Source: an uncultured Poribacteria bacterium (lineage in GTDB: Bacteria > Poribacteria > WGA-4E > WGA-3G). From it: a DNA stretch of 64,000 bases. Positions 1 through 64,000 of this stretch are shown piece by piece. Positions within the stretch are counted from its first letter, which is position 1, and the number at the start of each line of letters is the position of its first letter. Below the pieces are notes generated by a model, which saw nothing but the letters and a program-made list of their open reading frames with translations, did not search any database and was not told where the DNA came from. Both the position numbers and the translations under genes were made by a program. Location: positions 1 to 64,000 of the forward strand of contig OX639973.1 of NCBI GenBank assembly GCA_951828385.1, in the 5' to 3' direction.

Positions 1-1191
1 GTAGTTCAACTTCCACTCACCCTCGCGAACCATCCGGTGATAACACCCGTCATCGGTACAATACTCCGAGAAAGCAATATCCTCCCACGGTGCGTCTTCA
101 CCGCGGAGCAGCGGCAGTGTACTCCGACCACAAGAATGTGGCAGTGCCGGTGCATCGAGCGCATCGAGCATCGTCGCATTCAAGTCCAACGCACTGACGA
201 CGCGATTGCACCGCACACCTTCCGGTAGCGTGCCACGCCACGATAAAATTGCAGGCACCTTCACTGAATGCTCATAGAACGTCTGTTTCCACCAAAGCCC
301 GTGTTCGCCAACCTGTTCACCGTGATCCGAACTATAAAGGATCAACGTGTTTTCGTCTAACCCGTTCGCTCGGAGCGCAGTCAATATCTCCCCAATCATT
401 ACATCCATTCGTGTGACCAGTGCCCAATACGCCGTGCGTGCGCGAATAATCTCAGCATCGGAGACCTCAACAATACCACACTTCTCACGCCACCATCGGA
501 AGTACGGATGTAACGCCTCTGAAAAAGGTTCAGCGTTTTCCGGCAGCGTCATCTGTCCATCATACAATTCATAATCCTCCTGACGCGCAACGAAAGGCTG
601 ATGTGGCAACATAAACCCGACGGAGATCGAAAAGGGTGTATCCAAAAGTCCCGATCGCTTTTGGACACCGAGCCGATTGAGATAATCGACCGTTGCCGCC
701 GTTACGTCCTCATCGTGCACCTGATACGCACTCTGTCCCGCGCCCGATTTTTCGAGACTCACGCGCGCCGGTCCCGCTGTCCCAGAGAGTTCGCCGTGAT
801 CAACACCGCCGCCACCGTGATAGTTCGGACCGTGATCCCCAACGAGACGTTCCGCATACCCGTGCAACTGATCCGGTCCCAACGCATGCATCCGTCCGAT
901 AAGCACCGGTTGATACCCCGCTGCACCCATCGCATGCGCGAACGTCGGGATCCCGGAATCGAGGATATGGCTGTTCGTCCACACCGCATTCTCGTGCGGA
1001 TAGCGACCACTCAGCATCGACATCCGCGACGGCACACAGATGGGTGACGGACAATAGACGTTTTCAAACACAACCCCTTCGGCGGCAAGCGTATCAAGGT
1101 TAGGTGTCTGAACCAACCGATCACCATAACAACCGGTTACATAAGGATTGTGCTGATCAGAGTGGATATAAAGTAGATTGGGTCCTAGCAT
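1..1191 (-). CDS. Type I (Cys-type) sulfatase, 3' end outside the window
   Basis: The frame is open from an ATG at 1191 down to base 1 (397 codons), so the C-terminus is missing. The N-terminus has the alkaline-phosphatase/sulfatase start (NLLYIHSDQH, metal-binding Asp12). At Cys52 it has the sulfatase signature CVPSR followed by SGRYPHENAV; the Cys of C-x-P-S-R is converted to formylglycine in active family members. A second metal-site stretch, SSDHGEQVGEHG, lies near residue 290. The family hydrolyses sulfate esters of carbohydrates and lipids; the substrate here cannot be told. No signal peptide is visible. It is read divergently from the DUF1080 gene at 1600. A formylglycine-enzyme-fold protein lies at 5061, but it lacks the catalytic cysteines, so it is probably not the maturase. 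Confidence 0.93.
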   Translation of the reverse strand, partial: MLGPNLLYIHSDQHNPYVTGCYGDRLVQTPNLDTLAAEGVVFENVYCPSPICVPSRMSMLSGRYPHENAVWTNSHILDSGIPTFAHAMGAAGYQPVLIGRMHALGPDQLHGYAERLVGDHGPNYHGGGGVDHGELSGTAGPARVSLEKSGAGQSAYQVHDEDVTAATVDYLNRLGVQKRSGLLDTPFSISVGFMLPHQPFVARQEDYELYDGQMTLPENAEPFSEALHPYFRWWREKCGIVEVSDAEIIRARTAYWALVTRMDVMIGEILTALRANGLDENTLILYSSDHGEQVGEHGLWWKQTFYEHSVKVPAILSWRGTLPEGVRCNRVVSALDLNATMLDALDAPALPHSCGRSTLPLLRGEDAPWEDIAFSEYCTDDGCYHRMVREGEWKLNY

Positions 1192-1280
1192 ACGTGTTGA
1201 AACTCCTTTGGGCAACTTTGTCGGATTCCTTCTCATTATACAAACACACCCGTTTTTGTCAACGGAAATCCGTTTGCAAG

Positions 1281-1318
1281 GTAGTAGGCACACTCCGTGT
1301 GCCGTAACCACCTACTAC
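1281..1318. repeat. Nested hairpin, GTAG...TCC class
   Basis: GGCACAC-TCC-GTGTGCC (1287-1303) is a perfect 7-bp stem. An outer GTAGTAGG/CCTACTAC pair (1281-1288 and 1311-1318) gives a cruciform-like structure upstream of the sulfatase gene. It has the same plan (GTAG, stem, TCC loop, stem) as the hairpins at 1371, 6013, 6057, 28165-28332 and 44131. Confidence 0.7.
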
Positions 1319-1330
1319 AAAGTGTCTCTT

Positions 1331-1460
1331 AACTATAGTGAAACCCATAAATAAGTGGACATCTTTGTAGCACAAACTTCCAGTTTGTGCCAGTCTGAAT
1401 GCCTGTTATAGGTATTCAGACTGTTTGAGAGTGCCCAATTAATTCTAAACTTTACTATAA
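1331..1460. mobile_element. MITE-like repeat, copy A
   Basis: A segment of about 130 bp whose ends (AACTATAGTGAAA and TTTACTATAA) are imperfect inverted repeats. Its first 60 and last 30 bases match 28133-28373 (copy B) almost base for base. The core is the hairpin CACAAACT-TCC-AGTTTGTG. No coding capacity is seen. It lies in the spacer between the divergent sulfatase and DUF1080 genes. Confidence 0.6.
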
Positions 1461-1476
1461 TAACCGAGTACTGAAA

Positions 1477-1495
1477 GATTTTTCGCAGAAAAATC
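1477..1495. repeat. Small dispersed hairpin GATTTTTC-GCA-GAAAAATC
   Basis: An 8-bp perfect stem with loop GCA. The surrounding 28 bases recur at 3568-3597, and a related form with longer A/T runs is at 2258-2281. All copies sit among ACTGATAACTGA-type low-complexity repeats between genes. Confidence 0.65.
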
Positions 1496-1524
1496 GTACT
1501 AAAAACTAATAACCAATAACCCCC

Positions 1525-1552
1525 TTGACAAAAAAACAGATTTCTTTAAAAT
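1525..1552 (+). promoter_or_regulatory. Sigma-70-type promoter of the DUF1080 gene
   Basis: TTGACA (1525-1530), a 16-base spacer and TAAAAT (1547-1552). It lies about 48 bases before the ATG at 1600, which has an AAAGGA ribosome-binding site. Confidence 0.65.
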
Positions 1553-1599
1553 AATGGAAAATCGTTATTTTCAACGCATAACATGCGAAAGGAAAACTC

Positions 1600-2223
1600 A
1601 TGACACAAACACCACCAGAATCCGCAGTTGTTCTTTTTGATGGCACAGACCTCAGCAACTGGACCAGCATGGATGGCAGCGCACCCGGTTGGGAAGTCGA
1701 AGGCGACGCAATGCTCGTCATTCCACGCACCGGCGACATCATCACCAAAGAAACCTTCACCGATCACTTCGTACATATCGAATTCAGGTGCCCCGATATG
1801 CCGGAAGCCTCCGGACAGGCAAAAGGTAACAGCGGCGTATTCCTGCAAGGTCGATACGAAGTTCAAGTCTTGGACTCCTACGGTATCGATGTCCCTGGAA
1901 TGGGCGATTGCGGCTCGATTTACAACCAGTTCGCACCGCTCGTCAACGCTTGCAAACCACCGCTCGAATGGCAGTCTTACGATATTACCTTCCGTGCACC
2001 GCGTTTCAACGACACCGGCGAGATGACCGAAGGGCCACGCATAACCGTCATCCAGAACGGCTTAGTTATCATCAACAACGCACAACTCGCTGGCTCAACC
2101 GGCGGGAGCGTCGGTGCAGCTGCCGAGCCAGGCCCACTCCGTCTGCAAGACCACGGTAATGACGTTAGATACCGGAACGTCTGGGCAGTCGCACTGCCAC
2201 TTGAAGGCTCCGATCAGTATTAG
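1600..2223 (+). CDS. DUF1080 (3-keto-disaccharide hydrolase domain) protein
   Basis: The 207-aa product begins with the typical DUF1080 opening VVLFDGTDLSNW. It continues with GWEVEGDAMLV, the FVHIEFRCP strand and GNSGVFLQGRYEVQVLDSYG, which are hallmarks of this concanavalin-like beta-sandwich family. Members hydrolyse 3-keto-glycosides or bind sugars and are abundant in Planctomycetes and sponge-symbiont genomes. There is no signal peptide, unlike many family members, so a cytoplasmic location is likely. The start at 1600 is preceded by GAAAGGAAAACTC. It is followed after a repeat-rich gap by an aldo/keto reductase on the same strand, so a joint role in sugar oxidation and reduction is possible but unproven. 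Confidence 0.88.
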   Translation: MTQTPPESAVVLFDGTDLSNWTSMDGSAPGWEVEGDAMLVIPRTGDIITKETFTDHFVHIEFRCPDMPEASGQAKGNSGVFLQGRYEVQVLDSYGIDVPGMGDCGSIYNQFAPLVNACKPPLEWQSYDITFRAPRFNDTGEMTEGPRITVIQNGLVIINNAQLAGSTGGSVGAAAEPGPLRLQDHGNDVRYRNVWAVALPLEGSDQY

Positions 2224-2410
2224 AGGAAATAGTTGTTAGTTTTCAGTACGATTTTTTTCTGCCAAAAAAAATCTTTCGGTACTCAGTTACCACATTGTGG
2301 CGGTTGTCTTTCCTGCTACTGCCACAATATACCTCTTTAACTGATAACTGAAAGCGCAGCGTACTGACAACTGATAATTGGTACTCTGACAACTAATAGA
2401 AAGGATTTTT
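2224..2410. repeat. Repeat-rich spacer
   Basis: It contains a hairpin with A/T arms (GATTTTTTT and AAAAAAAATC, about 2258-2281) and several near-copies of ACTGATAACTGA. No gene or clear promoter is seen. Confidence 0.5.
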
Positions 2411-3364
2411 ATGGAAACCAATCAAGACCTACCGACAATCCCGAGGCGACGATTAGGAAGAACGGAATTGAGTATCCCTGTCGTCCCGTTCGGCACACAG
2501 GGGTTCGGAAACAACTTCGGATTCGTCTCAGATGAAGACGCTATCGCACTCATCAAACACTCGATATCTATCGGTATGAACCATTTCGATTGCGCACGCT
2601 GTTATGGGGATTCCATGCGGAAACTTGGGCTGGCGATGAAAGAGATCCCACGCGAGGATGTCATCATTACCTCGCGACTCTGCTGCCACTCCGCAGCGGA
2701 TTGGGGTGGCTACGGACAGGGCAGACCCAACTATTCCGCCGAACGTACCATCGCTGACCTCGAAGACCAGCTCCAACTTCTCAACGTAGACTATCTTGAC
2801 GGGATGCTCATCCACGACCCTGTCGAGATTGATCCGACCCTCGAAAAGGGTGGCACGCTTGACGGTTTGCTCCAGTGCAAAGCACGCGGACTCGTGAATA
2901 ACGTCGGATACGGGATGCGTCAGCACGATTTCCACCTCAAGGCGATGGCAACAGGCGATGTGGATCTCATCTTGTGCTTCAACGACTATAACCTTATCCG
3001 CCAGACCGCCGCTGACGAGGTTCTACCCGCCGCCGCAGAAGCCGACATCGGTGTGATGAACGGTTGGTCGATCCTGCGCGGTATCCTCACAGGGGTCGAT
3101 ATCGATGCAGAAATTGAACGTGGACGCTGGAAAAAAGAAGGTGATGTTGCAGCAGCATACCCAATTTGGGAATGGTGCGTTGAAGAAGGAATAAGTTTAC
3201 TTCAACTTGCACTCCAATTCTGTCTGAAAGAAGAACGAATTCAAGGCAACAACATCGGGAGTCTCAATGTCGAGCAACTCGAAGCAAACCTCCGCGCTGC
3301 CAGTACCCCGTTACCCGATGAAGTCTGGGAAAAATACGAAGCACGCTTCGGATCGGATAATTAG
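2411..3364 (+). CDS. Aldo/keto reductase family protein
   Basis: 317 aa with the aldo/keto reductase barrel opening (RRRLGRTELSIPVVPFGTQGFG), the Asp-Tyr pair in FDCARCYGDS, and the catalytic His in DGMLIHDP. The family reduces carbonyls or oxidises alcohols and sugars with NAD(P). The lysine of the usual catalytic tetrad should fall in DVIITSRL but is Arg here, so activity may be altered. The C-terminal QFCLKEERIQGNNIGSLNVEQLEANL is the usual NADP-phosphate-loop region. The start is an ATG after AGAAAGGATTTTT. The gene follows the DUF1080 gene on the same strand. Confidence 0.85.
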   Translation: METNQDLPTIPRRRLGRTELSIPVVPFGTQGFGNNFGFVSDEDAIALIKHSISIGMNHFDCARCYGDSMRKLGLAMKEIPREDVIITSRLCCHSAADWGGYGQGRPNYSAERTIADLEDQLQLLNVDYLDGMLIHDPVEIDPTLEKGGTLDGLLQCKARGLVNNVGYGMRQHDFHLKAMATGDVDLILCFNDYNLIRQTAADEVLPAAAEADIGVMNGWSILRGILTGVDIDAEIERGRWKKEGDVAAAYPIWEWCVEEGISLLQLALQFCLKEERIQGNNIGSLNVEQLEANLRAASTPLPDEVWEKYEARFGSDN

Positions 3365-3610
3365 GTGTCAGTTATCAGAGGAATAGTTGTCAGTTTTCAG
3401 TTATCAGTTTTCAGTTAAGAGGTTTTCGGAGGATCCCAACTCTTTTTCTTTAACCATCAACTCGACTCCGTTATAAATGTTAAAGCACGAGTTGATGGTT
3501 AAAACTGACAGGTTTTTTTGGAAAAAAACCGTATTCTCACTGCGAAGCAAACTGAAAACTACTGAAAACTGAAAGATTTTTCGCAGAAAAATCGTACTGA
3601 TAACTGATAA
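3365..3610. repeat. Repeat-rich spacer with a 16-bp inverted repeat
   Basis: 3449-3464 (TTTAACCATCAACTCG) is perfectly complementary to 3488-3503, with a 23-base loop. This sits between the convergent AKR and mutY genes. Also present are GGTTTTTTT-GG-AAAAAAACC (about 3512-3531), a second copy of GATTTTTC-GCA-GAAAAATC (3575-3593), and ACTGATAACTGA-type repeats. No T-run follows the 16-bp stem on either strand, so it is not a textbook terminator. Confidence 0.6.
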
Positions 3611-4690
3611 CTATAATTCACCCAAAAACTTATGCGTCGCACGCGGGAGCGGATAATCCCGAAGAGCCGCAAGCGTAACCCATTTCGCATCCCGAGGCCC
3701 GTTCAGCACAACCTCACCCGCCTCATAATCGCATTGAAACACATCTACCACAATCTTAAAATGCGTGAACGCGTGCCTCACCCGCGTCAGATACCGCACA
3801 TTCTTAACAGAAAGGTTGACGACTTCAGCGATATTGCGAACACACGCCACCTCAGCAGTTTCACCGTCAGCAATCTCACCACCCGGAAACTCCCAAAGTC
3901 CACCGAGCAATCCATCCAGCTGCCGTTGCGTAAGCAAGACCTCACCTGCCGAATTATAGATAACCCCGACAGCGAGAGGGTGTTCCGGCGTAGGCTTCGA
4001 CTCACGCCGTTTCGGAAACTCGTCCTGACGCATCGTATGAAACGCCTCACAAAACGCATTCACAGGACACACCAGACACGTCGGCGATTGCGGACGACAC
4101 ACCATCGCCCCTAATTCCATCACCGCCTGATTGAATAGTCCCGGCGCGTCCCGATCCAAAAGTACGTCTGCTTTCTGTTGAAAAACCTTCGCCGATTTCG
4201 CATCGTTAATCGGTGCCTCCATTAAAAACAGACGCGCCAACACGCGTTTGATGTTCCCATCTACCGCCGCGTATGGCGCGTTAAAAGCGATACTCTGTAC
4301 CGCCGCTGCGCTATAATCACCGACACCCGGCAACTTCCGAAAGGTGGCATAGTCCAGTGGGATTTCCCCATCCAGTTCGTTCACAATAACCTGTGCCGCT
4401 TTATGGAGGTTCCGTGCCCTCGCGTAATACCCTAACCCTTCCCAGACTTTCAGCACATCTTGTAGCGGTGCTGCTGCCAAATCCCGTACACTCGGAAACC
4501 GCGTGATGAACTTCTCATAGTAGTCTATGACCTTTACAACCTGTGTCTGCTGGAGCATCACCTCAGAGACCCAAATCCGGTACGGATCATCTGTGTCGCG
4601 CCACGGCATCTCGCGCTGGTAACGTTCAAACCAAACCAACAACGCATCCCGAAAATCTTGGTAGTGTTCGTGTAAGGGTTTTTTGTGCAC
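3611..4690 (-). CDS. mutY: A/G-specific adenine DNA glycosylase
   Basis: 359 aa. It removes adenine opposite 8-oxoguanine in base-excision repair. Features in order: the catalytic Glu region VSEVMLQQTQV; the helix-hairpin-helix LPGVGDYSAAAV; the catalytic Asp in VDGNIKRVLARLF; a [4Fe-4S] cluster C-x6-C-x2-C-x5-C (CRPQSPTCLVCPVNAFC); and a C-terminal NUDIX-like 8-oxoG-reading domain (LLTQRQLDGLLGGLWEFPGGE). Length and order are normal for MutY. The start is GTG at 4690 with AAGGA five bases upstream. It is convergent with the AKR gene and appears to stand alone. Confidence 0.96.
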   Translation of the reverse strand: MHKKPLHEHYQDFRDALLVWFERYQREMPWRDTDDPYRIWVSEVMLQQTQVVKVIDYYEKFITRFPSVRDLAAAPLQDVLKVWEGLGYYARARNLHKAAQVIVNELDGEIPLDYATFRKLPGVGDYSAAAVQSIAFNAPYAAVDGNIKRVLARLFLMEAPINDAKSAKVFQQKADVLLDRDAPGLFNQAVMELGAMVCRPQSPTCLVCPVNAFCEAFHTMRQDEFPKRRESKPTPEHPLAVGVIYNSAGEVLLTQRQLDGLLGGLWEFPGGEIADGETAEVACVRNIAEVVNLSVKNVRYLTRVRHAFTHFKIVVDVFQCDYEAGEVVLNGPRDAKWVTLAALRDYPLPRATHKFLGEL

Positions 4691-4791
4691 AGAGTTCCTT
4701 CTTGAGGGAGGTGTTTCTGACCCCGACTTTTCTTGCTGGCGAAGTTTCCTAACCTCGCCTACTGATGGCTGACCACCGAATTACAAGTTAT

Positions 4792-5050
4792 TTGGTTCGT
4801 AGTAGTGCGATTTTTGCGGCGTACTCGCCCAGATGCGAAGTGCATCGCGGTGTACTCACCCAAATGCGAAGTGCATTATCGCACGTCGCGCGACCCAAGA
4901 TTAGTGTAAATAGCATTTGGTTTGTAGTAGTGCGATTCATCGCACGTCGCGTATCCGAAGATTAGCGTAAAAAGCATTTGGTTCGTAGTAGTGCGATTCT
5001 GCGGCGTACTCGCCCAAATGCGATCTGCATTATCGCACGTCGCAGCCCAA
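4792..5050. repeat. Cluster of three GTAGTAGTGCGATT repeats
   Basis: Three near-copies of TTGGTTCGTAGTAGTGCGATT start at about 4791, 4918 and 4979. Two are followed by GCGGCGTACTCGCCCA and ATGCGAAGTGCATTATCGCAC variants. The middle copy forms GTGCGAT-TC-ATCGCAC. The same GTAGTAG/GTGCGAT material forms the core of the element at 49248-49378. No coding capacity. Confidence 0.65.
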
Positions 5051-5060
5051 ATCACTAAGC

Positions 5061-5780
5061 TTAGAGGTCCACCGCAATCCGAATACCGACACTATGAAGC
5101 CCCCGAATCGGCTCATACGCCGCACGGTTCGCACAACGCGCCGCAAACTCACCACGCGCAATCCACGAACCGCCACGAATCACCTTCCGCCGACCCTCAC
5201 TCGCACCCAATGGATTCTCGGCAGACGAATATTTATACGCCTCCATGTGAAACCAATCGAAACACCAATCGTAAGCATTACCCGCCATATCGTAGCACCC
5301 GTAAGGACTCACACCCGACGGATAACTCCCAACCGGCATCAGCCGCTTATTCCCCGATTCCGACGTATTCGCCCGACTTGCATCCCACGTATTCCCCCAA
5401 GGATACTCCCAAGCATTAGTCCCACGTGCAGCTTTCTCCCACTCCGCCTCCGATGGCAACCGATACGCCACGCCTTCCAGCGCACCGAGCCACTCCAAAA
5501 AATTGACAGCATCGTACCAACTCACGCCAACGACCGGAAAATCGGGCGCATTGAGACGTTCATCGTCCCAAAAAGGTGGTTGAGCGTATTCCGTCGCCTC
5601 CACAAACTGTGCATACTGTGCATTCGTGACCTGATACGTACCGATAGCATAAGCATCAAGCGTCACATTCCGTTGCGGTTCCTCTGGATCCGTCTTCCGC
5701 ATGCCAGTCGGAATCGTCCCCATCGTAAACGCCCCAGCGGGGATATGGATTAAAGGGTAATCAAGTGTTTCAATGTGCAT
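5061..5780 (-). CDS. Formylglycine-enzyme-fold (SUMF1/EgtB-type) protein lacking the FGE cysteines
   Basis: About 239 aa from the ATG at 5780; the frame extends to 5840 but the domain starts at once after 5780. The full FGE-sulfatase fold is readable: IPAGAFTMGTI, YQVTNAQYAQF, PVVGVSWYDAVNFLEWLG, YRLPSEAEWEKAARG, YPWGNTWD, VGSYPSGVSPYGCYDMAGNAYDW and KVIRGGSWIARGEFAARCANR. In true formylglycine-generating enzymes RGGSY is followed by C-x4-C. Here both positions are Ala, and only an unaligned Cys lies further on. It is therefore unlikely to activate the nearby sulfatase. Proteins of this fold without the Cys pair have other or unknown roles. No signal peptide is seen. Confidence 0.85.
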   Translation of the reverse strand: MHIETLDYPLIHIPAGAFTMGTIPTGMRKTDPEEPQRNVTLDAYAIGTYQVTNAQYAQFVEATEYAQPPFWDDERLNAPDFPVVGVSWYDAVNFLEWLGALEGVAYRLPSEAEWEKAARGTNAWEYPWGNTWDASRANTSESGNKRLMPVGSYPSGVSPYGCYDMAGNAYDWCFDWFHMEAYKYSSAENPLGASEGRRKVIRGGSWIARGEFAARCANRAAYEPIRGLHSVGIRIAVDL

Positions 5781-5974
5781 GTCCGGCGCGCCTGTCCTCC
5801 GATGCAAGTTTACAATAACACCGTTAGTATAACACATCACTAACCCCGTTTCAATTACTTCTGTAGGAGCAAGTGTTTTTGCTTGGGTATTTCTTGTCGC
5901 TCGCGATGCGCCATTCTCACCGCCATTTTGTCAAAGCCATTCAGTTCTCGGTTTTTTAGTCCAATTTCGCACTC

Positions 5975-6005
5975 CCGGGGTCCCCACCCGTTACTGGGAA
6001 GGGGG
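5975..6005. repeat. 31-base repeat with an inverted copy at 61894
   Basis: CCGGGGTCCCCACCCGTTAC and the 11 bases after it are the exact reverse complement of 61894-61924, in the leader of the second TnpB element. It directly abuts the first of two GTCCGGTAGG hairpins. The spacer 5781-6371 holds no convincing gene. Confidence 0.7.
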
Positions 6006-6080
6006 TCCGGTAGGTTCGGTTTCCTAACCGAACCGGCTTCTACCCCAGGTCCGGTAGGTTCGGTTTCCTAACCGAACCGG
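6005..6080. repeat. Two copies of a 32-base hairpin repeat
   Basis: A 32-base direct repeat starts at 6005 and 6049. Each copy contains GGTTCGGTT-TCCT-AACCGAACC (6013-6034 and 6057-6078), a perfect 9-bp stem preceded by GTAG. It is part of the GTAG...TCC hairpin family of this window. Confidence 0.75.
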
Positions 6081-6371
6081 ATACTCAGCGGCAACCTTGA
6101 AGCCTCCAAACCCCTCTTGAATCCAGTCGCGGTCCCCAAGTCCGGTAGGGTTTTGCGAGGGTATTTCTGCGGATTTCTTCGCGGTTTTGCGGTATCCTCA
6201 CCCAAATTTGGGTTCCCACACGCAAAAACCAAATTTTGCTTCGCAGTGAAAATGCTTTACATTTGCGCTCTGCATTCCCAACCGCACCGGAACTGAAAAA
6301 CAAAAATCAAACATTTAGGAAATCCAATAATTTATCTAAAACCAAATGCCTCTGCATTTTGCGATTACACG

Positions 6372-6400
6372 TTGACATTTTCTTCCATATACGGTAAAAT
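6372..6400 (+). promoter_or_regulatory. Sigma-70-type promoter ahead of the defence island
   Basis: TTGACA (6372-6377), a 17-base spacer and TAAAAT (6395-6400). The predicted start is near 6407, within the first bases of the leader repeat at 6403. The first ORF downstream is at 6527. Confidence 0.6.
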
Positions 6401-6402
6401 AC

Positions 6403-6491
6403 CCCAAGTTGCTACTAACAGATTTTGCCCACTTCGGAAAGGTTCTTTCATCTTTTTCCACACCCCAGAGGGGTAAAATATCTATAGAAAA
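6403..6491 (+). repeat. Leader repeat, copy 1
   Basis: About 89 bases running from CCCAAGTTGCTACTAACA through an ACCCC...GGGGTAA hairpin to ATCTATAGAAAA. Both ends and the hairpin recur at 20977-21064, just before the second PhyH gene; the middle is less conserved. It may be a transcribed leader or a small mobile repeat. Confidence 0.6.
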
Positions 6492-6526
6492 AAGTATATC
6501 AACGTCCCGCACTCCAGCGGAGTGCT

Positions 6527-6985
6527 ATGTTTATGAAAAGGTGGCAACTTGCGCTAATATTAATGGAATTTGAGTGGGACACAAACAAAGCCACAGTAAC
6601 ACACGATGAACTCCGTCCAGAGTACGATCTGAAAAAGTTGCGAGTGCGAAAATTCGGTCCTGCGCGTAAGCAGTTCGGTAACTTCGTCAAGTTAGCACCT
6701 GATGTCGCTGCAGTGTTTCCAGACGATCTTACCGTTAACAAAGCATTGCGATGCATGATCCAAGATTCCAAAGAAAACAGAAGGACACATTCTTACCGTT
6801 TACCAATGGAGACTTCAGACTCACCGTCTAAACAGCTTGATAATTCTATTGTCAAGTTAGAACCTGACGTTGCCGAAGCATTTCCAGACCCAGCGTCTGT
6901 GAATGAGGCACTCCGACACCTAATCCGAGACTGCAAAGAAAACGGTGAAGGATTCCTTGCTGCACAACATCGGAAAACGAAATAG
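6527..6985 (+). CDS. Antitoxin-like protein with an internal duplication
   Basis: 152 aa (140 if the ATG at 6563 is used). MEFEWDTNKA (residues 13-22) resembles the first residues of BrnT-type toxins, but the toxin body is missing. It is followed by ELRPEYDLKKL and two copies of a unit: NFVKLAPDVAAVFPDDLTVN and SIVKLEPDVAEAFPDPASVN, each ending in (K/E)ALR..I.(D/D)(S/C)KEN. The unit resembles short antitoxin-type sequences found beside toxin genes. No partner toxin follows; the next gene is the large ATPase at 7147. Whether this is a free antitoxin, a remnant, or part of the island is open. Confidence 0.6.
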   Translation: MFMKRWQLALILMEFEWDTNKATVTHDELRPEYDLKKLRVRKFGPARKQFGNFVKLAPDVAAVFPDDLTVNKALRCMIQDSKENRRTHSYRLPMETSDSPSKQLDNSIVKLEPDVAEAFPDPASVNEALRHLIRDCKENGEGFLAAQHRKTK

Positions 6986-7146
6986 CCCCATTCCTCCACA
7001 AAAACCTGTTGCTTTTTCGACTATTTATCGTATCATAAGTTATATGGAGAATCTCTTAATTTCTAAACACACAACTTCACCAGACTTGAAGAATCCTTCT
7101 TTCTCAGGCCACCAGGCATTCCCCTTGAAACCTTTAGAGAGGTATT

Positions 7147-10100
7147 ATGCGTAACGTCCCCTTGTCAGAAATTTTTCAGGTTAAAGGGCGTTTCCGGCGT
7201 TCGGTGCATCTCGAACGTGACTTCTACACAGAAAACGCCTTAGATGGATACGTCTTGACCGCGACTGCACGAGAGATGCTATCGCGCGTCATTTCTACAC
7301 TTGAAAATGAAACCACATCGAAAGCATGGTCCCTCACTGGTCCCTATGGTTCGGGGAAATCGGCATTCGCACTTTTCGCTGCGAAATTGCTCGGTGATCC
7401 TAATGCTCCTACAACCCAACAGGCTTTAGATCTGTTGAGACGAGGAGATACCAAGTTATATGAGAAGTTTAAGGACATAAACGGTAACGGAAAAAGATCA
7501 CTTTCGGGTTTCTGTCCGGTGCTTATCTCTGGTGAACGTGCCCCACTTTCACTCGGTCTTTTACGAGGTTTAGTACGTGGACTCACCGCTTCTAACGGTA
7601 CAATACCTTCTGCTTCATTGATTCAAGATATCCAAAATCTGTTGGAAACAGCAGAAAAAGGGACGCTGCTATCTGCCTCTGAAATTACTACTTTATTTGA
7701 GTCGGCAGCTCATGAAATCTGTGAATCTGGTGGCTCTGGTCTCCTTGTCGTAGTTGATGAACTCGGAAAATTCCTTGAGTATACTACACAACAACCGACA
7801 CAAGGGGATATGTTCATTCTTCAAACGCTTGCCGAATTCGCAGACAGAAGTGAAAATACCCCGCTCTTTCTGATGACGATTCTCCATCAGGCTTTTGAAC
7901 GCTACGCGGAACGCGCCGGTAAATCACAACAAGAAGAATGGGCAAAGGTTCAAGGTAGATTTGAAGATATCGCCTTTTCAGAGTCCACTGAACAGGTGCT
8001 CCGCTTAGTCGGGACAGCACTGGAGAAACATTCAGAAGTCGTCCCTAAAGACAACCTGAATACAGTAATTGACTTAGGACTTAAGCCGCACCAACTTAAG
8101 AAGAACGAATTTATCCCTCTATTAGAGAGTTGTCTACCGCTGCATCCGACGGTAGCACTCCTCATCGGTCCGATTTTCCGTCGATTCGCACAAAACGAAC
8201 GCTCCATTTTTGCTTTCCTCAGTGCAAGCGAGCCCTATGGACTACAAGATTTTTTGTCCCTTCAACATTACAATGGCAGCGTTCTGCCTACATTTTCGCT
8301 TGCTGATCTATACGACTATCTCAATGCTACACAGGGGAATCGTCTCTACACTTCCCAAACCGGTAAGAAGTGGGCAGAGATTGAATCCGCTATAAATCAA
8401 TTAGCAGACCCTTCTCCTATGGTAGTTCGACTTATTAAAACTATCGGGTTACTTGGTGTTGTTAACGAACCAATACCAAATCTGAAAGCCTCAGATGAAT
8501 TGCTCTATTATGCTCTTGATGATAACACTGAAGAATTCGCCACTGAATTTAAGAATGCGCTTTCGACTTTGAAAAGACGCTCAATAGTTATCCACCGTAG
8601 TTACAACAATGTTTACGCGCTTTGGGAAGGCAGCGATGTTGACATTGAGGCAAGACTCCGTGACGCAGCAGCGCGCGTTGACACAAAAGTCGCTCTCGCC
8701 ACTGATCTTTCGCGCTATATGCCAACACGTCCGCTCGTTGCACGGCGGCATCTTTTCCAAACCGGCACTTTGCGCTACTTTACTGTTCGGTATACCGATC
8801 TTGAGAATTTTGACGCAGATTTGGCAGAGCCACTCAATGATGCAGACGGACTTATCCTCTACGCACTGCCAGCAAGTGAGGAAGAGGTTACAAAACTCGT
8901 TAAAAAGGCAAACGATAGAGACACTGCGAATCGCGAAGAGGTGTTGATTGCAATCCCACGTACCATCGGTTTTCTACGAGATGCCGTCACACAACTCGCT
9001 TACTTACACTGGGTTGCTGAAAACACACCTGAACTTGAAGGCGATGCCGTCGCAAGGCGTGAACTCTCCGTACGGATGATAGAAGCAGAACGTGGCGTAA
9101 CTGATCGGTTAACAGAAATATTTGGTCAGAATAGCGAAGGTTCTTGTACATGGTATCACAAAGGACAACCCGCAGATATTAACTCTCCAAAAGCGAGAAA
9201 CACATATCTGTCAAGAATCTGTGACGTGGTATATCACAAAACACCTTTTATTCTCAATGAACTCATCAATCGCAGGAAAATTTCCGGTGCTGCAACAACC
9301 GCACGAAAAAAATTAATTCAAGCGATGCTTGAAAATGGAGAGAAGAAAAACCTCGGTATTACTGGCTATCCAGCTGAAATGAGTATCTACCGTTCCCTCT
9401 TGTGGAATACCGGAATACACCGAGAGGTTGAAGGCGTGTGGGGATTTCATCCACCAAATCCCGACGATAAAAATAAGACAAATCACGCGTGGAAAGCAAT
9501 TGAGAATTTTCTTGAAAAGTGTGAAGGGGAGCGACAATCTGTCGTCCAACTTTATGAACATCTGATGGCACCACCGATTGGTGTGCGAAGCGGTCCGCTG
9601 CCTATTCTTTTGTGTGCCGTGATGCACTATTATAAAACAGAAATTGCGCTCTATGAAAACGGATCCTTTATAGCAGATTGGTCAATGCCGGTTTTTGAGC
9701 GATTGCTTAAAGCACCGCAACAATTTGAACTGAAACGGTTCCGGATGGCAGGTATCCGTGCAGACCTATTTGCTCGACTTTTGCGGATGCTCAACCAACC
9801 CGTAGAAACCGAAAACCCAGATTTGCTGACGGTAGTTACGCCGCTGATGCGCTTCATTTCACAACTCCCGAAGTATACACTGGTAACACAAGAGTTAAGT
9901 GATAAAGCGATAAACCTTCGCAAAGCCGTACTGAATGCTCATGAACCCGACGAACTTCTCTTTAAACAGTTACCGGAAGCACTCGGTTTTCTGCCATTCG
10001 GGATAGAAACAACAAGCTCAAAAGCAGCTTACGACTTTTTTAACACACTGCAAGATGCCCTATCCGAGTTAGGGAATGCCTATGATATCCTGTTGAATTG

Positions 10101-10629
10101 GGTTGAACAGATGCTTGTAGAAGCGTTCAATTTGCCATCGACGAAGGAAGAACTCCGTGCAGAATTAGTCAGCAGAGCCGAACCCCTACAAGATACAGCG
10201 ATTGAGATCAAAGGATTTTTGACCCAAGTTTGTAGCGATGGACACGATTCAAGGAGTTGGCTTGAAGCAATAGCAACTAATCTTGCCAAAAAACCACCTG
10301 TATCGTGGTTTGAAATGGACAAAGCTCAATTTGAGTTTAACCTGTCTCTACTCGCGAGGAAGTTTCGCCACTTTGAAGCAGTCTCTTATGAAAAACTTAA
10401 GCACACTGAATTATCAAATGGGGAACCAATTCGGATTGGCATCACCAGACCGAGCCACCCTGAACAGGAGCAGGTTGTTACTTTTCCGTCAACAGCCGAG
10501 GCACAGCTTAACAAAATAGAACGCGAAATTGAGCAGGTGTTTGATAAATTTGACACCGATGGAAATTCTGAACTTCGTCTCGCAATTTTAGCGCGTATTT
10601 CACAAAAATTGATGCAAGAAGAGAAATAA
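7147..10629 (+). CDS. Large P-loop ATPase, BrxC/PglY-like (defence-associated)
   Basis: 1160 aa. Walker A is TGPYGSGKSAFALF at about residues 63-76. A Walker B-like stretch GLLVVVDELGKFLEY lies near residue 200, with FLMTILHQAFERYAER after it (sensor-like). The C-terminal 800 residues are helical and without a recognised motif. Size and layout resemble the big ATPases of BREX-type systems (BrxC, PglY); the resemblance is by eye only. It starts at an ATG after TTTAGAGAGGTATT and is followed after 78 bases by the PAPS-reductase gene, which has its own promoter. In type 4 BREX a BrxC homologue goes with a PAPS-reductase protein (BrxP), but PglZ and BrxL are absent here. Confidence 0.7.
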   Translation: MRNVPLSEIFQVKGRFRRSVHLERDFYTENALDGYVLTATAREMLSRVISTLENETTSKAWSLTGPYGSGKSAFALFAAKLLGDPNAPTTQQALDLLRRGDTKLYEKFKDINGNGKRSLSGFCPVLISGERAPLSLGLLRGLVRGLTASNGTIPSASLIQDIQNLLETAEKGTLLSASEITTLFESAAHEICESGGSGLLVVVDELGKFLEYTTQQPTQGDMFILQTLAEFADRSENTPLFLMTILHQAFERYAERAGKSQQEEWAKVQGRFEDIAFSESTEQVLRLVGTALEKHSEVVPKDNLNTVIDLGLKPHQLKKNEFIPLLESCLPLHPTVALLIGPIFRRFAQNERSIFAFLSASEPYGLQDFLSLQHYNGSVLPTFSLADLYDYLNATQGNRLYTSQTGKKWAEIESAINQLADPSPMVVRLIKTIGLLGVVNEPIPNLKASDELLYYALDDNTEEFATEFKNALSTLKRRSIVIHRSYNNVYALWEGSDVDIEARLRDAAARVDTKVALATDLSRYMPTRPLVARRHLFQTGTLRYFTVRYTDLENFDADLAEPLNDADGLILYALPASEEEVTKLVKKANDRDTANREEVLIAIPRTIGFLRDAVTQLAYLHWVAENTPELEGDAVARRELSVRMIEAERGVTDRLTEIFGQNSEGSCTWYHKGQPADINSPKARNTYLSRICDVVYHKTPFILNELINRRKISGAATTARKKLIQAMLENGEKKNLGITGYPAEMSIYRSLLWNTGIHREVEGVWGFHPPNPDDKNKTNHAWKAIENFLEKCEGERQSVVQLYEHLMAPPIGVRSGPLPILLCAVMHYYKTEIALYENGSFIADWSMPVFERLLKAPQQFELKRFRMAGIRADLFARLLRMLNQPVETENPDLLTVVTPLMRFISQLPKYTLVTQELSDKAINLRKAVLNAHEPDELLFKQLPEALGFLPFGIETTSSKAAYDFFNTLQDALSELGNAYDILLNWVEQMLVEAFNLPSTKEELRAELVSRAEPLQDTAIEIKGFLTQVCSDGHDSRSWLEAIATNLAKKPPVSWFEMDKAQFEFNLSLLARKFRHFEAVSYEKLKHTELSNGEPIRIGITRPSHPEQEQVVTFPSTAEAQLNKIEREIEQVFDKFDTDGNSELRLAILARISQKLMQEEK

Positions 10630-10638
10630 AGGCATAAT

Positions 10639-10667
10639 TTGACATTTTGGCAAATATATGTTATGCT
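10639..10667 (+). promoter_or_regulatory. Promoter of the PAPS-reductase gene
   Basis: TTGACA (10639-10644), a 17-base spacer and TATGCT (10662-10667), in the gap after the ATPase stop codon. This suggests the downstream genes can be transcribed separately from the ATPase. Confidence 0.55.
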
Positions 10668-10707
10668 TAAAATGTAGAAGTTAAAAACAACTATATTGGG
10701 AGAAAAC

Positions 10708-11544
10708 ATGAAACGAAATATCCGTCATCTGCTCGGTCTTTCTGGAGGAAAAGATAGTTCTGCGCTTGCTGTTTACATGCGGGATAGAGTGCCACAGATG
10801 GAATACTTTTTTACTGATACCGGAAAGGAATTACCAGAGACTTACGAGTTTTTGGATCGGTTAGAAGCGTTCCTCGGCAAACCAATTGCACGCCTCAATA
10901 TGGATCCCGATTCCCACAGTAACCGTGATTTTGATCACTGGTTAACACTTTATGGAGGTTTATTGCCATCGTCTCAAGTCCGTTGGTGCACGGTTAACCT
11001 TAAAATCAAACCGTTTGAGGATTACGTCGGTGAAGATAGCGCGTATAACTACGTTGCCATCCGCGCTGACGAAGATCGCGACGGTTATAAACCGCTAAAA
11101 ACCCCTTCTCTCCGCAATATTGAACCTAAATATCCGTTCAAAGATGATGGCATTACTAAAGAGGATGTGTACCGAATATTGGAGGAGAGCGGACTCGGTC
11201 TGCCCGACTATTATAAGTGGCGGACGCGCTCCGGTTGCTACTTCTGTTTTTTCCAACGCAAATCCGAATGGGTGGGACTATTAGAACGGCATCCCGACCT
11301 CTTTGAACTCGCCAAAGAATACGAGAAATTCGACCATGAGACAGGTGAACGGTTTACGTGGTGTCAAGGTGAAAGTTTGGAAGAGTTGTCGCAACCAGAA
11401 CGGATAGCACAGATTAAGGCGAACACCGAAAAAGCGATGGCATCCAAGAAAACAGCGAAACCGAATCGCCGTCTAATAGAAATCCTTACCGATGTCCATG
11501 ACGATGAGGATGATGAGGAACCGTGCTTGATTTGTCATAAGTGA
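10708..11544 (+). CDS. PAPS-reductase/DndC-like PP-loop sulfotransfer enzyme
   Basis: 278 aa from the ATG at 10708 (GGGAG five bases upstream). The PP-loop SGGKDSSALAVYM at residues 12-24 binds and activates ATP. A Cys in VRWCTVNLKIKPF, a C-x2-C in RSGCYFCFFQRKSEW and a C-terminal CLICHK could ligate an Fe-S cluster, as in DndC and related DNA-phosphorothioation enzymes. The WC..LKIKPF and GC.FC arrangement is typical of the DNA-modification branch more than of assimilatory CysH. The neighbours support this: a giant ATPase upstream and a phosphorothioate-reader-type nuclease 16 bases downstream. DndA, DndD and DndE are not in the window, so actual DNA sulfur modification is inference. Confidence 0.85.
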   Translation: MKRNIRHLLGLSGGKDSSALAVYMRDRVPQMEYFFTDTGKELPETYEFLDRLEAFLGKPIARLNMDPDSHSNRDFDHWLTLYGGLLPSSQVRWCTVNLKIKPFEDYVGEDSAYNYVAIRADEDRDGYKPLKTPSLRNIEPKYPFKDDGITKEDVYRILEESGLGLPDYYKWRTRSGCYFCFFQRKSEWVGLLERHPDLFELAKEYEKFDHETGERFTWCQGESLEELSQPERIAQIKANTEKAMASKKTAKPNRRLIEILTDVHDDEDDEEPCLICHK

Positions 11545-11560
11545 TACTTGGAAACTACCA

Positions 11561-12451
11561 ATGAATACGGAACAAATTCTTCAGAGATTTGAAACACTGC
11601 GACAGTGGGGGAGTGGTGGAGAAAGAGCACCACATAAACCGTTACTGGTCCTATATGCCATTGGAAAAATGTTGCGTGGTGAAGATAGACTCATTTCTTA
11701 CGCTGATGATATAGAGGAAAATCTTGAAAATCTACTGAGGGATTTTGGACCGAGACGCGATCGGTATAACCCGCATTTTCCATTTTGGCGACTGCAAAAT
11801 GATGAAATATGGGAGGTATCCAATGCCGACCAAATTAGACAAACTACCAGTGGGGACCCATACATAACTGATTTAAGGGAGCATAATGCTTCTGGTGGCT
11901 TTAATGAAAATATTGCTGAACAACTTCAAAACAACTCTGAACTAACATTTGAAATAGTCCTCAGCCTGTTAAATGCTCATTTTCCCCCTTCACTTCACGA
12001 AGACATTTTACAAGCTGTTGACATTGAACTTCCACTCCAAGCCTTTAATACGAGAACGCGGACATCTAACTTCCGAAAAAATGTTCTCAGGGCCTACGAA
12101 TATAAATGCGCTATCTGCGGCTTTGATGTGAAACTGGGAACCTCACCTATAGCGTTAGAAGCTTCTCATATCAAATGGCAAAAGGCTGGTGGACCCAATG
12201 AAGCAGTAAATGGTTTAGCTCTCTGCGTAATGCATCACAAATTATTTGACCGCGGTGCTTTTACATTGTCAAGGCAATGGCAAGTCTTGGTATCGGATGA
12301 GGCACACGGATCGGTAGGATTGCAGGAGTGGCTTAAGGATTTCCATGGGCAAACAATTAACTTTCCCCAAAGACGAACCTATTATCCAGAGATGGATTTC
12401 ATTGGCTGGCATGTTAGAGAGGTATTTCAAGGGGATTATCGCGAACTGTAA
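11561..12451 (+). CDS. Phosphorothioate-DNA-binding-type HNH restriction endonuclease
   Basis: 296 aa. The N-terminal half carries the pattern of the sulfur-binding domain of ScoMcrA-type enzymes: RAPHKPLLVLYAIG (about 23-36), LLRDFGPRR (about 59-67) and PFWRLQNDEIWEV. The C-terminal half is an HNH domain: CAICG (about 183), LEASHIKW with the first His, GGPNEAVNGLALC with Asn, and MHHKLFDRGAF with the last His. Family members cut DNA bearing phosphorothioate linkages. It lies 16 bases after the PAPS-reductase gene, so writer-like and reader-like genes are adjacent. A reader that cuts self-modified DNA would be harmful, so the two may act in a coupled or regulated way. Alternatively the nuclease may target foreign PT-DNA. 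Confidence 0.88.
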   Translation: MNTEQILQRFETLRQWGSGGERAPHKPLLVLYAIGKMLRGEDRLISYADDIEENLENLLRDFGPRRDRYNPHFPFWRLQNDEIWEVSNADQIRQTTSGDPYITDLREHNASGGFNENIAEQLQNNSELTFEIVLSLLNAHFPPSLHEDILQAVDIELPLQAFNTRTRTSNFRKNVLRAYEYKCAICGFDVKLGTSPIALEASHIKWQKAGGPNEAVNGLALCVMHHKLFDRGAFTLSRQWQVLVSDEAHGSVGLQEWLKDFHGQTINFPQRRTYYPEMDFIGWHVREVFQGDYREL

Positions 12452-12527
12452 TCCACAAAGGTGAAAAACGCACTATGTTCAAAACGATAGAATTTTCAGA
12501 CCAATCTAAAGAAAAGGATGTAGAAAC

Positions 12528-14528
12528 ATGAGAAGTAGCGAACTCATACCAATAGAAAACGGATTAACACTCAATTTTCTAAAGATGGTTTTCAACAAAG
12601 ATACACTTTTTCTGCGAAAAACATTGTACTCAGACGAGTTGTACAACGAATATAAACTTAATCCAGATTTTTTCATTTACAGAATTAAGGATAACCTATA
12701 TATCTGGGAACTTCACCCAACCAACCAGCAACTGCCGCGTGTTTTTGAACAGGTAGAAATAACTATAAAAGAATACCCACGGATTTTCTCAAAAATTGCA
12801 GAACGCGCTATTGTGCAGTTTTTCAGAAACAATAATCGGCAAACCACATGGAATAAATACTCTTCGATTTGGGAAGTTGAACTAAAAAAGGAAAAACAAG
12901 AGAACTTTAATGCTTTATCTCTACAGCCAACTTTGAGGTTTTCTGTAATAGATCTCTATTCCACACTTTCCCAAAGGCAGGTTATTGCTTTAAGCATTAG
13001 AAGACGTATGAAACCTTTTTTTACCGAAAGTGAAGAGTCAATCATGAATCAACTTACAGACAACAGCGAATTGACTCGAAATTATAGGGGGGAAATCAAC
13101 GCCTCAACTCATAATCTGAATAAATACCTCGAGGCCACTGGACAAAAAAAAGATTATAGAAGTTACCTTGGAAAAAGGCAGACACGGCTCACCGAATTTG
13201 AATTTTTGAAGACAAGTGCCAAGAACTTTAATCACATTGCACCAGATATTTATATGCCAGATGGATTGAAAATCTCAAAGTTTTCTATTATTAACCCAAC
13301 GATTGCTTTTTTTAAAACTGCTAAAATTCCAAAACCTAAATACTGTTATTACAATGAAAGAACTATGGCCGGATATTACAATGAAGCTGTATCCAAATCA
13401 AAACCATATTCGTATGATCTCTTTAGCAACCAAAAAGTGAATATTCTTGTTGTGTCCCCTGACAAATATGATAGAAGTATCAGGGAGCATATCAAGACCT
13501 TGGATAGGAAATTGCAAACGCTGTTTCATTTAAAGGATGTTAAATTTCACCTAAAAATCATAAAGTCACCGGAAACCTACCTTGATGTACTAGATAAGAT
13601 AGATGCCAATAATTATAATTTGGCTATTATTGTAGTCTCCCAACAAGACAAGGAAATGTGCACCTCACAGTCTCCGTATTATTTGACCAAGGCCAAATTG
13701 TTAAATCAACGATTGCCAACTCAAGAATTAACAATAGAAGTTATCAGGAACAGCTCTGAAATTATAGATAATGATATTGCACTAAATATTTACTCCAAAC
13801 TTGGCGGTGTAGCGTGGACGATAGAGAAATCTGAAAAAAACATCTCTGAACTTGTTATTGGAATTGGATCCACAATTGATGATTGCGGAGAACGGATAAT
13901 CGGCTTTGCCAGTGTTTTTGATTACAATGGTACTTATCTTATTGGAGATTGTAGTCAATTAAGCACAATGAACAAATATACGGAAAACCTTGAGAACTAT
14001 TTAGTAAACGCTCTGACCCAGGCTTTCCATCAGAAAGGTTTATCAAAAGGAGACGAGGTTCGGCTTATATTCCATCTGTTTAAGGAAGCTGGTAAAAGAC
14101 ATGAATTAACAGCCATCGGCAATGCTCTCAGACGTTTTAAAGGATATGATGTTGAATATAGTCTGGTCCATCTCAGCACTTATGGGCACAACTATCGGAT
14201 TTTCAAAAATCAAGGCAGGAGCAGCCCGAATCGTGGGACTTTTGTGCAGTTGTCATCTCAGCAAGCACTGCTTCATTTGGGAGGTAATACCGTTGTACCC
14301 ATACAAGTACGTTTGGATAATAGATCCAAATACACAGATATATTTGAAATCACGCAACAGGTTCTTTATTTTGCTCACCTTTCTTACCGTAGCTTCATCC
14401 ATGGTGGTCAACCTGTTACTATAAAATACCCAAACCTAATGGCAAACATGGTTAGCGAACTTAAAAAAGTGCCTAATTGGGACCACTCAATTTTAAATAA
14501 ATTAAACGAAACCCTTTGGTTTATATAA
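12528..14528 (+). CDS. Catalytically inactive long-type prokaryotic Argonaute (MID-PIWI)
   Basis: 666 aa. The MID region has the guide-5'-phosphate pocket pattern YYLTKAKLLNQRLPTQ (about 383-398). The PIWI domain spans about 435-666: ELVIGIGSTID, RIIGFASVFDYNGTYLIGD, EVRLIFHLFKEAGKRHE (about 510-525), VEYSLVHLSTYGHNYRIF, and YFAHLSYRSFIHGGQPVTI. In slicing Argonautes the first PIWI strand ends in an Asp (GID) and the third catalytic Asp follows the I-h-R strand. Here these are IGIG and HLFK, so the DEDX tetrad is broken. Dead long Argonautes sense guide-matched DNA and trigger a partner effector. The partner is probably the membrane protein one base downstream. The start is an ATG after AAGGATGTAGAAAC. 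Confidence 0.88.
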   Translation: MRSSELIPIENGLTLNFLKMVFNKDTLFLRKTLYSDELYNEYKLNPDFFIYRIKDNLYIWELHPTNQQLPRVFEQVEITIKEYPRIFSKIAERAIVQFFRNNNRQTTWNKYSSIWEVELKKEKQENFNALSLQPTLRFSVIDLYSTLSQRQVIALSIRRRMKPFFTESEESIMNQLTDNSELTRNYRGEINASTHNLNKYLEATGQKKDYRSYLGKRQTRLTEFEFLKTSAKNFNHIAPDIYMPDGLKISKFSIINPTIAFFKTAKIPKPKYCYYNERTMAGYYNEAVSKSKPYSYDLFSNQKVNILVVSPDKYDRSIREHIKTLDRKLQTLFHLKDVKFHLKIIKSPETYLDVLDKIDANNYNLAIIVVSQQDKEMCTSQSPYYLTKAKLLNQRLPTQELTIEVIRNSSEIIDNDIALNIYSKLGGVAWTIEKSEKNISELVIGIGSTIDDCGERIIGFASVFDYNGTYLIGDCSQLSTMNKYTENLENYLVNALTQAFHQKGLSKGDEVRLIFHLFKEAGKRHELTAIGNALRRFKGYDVEYSLVHLSTYGHNYRIFKNQGRSSPNRGTFVQLSSQQALLHLGGNTVVPIQVRLDNRSKYTDIFEITQQVLYFAHLSYRSFIHGGQPVTIKYPNLMANMVSELKKVPNWDHSILNKLNETLWFI

Positions 14529-14529
14529 A

Positions 14530-15453
14530 ATGCTGTTAATTTACGAGTTAAAAAAGTTAAGGCATAGTCTTCTCAATAATTCTAACTTAAGCCCAAAGGA
14601 AAAGGCATTTTATCAATTTCTCGTGGATGAACCCTTGAATTATCCAATAAAGAATAACTCAGCTGAGATCGAACAGATTTGCCTTTCAGTTTTCAGTGGT
14701 GACCTCTTATCAAAGAAAGAACTAATTGCAACACAAAGAAAAAAGCAACCAATTCACGGGATGCATTATACGAAGAATTTAGTTGAACTGTCCGCTATGG
14801 GAATAGACGATGTTGAATTAGAGCGTAAAAACCTACAGTCATATTGTGAAAGGTGTTCAACACGGGAATTTTATGTTCTCAATAGTTTATTTCCAGACAT
14901 TTCTTCTAACCCGCCGCAACCCCAAGGGACAATTGACCAGATTGCATTACATCTTTATGAAAACAATTTCCCACAGGAGGGGTGGAAATCTCTTTTACTT
15001 AGGGGATTGTATGAAGTTTCGGATTTGATAGATTTCTACGTAATCGAACAAGGATATCAACGAGCAATGGATGATAATCCGATTGCCCATCGAACAAAGG
15101 ACATCATTTATGCGAGAAAGATTCTCGTTCAAATTGTTGCCAAAACTGAACGTCGTGCCAAACTTACTTTCAAGATAGTTAGTGTCCTCCTTGTGGCACC
15201 TACATATTACTGGCTAGCCTCTTTGATCATCAGAAATTGGGATAAGGCCGAACCAATTATGGCAGTCATTCAACCCCTCTTTTATCTTATAGGAGTCTTG
15301 TTTATTATATTTGTGGGGTTTATTCCAAATCGAATAAAATTTCTTAACTTCCTTATGGAAAACGTCATTGACTGGGTGTTTAGAAGAAAAGGGCTTAACC
15401 GGTTAGAGTTAAAAGAAACATTAGACCGGCTAACATATCAAAGTGAGCAATAA
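14530..15453 (+). CDS. Argonaute-associated two-helix membrane protein (putative effector)
   Basis: 307 aa. Its ATG begins one base after the Argonaute stop codon, so the two are almost certainly co-translated. About 210 soluble, mostly helical residues are followed by two hydrophobic segments: KIVSVLLVAPTYYWLASLII at about 213-232 and a segment around LFYLIGVLFIIFVGFIP at about 250-268. A charged tail of about 35 residues follows. No enzymatic motif is recognised. Membrane proteins encoded next to dead long-B Argonautes are known as effectors (BPAM-type) that damage the membrane and cause abortive infection. This gene fits that layout, but sequence homology to BPAM was not tested. Confidence 0.75.
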   Translation: MLLIYELKKLRHSLLNNSNLSPKEKAFYQFLVDEPLNYPIKNNSAEIEQICLSVFSGDLLSKKELIATQRKKQPIHGMHYTKNLVELSAMGIDDVELERKNLQSYCERCSTREFYVLNSLFPDISSNPPQPQGTIDQIALHLYENNFPQEGWKSLLLRGLYEVSDLIDFYVIEQGYQRAMDDNPIAHRTKDIIYARKILVQIVAKTERRAKLTFKIVSVLLVAPTYYWLASLIIRNWDKAEPIMAVIQPLFYLIGVLFIIFVGFIPNRIKFLNFLMENVIDWVFRRKGLNRLELKETLDRLTYQSEQ

Positions 15454-15793
15454 TTTACCCCTATCCAAATTTTCAACGAAATAAAGCGCGCACCACATGT
15501 CCAACTCGGCGAAACTCAGATATATCACCAATGGCGTACCTTTCGGTAAATATCCACGCTTTTTCATATCTCACGATAAAATATCTTATTTGCTTGGCCT
15601 TTTGTGAAATACCTAATATACATATAGTGTGTTATGTTAGTAATCTAACAAAAACCCAAAAAGACCCACAATTGATACCAAAATCAAGTAAGTTGGTAAT
15701 ATTTTTCGTAGAAAGATTTACCCCAAAAAATGCCTCTAAACTCATACAGTGACTGGATTTACGACCTATTTCAAAAAGTTACCAAAAAGCAAA

Positions 15794-15838
15794 AAAAGAT
15801 ACCATTTGGTATCTTTTCAGTCAGATTGGTATCTTTTT
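15794..15838 (+). terminator. Possible AT-rich terminator after the Argonaute operon
   Basis: AAAAGATACCA-TT-TGGTATCTTTT (15794-15817) is an 11-bp palindrome. A second TTGGTATCTTTTTT half-copy follows at 15827-15838. It lies in the 590-base spacer 15454-16045, which otherwise shows only the promoter at 15972. The low GC content makes termination uncertain; it could instead be an operator. Confidence 0.4.
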
Positions 15839-15971
15839 TAGGGCAAAATCACATCGGCATTTTCCAGCAGAAAACATCAAATGGGAGATAGCAATAATCC
15901 TGAAAATCCTATAATCTCATAAATTCCGGTTCAGACAACTGTTAACTGAAAGCTGAAAACTGACAATTTCG

Positions 15972-16001
15972 TTGACACACTTTTATTGGACGTGTTACTA
16001 T
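15972..16001 (+). promoter_or_regulatory. Promoter of the FRG-TPR gene
   Basis: TTGACA (15972-15977), an 18-base spacer and TACTAT (15996-16001). It lies 45 bases before the ATG at 16046. Confidence 0.55.
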
Positions 16002-16045
16002 TACATTTACAAAACTATCGTTATAAAAAAGAAAAGCGGACCAGC

Positions 16046-18064
16046 ATGTTAAACCAATCCAACTCCCAAAATGCCCTGTTAAGCAGCGTTCTGGAAATTA
16101 TCCGTAGGATAGAGGAAAAATCGGTGGATAGTCTCTATATATACCGTGGAGAACCCGCGTCCCATATATATCGTGAAGAACCTGCGCCCCATTTAAAAAT
16201 CTGTTCAAGTCTCTACCGTGAATATCAAGACATTGAAACGGATTCTTTTGATATAGAGACCCTTCAAATGGAGATTCTAACCGAGGCAAAGGATTACACG
16301 GATGAAACAAGCGATTTCAACATCCTTGTGGATATCCAACGTTATGGTGGGAAAACTAACCTCATTGAGTTTACAACTGACTATCTCATCGCCCTTTTCT
16401 TTGCCTGTGTTGATTCGTCTGATAAAGATGGTAGAGTTATCCTACAAAAAGTTGAGGAAATAAAAGATATAATCTATGATCCTTCGTCGAAACCACACAG
16501 TCATGTCAGTATCCAAAAGATTGTATTTATTAGACCTCCCAAGGGCTTTATTCAACCGAATGCATCTGATGTAATCACTATCCCACATAACCTCAAACAA
16601 TCTATACTAGATCACCTACAGAAGTCGCATGATATATCTGCTAGAACCATTTATGACGATCTCTATGGATTTGTCATGACTCACAACATCCATCATAGTG
16701 CCTATACTGAGTATCATAGGGGTCTAACTTGGCAACATAGAGGAATTGAAGCGAGTACATCTGAAGAAAAACAAAACGCCTTTGGAAAAGCTATTATGCA
16801 TTATAATGAAGCATTAGCATTGAAATCAAATGATGCCGTTATCTATTATAATCGCGGGGTGGTTCACTTTAATATAGACGAGTATGACAACGCTATTTCA
16901 GACTATACCAAAGCAATAAAATTCAAACCCGATTATGCAGATGCCTATTACCATCGCGGGCTTACTTACTTGAACAATGGTCAATATGATAAAGCTATTT
17001 CAGACTATACTAAAGCAATAGAACTCAAACCCGATTATGCAGATGCCTATTACCATCGCGGGCTTACTTACTTGAACAATGGTCAATATGATAAAGCTAT
17101 TTCAGACTATACTAAAGCAATAGAACTCAAACCCGATTATATAGATGCCTATCATCATCGCGGGCTTACTTACTCTAGCAAAGGTGAAACTGATTTGTCT
17201 ATTTCAGACTATAATACGGTAATAGATCTTGATCCTAATAATTCTGATGCCTACTTCAACCGAAGTTTTGCTTACCACGTCAAGGGTGAGATAGAATGTG
17301 CGAGAGCGGATTATGACAAATCAATGGAACTAAGACCAAATGATATCTTGGGGCAAGGAGAAATCAAAGGCTTTCTTTACTCAATGAAATTACGATTTGA
17401 TGAAGCAATATCAGGAGAACCTTATTATCGAATCTTCGCTGTTCCCCTGACATTAGTTTCAGATGCAGTTCGGACTCAGGAACTGGAAATTCGTAACATT
17501 TTACGGAACCCTCCAGACGTACGTAAGGGAGCTTTTGGCTTCATAGGTATTCCAGAAGTTTTACCAATTCCTGATGGAATTAGTGGTTTAAACTTTGGTG
17601 AAGGTGAAGTAATCTTATTGAACAATGGATTTCTTGAATTACGATGTCCATTGTCTGACAGTGTATTTCAATGGCAAATATCGACCTATGAAAAGTTTTG
17701 GGATTCAGAGTGGTTATACCCTTATGTCGTTTGTGAATTTCCAGTCACATTCTTACGTTTAGTAAAAGCAATCTATACAACATCTAATATTAATTTTCCG
17801 ATTATTGTTCAACAAGAATATCACAACCTCAACGGTTTTGTGCTGGTGGGCAGGCATCCAGGCAATCCGAAGTTTGGCATATTCGAGAACGAGCGACGTG
17901 TCTACGAGTCCGACTACCCGATTATTTCAAAACAGACTGTGTCTCCAAATTTTTCGCCTGATCAGATTGCTTATGACTTTGTAACAGACGTGTATACCCA
18001 TTTTGGGTTAACTACAACGTTAATGCCTGAACTGTTTGACGAAGAACATAATTTTGTTCTCTGA
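16046..18064 (+). CDS. FRG-domain protein with TPR repeats
   Basis: 672 aa from the ATG at 16046 (an upstream in-frame start at 15986 overlaps the promoter and is unlikely). Residues about 20-160 are an FRG domain: YIYRGEPASH, SSLYREYQD, LVDIQRYGGKTNLIEFTTDYLIALFFA. Residues about 215-440 hold five or six TPRs of the form AYYHRGLTYLNNGQYDKAIS DYTKAIELKPDY; two successive ones are identical at DNA level. The C-terminal 230 residues are not recognised. FRG domains occur in phage-defence and mobile-element proteins of unknown chemistry, and the TPRs suggest a protein-sensing arm. It stands between the Argonaute operon and an ATPase/TOPRIM pair on the same strand but has its own promoter. Confidence 0.82.
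   Translation: MLNQSNSQNALLSSVLEIIRRIEEKSVDSLYIYRGEPASHIYREEPAPHLKICSSLYREYQDIETDSFDIETLQMEILTEAKDYTDETSDFNILVDIQRYGGKTNLIEFTTDYLIALFFACVDSSDKDGRVILQKVEEIKDIIYDPSSKPHSHVSIQKIVFIRPPKGFIQPNASDVITIPHNLKQSILDHLQKSHDISARTIYDDLYGFVMTHNIHHSAYTEYHRGLTWQHRGIEASTSEEKQNAFGKAIMHYNEALALKSNDAVIYYNRGVVHFNIDEYDNAISDYTKAIKFKPDYADAYYHRGLTYLNNGQYDKAISDYTKAIELKPDYADAYYHRGLTYLNNGQYDKAISDYTKAIELKPDYIDAYHHRGLTYSSKGETDLSISDYNTVIDLDPNNSDAYFNRSFAYHVKGEIECARADYDKSMELRPNDILGQGEIKGFLYSMKLRFDEAISGEPYYRIFAVPLTLVSDAVRTQELEIRNILRNPPDVRKGAFGFIGIPEVLPIPDGISGLNFGEGEVILLNNGFLELRCPLSDSVFQWQISTYEKFWDSEWLYPYVVCEFPVTFLRLVKAIYTTSNINFPIIVQQEYHNLNGFVLVGRHPGNPKFGIFENERRVYESDYPIISKQTVSPNFSPDQIAYDFVTDVYTHFGLTTTLMPELFDEEHNFVL
16931..17134 (+). 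repeat. Two identical 102-bp tandem repeats inside the TPR region
   Basis: 16931-17032 and 17033-17134 are identical. Each encodes one 34-residue TPR. A third, partly diverged unit follows from 17135. The identity implies recent expansion or gene conversion. Confidence 0.9.
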
Positions 18065-18141
18065 ATTCTACACTCTCTGTGATAAAATAAAAAAGGCATA
18101 TTCAAATCAATGTTGGCATTCAATTTTATTTAAGGGATATT

Positions 18142-19353
18142 ATGATTATCACACATCTTAGTGCCACAAACTGGCGAAACTTTCGACAGATTGATGTTCC
18201 ACTTAGCGAACGTCAGTTTATTGTCGGTCCGAATGCCTCGGGCAAATCCAATTTTTTGGACATTTTTCGCTTTCTTCGAGATATTGCCAAAAATGAAAGG
18301 GGCGGGCTACAGGCAGCAGTTGCCAGTCGCGGGAGCGTAGCTATCATACAAAGTTTGGTGGTAGAGCAAGATGCGGAGGTTGCAATTGAAGTCCGCCTTG
18401 CCGACACGTCAGAATCTGCTGAGACTTGGAAATATGCGATAGGGTTTCGCCAAGCACCTCAAAGTCAAAGTTACAGTCATCGTTATTTTGCTTCACTCAC
18501 ACATGAGCGAGTGTGGAAAGACGGTAAACTGCTCATAGATAGACCTGATGCAGAAGACGAAAAGGATTTAGATCGACTCACCCGAACGTCTCTTGAAGAA
18601 ACCAATCATGATATACGAGAATTAGTGAACTTTTTTCATTCCATCACCTATCTTCATTTAGTCCCGCAACTGCTCCGTTTTCCCGATTTAATTACGGTAG
18701 ACTCTGTTGAAACCGATACCAATGCCCAACGTTCAGGCTCCAGATCCAGAAACAAGTCAACCCGAACTCAACTTGGTCACGGTTTACTTGAAAAGATTGC
18801 TAGTGTAGACGAAGATACCCGTTGTTCACGCATGAAAACGATTGAAGAAGCACTCAAGATTGCTATACCTCAACTTGAGCATTTGGAATTTAAACATGAT
18901 GAAGTGGGGCGTCCACATTTATCGGTACGCTGCTCCCATTGGCATCCAAGTTCACCTGCACAACACGAGGAACAATTTTCCGATGGGACGCTTCGGCTAC
19001 TGGGTCTTTTGTGGGCTCTCCTTGAAAGTGACTCATTACTCCTATTAGAAGAACCCGAACTTTCCTTACACGTGGGGATTGTATCACAACTTGCATATCT
19101 ACTCTTTGGAATGAAAGCGAGTAAAAATCAACAGGTATTAGTCAGTACTCATAGCGATGTTCTTCTCACGGAACCGGGTATTGATGGAACAGAAGTATTG
19201 ATGCTCACACCTACAAAAGTAGGAACAGAAGTGAAATTAGCCTCCGATATTGGCGATGTCCGGCATCTTCTTAAGGCAGGGTTCACAGCTGGTGAAGTGG
19301 TTTTTACAGACCCACAATCTGAGCATTCTGAAAGGTTAGGTTTATTGAAGTGA
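18142..19353 (+). CDS. ABC-type (AAA_21/OLD-like) ATPase of a two-gene defence pair
   Basis: 403 aa. The SMC/RecF-like N-terminus ITHLSATNWRNFRQIDVPL is followed by Walker A VGPNASGKSNFLDIF (about 28-42). The ABC signature is FSDGTLRLLGLLWAL (about 280), Walker B is LLLLEEPELSLH (about 300), and the switch His is in VLVSTHSDVLL. About 200 variable residues lie between the halves, as in OLD, Gabija and AriA ATPases. The start is an ATG with TTTAAGGGATATT upstream. The stop overlaps the GTG start of the next gene, so the two are coupled. The pairing of such an ATPase with a TOPRIM-like protein recalls PARIS (AriA/AriB), but AriB is a DUF4435 protein. Confidence 0.85.
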   Translation: MIITHLSATNWRNFRQIDVPLSERQFIVGPNASGKSNFLDIFRFLRDIAKNERGGLQAAVASRGSVAIIQSLVVEQDAEVAIEVRLADTSESAETWKYAIGFRQAPQSQSYSHRYFASLTHERVWKDGKLLIDRPDAEDEKDLDRLTRTSLEETNHDIRELVNFFHSITYLHLVPQLLRFPDLITVDSVETDTNAQRSGSRSRNKSTRTQLGHGLLEKIASVDEDTRCSRMKTIEEALKIAIPQLEHLEFKHDEVGRPHLSVRCSHWHPSSPAQHEEQFSDGTLRLLGLLWALLESDSLLLLEEPELSLHVGIVSQLAYLLFGMKASKNQQVLVSTHSDVLLTEPGIDGTEVLMLTPTKVGTEVKLASDIGDVRHLLKAGFTAGEVVFTDPQSEHSERLGLLK

Positions 19354-19988
19354 ATTTAGACCATGTCATCCTTGCCGCTGAAGATAGATTAAGCGAAGCT
19401 GTAGCAACTAAAATTCTTATGAACATGGGCTTTAAGATCGTTAGAAAACCTCAAAAACCAAGAAATTCCCGCCTTAAAGGAAACTCTTACCTGAAAAAAA
19501 GAGCACCTGAGTTCAACAGAAGTGCTACAGGACCTTATTATTTTTTTATGTTAACAGATTTAGATTCCCCTAAAATTTGTCCACCAGAACTAATCCAATC
19601 TTGGATTAATGCCCCTCTAAATCCTAGATTTTTCCTTCGTGTTGCGGTTATGGAAGTTGAATCTTGGGTGATGGCGGATCAGAGTGCCTTTGCTGAATTT
19701 CTAAGGGTACCAATACAAGAAGTCCCAACCAGAACAGACGAGATTCCTGATCCTAAAGCTTTACTACTTTCGCTTGCCCAAAAAAGCAAATCTGGGCGAC
19801 TGCGAAAAGATATGTTACCCAAAAATGGGAATAAAACTTCAAAAATAGGACCTGGATACAATAACCGCTTATGTGGATTTGTCCGAGATTATTGGGATAT
19901 GAACCGCGCTGTCTCCGTTTCGCCAAGTCTCAAACGAACTATAGATCGGCTTCAAAGTACAAAACCTATCCTTGGGACAGATCAATGA
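19350..19988 (+). CDS. DUF4276/TOPRIM-like partner of the ATPase
   Basis: 212 aa starting at GTG 19350 inside the previous stop (GTGA overlap), with AAAGGTTAGG upstream. Conserved points: AAEDRLSEAVATKIL (acidic E/D after the first strand), YYFFMLTDLDSPK (the DLD of a TOPRIM-like fold), VAVMEVESWVMADQSAFAEFL (E-E-W-D) and IPDPKALLLSLAQKS. These are typical of DUF4276-type TOPRIM proteins. The likely role is a nuclease or effector released or activated by the ATPase. The substrate is unknown. Confidence 0.72.
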   Translation: MNLDHVILAAEDRLSEAVATKILMNMGFKIVRKPQKPRNSRLKGNSYLKKRAPEFNRSATGPYYFFMLTDLDSPKICPPELIQSWINAPLNPRFFLRVAVMEVESWVMADQSAFAEFLRVPIQEVPTRTDEIPDPKALLLSLAQKSKSGRLRKDMLPKNGNKTSKIGPGYNNRLCGFVRDYWDMNRAVSVSPSLKRTIDRLQSTKPILGTDQ

Positions 19989-20030
19989 AAAACTGCTGGT
20001 ATCACAATTCTCTATATCCTTAAACCACAG

Positions 20031-20060
20031 TTGACATCCATTCGTCAGATATGATAACAT
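20031..20060 (+). promoter_or_regulatory. Likely promoter of the first PhyH gene
   Basis: TTGACA (20031-20036), an 18-base spacer and TAACAT (20055-20060). This leaves a leader of about 150 bases before the ATG at 20217. Confidence 0.45.
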
Positions 20061-20216
20061 TTTCATACATGTCGAAATCTTCGGTCTCCGAAAAAGAGAA
20101 GTCACCAGACTATGTGAGAACAACGCACGCTTTTTGATCTGACACAAGACGGCTTGGTCATCGGGAAGTTGAAGGTCTCCGACTGCTGACAGCCATAAAA
20201 AAAGGAGTTTCTACAG

Positions 20217-20951
20217 ATGACAGGTGAAGAAAAATTTCAGGTAGACCTTGAAGGCTACCTCGTCATAAAGAACGTCTTGACCGACGACGAAGTCGCCGAG
20301 ATGAACGAGATTATTGATAGCGGAAACCGGCAAGGACCGCCGAGTCTCTGGGGTGAACCGTTCAAACGGCTTATCGACCATCCGACAATCCTCCCTTACC
20401 TCATCGAACTGTTGGGAGCGCATGTCCGACTGGATCACGATTACTCTCTCTTTATGCAGAAAGGGCAAGGTCGTGGCGGATTACACGGCGGCGAGGACGG
20501 TGGACGCGCCGGTGGACACGTCGGCGATCACTGGTATAAATACCGAGACGGACACATCCGAAATGGACTCTCCGTGATGACATACAATCTGGCGGACGCA
20601 CCCGCAGGCGCAGGCGGATTCGCCTGTATCCCGGCGAGCCATAAGAGCAACTTCGCACCGGAAATCCCATCGGAAGTACGCCGATTTGAACGTCCGGCAC
20701 ACTATGTCGTCCAACCGCCCGTTGAAGCGGGGGATGTGCTGTTTTTCACGGAAGCACTCATTCACGGCACGATGCCGTGGACAGCCGATCACGAACGCCG
20801 GTCATTGCTCTACAAATACAGTCCCGGACACTCCGCGTGGTCACAGAATTATTACGACCTCAGCAAATACGACGGGTTAACAGAGCAACAAAAACGGATG
20901 CTAATGCCACCCTCCATCGGCAGGCGTCCCCGCGTCATTGACCCAGATTGA
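20217..20951 (+). CDS. Phytanoyl-CoA dioxygenase (PhyH) family protein, tandem copy 1
   Basis: 244 aa. The PhyH double-stranded beta-helix pattern is clear: FQVDLEGYLVIKNVLTDDEV, GEPFKRLIDHPTILPYLIELLG, NLADAPAGAGGFACIPASHKSNF and VEAGDVLFFTEALIHGTMPW. The last segment contains the distal iron-ligand His. The proximal ligands of Fe(II)/2-oxoglutarate enzymes are H-x-D/E. Here the corresponding region reads GGLHGGEDGG, H-x-x-E, so metal ligation is not certain. An AAAAGGAG site precedes the ATG. The gene at 21083 is about four-fifths identical by eye and has exactly the same length. Confidence 0.85.
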   Translation: MTGEEKFQVDLEGYLVIKNVLTDDEVAEMNEIIDSGNRQGPPSLWGEPFKRLIDHPTILPYLIELLGAHVRLDHDYSLFMQKGQGRGGLHGGEDGGRAGGHVGDHWYKYRDGHIRNGLSVMTYNLADAPAGAGGFACIPASHKSNFAPEIPSEVRRFERPAHYVVQPPVEAGDVLFFTEALIHGTMPWTADHERRSLLYKYSPGHSAWSQNYYDLSKYDGLTEQQKRMLMPPSIGRRPRVIDPD

Positions 20952-20976
20952 ACACCGAAAGATCCGTGTATAGTAA

Positions 20977-21064
20977 CCCAAGTTGCTACTAACAAGTTTT
21001 TGAACATTGTAAGAAGATTGTTCAGGTGTTTTTCTACCCCGTAGGGGTAATATGTCTATAGAAA
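20977..21064 (+). repeat. Leader repeat, copy 2
   Basis: 88 bases from CCCAAGTTGCTACTAACA through TACCCCGTAGGGGTAATAT to GTCTATAGAAAA, ending 18 bases before the second PhyH start codon. It is the partner of 6403-6491. A TATAGT element sits just in front of it, where copy 1 has TAAAAT. Confidence 0.6.
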
Positions 21065-21082
21065 ACAAAAGGAACTGCAACC

Positions 21083-21817
21083 ATGACAGGTGAAGAGAAA
21101 TTTCAGGTAGACCTTGAAGGCTACCTCGTCATAAAGAATGTCTTGACCGAAGATGAAGTTGCCGAGATGAACGACATCATTGATAACAGCGAACGCCAAG
21201 GCCCGCCAAGCCTCTGGGGTGAACCTTTTAAGAGACTGATTGATCATCCGACAATCCTGCCGTATCTCATTGATCTCTTGGGTCCGCATGTCCGACTCGA
21301 CCACGACTATGCCATCTTTATGGAAGAAGGACAGAAAGGTGGTAGATTGCACGGCGGCGAAGATGGTGGCGGTCCCGGTGGACCTGAAGGCGATCACTGG
21401 TACAAATATCGTGACGGCATCATGCGCAACGGTTTATGTGTGATGACCTACAACTTAGCGGACGCACCCGAAGGCGCGGGTGGATTCGCCTGTATTCCCG
21501 GAAGCCATAAGAGCAATTTCTTGCGAGAAATTCCGTCAGATGTACGGCAATTTGAACGTCCGACACATTACGTTGCGCAACCGCCCGTTGAAGCCGGAGA
21601 TGTGTTATTCTTCACCGAAGCACTCGTTCACGGGACGATGCCGTGGACAGCAAAACATCGACGGCGTGCGCTGCTCTATAAATACAGTCCCGGACACTCC
21701 GCATGGGCAGGGCATTATTACGACCTCAGCAAATACGGCGAGTTGACAGAACAACAGAAACGGATGTTGTTGCCGCCCTCTATTGGGAGTCGTCCCCGCG
21801 TCGTTGATGCGGATTAA
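21083..21817 (+). CDS. Phytanoyl-CoA dioxygenase (PhyH) family protein, tandem copy 2
   Basis: 244 aa, a close duplicate of the gene at 20217. Differences are concentrated in the metal-site loop (MEEGQKGGRLHGGEDGGGPG) and in surface positions. The distal His segment ALVHGTMPW and the IPGSHKSNF loop are kept. The ATG follows AAAAGGAACTGCAACC. Only 11 bases separate its stop from the ankyrin gene, so these two probably form one transcript. The duplication carries the leader repeat in front of this copy only. Confidence 0.85.
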   Translation: MTGEEKFQVDLEGYLVIKNVLTEDEVAEMNDIIDNSERQGPPSLWGEPFKRLIDHPTILPYLIDLLGPHVRLDHDYAIFMEEGQKGGRLHGGEDGGGPGGPEGDHWYKYRDGIMRNGLCVMTYNLADAPEGAGGFACIPGSHKSNFLREIPSDVRQFERPTHYVAQPPVEAGDVLFFTEALVHGTMPWTAKHRRRALLYKYSPGHSAWAGHYYDLSKYGELTEQQKRMLLPPSIGSRPRVVDAD

Positions 21818-21828
21818 GGAAGATTTAA

Positions 21829-22995
21829 ATGCCAAAGGTTCAACTTACTGGAAAACAGAGCGATTTTTTGAAGATCGTTGTCGCAGCAGCGGGACGCGGT
21901 GACCTCGAAACTGTTGGTCAGCTGCTCGATTATAACCCGACTTGGCTTCACACCATCGGTTCGCACGGTCGGACGATGCTCTGGGAGGCGGCATACCGCG
22001 GCAAATTGGAGATGGTTCAATTTCTCATCGAACGCGGTGCCGACATACATCTGCCCGGATGTCATCTGAGTCAACACGGTATCGAAATAACGCCGTACTG
22101 CGTTGCCCGGCACGAAGGACGCGACCCCGTCGCTGACTATCTGCTGGCGCAAGGTGCGGAAGTTGACATCCATACCGCTGCCTACCTCGGAGATTACGAC
22201 ACCGTTCGCGCACACCTTGACAGCGACGCAAGTCTCGTCAACAGCGGATACCTTCAATCGGTCATGCTACCCTCAGGAGAACCGCACTCATGTGAACACC
22301 GAGAGATGGAATGGACGACACCGCTCTGTTATGCCATCATTGGCGGAAACGTAGCGATTGTCAAACTGCTAATTTCACGCGGCGCGACCATCAAACCGTA
22401 CAGCGAACCCTTGTTGGATTATGCGGTTGGCGAGGATCAGGTAGAGATGACCGAGATGTTGCTTGAGAATGGTGCAGACCCGAATAAAGCACCGCGTATC
22501 TTGGACGACGGTTCCGAAATGAGTCAATTGCTCCAGTCGCACGGTGTCCCTTTGGAAAATATTAATGCGCAAAACCACATGGGGTGGCCCCGGCTTGTCT
22601 ACGTTTGCCGTGGCGATAAAGGCGAACATCCAGAAGAGGTGTTGCGCTATTTGGAACTCGGTGCGGATATTGATGTTCGGAACTCTAAGGGAAAAACGGC
22701 GTTGCACTGTGCAGCGAAGGCGGGTTTTCTCACAGTCGTTGACCTGCTCATCGAAAAAGGTGCCACGGTTGACGCGCCTGATAACACCGGTGAAACCGCA
22801 CTGTTTGAAGCGATCCGATCAACAATAAAGGACGGCGAAAAACAGCGCGCTGCTATAGAGGCATTGCTTGTTAAAGGTGCGGATCCGAACCTTAAGAATG
22901 GGAAAGGTTTGACCGCACTGCAAGTGGCGCAGCGGATGCGTAGAGCGGATGCTGGGAAAATTGTCGAGTTGTTGCGATCATATAGTGCAGCTTAA
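21829..22995 (+). CDS. Ankyrin-repeat protein
   Basis: 388 aa with about eight ankyrin units, for example GRTMLWEAAYRGKLEMVQFL, YAIIGGNVAIVKLLISRGA, VEMTEMLLENGADPN, KTALHCAAKAGFLTVVDLL and GETALFEAIRS. Ankyrin repeats bind other proteins. No catalytic domain, signal peptide or membrane segment is visible. It begins 11 bases after the PhyH gene, and its product is likely made with it. No specific partner can be named. Confidence 0.9.
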   Translation: MPKVQLTGKQSDFLKIVVAAAGRGDLETVGQLLDYNPTWLHTIGSHGRTMLWEAAYRGKLEMVQFLIERGADIHLPGCHLSQHGIEITPYCVARHEGRDPVADYLLAQGAEVDIHTAAYLGDYDTVRAHLDSDASLVNSGYLQSVMLPSGEPHSCEHREMEWTTPLCYAIIGGNVAIVKLLISRGATIKPYSEPLLDYAVGEDQVEMTEMLLENGADPNKAPRILDDGSEMSQLLQSHGVPLENINAQNHMGWPRLVYVCRGDKGEHPEEVLRYLELGADIDVRNSKGKTALHCAAKAGFLTVVDLLIEKGATVDAPDNTGETALFEAIRSTIKDGEKQRAAIEALLVKGADPNLKNGKGLTALQVAQRMRRADAGKIVELLRSYSAA

Positions 22996-23032
22996 TGAAC
23001 CTGCAAATAGATGTACAGGCGAGGGAATTAGA

Positions 23033-23620
23033 ATGCGTGATAAAGAGATACTCAGATATTCCAAACTACTCCGTCAGGAAGCAAGCGATTTGCTTGATAA
23101 AGAGGGACTGCTCTCAATGCTCAGTGCTTTCGGCACTACCCAGGTTATTGGAAGTTACGCCTTGGATACGATGACATGGCCCGACATTGACATCAGCATG
23201 AATCTACCAGATGAACAGAACGTAGAACTTTTCTTTGAGCTTGGTAAAAGAATCGCAACAAAGTTTGAGATAACGAAGATGTCATATTCAAACCACTTCA
23301 TTCGGAATTTCCCGGGATTCGACCACGGTCTTTATTGGGGCATCCAGCTCCGCTACGCGGAACGGGAATGGAAGATAGATCTCTGGGGATATGGTGACAC
23401 AGATTATCAAAAACATATAACCGAAGCTGACGCGCTGCGTCGGCAGCTGCAGCAGGCGGATCGCGTCGCAATTCTACGTATCAAACATGTTATCTGTCAA
23501 CATCCGGACTATCGGGGAAATGTCTACAATAGTATGGCAATTTATCGGGCTGTCCTTGAGGATAAAGTTGAATCTGTAGACGAGTTCAAGGTATGGCTTG
23601 AAAAACACACCAACACCTGA
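23033..23620 (+). CDS. Nucleotidyltransferase-like protein
   Basis: 195 aa from the ATG at 23033 (GAGGGAATTA upstream; the frame opens earlier, inside the ankyrin gene). VIGSYALDTMTWPDIDISMNL resembles the GS...DxD core of the nucleotidyltransferase fold: Gly-Ser, then Asp-x-Asp in PDIDIS. A third acidic residue may be the Asp in WKIDLWGYGD. Minimal nucleotidyltransferases modify RNA, proteins or antibiotics. The substrate cannot be inferred here. Confidence 0.6.
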   Translation: MRDKEILRYSKLLRQEASDLLDKEGLLSMLSAFGTTQVIGSYALDTMTWPDIDISMNLPDEQNVELFFELGKRIATKFEITKMSYSNHFIRNFPGFDHGLYWGIQLRYAEREWKIDLWGYGDTDYQKHITEADALRRQLQQADRVAILRIKHVICQHPDYRGNVYNSMAIYRAVLEDKVESVDEFKVWLEKHTNT

Positions 23621-23795
23621 TAGAAAGAAATCTTATTTCAACCAAACATACCAAGTGTCCTAAGAACGACTTTCACCCACCAAACATGGCTCTTGTCATA
23701 CAAACTGTTAGTTTGGACTACAGTTGTGAAATTGTTCCGTGTTTCCCTGAAAGACTGAATTTACTCTATAAATCCACTTCACAAAGAGACACACT
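23621..23795. other. Spacer with one small hairpin
   Basis: CAAACT-GTT-AGTTTG (23701-23715) is the only structure seen. It resembles the AAACT/AGTTT hairpins of the MITE-like copies but has loop GTT. No gene is visible. Confidence 0.4.
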
Positions 23796-24563
23796 ATGAT
23801 AACCATCACGCACGATAAAATCCTCGGCTTTGCACCACGTTGGGCACCTTACAACGGATTTTCGCTCCTATTCGACAATCCCGATGGTGGCTTTTCGCCG
23901 CTACAAGAAAATAGTGAACTCATAAAACTGGATAGCGTTTCGAGCCATCCAACCTTGGAATTCTACCAAACCTTCGTTGACACGCTTGACCGTATTGATA
24001 CCAACCTGCTGACAAATACATATCTCTTTTGCCCACTTCCGCCGAGTACCTATCATGTCACCGTCTGGGACGGTTTAAACGTCGGCAATATCGCAGATGT
24101 GAATCCTTTGGAACAGGAAGCGTGGGCAGGCTTTGTAAACAAACTCCCTCACACATTTCATGAAAATAGCGAGTTTACCGACTGGACAAGCGTGTCTTCG
24201 CTAACGCAAAATTTGGACTGGAACATCACCTTTCGACTTGATACACTCTATAAATGGGGTACCGGGATGGGTACCCTTTTGAAGCCAGCAGATCAGGAAT
24301 CGGCACAGATTCTCGAAGAGATTAAAAATCGCCGTGAAACTCTCTATGAAAATTTTCCAGTGAAAATCGCGCACCCCGAATACGTGCCGCACGTTACGCT
24401 CGGCTATTTCGCCAACAGAGAATCGGCGCAGTTAACGACACCCCTCATCGCGGATTGGGCAAAAATCTTTGAAGAAGCGGTAAGAGATCTGACTATCACC
24501 TATCACAGCATCAGTCTCTACGGTTTCACCGATATGATAACTTTCTTTAAGACCAAACAATGA
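23796..24563 (+). CDS. 2H phosphoesterase superfamily protein (DUF1868-like)
   Basis: 255 aa with the two H-x-T/S motifs of 2H phosphoesterases: STYHVTVWDG (His near 86) and PHVTLGYFAN (His near 199). The family includes RNA ligase/cyclic phosphodiesterases. The spacing of about 113 residues and the overall length fit a DUF1868-type member. Its last four bases overlap the ATG of the acetyltransferase (ATGA), so the two genes are co-translated. Confidence 0.8.
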   Translation: MITITHDKILGFAPRWAPYNGFSLLFDNPDGGFSPLQENSELIKLDSVSSHPTLEFYQTFVDTLDRIDTNLLTNTYLFCPLPPSTYHVTVWDGLNVGNIADVNPLEQEAWAGFVNKLPHTFHENSEFTDWTSVSSLTQNLDWNITFRLDTLYKWGTGMGTLLKPADQESAQILEEIKNRRETLYENFPVKIAHPEYVPHVTLGYFANRESAQLTTPLIADWAKIFEEAVRDLTITYHSISLYGFTDMITFFKTKQ

Positions 24564-25291
24564 AAACACCTTATACCCGTGAAAAACTCGTTCAAGATTT
24601 TACCCATCTCGGCATCGAAAAAGGGGACACCCTTTTTATCCATTCATCTTTCAAAAGTCTGGGACCCGTTGAGGAGGGGGCAGGCACGGTCATCGCTGCA
24701 TTAGAAGAAACCGTCGGACAAGATGGGCTGATTCTGATGCCGACATTCAACCTCCGACCAAGTCGCGAAGAACGCGTAACATCGTGGGATGTTGCAACAA
24801 CGCCTTCAACAGTCGGATGGCTAACAGAGTTCTTTCGCCAGATGCCCGGCACCTATCGTTCCGACCACTATTCCCACCCCGTTGCTGCACGCGGGAAAAA
24901 CGCAGAAGCGTTTGTGGCAGATCATCGCCGACGCGAGGGGTATCAATCGCCATGGGACCTCCATCCGTGGGGCAAGACCTACGGCACACACTCACCGATG
25001 TTCCGCGCCTATAAATCGGATGCTAAACTGCTGATGATCGGTGTCGATTACAACACCTCAACCTATATCCATCTCGTTGAGGTTATCTATTGGAACAAAC
25101 GCCTCACGGACAACTCACAAGCAGAATACATCGGGCTGAACCGTCCAAAACTCGGCGCGTTCTGGGACGCACTCGGTCAGTTGAGACAAGGCAAGGTAGG
25201 AGATTCAAACTGCCGGTTATTCCACATCAAAAGCTACGTGAACACGCTCTTGGCAGAAGTAGAGCGGAATCCTGAACCTTATGTCGGATGA
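24560..25291 (+). CDS. AAC(3)-family acetyltransferase
   Basis: 243 aa matching the aminoglycoside N3-acetyltransferase family: LGIEKGDTLFIHSSFKSLGP, GLILMPTFNLRPS, FRQMPGTYRSDHYSHPVAARGKNAEAF and LLMIGVDYNTSTYIHLVE. Many chromosomal members act on other amines or have unknown substrates, so resistance should not be assumed. It overlaps the preceding 2H-phosphoesterase gene by 4 bases. Confidence 0.88.
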   Translation: MKTPYTREKLVQDFTHLGIEKGDTLFIHSSFKSLGPVEEGAGTVIAALEETVGQDGLILMPTFNLRPSREERVTSWDVATTPSTVGWLTEFFRQMPGTYRSDHYSHPVAARGKNAEAFVADHRRREGYQSPWDLHPWGKTYGTHSPMFRAYKSDAKLLMIGVDYNTSTYIHLVEVIYWNKRLTDNSQAEYIGLNRPKLGAFWDALGQLRQGKVGDSNCRLFHIKSYVNTLLAEVERNPEPYVG

Positions 25292-25332
25292 GCAGTTTAT
25301 AGACTTCTGTTGGTAGGCGCGGCTCGCAGCCA

Positions 25333-26325
25333 TTACTCAGTCGCAAGATCCGATCCATCCGTTCGCTGCAGATAGAGATGTGTTGTCAGAATTGACCAGA
25401 CGGGTGTCAAAGCCGCATGTATAAACGTATTTAACACAACGATTACACCGATTGCCCAAAAACTGGGGAAACCGTCTAAGGTTGCGCTTACGGTACCAAA
25501 AGCTAACTCTGTACCATTCAATTCAAACTGTATATCAATCCCGTAAAAAATTGTAAAGAATTGTTCAGACAGCAACGCCTCTCGGATTGGCACGAATTCG
25601 GGGTTTGCCGTAGAGAGTAGTAAAAACGTTATCGCGAATATCAATCCGATAAGCACGCCTGATGCCCATAAAAGAAAAAAGTACCTCCGAAAAAACCACC
25701 ACCATTTGCCTCGAACCAATTCACTACTTCTGCGAAACGCCGCACTCGCCGATAAACCTTCAATAATGATGCCTTGGTAGCAAAGACTCCATCTCACTGC
25801 AAAGTAGACGATTATACAAACAAGTATCAAAACAAATACGACTGCTACCCCTGGAGACGACATAACCGCCAGAAGTCCAAGAAGCAAAGGAACTAACACG
25901 ATAGCACCTCGAACCAGCAATAAGAGGAATGCCATCAAAATAGAACGGATTCTGCGGAACGTCTGATCCCAGACACTTCGCGAGGTGACATTCGTCCCAC
26001 GATGGATTTGAAATACCGCAAATACGAGTGGAAACATCACAAAACACAGAAATATATAAATAAAGGTGGAAAACGTGGTAGTAATTTTCAAACCTGTACC
26101 TGTTTGAAAGTACCGGGTTACAGAAAACCCGCTTGATGTACTAACAGTCCATAAAGTATTTGTGACGTTGTGGAAAACGCTGTAAAGCATCGCGACATCA
26201 AAGAGGAAGCTGAGAAAGATAATCGGCAGCATGATGCGCCAAAACAACCAGAAGTTGTCGCGATAAAACTGGTATATGGTTGAAATGAGTTGTGCCTGTT
26301 GCGTCTGTCCCTCAGTAGTGTTCAT
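25333..26325 (-). CDS. Multi-pass membrane protein, paralogue of 33652
   Basis: 330 aa with about six hydrophobic segments. The N-terminus YQFYRDNFWLFWRIMLPIIFLS closely resembles YQEHWGLLWRIMLPIAIIA of the gene at 33652. The ends also agree (TPVWSILTTHLYLQRTDGSD against VPIWAILTTHLYFERLDATK). No enzyme motif is seen. It is the last gene of a minus-strand run with 26350 and the RDD gene. A function in membrane or envelope stress with the MoxR cluster is inferred from position only. Confidence 0.75.
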   Translation of the reverse strand: MNTTEGQTQQAQLISTIYQFYRDNFWLFWRIMLPIIFLSFLFDVAMLYSVFHNVTNTLWTVSTSSGFSVTRYFQTGTGLKITTTFSTFIYIFLCFVMFPLVFAVFQIHRGTNVTSRSVWDQTFRRIRSILMAFLLLLVRGAIVLVPLLLGLLAVMSSPGVAVVFVLILVCIIVYFAVRWSLCYQGIIIEGLSASAAFRRSSELVRGKWWWFFRRYFFLLWASGVLIGLIFAITFLLLSTANPEFVPIREALLSEQFFTIFYGIDIQFELNGTELAFGTVSATLDGFPSFWAIGVIVVLNTFIHAALTPVWSILTTHLYLQRTDGSDLATE

Positions 26326-26349
26326 GTTTTTACTACCTCCACTATGTTT

Positions 26350-27321
26350 TTACGCGCCTCGGCGGGTTGCCATCACTTCGATATCGAACCCCTCTCTCCG
26401 AATACGCTGATCGAAATACAAGAGCGTGCAACCGATCACCCAGATCGGCATCGTAAACGTATCAATACCTAAGTTGATAAGGTACATCAGCGCGTAAGAG
26501 AGACGGAACTCACTCGTTGTAGGAAGCCCCCAGGTGCCCCCGAGTACCATCCACTGTACATTTTCTGAAAAATTACCGATATCCGTAAGTCCTGTGAAGG
26601 TCAGTGGAAATGCGAAAGTAGCACGGAGTATAACCCCAATAACAAAAGAAAGCAGGAAAATCGCGAGCACTATGCCAATAATCCGCCATCGCGTGCCCTT
26701 GACTAACGCCCCGCAGCGTTTCAGTCCATTCCACACGGATGCTGCTTCCATATAGGTAGTTAAAATGTAAAAACACCAATAACCTACAAAGAGAATCGTG
26801 ATACAAGCCGCTGTCAAGAAGTAACTAAGACCGATAGCAGTAAACCAGAGATTGTTCTCTATAGGGCTCCCCAGAAATACTCTCACTAAAAGGGCAAAGA
26901 TTATTAGCAGGCAAACCAAAAGGAGTCCGCCAACTAATCCTAAAATAAGCGAACCGAAGAAACACCGCCGAAATTGTCGTACCGCTTGCCTAAGCACAGT
27001 TCCTATCCGAATAGGTTTTCCGAGATAGGCTTCCGCAACAGCAAAAATAAATGTACTTATCACGATAACAGAGATGCCAAAGATTGTAATAATAGCTGGC
27101 ACCCAGATGATTATCTTCGCGCCTCGTCCTAACGAATCGTCAAAGAAAAGGATTGAAACTCCTACAAGCATCACTATGAAATAACCAGAGGCGATCCCAA
27201 GAAATGACCGGAAATGTGCACGATAGAGGCTAAACGTCGTATCCAGAAGATCCGTAAAACCCATCGCATGCAGTTTTCGGAGTCCATCATTCGCTTGCGA
27301 TGGATCTGTCGGTTCTACCAT
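26350..27321 (-). CDS. Multi-pass membrane protein, paralogue of 34810
   Basis: 323 aa. MGFTDLLDTTFSLYRAHFRSFLGIASGYF and the ending LLYFDQRIRREGFDIEVMA match MSFVDILDGMFLLYRNHFRLFLGM and LLYFDLRIRKEAFDIEMQV of 34810. About six to seven membrane helices; similar to large membrane proteins found with RDD/SpoIIM/MoxR genes. It is separated by 24 bases from 25333 and by 19 from the RDD gene. Confidence 0.75.
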   Translation of the reverse strand: MVEPTDPSQANDGLRKLHAMGFTDLLDTTFSLYRAHFRSFLGIASGYFIVMLVGVSILFFDDSLGRGAKIIIWVPAIITIFGISVIVISTFIFAVAEAYLGKPIRIGTVLRQAVRQFRRCFFGSLILGLVGGLLLVCLLIIFALLVRVFLGSPIENNLWFTAIGLSYFLTAACITILFVGYWCFYILTTYMEAASVWNGLKRCGALVKGTRWRIIGIVLAIFLLSFVIGVILRATFAFPLTFTGLTDIGNFSENVQWMVLGGTWGLPTTSEFRLSYALMYLINLGIDTFTMPIWVIGCTLLYFDQRIRREGFDIEVMATRRGA

Positions 27322-27340
27322 GACAATCTCCTTAACTCTT

Positions 27341-28108
27341 TCAGGTCGTTTGCGGTGTCTTAAGCGCGTAGACTTCTTCTAAAAACTTCTCATAACTCAC
27401 CGAACCGCTGCCCCCCATCTTTTCGATGATAGGATTGGCGATCGTCCGTGCCAACTCTGAACGACGAAGTTTCGGGAGCGTGCCGCGTCTGGCAAGATAC
27501 TCACGGATCGTACTTAACTCGTGCTCTGTGACCAACTCAGGTCGGATCCAAGCCGCATAGTCAAATACTTGCGGTGAAATGTTGAGAGCAGATGTCCTTG
27601 CTTTTGAGTTCACACCTGTAAGTTTCAAATCCGTACGCGCCGTTTTAACGACGAGTGTCCCCGCAGCCAAGTCACCCAATCGTTTCCAGTTGCTGTTTAG
27701 GAGCATCGCCAGCAGACCTGTCCCATAAAAGAAAGGAAGGAAATCAACCACACGCACCAGATTACGGATCGCTGAATCCGCGAAACCGATCGGATAGCCG
27801 CCATCTTTGATGACACGTAAACCGAGTGCCCGCTTTCCCGGCGATTGACCATTCGTCGTAACCTCAAACACCATATAATATCCCCAAAAGAGCGCGAAAA
27901 CGAGGATACTTCCCAGGGCACCGAGCCAGTTACCGAGCGTCTCACCGAGTTCCATTATGAAATTTCGGTTGACGTAAAATCCGATAAAGGCGATGAGCAA
28001 GAGCAGTCCGGTATCAATCAGTGCCGCATAGAAACGCGACCCGATACCCGCCTTTTGAAAACTAATGTCAATCTGTTCCGGTGTTTCTATTGATAATTGT
28101 TCGTTCAT
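27341..28108 (-). CDS. RDD-family membrane protein
   Basis: 255 aa. The RDD pattern is clear: AGIGSRFYAALIDTGLLLLIAF (Arg-Asp), NGQSPGKRALGLRVI, PIGFADSAIRNLVRVVDFLPF (second Asp) and KRLGDLAAGTLVV. Residues about 170-255 form a soluble tail unusual for RDD proteins. RDD proteins are often found with SpoIIM, DUF58 and MoxR genes and are thought to act in transport or membrane stress. It is divergent from spoIIM across MITE copy B. Confidence 0.9.
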   Translation of the reverse strand: MNEQLSIETPEQIDISFQKAGIGSRFYAALIDTGLLLLIAFIGFYVNRNFIMELGETLGNWLGALGSILVFALFWGYYMVFEVTTNGQSPGKRALGLRVIKDGGYPIGFADSAIRNLVRVVDFLPFFYGTGLLAMLLNSNWKRLGDLAAGTLVVKTARTDLKLTGVNSKARTSALNISPQVFDYAAWIRPELVTEHELSTIREYLARRGTLPKLRRSELARTIANPIIEKMGGSGSVSYEKFLEEVYALKTPQTT

Positions 28109-28132
28109 TTTGGAAAGCAGCGCTCCTTTTCA

Positions 28133-28373
28133 AACTCTGGTGAAGCCTATAAATAGGTGAACATCTTCGTAGCATAAACTTCCAGTTTGTGTCTTCGTAG
28201 CATAAACTTCCAGTTTGTGTCTTCGTAGCATAAACCTCCAGTTTGTGTCTTCGTAGCATAAACTTCCAGTTTGTGTCTTCGTAGCATAAACCTCCAGTTT
28301 GTGTCTTCGTAGCATAAACCTCCAGTTTGTGTTTCCAGTGTGAATGTCCAATTGATTCTAAGATCTACCATAA
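28133..28373. mobile_element. MITE-like repeat, copy B, with an internal 28-bp array
   Basis: The outer parts match copy A at 1331-1460. Inside, the hairpin segment has expanded to six tandem 28-bp units (28165-28332) of the form CTTCGTAGCATAAACYTCCAGTTTGTGT. They vary only at one C/T position. Because 28 is not a multiple of 3, all frames show repetitive pseudo-ORFs; it is non-coding. It occupies the promoter region between the divergent RDD and spoIIM genes. Confidence 0.7.
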
Positions 28374-28446
28374 AAAGGCTTGATTTTCGAGATAAAATAG
28401 GGTTTAATTACGTAACTGAAAACCGAAAACTTCTATAAATTGAAAC

Positions 28447-29400
28447 ATGACAATCACAGAATTCATTACAAAAAAACAGGAAACTTGGAACGAACTCGAA
28501 GCATTGCTGAACCGTCCACGAGATGCGGATGCGACACAACTCAACCGACTCGGTTATCTATATCGGCGTGTCACGTCCGATTTAGCGGTAGCACGCCGCG
28601 ATTTCCCACAGGACCGGTGTGTCCCATATCTCAACGAACTTGCATCACGCGCACACGCCACGGTTTACCAGACTTCTCCGTTCAAGCGAGGCAATCTCCG
28701 ACAGTTCCTTCACTTCGGCTTCCCGACCCTGTTTCGCGAAAATCTCAGCTTCATCGGCGCAGCGTTTCTGATGTTCATTGTCGCATTTGCAGCGGCATAT
28801 TGGATCGGTCTGACGACTCCCGAATTTGCGGAGAAACTCATACCCGAACGCTATGTCTCCCACATCAAGAAATTAGAAGATGACGCGTGGAACGACACAT
28901 CACCCGAATGGCGAAACCTATTCGCTTCCTTTGTGATGACGAACAACATCCGCGTCGCTTTTTATGCCTTCGCCTGGGGCATTATGTTTATGGTCGGCAC
29001 CGCCTATATTTTAGTCCTCAACGGTATCCATATCGGCGCGGTTGCCGGGTTGTGCCATGCCAACGGCGTTTCGCTGGCACTCTGGTCCTTTGTCTCGCCG
29101 CACGGCTATATTGAACTGACAACAATCTTTATTGCAGGGGGTGCCGGATTAAAGTTAGGCTATTCGCTTATCTCACCGTCGCTGTATACGCGTAAACGTG
29201 CTTTGACAGACGCTGCCAAAATCGCTGTCCAACTGCTCGGTGGATGCGTGGCATTGCTCATCGTTGCAGGAACAATTGAAGGCTTCGTCTCACCCTCCGA
29301 GCTGCCAAATGCTGTCAAAATCGGGTTCGGTGCCGTGACAGGTATTTTGCTGTTTACCTACCTCTTCGCAATGAAAGCACCTAACACGACTGACAACTGA
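28447..29400 (+). CDS. SpoIIM-family membrane protein
   Basis: 317 aa. TITEFITKKQETWNELEALL and LYRRVTSDLAVARRDFPQD form the characteristic soluble N-terminus. Four or five helices follow: FIGAAFLMFIVAFAAAYWI, NNIRVAFYAFAWGIMFMVGT, and AIIGAV-like LHIGAVAGLC with SPHGYIELTTIFIAGGAGL. In non-sporulating bacteria SpoIIM/DUF95 proteins accompany RDD and MoxR genes. It is read opposite to the neighbouring cluster. Confidence 0.9.
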   Translation: MTITEFITKKQETWNELEALLNRPRDADATQLNRLGYLYRRVTSDLAVARRDFPQDRCVPYLNELASRAHATVYQTSPFKRGNLRQFLHFGFPTLFRENLSFIGAAFLMFIVAFAAAYWIGLTTPEFAEKLIPERYVSHIKKLEDDAWNDTSPEWRNLFASFVMTNNIRVAFYAFAWGIMFMVGTAYILVLNGIHIGAVAGLCHANGVSLALWSFVSPHGYIELTTIFIAGGAGLKLGYSLISPSLYTRKRALTDAAKIAVQLLGGCVALLIVAGTIEGFVSPSELPNAVKIGFGAVTGILLFTYLFAMKAPNTTDN

Positions 29401-29417
29401 CGACTGATAACCAACCC

Positions 29418-30773
29418 CTAAATTCTCGACTTCGCCTTAAGCTCTAAATACTTATTCACCACCGCGATCGTCAACTGGTGTGCTGGCACATCAATCGTGA
29501 TAACACCCTGACGGCGCAGGATTTCTAACGTCGCCTGCTTCTCCTGCAATAACCGCTCGGCAATCGCTTTCTGATAGACCGATTTGGAATCTTTGGTCTT
29601 CTGATCCGCCAATTCAACGATACCCGAATCTGTCAAGGTCACGCAGGCAACGAGATGGTGCTTGGAAAGCTGCGAAACATAGGCAGCGATCCCTTCAGCA
29701 GAATCACTGTCTAAGATGTCCGTAAAAAGGATAATCAGGGCGCGCCTGCGCTGTTTGAAAGCGAGATATTTGAACGCTTCCGCAAAGTCCGGCTCAACCG
29801 GGTGAACGGGGAGCGCATAGATGGTCTCTAACATCGTCAGAAACTGCTTTTTGCCCGGCTTCGGCGCGAGATATTGGTGAACCCTATCCGCAAAAGCGAT
29901 CAATCCGACTTTATCACCCTTCAGCATTGACACATAAGCCGTCATCAGCGTTGTATTAATAGCGTAATCCAATTTAAGCATCGCCTTTTGTGTCGCCGAT
30001 GCTGCAGCAGGCAGTGTAGACGTTTCTAAAAGAATCGGTGATGCCATGAGCCGACCCGTATCCAACATAATCACGACATCTTGGCTCCGTTCGGTCTCAA
30101 ATTCGCGGACAATCGGTTTCCGTTGACGCGCAGTCGCGTTCCAATCAATACGGCGGAAATCGTCGTCTGGTGAGTATTCACGCAGCCGTTCCATCTCTGT
30201 ACCTTCCCCGAATTGACGGGACGTTTTAAGCCCGATTTGGTGAAGCATACCGCGCTTTACTAAGAGTTCATACTGCCGCACCGCCTGTAGATTCGGATAA
30301 ACCTTTATCTCCGCCGATGCCGGAATCCGTCGGCGACGCACAATCAACCCCAAAACACCCCAACACTGCAGATGAATATCCACGAACTGGTAAATCCCTC
30401 GCCGTAGCGGTGTCAGACGATACGCTATATCTGTAGCGTGCATCGGCGACACACGGCAATCGTGGTGTACCGTCTCATACAAAAATTCGTCGGGAAAATC
30501 GTCTTTGATACGGAGCCTGAGCTGATGCTGAGAGCGGTTGGTAACCTTCAGCGTCACGATATTCTCCACACCTAACGAGAACTTGGAATTCATCTCACGA
30601 CTGATCTCAACCTTTCCGAACAACGGATTGGTAACGTAATCTATCGCACCGACGACAAACAACACCACCAGATAGGCACCACCGACGAACAGCAGATTCG
30701 GTGAGACGTTGTAAAGCACAATCGGGATCGCTACTGGAAGTAGGAAGATGAGGAGACGGTTGCTAAAATGCAT
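29418..30773 (-). CDS. DUF58 (vWA-like) protein of the MoxR cluster
   Basis: 451 aa. Two N-terminal membrane helices are followed by a beta-rich part. The DUF58 signature is at REYSPDDDFRRIDWNATARQ, and a vWA-like domain starts at VVIMLDTGRLM, where the MIDAS DxSxS is degenerate (DTGRL). DUF58 proteins work with MoxR AAA+ ATPases as chaperone-like partners. It begins 8 bases after the moxR stop codon. Confidence 0.93.
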   Translation of the reverse strand: MHFSNRLLIFLLPVAIPIVLYNVSPNLLFVGGAYLVVLFVVGAIDYVTNPLFGKVEISREMNSKFSLGVENIVTLKVTNRSQHQLRLRIKDDFPDEFLYETVHHDCRVSPMHATDIAYRLTPLRRGIYQFVDIHLQCWGVLGLIVRRRRIPASAEIKVYPNLQAVRQYELLVKRGMLHQIGLKTSRQFGEGTEMERLREYSPDDDFRRIDWNATARQRKPIVREFETERSQDVVIMLDTGRLMASPILLETSTLPAAASATQKAMLKLDYAINTTLMTAYVSMLKGDKVGLIAFADRVHQYLAPKPGKKQFLTMLETIYALPVHPVEPDFAEAFKYLAFKQRRRALIILFTDILDSDSAEGIAAYVSQLSKHHLVACVTLTDSGIVELADQKTKDSKSVYQKAIAERLLQEKQATLEILRRQGVITIDVPAHQLTIAVVNKYLELKAKSRI

Positions 30774-30781
30774 CTTTGTAC

Positions 30782-31735
30782 CTAACGCGGAATTTCTGCC
30801 TCTGCAAGCAGCCGATCAATTACATCGTCTGGCGTTAACCCCTCAATTTCGGCATCAGGTTTCAGCAAAATGCGATGCCGATAAACATGCGGTGCCAGAG
30901 ACTTAACATCGTCAGGCAGGATATAGTCTCGTCCTTGAAGCGCAGCGTAGGTTTTGCTCGCCAATAAGAGGGCGATCGAAGCGCGCGGACTCCCACCCAA
31001 AACCAACTCATCGGAATTACGCGATGCTGTTGCCAAACCGACGATGTAATTGAAGATCGAATCCTCTACGGTCACCGCTTGAATTTCTTTCTGACACTCC
31101 TGAAGTGACGGGCTATCAATCACACTTTCGACCCCTACCGCTTCCAAGCGAGTCGCGTCGAACCCTTGGTGATAGTTCATCAGAATCTGTGTCTCGACCT
31201 CGGCAACTGGGTAATCAACGCGTAATTTGAACAGGAACCGGTCAAGTTGTGCTTCAGGGAGCGGGTAGGTCCCCTCATATTCAATAGGGTTTTGCGTCGC
31301 CAATACCATGAAGGGTGGTGATAACACATGACGCACACCATCAATGCTCACTTGCCGCTCCTCCATACATTCTAACAGCGCAGATTGCGTCTTCGCAGGC
31401 GCGCGGTTGATCTCATCCGCGAGCAGCACATTCGTGAAAACGGGACCGCGCTTTAGGTTAAATTGGTTCGTCGTCAAATCATAGACGCTGGTACCGACAA
31501 TATCTGACGGCATCAGGTCTGGCGTAAATTGGACACGACTGAATTCCCCGGATACTATCATCGCTAATGTCTTGGCGATCAGTGTTTTTGCGGTCCCGGG
31601 AACACCTTCTAACAATACATGTCCGCCTGAAAACAGGCTGACCACTACAAGCTCAAAGAGTTCTGTCTGTCCGACAATAACTTTTTGTGCCTCTTGTTTC
31701 ATCTTCTCAAAAACAGTTTGAACGAGATTAGTCAT
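30782..31735 (-). CDS. MoxR-family AAA+ ATPase
   Basis: 317 aa, standard length. Walker A is [16 protein letters not shown] (about 41-56) and Walker B is [21 protein letters not shown]. Sensor 1 is [24 protein letters not shown], and a lid domain with [15 protein letters not shown] follows. MoxR ATPases act as chaperones in assembly or activation of envelope and metalloprotein complexes with DUF58/vWA partners. The gene is in the middle of the DUF4129-DUF4350-moxR-DUF58 order. Confidence 0.96.
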
Positions 31736-31854
31736 ATATTAAAGCGCCTTTCAACGACAGGAAGTTGCAAGTCCCCTTGATAAGGGGGATTTAGGGGTTT
31801 CTTTCATCAGAGGAAATCGCTGACAACGGAATGCCGACCGCTGATGGCTTTAAT

Positions 31855-32991
31855 TCAGAAACTTCGACCGACACTCAATTTTGTCCTCCCGATCTTCGCG
31901 GTTTCACAGTAAGTCTCAACGCGCCGCGCAATGTCAAGCAGCCGTGCCTCCGATATATTCATAGACGCATCCAAGTCCACCATCAGATGTCTGAGTTCAC
32001 CGTCTTCATCAACACCACCGCGCAGTGCCAATTCCTCCAAAAAGGTCGCTGTCTCCAAATTCGGATTGACACGCCAACGGGCACCAAGGTCAGCCTTGAA
32101 CCGCTCACGAATGTGTCTTAAAACCGCTGTACGCGTATTGCCTTTCTGATATAGCGCCGTCATCGCGTGGACGTATTCGGCACTCAAGCGTCTATTTTTT
32201 TCCTCGGCATCCAAAGGCTTGCCGAACCGCCGACCGCGCAGCACCAAAAACAAGAAAAACGTCAGGCAGATATAGATAGCACCCAAACCGCCGGGTGTTC
32301 TAAACACGAACGCAACAAACGCATTCGGCGGCTTTGTTTCAAGCGTATAGTATCTTCTGTCAGCGAGACCGATTCGCGCATTGCGGGGGAGCGTTGACAT
32401 CAAATTGTAGAGGAACGCAGCGTTACCATCATGCCGCAGCCCGCTTCTGGTAAACAGATAATCGGACGCAATAAAATAGGCGCGTCCTACTCCGGGGCTC
32501 AGCGTTACAATCGTCGCATCGTCCTCTCTGCCGTAAAGCACAACGACTTCACGTCCTATAGCCTCAATAACAAAGTCTGTACCCGTACGAACTTCGTCTA
32601 CCGGATGCTCTGGAAACAGGGGTGCTTCTATAATGCGTTCTGAGTATTCCAACCGAGCTGTTAATTCTTGTAGTTCTAAACCGTAAGCCGAAAAAAGACC
32701 GTCCAATACTTTATTGTTCCCAGCCACGATTAAGGTGCCTCCAGTGTTGACGAAACCTTGGATGTCCCGAACCTCTTTTTCTGTAGGGGCTTTATCAAGG
32801 GCTTGCAGGAATAGTACCTCGCACCTATCCAGACGCGCCGGATACGCCGCCGATATTTCAGCGACACGGAACTTTAACTTGTTCAAAATTTGGTGAAGCA
32901 CCGGGCCATATCCCGGTGAATCACACGAATTCAGGAAACAAGCAAACGCAAGTAAAATAACACTGAGTATTGATGTTCGGACAATTCGCAT
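31855..32991 (-). CDS. DUF4350-domain lipoprotein/membrane protein
   Basis: About 378 aa from the ATG at 32991 (GAAGGCG upstream). A frame running to 33036 would overlap the previous gene. The start MRIVRTSILSVILLAFACFLNSC looks like a lipoprotein signal with Cys23. DUF4350 follows: VLFLQALDKAPTEKEVRDIQGFVNTGGTLIVAG, then VGRAYFIASDYLFTRSG. A single membrane helix near residue 235 (GLGAIYICLTFFLFLVLRG) precedes a cytosolic helical tail. This protein type is a regular member of MoxR/DUF58 clusters. Confidence 0.85.
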   Translation of the reverse strand: MRIVRTSILSVILLAFACFLNSCDSPGYGPVLHQILNKLKFRVAEISAAYPARLDRCEVLFLQALDKAPTEKEVRDIQGFVNTGGTLIVAGNNKVLDGLFSAYGLELQELTARLEYSERIIEAPLFPEHPVDEVRTGTDFVIEAIGREVVVLYGREDDATIVTLSPGVGRAYFIASDYLFTRSGLRHDGNAAFLYNLMSTLPRNARIGLADRRYYTLETKPPNAFVAFVFRTPGGLGAIYICLTFFLFLVLRGRRFGKPLDAEEKNRRLSAEYVHAMTALYQKGNTRTAVLRHIRERFKADLGARWRVNPNLETATFLEELALRGGVDEDGELRHLMVDLDASMNISEARLLDIARRVETYCETAKIGRTKLSVGRSF

Positions 32992-33022
32992 TTTCGCCTT
33001 CGGTTGCGAGCGGGTGATAAAT

Positions 33023-33649
33023 TTAGTGCCTTGCATAAACGTTTTGTAGCAGATCTCGGTAACTCGTCACAGTCTCCGCATCACACGGCTTGTGTCCGTA
33101 CCACACTTCATCAAAAACGGTAATCGCAGGACCGAGCGCAGTGTGGAGGTCAATATCCACTTGCGCTTGGTGGAGGTACTCACGATTCGTCAGACTCTTA
33201 TCGTACGGCAGTACCCCGCGTTCTTGGAGATGCAAAATCGCGGAGAGATAGAGAAAACGGAGTGCCCCGCGAAAGTCGTTTGCAGCCTCTGCTGTCTCTG
33301 CGCGTGCGAGTGCTGCCCTTTCTGTCTCCACTTGTTCTAACGCGGCTTCTGTAACATCATCGTGTGCTTCGCTAATCAAATTCATCCGGATTTGTCGAAT
33401 AAAAAAGATAATGACTACCCCCAACGCGATGGCACCCAGCGGAAACAACACATATCTCAGGTCAGCATCCCATTTCCGAGGATTAAGGATCTTCTCCAAC
33501 TCGTCTCGGTATTTCTCGTAAGAAACCTCTGTTCTCGAACGGCGTGTCTCCAATTCTTCGCGAAGTGTCTGCTCCTCTGCTGCTAATGCCAAGTGGACAG
33601 GAAGACTCATAAGACACACTATCATACAAATACCGATGCTTTTTTTCAC
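33023..33649 (-). CDS. DUF4129-domain membrane protein
   Basis: 208 aa with a signal peptide (MKKSIGICMIVCLMSLPVHLALA). A periplasmic helical stretch is followed by one membrane helix (LFPLGAIALGVVIIFFI). The DUF4129 tail comes last (FRGALRFLYLSAILHLQERG, TNREYLHQ, FDEVWYGHKPC). It is 2 bases after the stop of the membrane-protein gene at 33652 and shares an operon with the MoxR genes. Confidence 0.87.
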   Translation of the reverse strand: MKKSIGICMIVCLMSLPVHLALAAEEQTLREELETRRSRTEVSYEKYRDELEKILNPRKWDADLRYVLFPLGAIALGVVIIFFIRQIRMNLISEAHDDVTEAALEQVETERAALARAETAEAANDFRGALRFLYLSAILHLQERGVLPYDKSLTNREYLHQAQVDIDLHTALGPAITVFDEVWYGHKPCDAETVTSYRDLLQNVYARH

Positions 33650-33651
33650 AG

Positions 33652-34764
33652 TTACACTGCCTCTTTTGTTGCGTCCAATCGTTCAAAATAGAGATGTGTC
33701 GTTAAAATCGCCCATATCGGCACCAAAAAGGTGGCAATCAACCCCTTAACAACAAGAATTGCTACCGTAACTGGCACACTCAATAACTGCGGCAGGACAA
33801 CCTCAATGTCGCCGCCGATGAACAGCGTTAAGAATCTCAGTGGTGACAACGCATCGCGAACCGGTGCAAGATCAGGAATAAACACAGAAAATGCCAATAA
33901 GACGGCACCAAGTGCTACAGAAGTCATAACCGAGGCGATCCAACCCGTTAGAAGATAGACCCCGAAAAACCGCAACCTTGCCCCACTCACCAAGGCATGG
34001 CTGCGGCGAAAAACACCTACAATGGAGGTGTTCTCAAGGATGAGACACAGATTGTAGAGGCTCAACGTTACAAGAAGATAGCACCGAAGCAGCCCGAGTA
34101 TACCAAATAGGTATTGACTTAACACCAAGTCTGATAGGCTCTCATGTATAGGACGATACGCGTGGGCCAACCATGAGATTGCCAGATGGAGATAAGCACC
34201 TGCATCCGTAATCAGGACGAAAAGCAGCGAGGCACCCAAAACGCCCAAGAACTTGCGCCCAGTCTGCCGCCATATATCACGAGCCGTTAAAGAAACTGAT
34301 GCCTGTGGTGTCGAGCCACGCGATATCTGAGCAACAGCAAGAGATAGCGGACAGAGCGTTAGCAGCAGAAGAATTAGAGGGCCCTCGCCAAAACTTCGGA
34401 AATTGATCCCCCAGTTCCATGTAATGCTGCCGTCACGCGCTGTTGAAGTGACATACGGAATCGGCAGGACCCCCCAACTGACAGCAGGTTCAGAAGCTTC
34501 TGCTGAAGCGTCATTTTTCGGCAGCGACATCGTCGGATGAACGCCCCTGATTGTGTTAACATTACCAACAGTTATATAGGTATTTTCGCGAAATGTCGCA
34601 TCAATATACTTTTCAACGCGTGTGACACTCTGAAAAAATACCACAACTTCCAAAACGGTTGCAATAATAGCAATCGGTAACATGATACGCCAGAGCAATC
34701 CCCAATGCTCTTGATATTGTGTGAAAATTGTTCGCGCAAGTTTCGCGCGTGGGTTGTCAGCCAT
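33652..34764 (-). CDS. Multi-pass membrane protein, paralogue of 25333
   Basis: 370 aa with about six hydrophobic segments and a periplasmic loop (about residues 45-110). See 25333 for the shared WRIMLPI and ILTTHLY segments. It sits at the head of the DUF4129-DUF4350-moxR-DUF58 operon, so the two halves of the locus carry one copy each. Confidence 0.75.
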   Translation of the reverse strand: MADNPRAKLARTIFTQYQEHWGLLWRIMLPIAIIATVLEVVVFFQSVTRVEKYIDATFRENTYITVGNVNTIRGVHPTMSLPKNDASAEASEPAVSWGVLPIPYVTSTARDGSITWNWGINFRSFGEGPLILLLLTLCPLSLAVAQISRGSTPQASVSLTARDIWRQTGRKFLGVLGASLLFVLITDAGAYLHLAISWLAHAYRPIHESLSDLVLSQYLFGILGLLRCYLLVTLSLYNLCLILENTSIVGVFRRSHALVSGARLRFFGVYLLTGWIASVMTSVALGAVLLAFSVFIPDLAPVRDALSPLRFLTLFIGGDIEVVLPQLLSVPVTVAILVVKGLIATFLVPIWAILTTHLYFERLDATKEAV

Positions 34765-34809
34765 TCCGGTTTCCCTTCCGGTGTGTTTGAAAAGTGTATG
34801 TGCAAATAC

Positions 34810-35682
34810 TTAATCCGTCACCTGCATCTCAATATCAAAAGCCTCTTTCCGAATCCGGAGGTCAAAGTAGAGCAGTGCAGAACCGATAATCCCAATCGGC
34901 ATCGCGAGTCCAGCGAGAGTCACACTTACAAAACGTCGAATTGCATAAGCGAACCACCCAACTTCGTTCGGCATCGGCATAAATAGACGACGGATCGTAT
35001 CCCAAGGCGTACCGCCTTCGATTTCAGCAACGCCTATTAAGGTGAGGATGAACCCAAAAGAAACCTCAAGAATAAATGATATCATCAAAGCAATCACAGA
35101 AACGGCTAACATAATTCCAAAAACCCGCCACCAAGTGCCTCTCACCAACTCCGTGCTGCGCCGTAAAGCGTTCCTTGCAGTCGTCCCCTCAAACAGGACG
35201 GGAAGTGTGTAGAGCCCCCAGCGTACTGAGAAATAGATTGCAAATGGAATTCCAATAATAGTAATAGATAGACCGCCGACGACTAATCCCCAGAGAATCG
35301 CACTCCACAGCAGCGTAAAAAAACGTCGCCACGCTTGTTGTAAGGCATCCTGAGCGGTTATATCCCGCTCTAAGTACACCAGTGCGCTCGCATAAGCCAA
35401 TCCGGCAACCACCAAAAAGGACACGATAAAACTACCGATGGCAGTGAATACTACTATGACTATACTCGTAACCGGTGCCATACCAGACACAGCAGAAACC
35501 GAAATTAAATCTAATCCGAATCCTATGACGATATAGACAGCGACCATCCCCAAAAATAGCCGAAAGTGGTTTCGATAGAGAAGGAACATCCCATCAAGAA
35601 TATCTACGAAAGACATCGGTTGCAGCGGCGTAGAAGCCGTTTCATTACTATCTGACTGTACCAAATCATTACGTTCGTTCAT
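34810..35682 (-). CDS. Multi-pass membrane protein, paralogue of 26350
   Basis: 290 aa with six to seven helices. It is the first gene of the minus-strand operon. Shared features with 26350: the LLYRNHFRLFLGM opening, the amphipathic RNALRRSTELVRGTWWRVFGI and the ending RIRKEAFDIEM. Unknown function; the family tends to lie beside RDD and glycerophosphodiester-type membrane domains. Confidence 0.75.
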   Translation of the reverse strand: MNERNDLVQSDSNETASTPLQPMSFVDILDGMFLLYRNHFRLFLGMVAVYIVIGFGLDLISVSAVSGMAPVTSIVIVVFTAIGSFIVSFLVVAGLAYASALVYLERDITAQDALQQAWRRFFTLLWSAILWGLVVGGLSITIIGIPFAIYFSVRWGLYTLPVLFEGTTARNALRRSTELVRGTWWRVFGIMLAVSVIALMISFILEVSFGFILTLIGVAEIEGGTPWDTIRRLFMPMPNEVGWFAYAIRRFVSVTLAGLAMPIGIIGSALLYFDLRIRKEAFDIEMQVTD

Positions 35683-35878
35683 AAGCCCTCCAGTTCCAAG
35701 AGAAGTTATTATCTTTACCTATTCTACCACATTTCACGCTTTACATCAAATCCTATGAATTACGGACCCGCATCTCAATATCAAATCCTTAACGTTCCCC
35801 TATGAAGGTATTCTATAGGTTTCGCTGCTTCGTGTCAAGTCAGGAACATTCAATCGGACGAACATAGAAACGAATACG

Positions 35879-35908
35879 TTGCCTTAGAACAAATAGATGT
35901 GGTATACT
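35879..35908 (+). promoter_or_regulatory. Promoter of the acyltransferase gene
   Basis: TTGCCT (35879-35884), an 18-base spacer and TATACT (35903-35908), 38 bases before the start codon at 35946. Confidence 0.45.
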
Positions 35909-35945
35909 CTATCTATTATGGGATTCATGTACAAAGGAAAATGGG

Positions 35946-36857
35946 ATGCCGAATGCGCGTCGTAAATGGAAAGATAGATGGATATACGGGATAGTGGTTA
36001 TCTTCGGATGGGGGTGCCGTCGCCTTCCGAAAGGCTGGGCAACACAACTCGGTCGCGGCATAGGACTGCTATACTATTATCTCATCAAAAAACGGCGGGA
36101 GATTGCCTTGAACAATTTACAGATCGCATTCGGTAACCATTTCACGGCAGCGCAGCGCACAAAAATCTGCAAGGCGAGTTTCATCAACGTCGGCAAAACC
36201 TGCATCGAATTCCTCCGATTTCCCAAACGCAACGCCAAAAATATTTGGAACGAAGTTACCGTAGATGGCAGAGAAAATCTCTACACCGCTTTGGAAGCAG
36301 GGAAGGGCGCGATTGTGTTCCTCGCACACTTCGGGAACTGGGAACTCCTATCATTGGTATATGGTGCGCTGATTCCAGACCGTGCGAAAGCCATCGCCTT
36401 TCCTCTGAAAAACGATCTACTCAACACCTATATTTCCCGGCATCGCGAACAGATGAGCCTGGAATTGATTCCACGGAAGCAGGCAGTCCGAGAAACGTTG
36501 CGTGCCCTTAAAAACAACCAAGCCGTCGGATTTTTCGCCGATCAGAACGCTGGTCCAGAAGGCGTATTCGTCGAATTTCTTGGAAAACCGGCTGCCGCAG
36601 TTCGCGGGCCCGCTGTACTCGCACTCAAGACCGGGGCACCGCTCCTCTTTTCACTCGATATACGCCAACCCGACGACCGCCACCACGTCTATATTTCATC
36701 GCCTATCTACACCGAACCTTCCGACGATTTTGAGCGAGATGTCGAATTATACACGGCACAAATGCTTGAACAACTGGAGACCTATATCCATAAATACCCG
36801 GAGCAGTGGCTATGGCTTCACAATCGCTGGAAAACACAACCCCATGCAGACGGATAA
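35946..36857 (+). CDS. LpxL/HtrB-family lysophospholipid/lipid A acyltransferase
   Basis: 303 aa. The H-x4-E acyltransferase motif is HFGNWE (about 120). It is preceded by AIVFLAH and followed by IPRKQAVRETLRALKNNQAVGFFADQNAGPEGVFVEFLGKPA, the usual second and third blocks. The ending YPEQWLWLHNRWKT is diagnostic. An N-terminal hydrophobic segment (IYGIVVIFGWGCRRLP) anchors it. LpxL-type enzymes acylate lipid A precursors, so an outer membrane with LPS or a similar lipid is likely. Confidence 0.92.
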   Translation: MPNARRKWKDRWIYGIVVIFGWGCRRLPKGWATQLGRGIGLLYYYLIKKRREIALNNLQIAFGNHFTAAQRTKICKASFINVGKTCIEFLRFPKRNAKNIWNEVTVDGRENLYTALEAGKGAIVFLAHFGNWELLSLVYGALIPDRAKAIAFPLKNDLLNTYISRHREQMSLELIPRKQAVRETLRALKNNQAVGFFADQNAGPEGVFVEFLGKPAAAVRGPAVLALKTGAPLLFSLDIRQPDDRHHVYISSPIYTEPSDDFERDVELYTAQMLEQLETYIHKYPEQWLWLHNRWKTQPHADG

Positions 36858-36891
36858 CTGACATGAAGACGGACGACTCATAAAAAATCTA

Positions 36892-36920
36892 TTGCAGGAA
36901 TGTTGTATCCGTGTTAAAAT
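36892..36920 (+). promoter_or_regulatory. Promoter of the ctpA-like gene
   Basis: TTGCAG (36892-36897), a 17-base spacer and TAAAAT (36915-36920), 44 bases ahead of the ATG at 36965. Confidence 0.55.
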
Positions 36921-36964
36921 AAAAAGGAACATTAACCAAATCCTAAAACACAGAGGAAATTCTC

Positions 36965-38509
36965 ATGAGAAGATACACTTTGTCCTTCATCGTCTTAGTC
37001 CTCGCTATCGGTATCCCGTTCTTGCTCATTAATCCCGGTGAAAAAAATGCGATAAGTGGAGATGAGCGCGTCACGAAAACGATGCTACTTGATACCCTGG
37101 ATCAAGTCGTCCAAATTGCCGAGGCAAATAGTTATAAACCGATAGAAGACACCAACGAGATGTATCGTGGCGCGATTAAAGGCGCGCTTGCATCACTTGG
37201 AGAGACATACACCTATTATGTCTTAAGGCGCGAGCATCAACGGGCTGTCGAAAATCTTTACAACGCAGAATTTGGAGGACTGGGTGTTCAGATTTACCCG
37301 GATCATCGAGGATTCATCAAAATTTCTAAGCCGATACCCAATACACCCGCCGCGCGTGCGAATCTCCAAGCCGGAGACTACATTACCAAAGTTAATGGGC
37401 AGCGCATTCACCTCAGCGAAAAAACTGGGATGACACTCGACGATGTGGTCGATTTACTGAGAGACAGAGTCGGTACCGATGTGACAATTACAGTCCAACG
37501 CAAATTCATTGACCCTTTCGACGTAACACTCACACGCGGTAAAATCCCTATCAACAGCGTCAAGTCAACTATGCTTGACGGCAATATCGGTTATATCCAA
37601 ATCAAAGGTTTTATCGGCAGCAGACGGAATGAAGGCACAGAAGAAGACTTTAACAACGCGCTTGAGGAACATAAAGATGCTGGTATGAAAGCACTCATTT
37701 TGGACTTACGCGACAATCAAGGCGGATTGCTGAACGCTGCCTACCACATTGCCGATGCTTTTATTAATGAAGGGATTATCGTCTCAACAAAAGGGAGAAA
37801 AAGTGAATTTAATGAGGCGTATAAAGCAACATCTGAACTCCGCTGCCCGTCAGATATCCCGCTCGTTGTCCTCGTCAATGAATTTAGCGCGAGTGCTTCC
37901 GAAATCGTTGCCGGTGCGATTAAGGATACGCGCCGCGGCATCCTCGTTGGGCAAAAAACTTATGGCAAAGGGGTCGTCCAAAAACGTTACGAATTATTAG
38001 ACGGCGCCTCTATGTCGCTCACGATCTCCGCCTATTATACACCAAACGGCACCTCAATTGACGAAGTAGGTATCACCCCGCAAGTCTCTATCACTGATGA
38101 GACCCTTGACGAAATGGAAGGCATCATGCTCAGAAAGGTGGACGCGAGCGATACGCTCAGAGATTTCGTCACAAAATGGATCGATGATCACTACACCGAC
38201 CCTGGTGAAATTCCCAAAGATTTTTCCTTACTCGAACCGGAACTTCCCAAACTCCAGCAAATGCTCGAAAAAGAGCGTATTCATGTGAGCCTAAAATGGT
38301 TGAAACAGCGCGCCGAGCGGTTCTTTAACTTCCATGTTGGTATTGATCAGATCGTCGATTTAGCACATGACCGACAATTGCGAGAGGCAATCCGTATCAT
38401 TAATAACAATGAAGTTGAAAAGTATCTCGACCCACCCGAAGAGATAGAACCACCTTCAACGACACAGGCAAATACACTTGTAGAACCTGAAGCCACAACT
38501 GAGGAATAG
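36965..38509 (+). CDS. C-terminal processing (S41/CtpA) protease
   Basis: 514 aa. A signal peptide or anchor (LSFIVLVLAIGIPFLLI) is followed by a PDZ domain (about 90-180, GGLGVQIYPDHRGFIKI, ANLQAGDYITKVNGQ). The S41 protease core follows: GGLLNAAYHIADAF, catalytic Ser in FSASASEIVAGAI and catalytic Lys in QKTYGKGVVQ. A C-terminal acidic tail of about 60 residues ends the protein. CtpA proteases trim periplasmic proteins. The gene stands alone with its own promoter and AGAGGAAATTCTC before the ATG. Confidence 0.95.
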   Translation: MRRYTLSFIVLVLAIGIPFLLINPGEKNAISGDERVTKTMLLDTLDQVVQIAEANSYKPIEDTNEMYRGAIKGALASLGETYTYYVLRREHQRAVENLYNAEFGGLGVQIYPDHRGFIKISKPIPNTPAARANLQAGDYITKVNGQRIHLSEKTGMTLDDVVDLLRDRVGTDVTITVQRKFIDPFDVTLTRGKIPINSVKSTMLDGNIGYIQIKGFIGSRRNEGTEEDFNNALEEHKDAGMKALILDLRDNQGGLLNAAYHIADAFINEGIIVSTKGRKSEFNEAYKATSELRCPSDIPLVVLVNEFSASASEIVAGAIKDTRRGILVGQKTYGKGVVQKRYELLDGASMSLTISAYYTPNGTSIDEVGITPQVSITDETLDEMEGIMLRKVDASDTLRDFVTKWIDDHYTDPGEIPKDFSLLEPELPKLQQMLEKERIHVSLKWLKQRAERFFNFHVGIDQIVDLAHDRQLREAIRIINNNEVEKYLDPPEEIEPPSTTQANTLVEPEATTEE

Positions 38510-38553
38510 CTAATTTTATCAAAGCTACCCCTGTCCATAGCAGACTTCATCAC

Positions 38554-38597
38554 GATTTACGCATAGAGGTTTAGCAACTGCGATCACTATGCGTAAA
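38554..38597. repeat. 12-bp inverted repeat in spacer
   Basis: ATTTACGCATAG (38554-38565) and CTATGCGTAAAT (38586-38597) are perfectly complementary across a 20-base loop, between ctpA and the DUF6785-type gene. No T-run follows, so a terminator role is uncertain. Confidence 0.55.
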
Positions 38598-38674
38598 TCT
38601 GCTTAATATCTGATGGCTGCGCTGAGCCATCGCATTCACTTTCATTCGGGGCAGCGAGCACTTGAAGACAACAC

Positions 38675-40606
38675 ATGAATTCCAGAACCGCGAACCCTCC
38701 TGATGTCATTACCAAAAAAGCACTTATCGTCGGATTAATCTTAGTCGTCGTTAACGCTTATTGGGTCGGAATCGCCAGCGAACTTTGGTATGCAGTCTAC
38801 ACACTGGTATCCCCGTTTTCCAACGCCGTTTTCACACTCGTTGTGCTTATGGCGTTCAACGTCCTACTCCGTAAACTTTCACCCCGTATCGCGTTCACCG
38901 CTGCAGAATTGCTACTCATCTATATAATGGTGACTATGGTCTCCACGATCTCAGGACATGCGATGATGGCGATTCTAATGGGAACGCTCGCGCATCCTTT
39001 CTGGTTCGCAAGTCCTGAAAACGAATGGGCACAACTTTTTCTACACCACATTCCAGCATGGCTCACAGTCCACAAGTTCGAGTTTTTAGCCGGTTATTAT
39101 GAAGGCGAATCCAGCATCTATTGGGCAGAACATCTCCGCATCTGGATTAGACCCGCACTCCTCTGGTCAGGCTTTATTTTTCTCCTCTACGGTTCATTGC
39201 TCTGTTTAGGGCTGCTCCTCCGTAAACAGTGGATGGAACGTGAAAAACTCAGCTTCCCGCTAACGCAACTGCCACTGCAGATGACGACGAATCGCAGTTT
39301 TTTCCGATCCCGTGCCCTCTGGTTCGGATTTGGGATCGCTGCCCTTCTACGCGTGATGGCCGGGCTGCACGACATATTTCCCATCATTCCTGCCCTACCA
39401 CCGAACTACCGACTTGACCGGCATTTCACAGAACGCCCTTGGAACGCAATCGGCTACGCCTCTATGTCCTTTAATCTCGCTGTTGTTGGACTCACCTACT
39501 TTATGCCACTTGACCTTGCATTTTCAACATGGTTCTTCTTTTGGCTCACACGGGCAGAACGCGTCATCGCCAGCGCAGTCGGTGTCACGAATATTAGCGT
39601 CCTGCATCTCAATGACCGGGCTTCGGGGGCATGGGTAGGCATCGCTGTGTTGACACTCTGGATGAGCCGACGGCATTTCGCTCGCTTCTTCCAACATGTC
39701 ATCGGGCGCGAACGCGGAGACGATAGCAGAGAACCGTTCACCTATCGGACAGTGGCTATTCTGACGGTGTTGAGTATCGGACTCGTCTTTGGGTTCTGCT
39801 ACGCGGCGGGCATGTCGCTATGGGCAATCAGTGTGTTTTATGCACTGTTTATCGCATTTGCAATCGCTATCGGACGCGTGCGTGCCGAACTCGGCCCACC
39901 TTACCACGAAGTCATCGGCATCAACCCACGACAGATGATGGTCAGTATGTTCGGGACGCGGCAATTGGGAGGCGCAAACCTCACTATAATGACCTTCCTC
40001 TACGCTTTTAACCGTTGCAACCGTTCACACCCGATGCCGAACCAGATGGAATCGCTACGGATTGGCGAACGCTCAGGGATGCCCGGCAAAACCTTGCTCT
40101 TAGGCATGGCACTCGCTATCGGAGTCGGCGCATTAGCGACCTTCTGGACCTATCTTCAAGTGGCATACCAATACGGCGTACTTGCACAATGCCAAGGCGT
40201 TGTCGGACGATTCGGATGGGAGAGTTTCAATCCGCTGCAGAGTTGGCTACAGCATCCGAAAGAACCCGATATCAGCGCAGTCGCTTTTATGTCGGGTGGG
40301 TTCGGTTTTGTGTTTCTGCTCCATTTCTTGCGGACACGTTTGTTGTGGTGGACACTTCACCCGTCGGGTTACGTGCTGTCAGGCGCATCCTGGGGCGGAC
40401 TCATCTATTTCTGGTTCCCCGTAATGGTGAGTTGGCTCATCAAGTTTCTTATCCTGCGGTTTTGGGGATGGCAGACGTATCGTAAAGCGATCCCGTTTTT
40501 CCTCGGACTCGTTTTAGGCGATTACATCCCGCGCAGTATCCTAAGCCTCATCAGCTTCGCTTTGAACCTCTACATGCCATCCTCTGGCGCAGGACACACA
40601 CTTTAA
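38675..40606 (+). CDS. DUF6785/DUF6784-type polytopic membrane protein
   Basis: 643 aa with about 14 hydrophobic helices. The start TKKALIVGLILVVVNAYWVGIASELWY and the segments REKLSFPLTQLPLQM, LDRHFTERPWNAIG and RVRAELGPPYHEVIGINPRQMM match the large membrane proteins annotated as DUF6785/DUF6784 in Planctomycetes and Poribacteria. Function unknown; the oligopeptide-transporter-like number of helices may hint at transport. No substrate-binding partner lies next to it. Confidence 0.75.
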   Translation: MNSRTANPPDVITKKALIVGLILVVVNAYWVGIASELWYAVYTLVSPFSNAVFTLVVLMAFNVLLRKLSPRIAFTAAELLLIYIMVTMVSTISGHAMMAILMGTLAHPFWFASPENEWAQLFLHHIPAWLTVHKFEFLAGYYEGESSIYWAEHLRIWIRPALLWSGFIFLLYGSLLCLGLLLRKQWMEREKLSFPLTQLPLQMTTNRSFFRSRALWFGFGIAALLRVMAGLHDIFPIIPALPPNYRLDRHFTERPWNAIGYASMSFNLAVVGLTYFMPLDLAFSTWFFFWLTRAERVIASAVGVTNISVLHLNDRASGAWVGIAVLTLWMSRRHFARFFQHVIGRERGDDSREPFTYRTVAILTVLSIGLVFGFCYAAGMSLWAISVFYALFIAFAIAIGRVRAELGPPYHEVIGINPRQMMVSMFGTRQLGGANLTIMTFLYAFNRCNRSHPMPNQMESLRIGERSGMPGKTLLLGMALAIGVGALATFWTYLQVAYQYGVLAQCQGVVGRFGWESFNPLQSWLQHPKEPDISAVAFMSGGFGFVFLLHFLRTRLLWWTLHPSGYVLSGASWGGLIYFWFPVMVSWLIKFLILRFWGWQTYRKAIPFFLGLVLGDYIPRSILSLISFALNLYMPSSGAGHTL

Positions 40607-40638
40607 GCACCGATAACTGAAAACCAAAAACGTCTGAT

Positions 40639-40667
40639 TTGACAAAACGGATATTTCGTTATATAAT
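40639..40667 (+). promoter_or_regulatory. Consensus sigma-70 promoter of the ABC ATPase gene
   Basis: TTGACA (40639-40644), a 17-base spacer and TATAAT (40662-40667): a perfect consensus, 55 bases before the ATG at 40723. Confidence 0.75.
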
Positions 40668-40722
40668 TGTGATAAACGGACAGCATCAACGCAATCAACA
40701 ATCAAGATGAGACAAAAACCTA

Positions 40723-41778
40723 ATGCCAACGCAACTACTCACCGTAAACGCAATTACAAAAGGGTTCACAGCGAACCAACCCCCAATCGTTAAAAACATT
40801 AGCTTCAGTGTGTACCCTGGCGAAATCTTCGCTCTGTTGGGACCCAGTGGTTGCGGAAAGACCACCACCTTGCGTCTGATCGCCGGCTTTGAGAAGGCAG
40901 ACGCTGGCACAATCGCTATGGAGAAACGGATCCTCGCGAGCAACGAAATCCATCTTCCACCGGAAGCGCGCGGCATTGGGTTCGTCTTTCAAGATTATGC
41001 CCTCTTCCCACACAAAAGTGTCCTTGAGAACGTCGCCTTCGGGCTCCGAAAAGCAACCAAAAGAGCGAGACGCGAGCGAGCCTTAGACGTACTGCGTATG
41101 GTCGGTTTGACGCACCTACAGACACGGATGCCACACCACCTCTCCGGCGGTGAGCAGCAGCGCGTCGCACTTGCACGCGCAATTATCGCACGGCCTAAGC
41201 TCCTCCTTTTAGACGAACCCTTCTCAAGTCTTGACCCAGGGTTAAGACAGTCAACCCGTGAAGAAGTCCGTACCCTCCTGAAAGCCGAAGGCATTTCTGC
41301 GATACTCGTCACACACGCGCAAGAGGAAGCGTTCAGTTTCGCTGAACGGTTGGGCGTGATGAAAGACGGATCGCTTGAACAGATTGACACACCTGAAGCA
41401 GTGTATCGCTATCCGAAGACGGATTATGTCGCTTCTTTTATTGGACAGACGAACTTCATTCACGCACACGTGAAAAACGGAACTGCCCAAACCCAGTTCG
41501 GACGCGTAAAGGTGGACGCTGAAACCGACGGCGACGCGCTTCTCTCAATTCGTCCTGAATGCCTAAAGATGATGGCACCCGGTGCTTGGCGGACCGGGGC
41601 AAAAAACGGACGGATCGTCGGGCAAGCGTTTAAAGGACACGATCTCACCTATCGTGTTGAAATAGACGGACAGGACTACTTCGTTCAGACCAATTACAAC
41701 TGTCCTTTTCAAGTTGGCGATATTGTTATGTTGCAAGCGACATCAGCCGTAGCCGTCACACCCTCAAACCACAATTAA
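40723..41778 (+). CDS. ABC transporter ATP-binding protein, FbpC/PotA type
   Basis: 351 aa. Walker A is [16 protein letters not shown], the Q-loop [11 protein letters not shown], the signature [16 protein letters not shown], Walker [14 protein letters not shown] and the switch [15 protein letters not shown]-type C-terminal domain covers about 240-350. This is the CUT1/iron/polyamine importer class. No permease or binding-protein gene is near it (the next gene is the convergent M28 peptidase), so its partners are elsewhere. Confidence 0.93.
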
Positions 41779-43836
41779 TTACAACATCTCTCGGATTTCA
41801 TTAATCCCCCGAATCATCCGTGTGAACGCTGCAACCAACTTATCAATTTCTGCATGTACCGCGGCATCATCTCCTTGCTCGATAGCATCTAAGACCCCAG
41901 GGAAAACGACCGCTGCATAACCGGTATTAAGCCCAGGGGCATAGATCAGATGCTTAAACCACGGACGCAGTGGTAACCCCGATTCACTCGTCAATTCCCG
42001 CTCCAACTGATACAACTGCTGGTTGATTTCCGCAATCCGAGACAGATCATCGGAAGCAAGATAACGCACAAGCCCTTGGTTCAACAAACCGGCCACTTGT
42101 TGCCATTCCGTGAGGAGATCATCTAACGCTTTAATGCCTTTAGCAATTTTGTTGTCTGAACCGGAATTTTGCAACAGTTTCAGCGGTGTCATCAGATCAG
42201 TCGCGTAGGTCTCATAATCAAAAGGTAAAATATCAGCGTTAGCCAGCTGCAAAGCAAGGGTTCCCCAGATTTTCGACATCGCCGCTTGATACTGGAACGT
42301 CGGATCACCGAAATGTTCCATCCAGTAAAAATTATCTTGCATAGCGTGGTAGACACCGTAAGCACCACCGAATCCCATACTGACTGCCGGGATGCCCGCA
42401 TGCCCAACAAATGGCGAATGATCTGAACCGCTTCCAAGGTTACCGACTTGCGGTATCTCCTTGTCCTGTGCGACTTTCCAACGCTCGTAAACCGGTTTCA
42501 GCGTCCCCGGGTCAACTACATGCCGTGTCACTTCGCGAATCAACTCGCGTAGTGAAGGGATCGCGCTGACATAGAACCGTCCACCCGTCGCGGCAATATC
42601 TACATTAAGATAGGCAATCACTTTTTCCTGCAGCGTCGATTTCAGATCCTCAACCCATTCTGTTGAACCGAGGATGCCGAACTCTTCAGCATCCCATGCA
42701 GCGAAAACGATTGTCCGCTTCGGGCGCACACCTTTCTTCGCAAGCTCACCCAAACAGTGCGCGACCTCTAATAATGCAGTTGTACCGCTGCCCGGGTCCG
42801 CTGCACCGTAAACCCAAGCATCGTGATGGTTCCCCAAGATTACCCACTGGTCCGGATAGTCGGTTCCCTCTAATGTCGCGATGACGTTGTAAATCGGACG
42901 GTTGCTGTGTTCACAACGCACCTTAAGGCGTACCTTCGCCGGCCCTGGGCCGATATGATAAGCAAAAGACAAACCGCCTTGCCATTCTGAAGGCACATTC
43001 GGGCCCGCAAGTGCTTTCAAAAACGGTTTGGCATCTCGATAAGCAAGCGGGACTACAGGGATCTTCGGGAGATCTGTCGCTTCCGCGATGGAGAGTCTAT
43101 CCGCATCTTTAGTCGATGCCCAGCCGGGTGTCAGTGGATCGCTGGCATGCTGGAAGATGTACTTCACTGTGCCACGTTGTATCGCATCCTCTGAACGCCA
43201 CGGCCCCCGAGGGTAGACATCGCCGCGCATATATCCATCATCAGCAGGGTCTGAATACAGAATTAATCCAACAGCACCATTATCGCCTGCAACTTTCGCC
43301 TTCACACCGCGATAACTCCCGCCATATCGGGCAATACAGATTTTCCCTGCCACTGAAATACCGCGTTCTTTGAGAATTTGGTAGTCTTCAGGCAGCCCTC
43401 TGTTGACGTAGATAAGTTCCGCTGTTACATCCCCATCCGGTGAATAGGCGTTGTATCCGGGCACTATCTCTGTTTCATAAGAATCTTTATCCCATTCCCA
43501 GCTCGCTTCTTTGCCAACGGCGAGATGTTCGCCAGGTGAAACAAGTTCTACATGCACCTCAACCGGATGCGGAAGATACACATAATATTCATACATCTGA
43601 ACCTGCAAGCCGTAACTTGCAAATTCCGTGCGAAGGTATTCCGCTACCTTGCGACTATTCTCGGTCCCGGCAAGATGCGGCTCTTCAGTTAGGTGTCGTA
43701 ATCGATGTTTGCACCTTTCCGCTGAAACCAGTGCTTTAAAGTCAGCCTCATATAGCTGCTGCGTAACGGCATTTTCTGCTGTGAATCCGCGCATACTGAA
43801 CCCATCTCGGGAAGAAAAGGTAAACACTGTCAGCAA
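41779..43836 (-). CDS. M28 metallopeptidase, glutamate-carboxypeptidase II type
   Basis: 685 aa as delimited. A hydrophobic stretch (CFVCLLTVFTFSS) runs upstream past 43836 in frame, so the true start is probably near 43905 with a non-ATG codon and a signal peptide. Domains: PA domain (about 120-260, GKICIARYGGSYRGVKAKVA) and M28 zinc peptidase (GNHHDAWVYGAADPGSGT, AAWDAEEFGILGSTEW, NVDIAATG, SDHSPFVGHAGIPAVSMGF). A C-terminal TfR-type dimerisation domain follows. All zinc ligands expected for the family appear present. It cleaves peptides or acidic dipeptides, probably outside the cytoplasm. Confidence 0.9.
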   Translation of the reverse strand: MLTVFTFSSRDGFSMRGFTAENAVTQQLYEADFKALVSAERCKHRLRHLTEEPHLAGTENSRKVAEYLRTEFASYGLQVQMYEYYVYLPHPVEVHVELVSPGEHLAVGKEASWEWDKDSYETEIVPGYNAYSPDGDVTAELIYVNRGLPEDYQILKERGISVAGKICIARYGGSYRGVKAKVAGDNGAVGLILYSDPADDGYMRGDVYPRGPWRSEDAIQRGTVKYIFQHASDPLTPGWASTKDADRLSIAEATDLPKIPVVPLAYRDAKPFLKALAGPNVPSEWQGGLSFAYHIGPGPAKVRLKVRCEHSNRPIYNVIATLEGTDYPDQWVILGNHHDAWVYGAADPGSGTTALLEVAHCLGELAKKGVRPKRTIVFAAWDAEEFGILGSTEWVEDLKSTLQEKVIAYLNVDIAATGGRFYVSAIPSLRELIREVTRHVVDPGTLKPVYERWKVAQDKEIPQVGNLGSGSDHSPFVGHAGIPAVSMGFGGAYGVYHAMQDNFYWMEHFGDPTFQYQAAMSKIWGTLALQLANADILPFDYETYATDLMTPLKLLQNSGSDNKIAKGIKALDDLLTEWQQVAGLLNQGLVRYLASDDLSRIAEINQQLYQLERELTSESGLPLRPWFKHLIYAPGLNTGYAAVVFPGVLDAIEQGDDAAVHAEIDKLVAAFTRMIRGINEIREML

Positions 43837-44059
43837 ACAGACAAAACAAAAAATCGATCGCCAAGTCGGTCTTGACAGACGACAAAGTATATCTATTAAC
43901 GTTTTAATGAGTCATCACCTCTTTTGGTTTTTGTTGAATCTTTGTTAAATCATAGCATATCTTGCACTCATTTTCACTATTTTTTCATTCATGAGACACA
44001 CATTCACAAGTTCACATAACGAGGCAAGGGTATAAGTAATTACAGGATCCACTATAAAA

Positions 44060-44088
44060 TTGACATTATCTGCGTCATTTGTTAAAAT
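44060..44088 (+). promoter_or_regulatory. Promoter upstream of the response regulator
   Basis: TTGACA (44060-44065), a 17-base spacer and TAAAAT (44083-44088). It would yield a leader of about 180 bases that contains the RRXRR relic at 44163 and a GTAG...TCC hairpin at 44131-44145. Confidence 0.6.
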
Positions 44089-44162
44089 AACGTGAGTTTG
44101 ATAAAACGAGACTCCGTGTTTCTCGTAGGGGCGAGGTCCTCTCGTCCGTAGGGGTTAGGTGA

Positions 44163-44267
44163 CCTATTTGGAATAACGATATTTTCTGTGTGCGTCTAAA
44201 CGTTGACCCATCGGATACTGAGTTCCAAGAGATTGCTGTCGGTGTAGACCCAGGCAGTAAAAAGGAA
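44163..44267 (+). pseudogene. Fragment of an IscB/RRXRR-type nuclease gene
   Basis: Read in frame from 44163 the DNA encodes PIWNNDIFCVRLNVDPSDTE, FQEIAVGVDPGSKKE. GVDPGSK followed by KE is the RuvC-I start of IscB and RRXRR-type proteins, and the lead-in (DPS.TE.QEIAVGVDPGSK) is typical of them. A TGA lies just upstream in frame, and the frame ends soon after 44267, so only about 35 codons survive. It directly abuts the start of the response-regulator gene. Confidence 0.55.
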
Positions 44268-44274
44268 AATCTAA

Positions 44275-44967
44275 ATGGATGCAAAAATTTTAATTGTTGA
44301 AGATGAACGCGATATCGCGGATTTATTACGATATAACCTACAAGAATCAGGCTTCAAAACAGATTATGTCCGAAACGGCGCAGATGCCCTGCAGCGGGCT
44401 GTTGAGAAAACACCGGACCTTATCTTATTGGATTTGATGCTCCCGGAAGTTGATGGAATGATTGTTTGTCGCTTACTAAAGAACGACCCAAGGACTAAAA
44501 ATATTCCTATCGTGATGGTAACAGCAAAAACAGAAGAAAAAGATAGGGTCGCTGGATTAGAACTCGGCGCGGATGATTACATCATAAAGCCTTTTAGTCC
44601 AAGGGAAGTCGTCCTACGGGTATCTGCTGTACTACGCCGTATCCAAATCGGTAAACAGACGGAAAGCACCAAACGGATCGAAACGCATGGCGTAACAATC
44701 GATCTCGATAAACATCAGGTACTTACCGAGAGCGGTCCAATTGACCTGACCGCTACCGAATTTAAACTCATCACGCTATTCGCACGGTCACCCGGACGCG
44801 TCTTCACGCGCGATATTCTCATGGATGTGATATGGGGACAGGATTATTACGGCATCGACCGGACGGTGGATACGCATGTGAGTCGGCTTCGCCGCAAACT
44901 CGGCGAATTCGGCAAGCATATTGAAACGGTGCATGGGGTCGGCTATCGGTTTAAGGAAAGGGGTTGA
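44275..44967 (+). CDS. OmpR/PhoB-family response regulator
   Basis: 230 aa. Receiver domain: KILIVEDERDIADLL with the acidic pocket, phospho-Asp in DLILLDLMLPEVDG (Asp near 53), Thr in IVMVTAKTEEKD and Lys in DDYIIKPF. A winged-helix output domain follows (VLTESGPIDLTATEFKLITLF, VDTHVSRLRRKLG, IETVHGVGYRFKE). No histidine kinase is adjacent, which is unusual for this class; the partner must be elsewhere. Confidence 0.95.
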   Translation: MDAKILIVEDERDIADLLRYNLQESGFKTDYVRNGADALQRAVEKTPDLILLDLMLPEVDGMIVCRLLKNDPRTKNIPIVMVTAKTEEKDRVAGLELGADDYIIKPFSPREVVLRVSAVLRRIQIGKQTESTKRIETHGVTIDLDKHQVLTESGPIDLTATEFKLITLFARSPGRVFTRDILMDVIWGQDYYGIDRTVDTHVSRLRRKLGEFGKHIETVHGVGYRFKERG

Positions 44968-45127
44968 GGACTGCTACACCCGAGGCCTTCAATCCGCATG
45001 TAGAAGGGATCTTCAAATCCTGATGCTAACTGCTGATGAAGTGCTTCCAAGCGAGAGGGAACCTTCACGGCCGCCTCTCACATTGGATTGCACTTGTAAG
45101 ATTAATATACAGATTTCGCACTTGCAC

Positions 45128-45502
45128 CTACGGAAACTCTATTCCGAGTTTTCGACACACCTTTCGGATTTTGTTAATCGCACCGCCTACCTGCCTGCCG
45201 TTCCGTGTAACACCAAAGAGATGCTGACTCACAACACGGCGAGAAATGCCGAGGATATTCCCAATCTCTTCCTGTGTTTTGCCTTTATAAAAGTAGAGTT
45301 GGATACACTCGGTTTGACGTTCGGTTAACTCCTTCGCGATAATTTGACGAACCTGTTCTAAGACCGCCTGCCGCTTCGCACGACGTGCTTCCGTATATTC
45401 GTCATCAGGGGCTCGATACCAGAAATAGTCTTCGGTGGTGAACTGGTCAAAAAAATCCGGCGGGACCGGAATCTCCCAAAAATCTGGATTAAATCTGGGC
45501 AT
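45128..45502 (-). CDS. Small sigma-70-region-4-like HTH protein
   Basis: 124 aa. The C-terminal half reads LTERQTECIQLYFYKGKTQEEIGNILGISRRVVSQHLFG, a sigma-70 region 4 / LuxR-type helix-turn-helix. The N-terminal half (FWEIPVPPDFFDQF) is not recognised. No region 2 is present, so it is not a complete sigma factor; a DNA-binding regulator is likelier. The start is an ATG preceded by TGAGGGAGTTGC. Confidence 0.75.
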   Translation of the reverse strand: MPRFNPDFWEIPVPPDFFDQFTTEDYFWYRAPDDEYTEARRAKRQAVLEQVRQIIAKELTERQTECIQLYFYKGKTQEEIGNILGISRRVVSQHLFGVTRNGRQVGGAINKIRKVCRKLGIEFP

Positions 45503-46114
45503 AGATAGAGCAACTCCCTCAGTGTGAGGTGATCGCGCCTATGCCATTCTCAATCAAATTATGATAATGGGCAGAGGCACCATCGCCTTGAACTGGATAC
45601 GTTCAAATAAATTATAGCGTGGTTCAAACTGACTCTAAATAACATTATAGGTACCTCCTCCTTCTTATTTTCTGTTTGTGGTTTGAAACGGTGCAAGGGG
45701 GTCAAAACGACCACCGCTCGCAAACTATTCTGAATAGTATACTAAAAAACACAAAAATATGCCATAAAAATTGGGTTCGACGCGTGACGCGTAGCCTGAC
45801 CCGAAAATAGCATACTTTGAAAATGGGGGACAGAGAGAGTTCAACCCTCCGTCCCTTTCCAAAGAGTGCGACACTTAGTGTCACACCACAAGGGCGTAAC
45901 ACTAAGTGTCACACCTCCTCTGGTTTGCTAACATAACAATTTCCTCCTTTTTCTCTCTACCGCGATAAAGCGGTATTAGGATACCATCGCCATTAAAAAT
46001 GACAATGATTCACTTAAACACATTTTCGGATGCACTTTTGCATGTTTTCGCGAAAAAAAAGTGAAAAAATATCTTTTCGGGTTGGAAAGTGATGCAGATC
46101 GCTTTTGCAAATTG
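45503..46114. other. 612-base spacer with inverted repeats
   Basis: It holds the GACACTTAGTGTC/ACACTAAGTGTC pair (45868-45914) and an imperfect GGGACAGAGAG...CTCCGTCCC hairpin (about 45826-45857). CTAAATAACATTAT (45634-45647) is shared with 54311-54324, and GGATGCACTTTT (46028-46039) is shared with 54353 and 56678. These are probably control and termination elements for the flanking minus-strand genes. Confidence 0.45.
45868..45914. promoter_or_regulatory. Inverted repeat GCGACACTTAGTGTC / AACACTAAGTGTC
   Basis: Two copies of an ACACTAAGTGT-type palindrome lie in inverted order, 14-16 bases apart. They could be a paired operator or an alternative stem. They lie about 370-410 bases upstream of the HTH gene at 45128. 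Confidence 0.4.
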
Positions 46115-48007
46115 CTATTGCCATGTAACCTGGGTCATATCCCATAGCATAACCACACCACCTTCGTCTATACTGGCAAGTATGTGTCCATCAGGACTGA
46201 AGGCTAACGCCCGGACCCAGGTCGTATGTCCAGTGAGGGTAACTGTGTTTCGCTCAGTGAATGTGTCCCGCAACCGAATCACTCCAGCACATCCACTCGC
46301 AAGTATGCGTCCATCCGGACTAAAGGCGACAGACAAAACACTACTTTTTGTAGGTTCTTTGAAGGTATTTAGCAGTTTACCTGTTTCCACATCCCATAAA
46401 CACATTGTGGCATCGTCACTACCACTTGCAAGCACGGTGCCACTTGGCGAAAATGCGACAGCAGCAACTGCATTCGTGTGCCCAACAAGTGAGTCTTTAT
46501 GTTTACCGGTGTGCACATCCCATAACCGAATCACTGGTTCATTCGTTATACTGGCAATCGTCTGTCCGTCGGGACTCAGCGAAATAGCTCTGACTTCTTG
46601 GTGGTGCTCCAGTGCTGTAATGTCCCCCGTAATGGTTTGTAGCGGCTGACCAGTGTCAACGTCCCAAATACGGATGGTATTGTCCCAACTCCCACTTATA
46701 AGTGTTGTACCGTCCGGTGAATAGACGAGAGAAGGCACACCGTTTGTATGTCCTTCTATCGTTTTTTGGAGTTGTCCGGTATCCACATTCCAAATACGAA
46801 TGTTACCGTCCCAATCCGCGCTCACAAAGTTTCGCCCATCCGGTGAGTAGGCTACTGAAATAACTGTATCTGTATGTCCGGTCAGGATTCTCAGAAGTTG
46901 TCGGTTTTGTACATTTCGGATCGGAATTGTGTTGTTTGCTACTCCACCATGTGCAAGCATCTGACCATCCGGTGAAAATGCCACCGTTCTCCCAAAGCCG
47001 GTATGTCCGGTGATCGTCCTCAAGAGTTTGGCTGTCCGTACATCCCAAAAACGGATCGTTCCCTCGAGGTCACTCATACTGGTAACGGTTTTCCCATCTG
47101 GTGAGTAGAGGACAGCATCAACACCATTGGTATGTCCGGTAAGGGTTTTCAAGAGTTCACCGGTGCTCGCGTTCCAAAAACGGATTGTCTTATCCCCACT
47201 GCCGCTCACAAGTGTAGTGCCATCTTCTGAATAGATCAGAGAGTTAACGTCATACGCATGCCCAGTGAGTTTTTTTAGGAGTTCTCCGGTGTCAGTATCC
47301 CAAATACAGATATGACCCTCCCTCCCTCCACTCACAAGGTTTCGCCCATCTGGAGAATATGCAAGACTAAAAATAATTTCTGGATGCTCAATAATCTTCA
47401 GGAGTTGTCCGGTATCCACATCCCAAATACGAATTGTTGCCCTGTTTTCCCAATCAACACTTGCCAGCATTTTCCCATCTTTTGAATGCGCTATCATGTT
47501 GATACGATCCGTGTGCCCTACAAAGGTTTTTAACAGTTCTCCGGTGTGGACATCCCACAGTTGAACTGCGTTGTCCCGATTTCCGCCTGCAAGCGTTTCC
47601 CCGGTAGGACTGAATGTTAATCGGTGGATCCCGTATGTGTCTCCTACAAGAACACTTCTCAATTTCTTAGCCTGCAGGTCCCATAAATAAACGCTGCCGT
47701 CACTTGCAGCAGCAAGTGTCTTTCCATCAGGACTGAGGCGCATATCTTCAGTGAAGGGTTCTGTGATGAGATCCAGTGCTTCACCCGTACGGACATCGTA
47801 TATCCATACACCGATCGAACTCAAAACGGCGAGGCGATGACCATCTGGAAGATAGACGCAATCGGTGAGCTTGCCCTTCCCAAAACGCGCGATCGCGCCT
47901 TCAGGCAGTTGCCATCGGGTGTAATCTTGTGCAGGGCTGCTCGGGAGAAAGAGAGCAGCGGTTAATAAGAGGATAAGCATAACGGGAAAAAATAGTCCTG
48001 CTTTCAT
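46115..48007 (-). CDS. Secreted WD40-repeat protein 1
   Basis: 630 aa with signal peptide MKAGLFFPVMLILLLTAALFLPSSPAQ, so export is likely. About 14 WD40 blades follow, each with the pattern H(T/K)..V..L.YSPDG..L.SG..D.TIR(F/I)WD(V/A).TG.LL.T. Two seven-bladed propellers fit the length. No catalytic domain is seen. It is a paralogue of 52392, sharing the exported N-terminus (AQDYTRW.LPEGAI.RFG.G). WD40 propellers scaffold protein complexes; in this phylum such secreted forms are numerous. Confidence 0.93.
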   Translation of the reverse strand: MKAGLFFPVMLILLLTAALFLPSSPAQDYTRWQLPEGAIARFGKGKLTDCVYLPDGHRLAVLSSIGVWIYDVRTGEALDLITEPFTEDMRLSPDGKTLAAASDGSVYLWDLQAKKLRSVLVGDTYGIHRLTFSPTGETLAGGNRDNAVQLWDVHTGELLKTFVGHTDRINMIAHSKDGKMLASVDWENRATIRIWDVDTGQLLKIIEHPEIIFSLAYSPDGRNLVSGGREGHICIWDTDTGELLKKLTGHAYDVNSLIYSEDGTTLVSGSGDKTIRFWNASTGELLKTLTGHTNGVDAVLYSPDGKTVTSMSDLEGTIRFWDVRTAKLLRTITGHTGFGRTVAFSPDGQMLAHGGVANNTIPIRNVQNRQLLRILTGHTDTVISVAYSPDGRNFVSADWDGNIRIWNVDTGQLQKTIEGHTNGVPSLVYSPDGTTLISGSWDNTIRIWDVDTGQPLQTITGDITALEHHQEVRAISLSPDGQTIASITNEPVIRLWDVHTGKHKDSLVGHTNAVAAVAFSPSGTVLASGSDDATMCLWDVETGKLLNTFKEPTKSSVLSVAFSPDGRILASGCAGVIRLRDTFTERNTVTLTGHTTWVRALAFSPDGHILASIDEGGVVMLWDMTQVTWQ

Positions 48008-48129
48008 GTCAATAACTCCTCAATCTTGTTTTCAAGTTGCTCATCGAATCCGACATTGAAAATGCTTAACGGGTTAGGAGATAGGTCGTTGAGTAGTTCT
48101 CAACGAATAAGCGTCGTTATCATTTTGTT

Positions 48130-49239
48130 TCAAACCTCAACGCGCACGAACGCAAGATACGCGCCTGATAAAAGCACAAGAAAAAATAGCGTCAACAACA
48201 GCAAATCTATCGCCGCTATGTTGAAATCTTTACTAAAGTTGAGTGTATCTTCAAATTTGGGAACCGCTTCTGGACTGACGGGTTTCTCTGACATCCCTTC
48301 ACGAACCCCAATGATATGGAGACTTTCCGAATCCGCTTTATCAGTGTCAACAACAAACTCTCGGTATTCGCGGGCGTAAACTTTCACATTCTCTAAGAAT
48401 TGCTGGTGCCGCTCGAAACCCGTTCCAGCGAACGACTCAAGGAGATGCTGGAAAATCGTGACAGGAGACAATCGGGTGATGGCGCGTGCGCGGTTCACTT
48501 GTGAAATCTGTTGTTTTAAGCGTTCCTCCTGCAAGTGTTCCTGCTGTTCAGCGTCTTCAGAGACGAACGCACCATCCACCTCCATCCTTTTTCTTGAATC
48601 TCCACGCGCCTCCCGCCAACGAGACGAATATTTATCCTCAAGCGCATAATGCAGTTGCCATGAACGTGCATAAAGTCCGTGAGTCGCCTTGGGCAATGCG
48701 GAATCCCCCGCAATCGCAGCGAGCGTACCCGGCATAAAAACCACAAGAGAAACCCAAACCAATAGGAGGATCACCAGACTCACCGCGCTCCGTTGCACAC
48801 GCGCCGAAACGAGCAGCCCTAACGCAAGAAAAAGACACGTGTAAAGCACCGCAATGAAGAAGATGATGCCCAACCGTCCCCATGCCTCAGCAGTGAGGTG
48901 GACATCGCTTGATGTGGAAATCACCAAAAGGTTCATCAATATCGCAAGCGTAAACGGAATGCTAAGACTTATCAATGCCCCCAAAAATTTGCCAATCAGG
49001 ACAGTGTAACGCGGAAGTGCATTTGCCAATATCAATCGCAGGGTGCCACGTTCACGTTCACCAGAGATTGAATCAAAGGTAAACAGCAGTGCTATCAGGC
49101 TCAAAACGTAACCGATGATAAAACTCCAATCCACCAAGGTAACATCTGGACGTAAACTCCCTAAACCGGTATCAACTGGCGGATATGTAAGTATCCAGAA
49201 ACTTTCCAGTGTTCGCTTTTCAGCAAATACAAAACGTTT
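48130..49239 (-). pseudogene. ABC-2 permease missing its N-terminus
   Basis: The minus-strand frame is open from 49239 down to the stop at 48130 (369 codons). The first start-like codon is TTG 49137. The coding sequence contains VDWSFIIGYVLSLIALLFTFDSISGERERGTLRLILANALPRYTVLIGKFLGA, the core of ABC-2 (NatB-like) permeases, and five helices. The expected first membrane helix and about 100 N-terminal residues are absent. In frame, coding ends at a TAA (49240-49242) right at the edge of the inverted-repeat element 49248-49378. A shortened protein from TTG 49137 is possible but probably not functional. Confidence 0.6.
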
Positions 49240-49247
49240 TTACTGAC

Positions 49248-49378
49248 CTAGTAGTGCTTCAATGTTGAGTTTATAGGTAATCCTGTTCGTAGTAGGGCAA
49301 TTCATTGCCCGTTGCTGACGTGCGATAAATCGCACTACTACGAACCTACCCTCAGATTCAAAGTTGAAAGACTACTAG
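49248..49378. mobile_element. MITE-like inverted-repeat element
   Basis: CTAGTAGTGCTTCAATGTTGA at the left end (49248) is the imperfect complement of the right end (TCAAAGTTGAAAGACTACTAG, ending 49378). Inside, GTTCGTAGTAG...CTACTACGAAC forms an 11-bp stem holding GGGCAAT-TC-ATTGCCC and GTGCGAT-AA-ATCGCAC. The GTAGTAG core is shared with the repeats at 4792-5050. It cuts the upstream part of the ABC-2 permease gene. Confidence 0.6.
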
Positions 49379-49410
49379 TCCTTCTGCCTTTATCAAACTC
49401 ACGTTAAGTC

Positions 49411-49620
49411 CTAATAATCCGAAACAACAGAAACACGTGCCAAAAAAGCAGTGGCTTTTTGAGCGTCGGCACCCGTAGCGACTAACTTGAAGTGCCGACC
49501 TCGCCTGAAATTGTGAAAAATGTGTCCGATACTACCGGGTGAAACATTCCATGCACCATCCAGTGCTGCATCAGCATCCTCTTTTGAAGGAAGTTCAGTG
49601 TCGTCGTCAACTACCCAAGC
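49411..49620 (-). pseudogene. C-terminal gene fragment next to the TnpB element
   Basis: Minus-strand frame 49620-49411 encodes AWVVDDDTELPSKEDADAAL...FRRGRHFKLVATGADAQKAT, AFLARVSVVSDY and a stop (69 codons). There is no start codon, and the frame begins directly after the TnpB stop codon. It reads like a true protein end (biased composition, no stops) but is not recognised. It is probably the tail of a gene cut by the TnpB element, whose right end falls at about 49606. Confidence 0.45.
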
Positions 49621-51092
49621 CTAAAGACTTGGGCTTGTGATAGGAAACAACGTTAGCTGTGTTGCTTCCTGCAAGCCTTTGTCTTGTGCTTCGTTTTTGT
49701 TTCTCGTTTCATAGAGGGAGGTAACCCACCGCTCTCCACGAAAGGCAGCAGCTGCCTTAAGAAGTATGTTTATCGCAGCATTGTGGTCTCTGTCTAAAAC
49801 CGTGCCACAAAACTGACACTTAAAAGTTCGTATCGCCAGAGAGAGTTTCTTTGGCGACTTCTGACCGCAACAAGAGCAAGTTTGCGAGGTATTCTTGGGA
49901 TCAACTTGATGGAAGTGCAAACCGTCTCTTTCGGCTATGTCGGCACCCCATTTGAAGAAGGTTGCCCAAGACGCGTCGCTGATACTCTTGCTGAGATATT
50001 TGTTCTTTACCATATTAGATACGCGTAAGTTCTCTGCCACTAATACATTATTTTTCTGGTGGTGATAGAGTTTATAGACGAGTTTGCCGATAAAATCTTT
50101 ACGTCTGTTTGTTGTTCGCTCATGGTGTAAAGCGAGTTTGTGTTGTTGTTTCTTTCTACGGTGGCTACCTTTTTTCTTACGCGAAAGGTCCCTCGCGTGT
50201 TTTCGTGTCCGACCTTCTGCTTGACGATACCAACGCGGGTTGTCCTCTTTTTCGCCTTCAGAAGTTGTGAGATAGTGGGTCGTCCCCATATCAACCGCGA
50301 TTGCATCCGTGGGTTCTACCTTCGGTGTATCCGGAAGTTCGCAAGAGATATGGGCATACCAACCACTCGCTTTTTTGATGAGTGTAACTTCTTTCGGATC
50401 ACCTTGTAACGGGCGGTGCATGTATATCTTGACTTCACCTAACCCCGGCACTTTGAGTCGGTCGTGTTTCCAGGCTGTTTCACGGATAGGCGTCTGGCGA
50501 ACTTTTATGACCTTTCTATCTGTGTCTTTTGTCTTTCGCTGAACAACTTTTGGATATTTGCGAAGTTTCCACGTCATAGACCTAATCCGTTTACGGTGTC
50601 TTGGATACCCCTTTTTCGCAGCACCTTCTTCGCACCGGCTATAGAAACCGTCGTAAGCTTTGTCCGTGCGTTCCAAGGCACACACTTGCATATCCTGTGG
50701 CACTTCACGGAAGTCGGCATATTTTTTACGGGCAACTGTCAATTTGTTCTTCTGTTCGTTGCAAGAAACTTTTTTACCTTCAGTCTCCCATGCAACCTTG
50801 CGGTCATGGCGCGCAGAGTTCTGAAGTTCACAAAGGTGAGCCAGCCACTTCAATAAGGTTTGCTCTTGTGTTTGCGTAGGATACACAGGGTATCTAAATG
50901 TTAAAATCATGGGGTATCAGGTATCAGGTTTTTATCTCCAGTTAAGTGAGAGGCAGACACGTAACCTTACGATTACGCTTAACTTGTCTGCCTACCTGAT
51001 ACTCTCATTATACTACATTTTAGACCGAATGTCAAATTAAAATAGGAGCGGGCATTCCTCCCAAAGCTAAAGCATTGGGTTTCCTGCCCGAA
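49606..51092 (-). mobile_element. IS200/IS605-type TnpB element 1 (no tnpA)
   Basis: About 1487 bp in minus orientation. The left end (near 51092) is TTCGGGCAGGAA...GGAGGAATGCCC enclosing a CCCAA..CTTTAG..TTGGG hairpin. The right end (near 49606) has CCCAAG-TCTTTAGG-CTTGGG then GGGTAGTTGAC. Element 2 at 61744-63229 has the same ends and almost the same length (1486 bp), which supports the borders. A 90-base leader (50911-51002) before tnpB has nested inverted repeats: GTATCAGG/CCTGATAC and AGGCAGACA/TGTCTGCCT. The exact termini may lie up to 10 bases further out. Confidence 0.7.
49621..50910 (-). CDS. tnpB: TnpB-family RNA-guided nuclease 1
   Basis: 429 aa. N-terminal MILTFRYPVYPTQTQEQTLLKWLAHLCELQNSARHDRK is the usual TnpB/OrfB opening. 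The RuvC residues are Asp in AIAVDMGTTHYLTT, Glu in LVAENLRVSNM and Asp in VLDRDHNAAINIL. A zinc ribbon (CSCCGQKSP...CQFCG) lies between the last two. All three acidic residues are intact, so it may be active. TnpB uses an RNA made from the element's right end to cut DNA. The minus-strand ATG at 50910 follows the hairpin leader. Confidence 0.93.
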   Translation of the reverse strand: MILTFRYPVYPTQTQEQTLLKWLAHLCELQNSARHDRKVAWETEGKKVSCNEQKNKLTVARKKYADFREVPQDMQVCALERTDKAYDGFYSRCEEGAAKKGYPRHRKRIRSMTWKLRKYPKVVQRKTKDTDRKVIKVRQTPIRETAWKHDRLKVPGLGEVKIYMHRPLQGDPKEVTLIKKASGWYAHISCELPDTPKVEPTDAIAVDMGTTHYLTTSEGEKEDNPRWYRQAEGRTRKHARDLSRKKKGSHRRKKQQHKLALHHERTTNRRKDFIGKLVYKLYHHQKNNVLVAENLRVSNMVKNKYLSKSISDASWATFFKWGADIAERDGLHFHQVDPKNTSQTCSCCGQKSPKKLSLAIRTFKCQFCGTVLDRDHNAAINILLKAAAAFRGERWVTSLYETRNKNEAQDKGLQEATQLTLFPITSPSL

Positions 51093-51130
51093 GATTAGAT
51101 GAAACAACTCAAACGTCCCAGCCGACTCGC

Positions 51131-52270
51131 CTACACCACACGCGTGCGTCTTCCTTCAAATGCCGCTATAGAATGCTTTAACACCGTTAAATATGCTTGC
51201 GACGGCTTCCTATAAGGCAGCGCCGACTCCGGCTGATGCATAATCACCTCTGCCTCAGGAGTCAACGCCAGAATATCCACAGAGTCGGTATAATGCTGTT
51301 GCATTTTTTTAGCCACAAGGCTCGGTGTCTCGCCTTTCGCACCACTTATCAGTGCTGGTAATTCCCTAAGTAGCACCCATGTATTGACAAACTTTTCGTT
51401 GAGTGTCTCTATCACTTCTGAATCGGAGAGCGGACCCGCCCTCAAATATTTGCCGTTCGCTCAGCAAGATTCATCGTCTAAGCAGCCCCAGACCAGGACC
51501 GCATGCATCGGGCGGTGCGTTGCTTTCGCACGTTCAACTGCCTTCTCAATCGGCAGCCAGTCTATCTTCGCGAATGGGTAAAACTTCAATTCTAATGAAC
51601 GGCGTGCTTTTTCTGCCGTGATAACAGTCTCCCACGCAATTTCATCTCGGTCAGTCTCATCCATGGCGAGGAGTTCCATACGCGGCACAAAGACCATATC
51701 CGCACCACCACAGGCGTTGATGTCAACATTGCTATTGCGTGCAGGGAGTGCCAACGAAAACGCACGAACCGTTCCTCTTTTCAAATTGACGAACACCTGT
51801 CCGACATATTGCGATGGGATAAACTTGGCTTCGGACTCCCGTTCCCACGCCTCTTCAGCGTTTTCTTGTTGCGGCTCCTGATATGCATCACTTCCCAGTG
51901 TAAATTCGGCATGTAATCGGAAAGTGATCTCCGCATAATCTGAAGAACATGCCCGTAAGCACGCATAAGCACCCTCTTCACCGTTACCTAAATCAGCCCT
52001 TGCCCCCGGGTGAAACTGATAAAGGAAAGGGACAATACTGTTCGGGTCAAGTGCCCATACATCCCCTACGGCTACAGTTGAGGGTGGAAGGAACACCTTG
52101 AAATCCTCCACTTCATATTCCTTGACGCGGTGGCACGGTGATAGATCAAACATCTCAGCGAGTTGTGGTGAATCGTTGTGCATATTAAATGTAGCATCCG
52201 CAATCGGTTCCCAATGCGCATGCACCCGCACACTCGCCGAACTATTTAGCACGTTACAAAAGTTTATCAC
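51131..52270 (-). CDS. Selenoprotein N (SELENON) homologue, in-frame UGA read as selenocysteine
   Basis: 379 residues if the TGA at 51463-51461 is read as Sec270. The frame continues without break through it to the stop at 51131. Before it: FRLHAEFTLGSD, FIPSQYVGQVFVNLKRGTV, FVPRMELLAM, ARRSLELKFYPFAKIDWLPI, AKATHRPMHAVLVWGCLDDE SC-U. After it: NGKYLRAGPLSDSEVIETLNEKFVNTWVLLRELP. This parallels vertebrate SELENON, whose redox centre is SCUG in WGALDDQSCUG, with flanking segments YPFKKVSYLPF, LNESFISTWSLVKEL. A plausible bacterial SECIS hairpin follows (51443-51426). The start chosen is GTG 52270 (GGAG 7 bases upstream); the frame runs to a TTG at 52324. SELENON acts in ER redox/calcium control in animals; the bacterial role is unknown. 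Confidence 0.85.
51426..51443 (-). promoter_or_regulatory. Candidate bacterial SECIS element
   Basis: On the mRNA strand GAGGGCG-GGUC-CGCUCUC forms a 7-bp stem (one G-U pair) with a GGUC apical loop. It starts 17 bases after the UGA and lies in the coding frame. Bacterial SECIS hairpins lie just 3' of the Sec codon and carry an apical GGU or GU that SelB recognises. Confidence 0.6.
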
Positions 52271-52391
52271 TGTTTTTCTCCATTGCCATGAACATTTCGT
52301 TTTTCCATAGTTGTAATAACTCAATATGTTCAGTCTACCAACATCACAGAAATTTTGTTAGAAAAACGTTGCTGCGCTGTCTTTCAAGACA

Positions 52392-54287
52392 CTATTGATC
52401 TGGAACTGGAATCTGGTTCATATCCCACAGAATAACGGTGCCATAGCTACTACCACTCGCAAGTGTTTGCCCATCTGGACTGAAGACTACTGCTTTATTC
52501 CAACCCGGATGCCCAGTAAAAGTGCCAATATGTTCACCAGTGACAGTGTTCCACAATTCGACCGTCTGCCAGCTTGCACTCGCAATTGTCTGTCCATCAG
52601 GACTGAAGGCGACACCATAGATATTTCCCCTTGCCTTTACGATATTATGTAGCAATTTCCCGGTGCGCACATCCCACAAATAGAGGTCGCCACCACCACC
52701 TACAAGCATAGTGCCATCTGGAGAAAATGTAACTGTATTCACTCTATGCCCCGTGAGGATTGCTTTGACTTTACCCGTGGGTATATCCCATAACCGAATC
52801 ACTTCTTCGTCAGTTGCCACGGCAAGCGTTCGCCCATCAGGGTTGAGCGCAATAGCTCCAATTCCGATGCCTGAATCGGGGGCCGTTATATTCCCAGTGA
52901 TCGTTTGCAGGAGATGTCCGGTGTCAACATACCACAAATTGATTGTATTGTCCCAACCGCCACTCACGAGGGACTTACCATCGGGTGTATAGGCGATAGA
53001 ATGCACACCTTTCGTGTGACCAGTGATGGTCTTGAAGAGTTCCCCGCTACGGACATCCCAAAAACGGATTTTGCCGTCCCAACTCCCACTCGCAAGCATG
53101 TTACCATCTGGAGAATAAGTTACTGAAAGAACCCTGTCTGTATGTCCAATGAGAGTTTTCGTACGTTCTCCGGTCTGGACATCCCGCAACGAAATCGCAT
53201 GATCTCCCCACTCACCACTTGCCAGCGTTCTACCGTCCGGTGAAAATGTCATTGATCTCCCTGAAGGCGTATGTCGAGCGATAGTTCTCAAGAGTTCGCC
53301 GGTGTCTGCATCCCAAAAACGGATCGTCCCATCGTATCCATCACTAACAACTGTCTTGTCGTCTGGCGAATACTTCACAGAAGAAATACCATCCGTATGC
53401 CCGTTAAGAATTTTTAAGGTCTCACCCGTACGGACATCCCAAAAACGGATTGTATCATCCCCACTTCCGCTCACCAGTGTCGCACCGTCTTGAGAAAAGA
53501 TCAGAGAACTCACGCTATCTGTATGGCCACTAAAGGTTTTCAGGAGCTCCCCAGTGCTAACATTCCAAATACGAATCTTGGAATCCCGTCCGCCACTCGC
53601 CAGTGTCCGACTATCCGGAGCATAGACGATACTATTGACGCGCTCGGTGTGTCCTGTAATGGCTGTTAGGAGTTCTTCAGTCTCCACATCCCAAATAAGA
53701 ATTGTATTGTCCTTCCAACTGGTGCACGCCAACGTCTTTCCATCATTTGAATACGCGACCAGACGGATCATATCCGTGTGCCCTACGAAGGTCTGTTTCA
53801 ACGCACCCGTGTCCACATTCCAGAGTCGAACCGTAGTGTCCCGACTGCCACCGGCGAGTATTTCGCCAGTCGGACTGAAGGCTAACGAATAGATCCTGTC
53901 CTTGTGTCCTGCAAGAATTTTTTCCAACCTGTTCGCCTGTACATCCCATAAATAAACCCTACCATCACTCGCAGCAGCAAGCGTCCTGCCATTCGGACTA
54001 AGAACCATGATATTCCAGATATCTTTCATGAACGGCTCATCGGTGACCAGATCCAGTGCTTCTCCTGTACGTACATGGTATACCCAGAGACCTATTGAAC
54101 TCGAAACGGCCAGGCGATGACCATCAGGAAGAAACACGAAATCACGACTTCCACCTTGCCCGAAGCGCACGATAGCGCCTTCAGGCAGTCGCCATCGGGT
54201 GTAATCCTGCGCGGAACCGCTTTGCAGAAAAAGAGCCGTGGTTAACAAAAAGATAAACGTAGCAGAAAATAATCGCGCTGTTCTCAT
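52392..54287 (-). CDS. Secreted WD40-repeat protein 2
   Basis: 631 aa with signal peptide MRTARLFSATFIFLLTTALFLQSGSAQ. About 14 WD40 blades follow (for example HTDSVSSLIFSQDGATLVSG, GDDTIRFWDVRTGETLKIL). The mature N-terminus DYTRWRLPEGAIVRFGQGG is nearly that of 46115. Both seem to make double propellers exported to the periplasm or surface. No catalytic domain. The blade-to-blade similarity within the protein suggests repeat expansion by duplication. Confidence 0.93.
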   Translation of the reverse strand: MRTARLFSATFIFLLTTALFLQSGSAQDYTRWRLPEGAIVRFGQGGSRDFVFLPDGHRLAVSSSIGLWVYHVRTGEALDLVTDEPFMKDIWNIMVLSPNGRTLAAASDGRVYLWDVQANRLEKILAGHKDRIYSLAFSPTGEILAGGSRDTTVRLWNVDTGALKQTFVGHTDMIRLVAYSNDGKTLACTSWKDNTILIWDVETEELLTAITGHTERVNSIVYAPDSRTLASGGRDSKIRIWNVSTGELLKTFSGHTDSVSSLIFSQDGATLVSGSGDDTIRFWDVRTGETLKILNGHTDGISSVKYSPDDKTVVSDGYDGTIRFWDADTGELLRTIARHTPSGRSMTFSPDGRTLASGEWGDHAISLRDVQTGERTKTLIGHTDRVLSVTYSPDGNMLASGSWDGKIRFWDVRSGELFKTITGHTKGVHSIAYTPDGKSLVSGGWDNTINLWYVDTGHLLQTITGNITAPDSGIGIGAIALNPDGRTLAVATDEEVIRLWDIPTGKVKAILTGHRVNTVTFSPDGTMLVGGGGDLYLWDVRTGKLLHNIVKARGNIYGVAFSPDGQTIASASWQTVELWNTVTGEHIGTFTGHPGWNKAVVFSPDGQTLASGSSYGTVILWDMNQIPVPDQ

Positions 54288-54392
54288 ATAATGGTGTCCT
54301 CCGAAACAAAACTAAATAACATTATTCTATCTGGCTATCTATACACACTTTTGGATGCACTTTTGGAAGTAACAGCATTACACAAAAGGTCA

Positions 54393-54435
54393 GCAAAAAA
54401 ATAAGGGACAGAGAGGTTTTCCCTCTGTCCCTTAT
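54393..54435 (-). terminator. Rho-independent terminator of the GNAT gene
   Basis: On the minus strand ATAAGGGACAGAG and its complement CTCTGTCCCTTAT make a 13-bp stem, followed by a run of seven T. It lies about 45 bases past the stop codon at 54478. Confidence 0.8.
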
Positions 54436-54477
54436 CATCGAATGCACTTGAGCATGTTTATCTAAAAGATATGAAAA

Positions 54478-55308
54478 TCACTCTTCCGGATTAAAAAACA
54501 CTTTGAGCGGCGCACTTAACTGCGGTGCAACTTCTTGCGCGTCTACGACTTTATCGCCTGCCCATTCACTCCGTTCAATCCCCATCGTGTAAGTCTGCCG
54601 CGTCATATCAGTATAACTCAAGTATTGAAACCCGGCATTCTCAAAGCATATCAGCGCGGGGCCGTTGTCAGGGGATACCTGCAGCGTAACATGCTCAGCA
54701 CCGAGCATCTCAAACGCATAACGGACAGTTTCAATGAGTGTATCAGTGCCGTAGCCGCGAGCGCGATAATCCGGACGAATGATGACGAATTTAACATTAA
54801 CCGTGTCAGCATCACATTGAAGGAGGATAAACCCGATGATAAGGCGTGTCGTCTGGATTTCAATAGCCAACGTATGCATATCTTTATCTGCCGTCCAGTG
54901 GTGCCAATCCGCCAGAAATGTCTCAAACGACACCCGTTCAGCGTAGAGATGATTCCTGATGCCGGGTCGGTTGATCCATCCCCAAATTTGGCGAAGTTCA
55001 TTTTCTGTGGTCTGCCGGAGCGAAATGCCGCCGCTGTAAAGCCGTTCGAGTTGCCGTAACTCACTGCGTAAATCCTCCAATTGGGCAGAGTGCTCGCCTA
55101 TTTGGGCACCGGCAGTCCGAACCTTACGCTGATTCGGCTGATCCATGAATTTCGCCTGTTTTACTCTGTTCTGAAAGTATCCAAGTTTCCGTTCACTCCT
55201 CTCAATAATGCGTAACAAGTTGTTAATCGCATCCGACCACTTCCGAAGGTCAGCGTTTGCGTCGTCTCGGGTTTCGGTCTGTTCTTCTCTTATCTGTATT
55301 TCGTTCAT
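54478..55308 (-). CDS. GNAT acetyltransferase with an N-terminal coiled coil
   Basis: 276 aa from the ATG at 55308 (AAGGAGGGGAGAT upstream). Residues 1-100 are a heptad-rich coiled coil (LLRIIERSERKLGYFQNRVKQ, LEDLRSELRQLERL). Residues about 110-260 are a RimJ/RimL-type GNAT fold: IWGWINRPGIRNHLYAE, VNVKFVIIRPDYRARGYGTDTLIETV (acetyl-CoA loop R-x-x-G-Y-G) and LQVSPDNGPALICFENAGFQ. The substrate is unknown. The start lies 59 bases inside the end of rsgA, so the two are co-transcribed. Confidence 0.82.
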   Translation of the reverse strand: MNEIQIREEQTETRDDANADLRKWSDAINNLLRIIERSERKLGYFQNRVKQAKFMDQPNQRKVRTAGAQIGEHSAQLEDLRSELRQLERLYSGGISLRQTTENELRQIWGWINRPGIRNHLYAERVSFETFLADWHHWTADKDMHTLAIEIQTTRLIIGFILLQCDADTVNVKFVIIRPDYRARGYGTDTLIETVRYAFEMLGAEHVTLQVSPDNGPALICFENAGFQYLSYTDMTRQTYTMGIERSEWAGDKVVDAQEVAPQLSAPLKVFFNPEE

Positions 55309-56239
55309 ATCTCCCCTCCTTGAATCCAGAAATCCGGAGATAACTCTCATACCGGAGTGGACTGATATCGCCAATTTCAACTGCCTGTTTAACGGCGCAT
55401 GCCGGTTCGTGCTGGTGCGTACACGCCGCAAATTTACACTCTGGAATGTAAGGTCGCATCTCAGGAAAGTGGATATCTAATCCCTGTTCATCATCAATTT
55501 CAAGCAAACCCAGTGTTCGGATGCCCGGTGTATCCGCAACAAACCCACCAAATTCAAGCGGCAGCAGCATAACTTCCGTTGTTGTATGCCGACCTTTATG
55601 GACGCGCGTATCCACCTCACCCGTACGCAATTCAAGTCCCGGTTGTAACGCGTTGAGCAGAGAAGATTTCCCGACCCCGGATGAACCTACAATCGCTGAA
55701 ATCTTATGCCGCATCACTTCGCGTAATCTATCAACGCCGAGACCCGTCACGATACTTGTATAAACCACTTTATAACCTAATTCTTCATATAATTTCAATT
55801 CGCGCTGTACATTCTCCAATTTCGCCAAATCCATTTTGTTAATACAGATCACCGGTTCTACATCAGATGCCTCCGCTGTAACGAGGAATCTATCAAGCAT
55901 CCGCAGTTTCAGCGACGGATGCCGAGCGGCAAAGATGATCAGTAATATCTCTAAATTAGCAACAATCACTTGCCGCCAGCCATCCATACGGGTACGACCA
56001 AACTGGGTGTCGCGGGGGAGGCATTCCTCGATGTAGCCGTTGTGTTCCGTGGATGTCGGGATTGAGATACGCACGCGGTCGCCAACGGCGACTAAATCGA
56101 CGTACGGCATCTCTTTCGTCTCAGCGAGCCGTTTCTTCTCATCTTCAATGAGGTGATGGCGCACGGTACACGTATAACACTGTTTGTCAACTTGTACCTC
56201 GTAGGCACCACCACTCGCTTTTATGACAATTCCTTCCAT
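55250..56239 (-). CDS. rsgA: Ribosome small-subunit biogenesis GTPase RsgA
   Basis: 329 aa from the ATG at 56239; the frame opens slightly earlier. RsgA is a circularly permuted GTPase in 30S maturation. Features: an OB-fold start (EGIVIKASGGAYEVQVD), G4 VICINKMDLAK, G1 AIVGSSGVGKSSLLNAL, G3 FVADTPGIRTLGL and a C-terminal zinc site CKFAACTHQHEPACAVKQAV. It lies downstream of infA on the same strand, so two 30S factors share a locus. Order and length are normal. Confidence 0.96.
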   Translation of the reverse strand: MEGIVIKASGGAYEVQVDKQCYTCTVRHHLIEDEKKRLAETKEMPYVDLVAVGDRVRISIPTSTEHNGYIEECLPRDTQFGRTRMDGWRQVIVANLEILLIIFAARHPSLKLRMLDRFLVTAEASDVEPVICINKMDLAKLENVQRELKLYEELGYKVVYTSIVTGLGVDRLREVMRHKISAIVGSSGVGKSSLLNALQPGLELRTGEVDTRVHKGRHTTTEVMLLPLEFGGFVADTPGIRTLGLLEIDDEQGLDIHFPEMRPYIPECKFAACTHQHEPACAVKQAVEIGDISPLRYESYLRISGFKEGRYERNTDKRRTDRNPRRRKR

Positions 56240-56344
56240 AGTTAGACCCACTTTGCGCATTGAAATCAATTTGATCAGGAGAAGGCGCGCAGTTAGACAC
56301 AGCCAAAACCCGCCATGAAACCGCGCACCTCTCTAAAACATCCG

Positions 56345-56623
56345 CTAATTACCGGGATTCCGCCAGACGATGCGTCCGCGCGTTAAGTCGTATGGAGAAA
56401 GTTCGAGCGTAACCAGGTCACCGGGAAGCACCCAGATTTTGTGCTGCATCAACTTCCCAGCGAGATACGCCACAACTTTGTGGTCATTCTCCTCAAGTTT
56501 CACATGAAACAAGTTACCCGGTAAGGATTCCAATACGACACCCTGCACACGGATACCAGTATCTTTCGTATTAACATTTTTTACAGATTCATGGACTTCG
56601 GGCGTTGCGTTTACATTTTTCAT
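56345..56623 (-). CDS. infA: Translation initiation factor IF-1
   Basis: 92 aa. The OB-fold core IRVQGVVLESLPGNLFHVKL, VAYLAGKLMQHKIWVLPGDLV, LELSPYDLTRGRIVWR is canonical for IF-1. The N-terminus has an extra 22-residue tail (MKNVNATPEVHESVKNVNTK) that most IF-1 proteins lack. It lies 105 bases before rsgA. AGGAGAAATAG precedes the ATG. GGATGCACTTT (56678-56688) lies in its upstream region. Confidence 0.94.
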   Translation of the reverse strand: MKNVNATPEVHESVKNVNTKDTGIRVQGVVLESLPGNLFHVKLEENDHKVVAYLAGKLMQHKIWVLPGDLVTLELSPYDLTRGRIVWRNPGN

Positions 56624-56713
56624 TTCTATTTCTCCTTTTTGTGGTAACTATTATTCTTTTTTACATTTACACTCTTTTGGATGCACTTTACTAACGAATT
56701 GTTCGGAAAAAAG

Positions 56714-56742
56714 TTGACATCAAGCCTCGAAAATTATAAAAT
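56714..56742 (+). promoter_or_regulatory. Promoter of the third PhyH gene
   Basis: TTGACA (56714-56719), a 17-base spacer and TAAAAT (56737-56742), 52 bases before the ATG at 56795. An AGAAGGAGAAG ribosome-binding site is close to the start. Confidence 0.65.
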
Positions 56743-56794
56743 ACACAAATAGAAGATTCTATTTTCACTCTATTTCTATAAGAAGGAGAAGATA

Positions 56795-57598
56795 ATGAGC
56801 CAAGCCTTACCTCTCGTTGCCTACCCTGACCTCGAAAACCGAGTCAAGGCGATGGAAGAAGATGGGTATGCCTATCTTCCAAAGGTTATTGACGACGCAC
56901 AACTCGCGGAACTTCGCGAGGCAATGGATCGACTCACTGCGATCCCTGAAAGTTTCGACCGACACAGCCTGCCGGAGAACGGAAGCGGTTTCCTTAACAA
57001 ACATATCAATAACGCCTTCAATCGCGACCCTGTGTTTTTGCATTACCTCGACAAAGCTCCGGTCATTGAATTAGCAGAAGCCGTTCACGGTGCCGACTGC
57101 CACGTCATCGGCATGACGGCTTGGGTAACAGGGCCCGGCCGTCCAGATCAAGGGCTACACATAGATTGGCTACCTATCCCGCTGCCAGCGGACCTTTTGG
57201 AAGACCCGCGCGTCAAAGTCCCAATCTTCATCTCAACCGCTCACTACTATCTTGATAACCTCTACGAAGATCTCGGCCCAACGAAGTTTGTTCCCGGCAG
57301 CCATCTTTCCGGACGAAGACCCGATGGTGAAGCGGAATGGAAAGGCGCGCAAGAAAAAAGTATCCTCTGCAATGCTGGCGATGTCGTGATCTTCCGTAGC
57401 GAAGTTTGGCACCGAGGCACTGCAAATCGCAGCAAACAGACCCGCTATCTATTACAAGTACATTACGCGAATCGGATGATAACCCAGAAATTTCCGCCCT
57501 ATCTGAACCGGTTCCAGTTCGATACAGCAATTTTGGAGCAGGCAACCGAACGCCAACAACGCTTAATGGGGAACCACCGACCGGGTGCCTACGATTGA
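56795..57598 (+). CDS. Phytanoyl-CoA dioxygenase (PhyH) family protein 3
   Basis: 267 aa. The Fe(II)/2-oxoglutarate ligands are clear: H-x-D in GLHIDWLPIP (about 128-130) and the distal His in FRSEVWHRGTANRSKQTRY, with Arg of the 2-oxoglutarate site. KFVPGSHLSGRRPDG is the typical loop. Unlike the tandem pair at 20217 and 21083 the proximal motif is canonical, so this member looks fully catalytic. The substrate is unknown. Confidence 0.9.
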   Translation: MSQALPLVAYPDLENRVKAMEEDGYAYLPKVIDDAQLAELREAMDRLTAIPESFDRHSLPENGSGFLNKHINNAFNRDPVFLHYLDKAPVIELAEAVHGADCHVIGMTAWVTGPGRPDQGLHIDWLPIPLPADLLEDPRVKVPIFISTAHYYLDNLYEDLGPTKFVPGSHLSGRRPDGEAEWKGAQEKSILCNAGDVVIFRSEVWHRGTANRSKQTRYLLQVHYANRMITQKFPPYLNRFQFDTAILEQATERQQRLMGNHRPGAYD

Positions 57599-57647
57599 GC
57601 GTAAAATCCCGCAGTGAACGACAACCTAATGAGGATAACAGTTTCCT

Positions 57648-58568
57648 TTGAATAGAAACGATACCACACCGACACCGTCAAAACCCAACGTCATCAGCGA
57701 GGAGCCGCACGGGAAAATTATTGCCCTGAGTTTGCTCCTCGCGTTTCTTTGGGGTGGAAACTCACCTTCAATAAAAGTCGGTTTACAAGATTTTCCGCCG
57801 ATGGTGTTGGCATTCCTCCGCTTCGTGATTGGGCTTGTTGTTGTGGGGAGTTGGTCGCTCTTTCGCCGGGTCTCGCTCGGTTTACGCCGCGGCGAACTTC
57901 CGCGATTGCTGCTCCTCACAGCAATTTTCATACTCCAAATTATCTGCTTGAACACCGGCACCAAGCTCACAACAGCATCCCGTTCCACTATCTTTATTAA
58001 CGTCTACCCTTTTTTCACAGCACTCTTCGCGCATTTTTGGATTCCCGGCGAACGTTTATCTGTCGCAAAGACCTTGGGGATCATTGTCGCCTTCAGTGGT
58101 GTTTTCGTAACCGTTGCCCCGCACCTCGGTGAAGGTGAAACGAGTATCCTCGGCGACATCCTTGTACTCATCAGTGGATGTTTCTTAGGGCTACGCGTCG
58201 TCGTGACAAAACTGCTCGTTCAAGCCATTCATCCCTACCGGCTCTTGGTCTGGTATTTAAGTTTGAGCCTACCGTGTTATGCCGCAATGGGTTTCTTCTT
58301 GGAGCGTGGCGCACCGATGCAGTTGACACTTTCAAGTGCTGTCGCGCTGCTTTATCAAGGCGGTGTTATTGCTGGCTACTGTTTCTTGGCGTGGACTTCA
58401 ATACTTGAGAGATATAGTGCGAGTAAACTGGTCGTGCTTTTTTTCGCAACACCGCTTTCCGGTGTTCTGTTCAGCTATCTGGTCTTAGGTGACGAACTCA
58501 CATTGAGTCTGCTCGTCGGTGCCCTTCTCGTGGCAGGCGGGATTTATCTCGTAAACATGCGACGTTGA
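57648..58568 (+). CDS. EamA/DMT-family transporter
   Basis: 306 aa with ten predicted helices in two EamA halves: IIALSLLLAFLWGGNSPSIK and DILVLISGCFLGLRVVVTKLL. The conserved ends PLSGVLFSYLVLGDELTLSLLVGALLVAGGIYLV close the second. DMT transporters export amino acids, nucleotides or drugs. The start is TTG at 57648 with GAGGA upstream, 49 bases after the PhyH stop, so both may be on one transcript. Confidence 0.88.
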   Translation: MNRNDTTPTPSKPNVISEEPHGKIIALSLLLAFLWGGNSPSIKVGLQDFPPMVLAFLRFVIGLVVVGSWSLFRRVSLGLRRGELPRLLLLTAIFILQIICLNTGTKLTTASRSTIFINVYPFFTALFAHFWIPGERLSVAKTLGIIVAFSGVFVTVAPHLGEGETSILGDILVLISGCFLGLRVVVTKLLVQAIHPYRLLVWYLSLSLPCYAAMGFFLERGAPMQLTLSSAVALLYQGGVIAGYCFLAWTSILERYSASKLVVLFFATPLSGVLFSYLVLGDELTLSLLVGALLVAGGIYLVNMRR

Positions 58569-58595
58569 TGTGCTTAGATCATCTGCTATCACAAA

Positions 58596-59057
58596 TCAAG
58601 TTATCGTTTGTAACCATGTGTGGGGATTTTCGAGGTGGACATGAAGTTGTGCGTGGTAGCGTTTCGCTAACCTTAACATTCTGTCATCCGTTGTGAGAAG
58701 GACATCTGCCCCGCCGCTTTCCGCACAGGCGATATGCAAAGCGTCAAATCGCTTAAATCCTAAAACTTCAAGTTCAGTGACTCTGAATTCTTCTGCTGAA
58801 CTCACCAAAACGGTCTCATGAGCAAAATTTAGTCTGTCCGTTATTACCTCGCGCTTTTTTAAATTAGGGTTATTCGCAACCTCAATTGCCAAAACTTCGC
58901 TGGCGACCCAATGTAATTCACCTGTAAAAAAATAATCAACGATTGTCTCAACGGCTTCGGTTTCACGGCGTATGCGATCTTGTGCCTGATTGTCTAAGGA
59001 CCTGCCTATCGAACATGTGTCAAGATAGATTTTCCGTTTTTGAAACTGAATTTGCAT
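58596..59057 (-). CDS. PIN-domain protein (VapC-like toxin)
   Basis: 153 aa. The PIN acidic residues are visible: YLDTCSIGR (Asp13), LAIEVANNP (Glu), FDALHIACAESGGADVLLTTDDRML (three Asp). PIN toxins are Mg-dependent RNases. The upstream gene at 59066 ends 8 bases before this start, in the antitoxin position. Length and order suit a toxin-antitoxin pair, but the partner is not a known antitoxin type. Confidence 0.82.
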   Translation of the reverse strand: MQIQFQKRKIYLDTCSIGRSLDNQAQDRIRRETEAVETIVDYFFTGELHWVASEVLAIEVANNPNLKKREVITDRLNFAHETVLVSSAEEFRVTELEVLGFKRFDALHIACAESGGADVLLTTDDRMLRLAKRYHAQLHVHLENPHTWLQTIT

Positions 59058-59065
59058 GGATTCGC

Positions 59066-59518
59066 CTATTCTTTTTTTCGTAACGGATCCATCTTGCGTT
59101 CCTGCTGCATTTTTGTAGTTAATGCGAATTTATCCGGATGTTCGGGGCGAGTCAAAGCACAATCTTTTGTTCCTGATTTACACTGCCGCAGGAACCGCAT
59201 CTGCCCAGATGGACCCAGCTTCCCCGAAATTACGCTGAGTCCAAACCGATAAACCTCAATATCTGTCATTTCACTTATGTCTTGGGGAAACTCATTTTCC
59301 GGGTCCTCTTGTTTCTTTTCTCGGAGCTCTTGAATTCCTTGCATAATTGTCTCCATATCCAAGCCATCTAGCCATTTATGGCGTTCAGCAGTATAATCGC
59401 CCGTGGGGGGTTCACACTGCTCAATAAACCGAATTGTTCCAGCATGCCCCAATTTATCTAAAAGGATTTCAATCCCGCGTTCATAAACTTCAGCATCTGT
59501 CATATTTTGAACGTTCAT
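59066..59518 (-). CDS. Putative antitoxin with an internal duplication
   Basis: 150 aa from the ATG at 59518 (AGGAGG nine bases upstream). Two repeats: MTDAEVYERGIEILLDKLGH..GTIRFIEQCEPPTGDY and MTDIEVYRFGLSVISGKLGP..QMRFLRQCKSGTKDC. No recognised DNA-binding fold. Position just before the PIN gene suggests the antitoxin role; the duplication may allow one protein to cap two toxin molecules. Function is inference from context. Confidence 0.6.
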   Translation of the reverse strand: MNVQNMTDAEVYERGIEILLDKLGHAGTIRFIEQCEPPTGDYTAERHKWLDGLDMETIMQGIQELREKKQEDPENEFPQDISEMTDIEVYRFGLSVISGKLGPSGQMRFLRQCKSGTKDCALTRPEHPDKFALTTKMQQERKMDPLRKKE

Positions 59519-59658
59519 CTGCACTCACCTCCTGTAACTACATCCATAAATATCCCAACCGGACATGAAAAGTTACGCAGTCAAGTTGGAGCACTACCGA
59601 TCTAAGCATAGATAAGGCGAGGCACCATCCTCGCCTTAAAAATAGATAAAAGACAAAC

Positions 59659-60282
59659 CTATCTGCTGCCAGACTGCGCTACCACCGCTGGATAGATTTC
59701 TATATCAGAACGCGTGATGAGGACACCGGTATAGAAAGTTAGCCAATCCCCACAAAGTTCAATAGACATAAACGCATCGTCCTCGGTGGCGTATTCGTGG
59801 AGTTCAACATCGAACTTCTCTTCGCCCTCGGCATCCGTAACCGTGAGCGTTGCGGTGACAATATCCTGTCGGCTGTATTCAACAGCGATGTCCTCATCTT
59901 CATTATCCGGGTCTGGAAAATAGAGCGTCATGAATTCAGGTAACGGATCAGCGAGCTCACATTCATCATCAACAATCCAGCGGGAAATTTCGTATTCGTC
60001 CTGAGTCCCCGCAACATGATCAATACCGACCACGACCTCTTCATCCACATCGCGAATGTGATACATATAGCGACGGAGGCTGTCGCCTTCATACTTTTTG
60101 CGTATAGCAAGTTTGAAAGCGTGTGAAGTATCTCCAGTCTCCTCATACGTGATGATGTCGGAGAGTTCAATCATGCTGTCAATCGGAATGTCAACCAACT
60201 CATGCCGTTCTGGCTTTTTCGGTTCGGTCTCTTTCCGTTTACCGAACAAAGACCTGCCATCTTTTCTGCCAAATAATGCCAT
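59659..60282 (-). CDS. DUF2491-like protein
   Basis: 207 aa, acidic and soluble. RHELVDIPIDSMIELSDI, RRYMYHIRDVDEEVVVGIDHV, YEISRWIVDDECELADPLPE and IELCGDWLTFYTGVLI resemble DUF2491 (YjfK) proteins by eye. No enzyme motif. It starts 8 bases after the Ser/Arg-rich gene, with AGGTGGTGGT before the ATG, so they form an operon. In E. coli yjfK lies with membrane-remodelling genes, which may be relevant given the membrane protein upstream. Confidence 0.6.
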   Translation of the reverse strand: MALFGRKDGRSLFGKRKETEPKKPERHELVDIPIDSMIELSDIITYEETGDTSHAFKLAIRKKYEGDSLRRYMYHIRDVDEEVVVGIDHVAGTQDEYEISRWIVDDECELADPLPEFMTLYFPDPDNEDEDIAVEYSRQDIVTATLTVTDAEGEEKFDVELHEYATEDDAFMSIELCGDWLTFYTGVLITRSDIEIYPAVVAQSGSR

Positions 60283-60290
60283 ACCACCAC

Positions 60291-61403
60291 CTAAAAATAA
60301 CCTTTGTTATACATGACCAACACGATGACACCAACAACGATAAGACTCCCGAAAATAAGAAGAAACCAAGTTGCGCCAGATGTCTTTTTCTCTACATAAA
60401 CAGTCCGCGTGGTCGGTGGTGCCCGCGTCTGGGTTGTCGATGGGGTTGCTGTCACTGTTGGAGTTTCCTCAGCCGCTGCGAGGAGCTCCTGTTTGATTGC
60501 CGCCTCATCGGGCAGCTCCTCAACAGTGTAGACCTCCGCGTTATCCCCATAAAATTCATCCGGATTTTCCTCAACATAACTCGCTACATAGTCTTCGTCA
60601 CGATTGGTTCCCGGATCCACGTACTTCGAGTTCGGTTCAACACCTTGGCTTTCGTAGTATTCCTTATAGTACTCGTACTCCGCCTGCTTTTCGGCACTCC
60701 AATGTGACCGGTCATAACCTCGATGGTGATAGTGCCACAGGTAACTACGCTGAATCGCATGGTTGTAATAATCATGGAAATAGATACCGAACATCAGGTT
60801 ATTAAACGCCATGGAGGCAGACATGCTGTACATCGAATACCCCATCATGGGGTAATAACCGCCAAAATTGTTGACAGTAATCGTAGAACGCCGATCCCGA
60901 CGGGCGCGTGCAGTTTGGCGGTTCGCTGTCCTGACTTGACGCTTCAAAGTACGGTTTTGTGATTTGAGTTGCCGGACCTGCTTCCGATTTTGCCCAGTCG
61001 TTGCGCGTCGTTGGCTGCGGGATGCAGTCGCGCTTCGATTTGTCGCCGTTGTCGCTTTCGCACGGCTCGTCGCCGTCTGTTTCTGACGTGCGGTCGTACT
61101 GGCACGCGTGCCAGTGCTTCTCGATGCGCTACTTCTGTTATAAGTGCTACCTGTGCTGCGTGTCGATGAACGTGGACTCGTAGAAGAGCGACTCGTACTA
61201 CTCCGACTACGTGTGCTACTCGTGGAACGCTTCGGTGCCTTGTAACTCCGCCGACTTGAACTACGACTAAAACTACGGCTCCGGCTGAAACTCCGGCCGC
61301 CGCCAAAACCACCGCGGCGGCTCTCTACGATATCCGGTGCAAAACTAAATAGAAAGACAACCAGGACCGTGAGAATTGAAAATTGTTTAAATTTACGCTT
61401 CAC
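60291..61403 (-). CDS. Ser/Arg-rich protein with two membrane segments
   Basis: 370 aa from GTG 61403 (AAAAGGAGG nine bases upstream). A signal or anchor (FSILTVLVVFLFSFAPDIVES) is followed by a low-complexity segment of about 140 residues (RSFSRSRSFSRSSSRRSYK, many S/R/T). A tyrosine-rich part follows (YYPMMGYSMYSM, HDYYNHAIQRSYLWHYHHRGYDRS), then an acidic stretch (YVEENPDEFYGDNAEVYT) and a C-terminal helix (ATWFLLIFGSLIVVGVIVLVMY). No fold is recognised. The basic domain may bind nucleic acids, polyanions or peptidoglycan. The DUF2491-like gene is 8 bases downstream. Confidence 0.75.
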   Translation of the reverse strand: MKRKFKQFSILTVLVVFLFSFAPDIVESRRGGFGGGRSFSRSRSFSRSSSRRSYKAPKRSTSSTRSRSSTSRSSTSPRSSTRSTGSTYNRSSASRSTGTRASTTARQKQTATSRAKATTATNRSATASRSQRRATTGQNRKQVRQLKSQNRTLKRQVRTANRQTARARRDRRSTITVNNFGGYYPMMGYSMYSMSASMAFNNLMFGIYFHDYYNHAIQRSYLWHYHHRGYDRSHWSAEKQAEYEYYKEYYESQGVEPNSKYVDPGTNRDEDYVASYVEENPDEFYGDNAEVYTVEELPDEAAIKQELLAAAEETPTVTATPSTTQTRAPPTTRTVYVEKKTSGATWFLLIFGSLIVVGVIVLVMYNKGYF

Positions 61404-61443
61404 CCTGTTACGCCTCCTTTTAAATTTTTTTGCTGAAAAAAAC

Positions 61444-61472
61444 TTGACAAAAAACATTGAACTTGTTAAAAT
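61444..61472 (+). promoter_or_regulatory. tRNA-Arg promoter
   Basis: TTGACA (61444-61449), a 17-base spacer and TAAAAT (61467-61472), 51 bases ahead of the tRNA. Confidence 0.75.
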
Positions 61473-61523
61473 AATTAAAAGTATCTATAAATTAGGACCG
61501 GTTTCGTTTTTGAAACCTTCTAT

Positions 61524-61597
<74 letters not shown>

Positions 61598-61893
61598 TTC
61601 TTTACTTTATTATAAAGGGTGGTATGCAGGGTATACCATCCCCTTATGAATCCCATATCTACACTTTAAGAGTATGTTAACATTAAAAAGGATAGTTGTC
61701 AAGGTTTTTTAAGTTCCGGCACACTCTGTATTTTCACCTAAGTTTCGGGCAGGAAGCCTCGTCTTTTAAGGCGAGGAGGAATGCCCGCTCCTATATGTTA
61801 GACCAAGGCGTTTCTTATAGAAAAACCTTGACATTCTGTCCAAATTGTGGTCTAATTAAAGTATCCGTTGGACCGGCATGTTTAGCGTTACCG

Positions 61894-61924
61894 CCCCCTT
61901 CCCAGTAACGGGTGGGGACCCCGG
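61894..61924. repeat. 31-base repeat, inverted copy of 5975-6005
   Basis: An exact complement of 5975-6005. It lies between the left end and the tnpB start of element 2. Element 1 does not have it. Confidence 0.7.
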
Positions 61925-61979
61925 TAATGTGTTGGTCCCACCCACTAAAGAGGGGTTAAAGGCGGATAACGGATATACC

Positions 61980-63179
61980 ATGAAATTAACCTTTAGATAT
62001 GCCTTGCGCCCCACCCAAGCACAAGAGCGAACATTGTTAGAGTGGTTTGACCACCTGTGTGAACTTCAAAATTCTGCCCGCGATAACCGCAAGTATGCGT
62101 ATGAAGAAGAAGGTCGTTTCGTCACGCGCACTGAGCAAGAGAAACTTTTGAAGGTCGCGCGCGGAAAATATGACGATTTTCGGGAAGTGCCTCAAGATTT
62201 CCAAGTTTCCATCCTCAAGCGCGTTGACAAAGCCTTTGATGCGTTCCGTAGGCGTTGTAAGGCAGGTGCGGAGAAAAAAGGGTATCCTCGCTACAAAACG
62301 CGTGTCCGTTCTCTCACATGGTGCTTGCGAAAGCACACACTCAAAACAGGTGAACGTGTCCGTCAAAATCCGATAATAGAAACCGATTTTAGACACAATC
62401 GCTTAAAAGTGCCAAAGTTAGGCGAAGTCAAAATCTATATGCACCGTCCGTTACAAGGCGATCCGAAAGAGGTAACACTCGTCAAGAAAGCCAGCGGTTG
62501 GTATGCTCATATCAGTTGCGATATAGGAGATACGCCGAAAGTTGAACCGACGGATGCGATTGCCGTTGATATGGGAACGACTCATTATCTCACCACCTCT
62601 GAAGGTAAAAAAGAGGACAACCCGCGTTGGTATCGTCAAGCAGAAGGCTTGCTGCATAAGCACAATCAGACGATGGCACGCCGTCAAAAAGGGAGCCGCC
62701 GCTGGTCCAAAGCCGTTCATGCGTCTGCTCTGCATCAGGAACGGACGAGAAATAAACGTAAAGACTTTATTGGAAAACTCATTTACAAACTCTACCACCA
62801 TTATGAAAACAATGTCTTAGTGACAGAGGATTTGAGCATATCCAATATGGTCAAGAACAGACACCTCAGCAAGAGCATTTCCGATGCATCTTGGGGAACA
62901 TTCTTTGAGTGGTGTGGAAACATAGCCGAAAGAGACGGTTTCCATTTCCACAAAGTTGATCCTAAGAACACTTCGCAAATATGCTCTACTTGTGGTGAGA
63001 AATCGGAAAAGAAACTCTCGCTTGCGATACGCACCTTTGATTGTCAGTTTTGCGGCACTTCGTTAGACCGAGACCACAACGCTGCCTTAAACATACTTTT
63101 CAGGGCGGCTTGCGCCCATCGTGGAGAGCGTTGGGTTACCGACCTCTATGAAGCGAGAAACTTATCGGTAGACCGATAG
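61980..63179 (+). CDS. tnpB: TnpB-family RNA-guided nuclease 2
   Basis: 399 aa from the ATG at 61980 (matches the start of TnpB 1); an upstream in-frame extension to 61878 is probably not used. RuvC residues: Asp in AIAVDMGTTHYLTT, Glu in LVTEDLSISNM, Asp in SLDRDHNAALNIL. The zinc ribbon CSTCGEKSE...CQFCG is present. Clearly homologous to 49621, with many substitutions in the N-terminal third, so the two are not a recent duplication. All catalytic residues are kept. Confidence 0.93.
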   Translation: MKLTFRYALRPTQAQERTLLEWFDHLCELQNSARDNRKYAYEEEGRFVTRTEQEKLLKVARGKYDDFREVPQDFQVSILKRVDKAFDAFRRRCKAGAEKKGYPRYKTRVRSLTWCLRKHTLKTGERVRQNPIIETDFRHNRLKVPKLGEVKIYMHRPLQGDPKEVTLVKKASGWYAHISCDIGDTPKVEPTDAIAVDMGTTHYLTTSEGKKEDNPRWYRQAEGLLHKHNQTMARRQKGSRRWSKAVHASALHQERTRNKRKDFIGKLIYKLYHHYENNVLVTEDLSISNMVKNRHLSKSISDASWGTFFEWCGNIAERDGFHFHKVDPKNTSQICSTCGEKSEKKLSLAIRTFDCQFCGTSLDRDHNAALNILFRAACAHRGERWVTDLYEARNLSVDR

Positions 63180-63382
63180 GCTTGTTAACATTCTTAACAA
63201 GCACCTTACTTTAGTGAGGGGTACTTGACTGCGTAGATAGCAAACTTAAACGCTTTTTCCAAGCATAGCATCTAACAGAAAATGTTACACTTTCCGATTT
63301 TTTTCCAACGGAAAACCATAACTGAAAAATCCCTTACAAGCAAGATAGGGCGTGGGTTCACAAACGAATACCCCGAACATGC

Positions 63383-63404
63383 AATGTTACACCCGTGTAA
63401 CATT
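63383..63404. promoter_or_regulatory. Palindromic operator-like site before the SMP-30 gene
   Basis: AATGTTACAC-CC-GTGTAACATT is a perfect 10-bp palindrome, ending 12 bases before the start codon at 63417. A half-site AATGTTACAC is also at 63281-63290. This is typical of a LacI- or GntR-type repressor site, although no regulator gene is in view. Confidence 0.6.
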
Positions 63405-63416
63405 TGAGAGGAAAAT

Positions 63417-64000
63417 ATGGCACTTGACGTACGCAACGCACAACTATTGGAACTGGTTGACCCAGAGGCAGACATTGAACAAATAGCAACTCACTGCCAA
63501 TTCACCGAGGGACCGCTCTGGCACGCGACTGGACAGTTCCTACTTTTCAGCGATATCCCGGCTAACAAGATGCGGAAATGGGATGCCGACACCGGGATGA
63601 CGATTTTCCGAGATCCCTCCGGAAAATCGAACGGATTGACCTACGATAAAGGTGGACATCTCATCGCCTGTGAACACGCAAACCGCCGAGTATCACTCAC
63701 AACCGCTGATGGCGATGTTATCACAATTGCCTCGCACTATCAGGGCAAACGCTTGAACAGTCCCAACGATATTGTTGTCAAATCCGATGGAAGTCTCTAT
63801 TTCACAGATCCGCCTTACGGGTTAAGCGCAGCGTACGGGGTTGAATCCGAAAAAGAACTCGATTTTCAAGGTGTCTACCGCTTGTCACCCGATTATGAGA
63901 CGCTGACACTCCTCGTTGACGACTTTGACAGACCCAACGGTATCTGCTTTTCACCGGACGAGTCCATCCTCTATATTAACGATACGGAACGGATGCATGT
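63417..64000 (+). CDS. SMP-30/gluconolactonase-like lactonase, 3' end outside the window
   Basis: The frame is open from ATG 63417 (AGAGGAAAAT upstream) to the window end (194 codons). Motifs of the six-bladed SMP-30/LRE propeller: FTEGPLWHATGQFLLFSDIP (metal-ligand Glu in EGP), SNGLTYDKGGHLIACEH, LNSPNDIVVKSDGSLYFTDPPYG (Asn and Asp in SPND) and DFDRPNGICFSPDESILYIND (Asn in PNG). These supply the divalent-metal site. The family hydrolyses sugar lactones. The palindrome at 63383 suggests induction by a sugar. Confidence 0.93.
   Translation, partial: MALDVRNAQLLELVDPEADIEQIATHCQFTEGPLWHATGQFLLFSDIPANKMRKWDADTGMTIFRDPSGKSNGLTYDKGGHLIACEHANRRVSLTTADGDVITIASHYQGKRLNSPNDIVVKSDGSLYFTDPPYGLSAAYGVESEKELDFQGVYRLSPDYETLTLLVDDFDRPNGICFSPDESILYINDTERMH

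Follow-up and report, generated by a model that had tools for sequence, protein, structure and literature searches.

The DNA analysed here (the window, 64,000 nucleotides) comes from the genome of a sponge-associated Candidatus Poribacteria, assembled as one 6.66 Mb contig. ORF calling recovered three co-directional ORFs in line on one strand, as the first-pass annotation had reported, and these belong to a longer row of features that includes a remnant gene on the left and two further genes on the right (Table 1). The locus is bordered on the left by MutY and FGE-like genes (5061–5840) and on the right by tandem PhyH-like dioxygenases of ~244 aa each (20217–21817), borders that are common to several relatives and between which the gene sets vary. 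Another candidate defence set adjoins the SspC-SspD-HNH locus at positions 15986–19988, where the gene for an FRG-domain/TPR protein (PDC-S15-like in PADLOC) precedes those for an AAA_21 ATPase and a DUF4276 protein (HEC-01A/HEC-01B in PADLOC); FRG/TPR, AAA_21, and DUF4276 genes likewise lie 3' of the HNH gene in G080 (locus L149).

Table 1. Features of the locus, with window coordinates and the basis of each assignment.
Feature	Position	Strand	Basis
ORF152, probable regulator	6527..6985	+	152 aa; ~40-aa motif present twice; weakly VapB-antitoxin-like
sspB remnant	7014..7154 (approx.)	+	tblastn to SspB N-termini; translation
SspC-family AAA+ ATPase	7147..10629	+	uninterrupted ORF, 1160 aa; PADLOC SspC E=0
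SspD, PP-loop sulfurtransferase/ATP-pyrophosphatase family	10699..11544	+	PADLOC SspD 1.3e-117; SGGKDS loop, five invariant Cys; called as 10696/10708-11544, ~281 aa
SBD-HNH PT-DNA-dependent restriction endonuclease (predicted)	11561..12451	+	296 aa; NCBIfam NF045808; Pfam HNH_2; SBD homology 5zmm, 5zmo, 7cc9
Long-B-type pAgo	12528..14528	+	666 aa; PADLOC pAgo 7e-203; Pfam Piwi
Membrane protein	14530..15453	+	307 aa; 1-2 hydrophobic segments; start immediately 3' of the pAgo stop codon

Two of the three family assignments made at first pass had to be revised. The ATPase, taken to be BrxC/PglY-like, scored 1114.8 bits (E = 0) against the PADLOC SspC model versus only 688.6 bits for the best BrxC model, and its identity to SspC proteins was 57–85% across more than 40 Poribacteria; the PP-loop enzyme, taken to be DndC-like, was matched by DndC models at only ~1e-5, as opposed to 1.3e-117 for SspD. 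The third assignment, an HNH nuclease with a phosphorothioate (PT)-binding domain, held. This protein scored 338 bits against NF045808, 'phosphorothioated DNA-binding restriction endonuclease' (cut-off 180), and its SBD aligns with the solved SBDs of ScoMcrA and SprMcrA, with a sulfur pocket (defined in PMC6224610) composed of H25, K26, F73, and P74 and a lid residue that is Phe (F73) versus Tyr in ScoMcrA. The HNH catalytic motif is intact (CAICG, ASHIKW, VNGLAL, MHHKLFD), and the gene begins 16 bp after sspD. The same genome also contains a distant second SBD-HNH-like match (G000:C1:197681-198610; 31% identity) with an in-frame TAA. Relatives of ORF152, which form a small family, were found at L056, L063, L084, L091, L148, L154, and L158; the family stands at the upstream edge in many of the cassettes, whether the first gene is HNH, SspB, or SspD. 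L078 has a relative between SspC and SspD, L158 has one 3' of SspC, and the family is possibly a shared regulator.

The usual layout in Poribacteria places a DUF4007-type SspB of ~320 aa 5' of SspC in most loci. Here, SspC and SspD are present and intact and SspB survives as a 36-codon remnant with the translation MENLLISKHTTSPDLKNPSFSGHQAFPLKPLERYYA*, in which 27 N-terminal and ~9 C-terminal residues flank an in-frame deletion of ~277 codons; the start region is kept, the original stop still overlaps the sspC start, and identity to the SspB N-termini of relatives is 57–74% (tblastn, E down to 2e-15). SspB is the nickase of Ssp systems and is essential to PT formation (PMC7188994), and the Ssp writer of this locus is accordingly predicted to be disabled by the loss of sspB and unable to write PT. 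No second SspB was found in the genome using a Poribacteria SspB query that matches 47 of the 85 genomes surveyed, and it is this query on which the absence rests, the PF13182 search for DUF4007 being uninformative alone as it returned no match in this genome and none in any control genome either. A genome-wide search with PF01507 gave two matches only, SspD and a 260-aa CysH-like protein, and thus no DndC or BrxP, which serve other PT writers as catalytic subunits, was detected in the whole genome. PADLOC identified no PglZ, BrxL, Dnd, or SspE genes among the nine neighbouring proteins scanned. Cysteine-desulfurase-family genes are represented by ten PF00266 matches in the genome, unsorted as to class, none of which adjoins the locus.

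These searches agree with the gene absences listed in the first-pass annotation (PglZ, BrxL, and the Dnd genes) and also bear on its suggestion that the trio might be chance neighbours if full BREX or Dnd genes existed, in that the genome yielded no second writer; the list nonetheless omitted sspB, which is the loss that matters. The paradox that had been seen in a writer-like gene beside a gene that cuts written DNA largely dissolves once sspB is recognised as deleted. As sspB is lost and the searches revealed no further PT writer, the host DNA is expected to be free of PT marks. SspC is under ordinary constraint with no relaxation seen, and being both intact and unrelaxed it indicates that the loss of sspB may be recent. 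An intact SspD and an intact, ordinarily constrained SspC would also be in keeping with a writer that still functions, another nickase or recognition subunit substituting for SspB in trans, yet we regard this as very improbable given that the genome has no SspB/DUF4007, DndC, or BrxP match and that SspC has also been lost in most sister loci.

We surveyed 85 Poribacteria genomes, MAGs of varying completeness from one phylum, and classified their SspD loci by hand from the tool output; the gene counts were 52 for SspD, 48 for SspC, 47 for SspB, and 39 for HNH. A complete SspB + SspC writer was present in 0/15 of the genomes in which HNH occupies the slot after SspD (the window genome G000, G082, G084, G047, G036, G046, G041, G044, G031, G034, G037, G040, G013, G020, and G021) versus 40/40 of the other SspD loci, for which the two genes were scored anywhere in the genome (Fisher 8e-14). 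Where the HNH gene lies upstream of SspB, in turn, SspB, SspC, and SspD were present and unbroken in 12/12 cases (some at contig ends), and the upstream genes belong to the same subfamilies as those found after SspD; all 28 SspD loci with no adjacent HNH were from genomes possessing both SspB and SspC, with G045 C118 lacking the two locally and several of the 28 ending at contig edges. An HNH gene directly 5' of intact SspBCD was seen at L057, L059, L060, L061, L063, L065, L072, L091, L103, L105, and L155. The broken-writer state arose ~9 times on the SspD tree and is not confined to one clade, and the scars differ: G034 has an sspB breakpoint different from that of the window and an SspC stop at codon 1036, G082 has two in-frame TGA codons, G084 retains an SspB N-terminal relic adjoining SspD, and SspC is absent from G013. 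Two of the genomes, G084 and G047, are assembled as single contigs, which makes an artefact of missing contigs less likely. A second, divergent SspBCD lineage, whose SspD has 57–58% identity to that of the window, was observed at L062 and L069 (G072 C37 and G079 C212), and both of these genomes also carry the main SspBCD lineage.

The search for the same gene order elsewhere, which had been proposed at first pass, thus recovered SspD-HNH adjacency in ~14 Poribacteria genomes, a link beyond chance. That the genes merely share a defence hotspot with no functional tie is an idea invited by the site itself, which runs from MutY/FGE-like to PhyH-like genes, carries defence-like genes on its right, and varies in content among relatives; the recurrence of SspD-HNH in ~14 genomes, at several sites and with constant spacing, together with the order SspD-HNH-pAgo-membrane protein in two families of the order, leaves this idea with very little credibility. 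On plasmids, no gene annotated as HNH or PT-dependent nuclease adjoins SspD in any of seven SspD loci, and a DUF4007 (SspB) gene is nearby in most of them; the plasmid relatives of the HNH (best 40–43% identity) are in records other than SspD loci, with the one exception of Methylibium petroleiphilum PM1, where HNH and SspD are ~120 kb apart.

We favour the explanation, with a probability of roughly 0.6, that an Ssp island decayed and was remodelled into a PT-targeting restriction cassette in which the writer is dead and an SBD-HNH nuclease sits in the effector slot. Under this explanation, a host without PT would leave the intact HNH nuclease free to act as a type-IV-like enzyme, cutting incoming DNA that PT-writing neighbours have marked, and the loss of sspB would spare the host from self-damage by that nuclease; the unit kept would be an SspD-HNH cassette, to which SspC is still attached here. 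PT-reading nucleases beside PT writers are a standing puzzle: an SBD-HNH enzyme co-expressed with dndA-E kills its Streptomyces host, with about half of the exconjugants carrying mutated dnd clusters (PMC3009677), and a genomic survey suggested that the rare cases of writer and SBD-HNH coexistence may have mutated writers (PMC7461809). The ~15 loci described here, with roughly nine independent origins, fit the mutated-writer idea, and the 12 loci of the other gene order contradict its simplest form. PT toxicity alone is insufficient as an account because 12 genomes pair an upstream HNH of the same subfamily with an intact writer, and for the same reason a harmless effector swap and a toxicity-driven loss are not separated here. 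Ssp marks CpsCA, and the characterised SBD enzymes favour Gps contexts. This difference may render the HNH nuclease harmless to Ssp marks, in which case the writer could decay once effectors that use self-PT had been displaced. A comparison of pocket residues showed no clear partition between the HNH proteins that coexist with intact writers and the rest.

Intact loci have many different effector sets in the slot after SspD, GIY-YIG + DndB-like being one, and these sets are absent from nearly all writer-broken loci. The sets, seen at L057, L059, L061, L063, L065, L066, L071, L074, L076, and others, include ~710-aa pairs, ~760-aa and ~640-aa proteins, and a GHKL-like 818-aa protein, and they appear to constitute a repertoire of unnamed PT-linked effectors. 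Their disappearance would be expected if HNH replaced the PT-dependent effectors and SspB and SspC then decayed neutrally for want of use, with SspD the last to go, and the damaged copies of SspD suit that sequence of events: a relic of 41 residues lies 5' of the HNH gene in G080, where the chromosomal site is that of the window, SspD is truncated in G040, and it contains a TGA in G037. Neutral decay is nevertheless unlikely in our estimation. The writer of G021 is broken although another effector pair was kept there, and SspD is as constrained in the absence of its partners as elsewhere, the codon-model omega for the seven genomes lacking SspB or SspC being 0.056, versus 0.049 (HNH upstream) and 0.079 (no HNH) in the comparison groups, whose writers are intact; all three values are group averages from subset codon models. 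Pairwise dN/dS of SspD ranged from 0.01 to 0.08, including between genomes without SspB and SspC, and between G041 and G044, which share a common site without SspBC, omega was 0.02 at a dS of ~1.

The retention of SspD is also the observation that counts against our favoured explanation, as a simple decay of SspB and SspC predicts the decay of SspD, and SspD is mostly intact. Of the 21 HNH loci where the writer is incomplete, 13 have an intact SspD, 2 an intact SspC, and 1 an intact SspB (Fisher 0.0009 and 0.0002 for SspD versus SspC and SspB, respectively). The PP-loop and the five cysteines of SspD are invariant, the gap between SspD and HNH is 15–19 bp in 10/11 of the loci measured (48 bp in G013), and the HNH gene is directly 3' of SspD wherever a genome has SspD but lacks both SspB and SspC. 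Strong purifying selection without SspB and SspC, taken with the tight spacing to HNH, suggests that SspD is probably useful without these partners. Since neither toxicity nor displacement predicts a conserved SspD, a serious rival is a two-protein unit in which SspD, fed by a desulfurase, works without SspB and SspC on, for example, the ends or nicks of invader DNA or a different substrate, with SspD either supplying the product on which HNH acts or controlling HNH. Selection, spacing, invariant residues, and the constant 3' HNH all favour such a unit, as does the presence of cysteine-desulfurase-family genes in the genome; against it, HNH persists without an intact SspD in six genomes and thus does not need SspD, and the literature on Ssp that we consulted gives no case of SspD acting without SspB. 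We hold this two-protein unit to be a possibility worth keeping in view, though a doubtful one.

The pAgo that follows the HNH gene has EcAgo as its closest solved structure (4.8e-39, PDB chains), and GIG/GVG replaces the first catalytic Asp motif in both available copies, those of the window genome and G013, by which we judge it to be a catalytically inactive protein of the long-B type. A member of this pAgo family with the membrane protein was found in 2/85 genomes only, these two, which come from different families of the order, share the gene order SspD-HNH-pAgo-membrane protein, and show 60% and 53% identity for the pAgo and membrane protein, respectively. Other Piwi matches among the 85 genomes were distant ones in four genomes, the plasmid relatives of the pAgo were likewise distant only, and the membrane protein had no relatives among the plasmids. 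AlphaFold models built on two-sequence alignments were unusably poor (pLDDT of 42.5 for the membrane protein and 35.2 for the pAgo). Long-B pAgos accompanied by membrane proteins (BPAM) have been described as probable abortive-infection systems (PMC10620215), and by analogy the co-inherited pair of pAgo and membrane protein is most likely a long-B-type module of its own for guide-triggered abortive infection; the pair may either work with SspD-HNH or just accompany it, and two genomes are compatible with both. A bolder proposal, which we consider improbable, is that SspD and SBD-HNH would constitute a two-gene tag-and-cut or sulfur-controlled defence, with the mark put or sensed on invader DNA and not on self, joined in two lineages by the inactive Argonaute and the membrane protein to make one four-gene system.

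The locus is therefore wider than the trio delimited in the first-pass annotation, which was correct in its three genes and too narrow in its boundary, as the sspB remnant lies to the left and the pAgo and membrane protein to the right. The proposal of a compact, possibly undescribed sulfur-related defence survives in its link to sulfur and to defence, and gives way in that the families (SspC, SspD, SBD-HNH) are known and do not amount to a new writer-plus-cutter system; what is unexpected is that SspD is kept under strong selection without SspB and SspC. The preserved SspD poses the question of what job a sulfur-transfer subunit performs once the nickase and ATPase are gone.

Among known systems, membership in Dnd was ruled out, PF01507 being found only in SspD and the CysH-like protein and the DndC models being weak. 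The locus has in common with type 4 BREX an SspC-like ATPase and a PAPS-reductase family protein, but neither PglZ nor BrxL occurs among the nine neighbours, the genome has no DUF4007 match, and the SspC and SspD models fit far better; type 4 BREX was ruled out on these model scores and on gene content, the latter being scoped to the nine neighbours for PglZ and BrxL. The pAgo and membrane protein resemble BPAM in gene layout, with an inactive long-B-type pAgo and a membrane-protein gene directly 3' of it, and differ in being coupled to SspD-HNH in both of the genomes known here. With EcoWI, SprMcrA, and ScoMcrA, the HNH protein shares the SBD fold family, the pocket His, Lys/Arg, and Pro, and the HNH domain, and with EcoWI and SprMcrA it also shares the lack of an SRA domain; it is set apart from these SBD-HNH enzymes by a lid Phe in place of Tyr and by the position of its gene, which directly follows SspD in what was once an Ssp operon, fewer than 3.6% of SBD-HNH genes having been found near a dnd cluster in a published survey. 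The closest system is Ssp itself (SspABCD with SspE or SspFGH), with which the locus shares the SspC and SspD families, the gene order, and the effector slot after SspD, and in Poribacteria the sister loci that remain intact are SspBCD islands of the ordinary kind; the locus departs from Ssp in that sspB is a remnant, no SspE was found adjoining, and an SBD-HNH nuclease fills the slot.

Follow-up and report, generated by a model that had tools for sequence, protein, structure and literature searches.

The gene analyzed here lies in a 64,000-nucleotide stretch of DNA (hereafter the window; contig OX639973.1, positions 1 to 64,000), part of a 6.66-Mb single-contig genome of an uncultured member of Candidatus Poribacteria. 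It encodes a protein with an N-terminal FRG region, an array of TPR units and an unannotated C-terminal domain, designated CTD, and lies in a defence island, followed by two genes of the HEC-01 type (Table 1). The Pfam FRG family (PF08867) matches residues 40-128 (E 3.7e-9; 37.8 bits, the cut-off being 25) and TPR_1 matches six stretches (E 2.1e-48), confirming the fusion of FRG to TPRs proposed in the initial annotation. Its remark that the C-terminal 230 or so residues resemble nothing recognizable was likewise borne out, as the 238 residues of the CTD matched nothing in Pfam at E<=10 or in NCBIfam at E<=1. The gene is also present in a near relative (genome G033), and among named loci the closest relative found lies on JAJECK010000155.1, a MAG contig of Candidatus Poribacteria (here L035), which was treated as one contig with G074:C121, from another genus of the same family, because the match coordinates coincide.

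Table 1. Coordinates of features at and near the FRG-TPR-CTD gene (positions in the window).
Feature	Position	Strand	Remarks
SspC-like gene	7147..10629	+	defence island
SspD-like gene	10696..11544	+	defence island
HNH endonuclease	11561..12451	+	defence island
Prokaryotic Argonaute	12528..14528	+	Piwi domain; defence island
Sigma-70-like promoter match	15972..16001	+	TTGACA-18-TACTAT, TG before second hexamer; upstream of ATG, overlaps TTG
FRG-TPR-CTD protein gene	16046..18064	+	ATG to stop, 672 aa
FRG region	16046..16750	+	Pfam match within
27-bp tandem duplication	16137..16192	+	within FRG region; absent from G033 and L035
TPR array, six units	16751..17347	+	T2 16883-16984, T3 16985-17086, T4 17087-17188, T5 17189-17290
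Tandemly duplicated 102-bp segment	16923..17140	+	116-bp exact run at shift 102
CTD, unannotated 238-aa domain	17348..18061	+	matched in 19/84 genomes of the phylum, some matches being fragments
HEC-01A, AAA_21 ATPase	18142..19353	+	first gene downstream, at 77 bp; order shared by G033 and L035
HEC-01B	19350..19988	+	DUF4276 match below Pfam cut-off; 4-bp overlap with HEC-01A

A mechanical ORF call opens the gene upstream, at TTG 15986. The ATG at 16046 is the likely true start, judging from the sequence, since G033 also has an ATG at the matching position and a promoter-like site covers the upstream TTG (a match to consensus only, the region 15400-20250 holding 20 such matches against 13.6 expected).

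Within the TPR array, positions 16923-17038 are identical to 17025-17140, and TRF reports a period of 102 with 3.2 copies and 91% matches over 16883-17213. The identity over 102 bp described in the initial annotation is therefore real, and the exact run is longer, at 116 bp, though no two TPR units are wholly identical because the identical 102-mer crosses a repeat boundary; in TPR register there are 5 differences in 102 sites between T2 and T3, and 9 in 102 between T3 and T4. T3 is a hybrid, its 5' half being that of T4 and its 3' half that of T2, as unequal crossing-over would produce, and a single 102-bp tandem duplication leaves this pattern. Between the window and G033, 29 of 714 sites differ in the CTD (4.1%) and 31 of 687 in the stretch from FRG to T1 (4.5%). 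If the duplication predated the split from G033, the probability of zero changes in 116 bp would be 0.009 at the CTD rate or 0.005 at the FRG-T1 rate, and since an unchanged run would be unlikely under so early an origin, the gain of the 102-bp repeat is probably recent, with gene conversion as an alternative source of the identity. The run is also more than chance, as it is the longest among the 47 distinct FRG ORFs with at least three detected TPRs that were compared (from loci chosen and fetched by hand), where the longest exact run at shift 102 has a median of 20 bp and reaches at least 55 bp in seven, the window included.

The wider claim of repeat gain held only in part, for a recent tandem duplication and not for a net expansion of the array, which is unsupported because the orthologue in L035 has an equal number of TPRs (five in each by one HMM, six in each by eye). 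The G033 array is interrupted by exactly 100 N, as an assembly gap between near-identical repeats would leave, and the comparison between orthologues therefore rests on L035. The TPR number is thus constant between window and L035 and varies widely between paralogues, from 0 to 33 detected units among the FRG ORFs fetched, some counts differing between two detection runs. Repeat turnover in L035 too is suggested by its T3 and T4, which resemble each other (25/102 differences) more than they do T2-T4 of the window (33 to 35/102); against this, T2 of L035 is nearer to T2-T4 of the window (21 to 24/102) than to its own units (37 to 47/102).

FRG is matched in 37 of the 38 genomes of the genus, some of the matches being weak. 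The FRG region of the window matches a PADLOC PDC-S15 model at E 1.5e-17, and nine PDC-S15 models fall below 1e-5. One study places Frg in the ADP-ribosyltransferase (ART) superfamily and proposes it as a possible NADase (PMC9503650). An AF2 model of the FRG region from a 3-row alignment had a pLDDT of 42.9 and gave no Foldseek match at E<=10; rows for the AF2 alignments came from the window, L035 and L100 only. No relative was found in viral collections with a single-protein FRG query (a pattern-based search of limited reach), and an FRG alignment query gave one match, L100 (IMG/VR UViG_2740892559). This record and the poribacterial contig G002:C177 are both 78,675 long and carry an identical FRG protein. 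L100 is not an independent case, being of the same size as G002:C177 and encoding the same protein as L148, and UViG_2740892559 may be a misfiled chromosomal piece. Plasmids yielded seven records with partial FRG matches only, which were left out.

The CTD is well conserved, with 73 of 245 columns invariant in seven sequences. The best PDB sequence match had an E of 0.37 when the single protein was the query; a 7-row profile gave 0.021, covering 34 positions. The AF2 model (2-row alignment, pLDDT 49.3) had a best Foldseek E of 0.2, and hence no match at E<=0.001. A search for CTD relatives in plasmids and phages gave no match at E<=0.01, and pattern-based searches of limited reach in viral collections found none. 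Two types of partner accompany the domain: FRG-TPR in the window, G033 and L035, and the Schlafen (SLFN) AlbA_2 domain, which is fused to the CTD in all five long CTD proteins tested (L024, L037, L166, L171, L172). At five further loci (L038, L168, L169, L170, L174) the CTD has a frame to itself, preceded by a frame of 144-213 aa with a 4-bp overlap, and the preceding frame is AlbA_2 in 5/5 tested. Eukaryotic relatives of AlbA_2 are RNases. Schlafen RNases are described as defence effectors in PMC12839542. In L024, the stretch 1929-12186 contains the AlbA_2-CTD gene together with genes for a type ISP restriction-methylation enzyme and Zorya ZorA.

A faint likeness suggests that the CTD may be akin to the C-termini of AlbA_2 or TIR proteins from Rhizobium, Burkholderia, Planococcus and other sources. 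Compared by hhalign with the A5 family, the domain at the C-terminus of other AlbA_2 proteins, the CTD reached probabilities of 0.7-1.4% between profiles and 0.2-0.5% against single sequences. A forced alignment is collinear over the full length, at a probability of about 1% or less. Of 150 column-shuffled controls, none reached the global score and three the local score, and the reversed control had a local score of 18.9 against 20.6. One of ten records, H9 (a Legionella plasmid), was left out of these remote-homology alignments, and the A5 profile had no match at E<=0.1 in the 84 poribacterial genomes. A Planococcus plasmid protein (L187, 940-2103) joins TIR to a domain related (tblastn E 1e-5) to the Rhizobium/Burkholderia domain that follows AlbA_2.

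FRG proteins of the genus end in TaqI_C (L022, L023, L142, L144, L149), DUF4268 (L100), DUF2806 (L027, where no TPR was detected), the CTD or a shorter tail. TaqI_C is a DNA specificity domain. The TaqI_C tail is matched in 27 of the 38 genomes of the genus (E<=1e-40), with 37 matches in total, of which 27 were examined and ten left out; two restriction enzymes matching the tail at 25% were excluded from the count. The N-terminus of 26 TPR-TaqI_C genes is FRG in five, TIR in 11 and neither, as far as detected, in ten, shares that are biased because 40 regions were hand-picked from FRG matches and the five FRG-TPR-TaqI_C genes come from loci fetched for their FRG. A 27th gene (L143) likewise had neither FRG nor TIR detected. 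TIR was assigned by BLAST, and Pfam confirmed TIR_2 on 4/4 N-termini tested. L237, counted under neither, opens in an N gap; as a TIR-TPR frame occurs in that stretch, the gene could belong with the TIR group. TIR is an established NAD-consuming effector domain. Since FRG and TIR swap in one place, and several C-termini follow FRG, these patterns suggest that the N-terminal domains are effectors and the C-terminal domains recognition parts. The proposal in the initial annotation that the activity might reside in the C-terminus is contradicted in tendency, and on this comparison of architectures the C-terminus is probably not the active part.

Both genes downstream were identified by PADLOC (HEC-01A, E 2.3e-125; HEC-01B, E 1.1e-54), and the three-gene cassette is kept in the window, G033 and L035. 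Identity between window and L035 is 65% for FRG, 73% for the CTD, 74% for HEC-01A and 60% for HEC-01B, and the flank downstream of the cassette differs in L035. Across 57 distinct FRG ORFs with enough downstream sequence, a Walker-A ATPase gene was found within 80 bp downstream in 6/6 of those with TaqI_C or CTD and in 0/51 of the others. The Fisher P of 3e-8 overstates this association, since the genes are related rather than independent and the loci were hand-picked. An ORF starting within 200 bp was called an ATPase if its first 80 residues contained G-x-N-x-x-G-K-[ST], so that other ATPases would be missed. Dropped from the count were L148 (a duplicate of L100), L149 and L159 (too little downstream sequence) and L036, the G033 locus, because the gap splits the gene.

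In the TaqI_C branch the ATPase gene overlaps the preceding gene by 4-7 bp, and the ATPases are SMC_N by Pfam in 4/4 tested. TIR-TPR-TaqI_C genes have an ATPase directly downstream in nine of 11 cases (the exceptions being L227 and L228), and one of 11 TPR-TaqI_C genes is without such an ATPase (L235, where the contig stops about 440 bp past the gene). At L022, L023, L142, L144, L149 and L219-L238, TPR-TaqI_C proteins are mostly followed by an overlapping SMC-like ATPase gene. Of five loci, three (L023, L142, L144) have a gene for an Eco57I-type restriction enzyme immediately upstream and two (L022, L149) have other genes there; the enzyme has a TaqI_C domain of its own in L023 and L142, and none is reported for L144.

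We propose, with moderate confidence, that the gene encodes an anti-phage protein of three modules, an FRG effector, a TPR coupler and a CTD for recognition, with HEC-01AB as its partner. The domains, the gene order, the three-gene cassette in three genomes and the swap patterns among relatives are direct observations; the steps that follow, like the anti-phage role itself, are inferred. The N-terminal FRG, of the ART superfamily according to the literature, would be the toxic effector, presumably acting by catalysis. The TPR array would hold FRG and couple it to the CTD, which would recognize an infection cue or dock a partner, and the SMC/OLD-like ATPase HEC-01A, together with HEC-01B, would gate or relay the signal.

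Conceivably the FRG-TPR-CTD gene and HEC-01AB are mere neighbours in a defence island, HEC-01AB being a complete two-gene system. HEC-01A does not need the FRG-TPR-CTD gene, because at 25 other loci of the genus (one, L096, begins inside the gene) a HEC-01A relative of 53-61% identity occurs with no FRG or CTD match within about 1.5 kb on either side, and an at least partial HEC-01B match is present at 24 of them. Simple adjacency is nonetheless doubtful for the window, given that the three genomes agree in gene order, that the genes have diverged together, that L035 has another flank downstream, that an ATPase gene comes straight after the FRG genes of the second branch too, whose C-terminus is another one, and that the plus strand between the FRG-TPR-CTD gene and the HEC-01 genes holds no terminator-like site. 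Another reading takes the window FRG for a degenerate, non-catalytic domain with a regulatory role. In 60 aligned poribacterial FRG sequences, R34, G35, T104, L106 and F109 are identical throughout, and the [FY]RG arginine and a T-x-L-[IL]-[DE]-F-T stretch are conserved; the histidine preceding that stretch (H in 52/60) and its aspartate (D in 47/60) are R99 and E108 in the window. As two well-conserved residues are replaced, activity could have been lost or changed. Outright degeneration seems unlikely, however, since the protein retains all five invariant residues as well as Q157 and has both substitutions in common with G033, L035 and L126, so that these are inherited and conserved.

The roles could also be reversed, the CTD being the effector (for example a nuclease) and FRG-TPR the sensor. 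That the CTD is unannotated and well conserved, and forms its own open frame in several loci, would fit such a role, but we regard it as improbable: FRG alternates with TIR on one scaffold, the CTD also partners AlbA_2, in five cases as a separate frame overlapping the AlbA_2 gene by 4 bp, and its place is taken elsewhere by TaqI_C, a specificity domain. Finally, the sponge host might be the target of the protein. No other repeat domain is as frequent as the TPR in poribacterial single-cell genomes, and proteins with such repeats have been postulated to play a host-related role (PMC3909097). The associations with TaqI_C, AlbA_2 and an ATPase, and the defence-like character of the island, make a host-interaction protein very unlikely here.

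On our preferred reading of an FRG effector joined by TPRs to a recognition domain, the window protein has relatives among several known systems and differs from each. Like Frg effectors it matches PF08867 above the cut-off as well as the PDC-S15 models; unlike them, it is fused to TPRs and an unannotated CTD and has two well-conserved positions changed. The two downstream genes are adjacent and match both HEC-01 components, with the FRG-TPR-CTD gene added upstream in the window, G033 and L035 but not at the 25 other loci examined. Poribacterial members of the bacterial Schlafen group share the CTD with the window protein and have AlbA_2 as effector where it has FRG-TPR. The TIR-TPR-TaqI_C proteins of the genus have the same plan of N-terminal effector, TPR array, C-terminal module and downstream ATPase gene, with TIR in place of FRG, TaqI_C in place of the CTD and an SMC_N-like ATPase in place of HEC-01A.

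Tentatively, and with rather less assurance than for the window gene, these proteins could represent a mix-and-match form of immunity in Poribacteria resembling that of NLRs, in which an NAD-consuming effector, FRG or TIR, would be joined by TPRs to a TaqI_C or CTD module for recognition or as a decoy, with the ATPase in an overlapping or the next gene. There would be no built-in NTPase, and the TPR array would gain and lose units by tandem duplication. Because an Eco57I-type enzyme lies upstream in three of five loci, twice with its own TaqI_C, the TaqI_C-branch protein could guard that enzyme or act as a decoy for phage anti-restriction proteins. Among the matches listed in the literature searched, with most subscription papers outside its scope, no paper on FRG-TPR or TIR-TPR-TaqI_C architectures was found. 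If the proposal is true, it would describe a bacterial immune family that resembles eukaryotic NLRs in its construction but has its ATPase encoded by a gene apart; FRG and TIR would be interchangeable effectors in it, and type II restriction specificity domains would be reused for recognition. FRG, on which there is little experimental work in the searchable literature, would gain a concrete and testable setting, and the repeats would suggest how TPR arrays change in sponge-associated bacteria. The part deserving attention is the pattern of FRG or TIR, TPRs, exchangeable module and ATPase.

Several other features of the window were recorded. Directly after the Argonaute gene is a gene for a 307-aa protein (14530-15453) with hydrophobic stretches by eye and no Pfam match above cut-off, PADLOC match or NCBIfam match; it is perhaps a membrane partner of Argonaute. 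In the 19-kb stretch of G033 (L036), SspD appears as two short pieces only, and searches for SspC, Argonaute and the 307-aa protein gave no match. Six tandem copies of a 28-bp unit occur at 28164-28332, upstream of an ORF at 28447. Two tandem paralogous genes of 244 aa (20217-20951 and 21083-21817), matched by three copies in G033, look by eye like phytanoyl-CoA dioxygenases.
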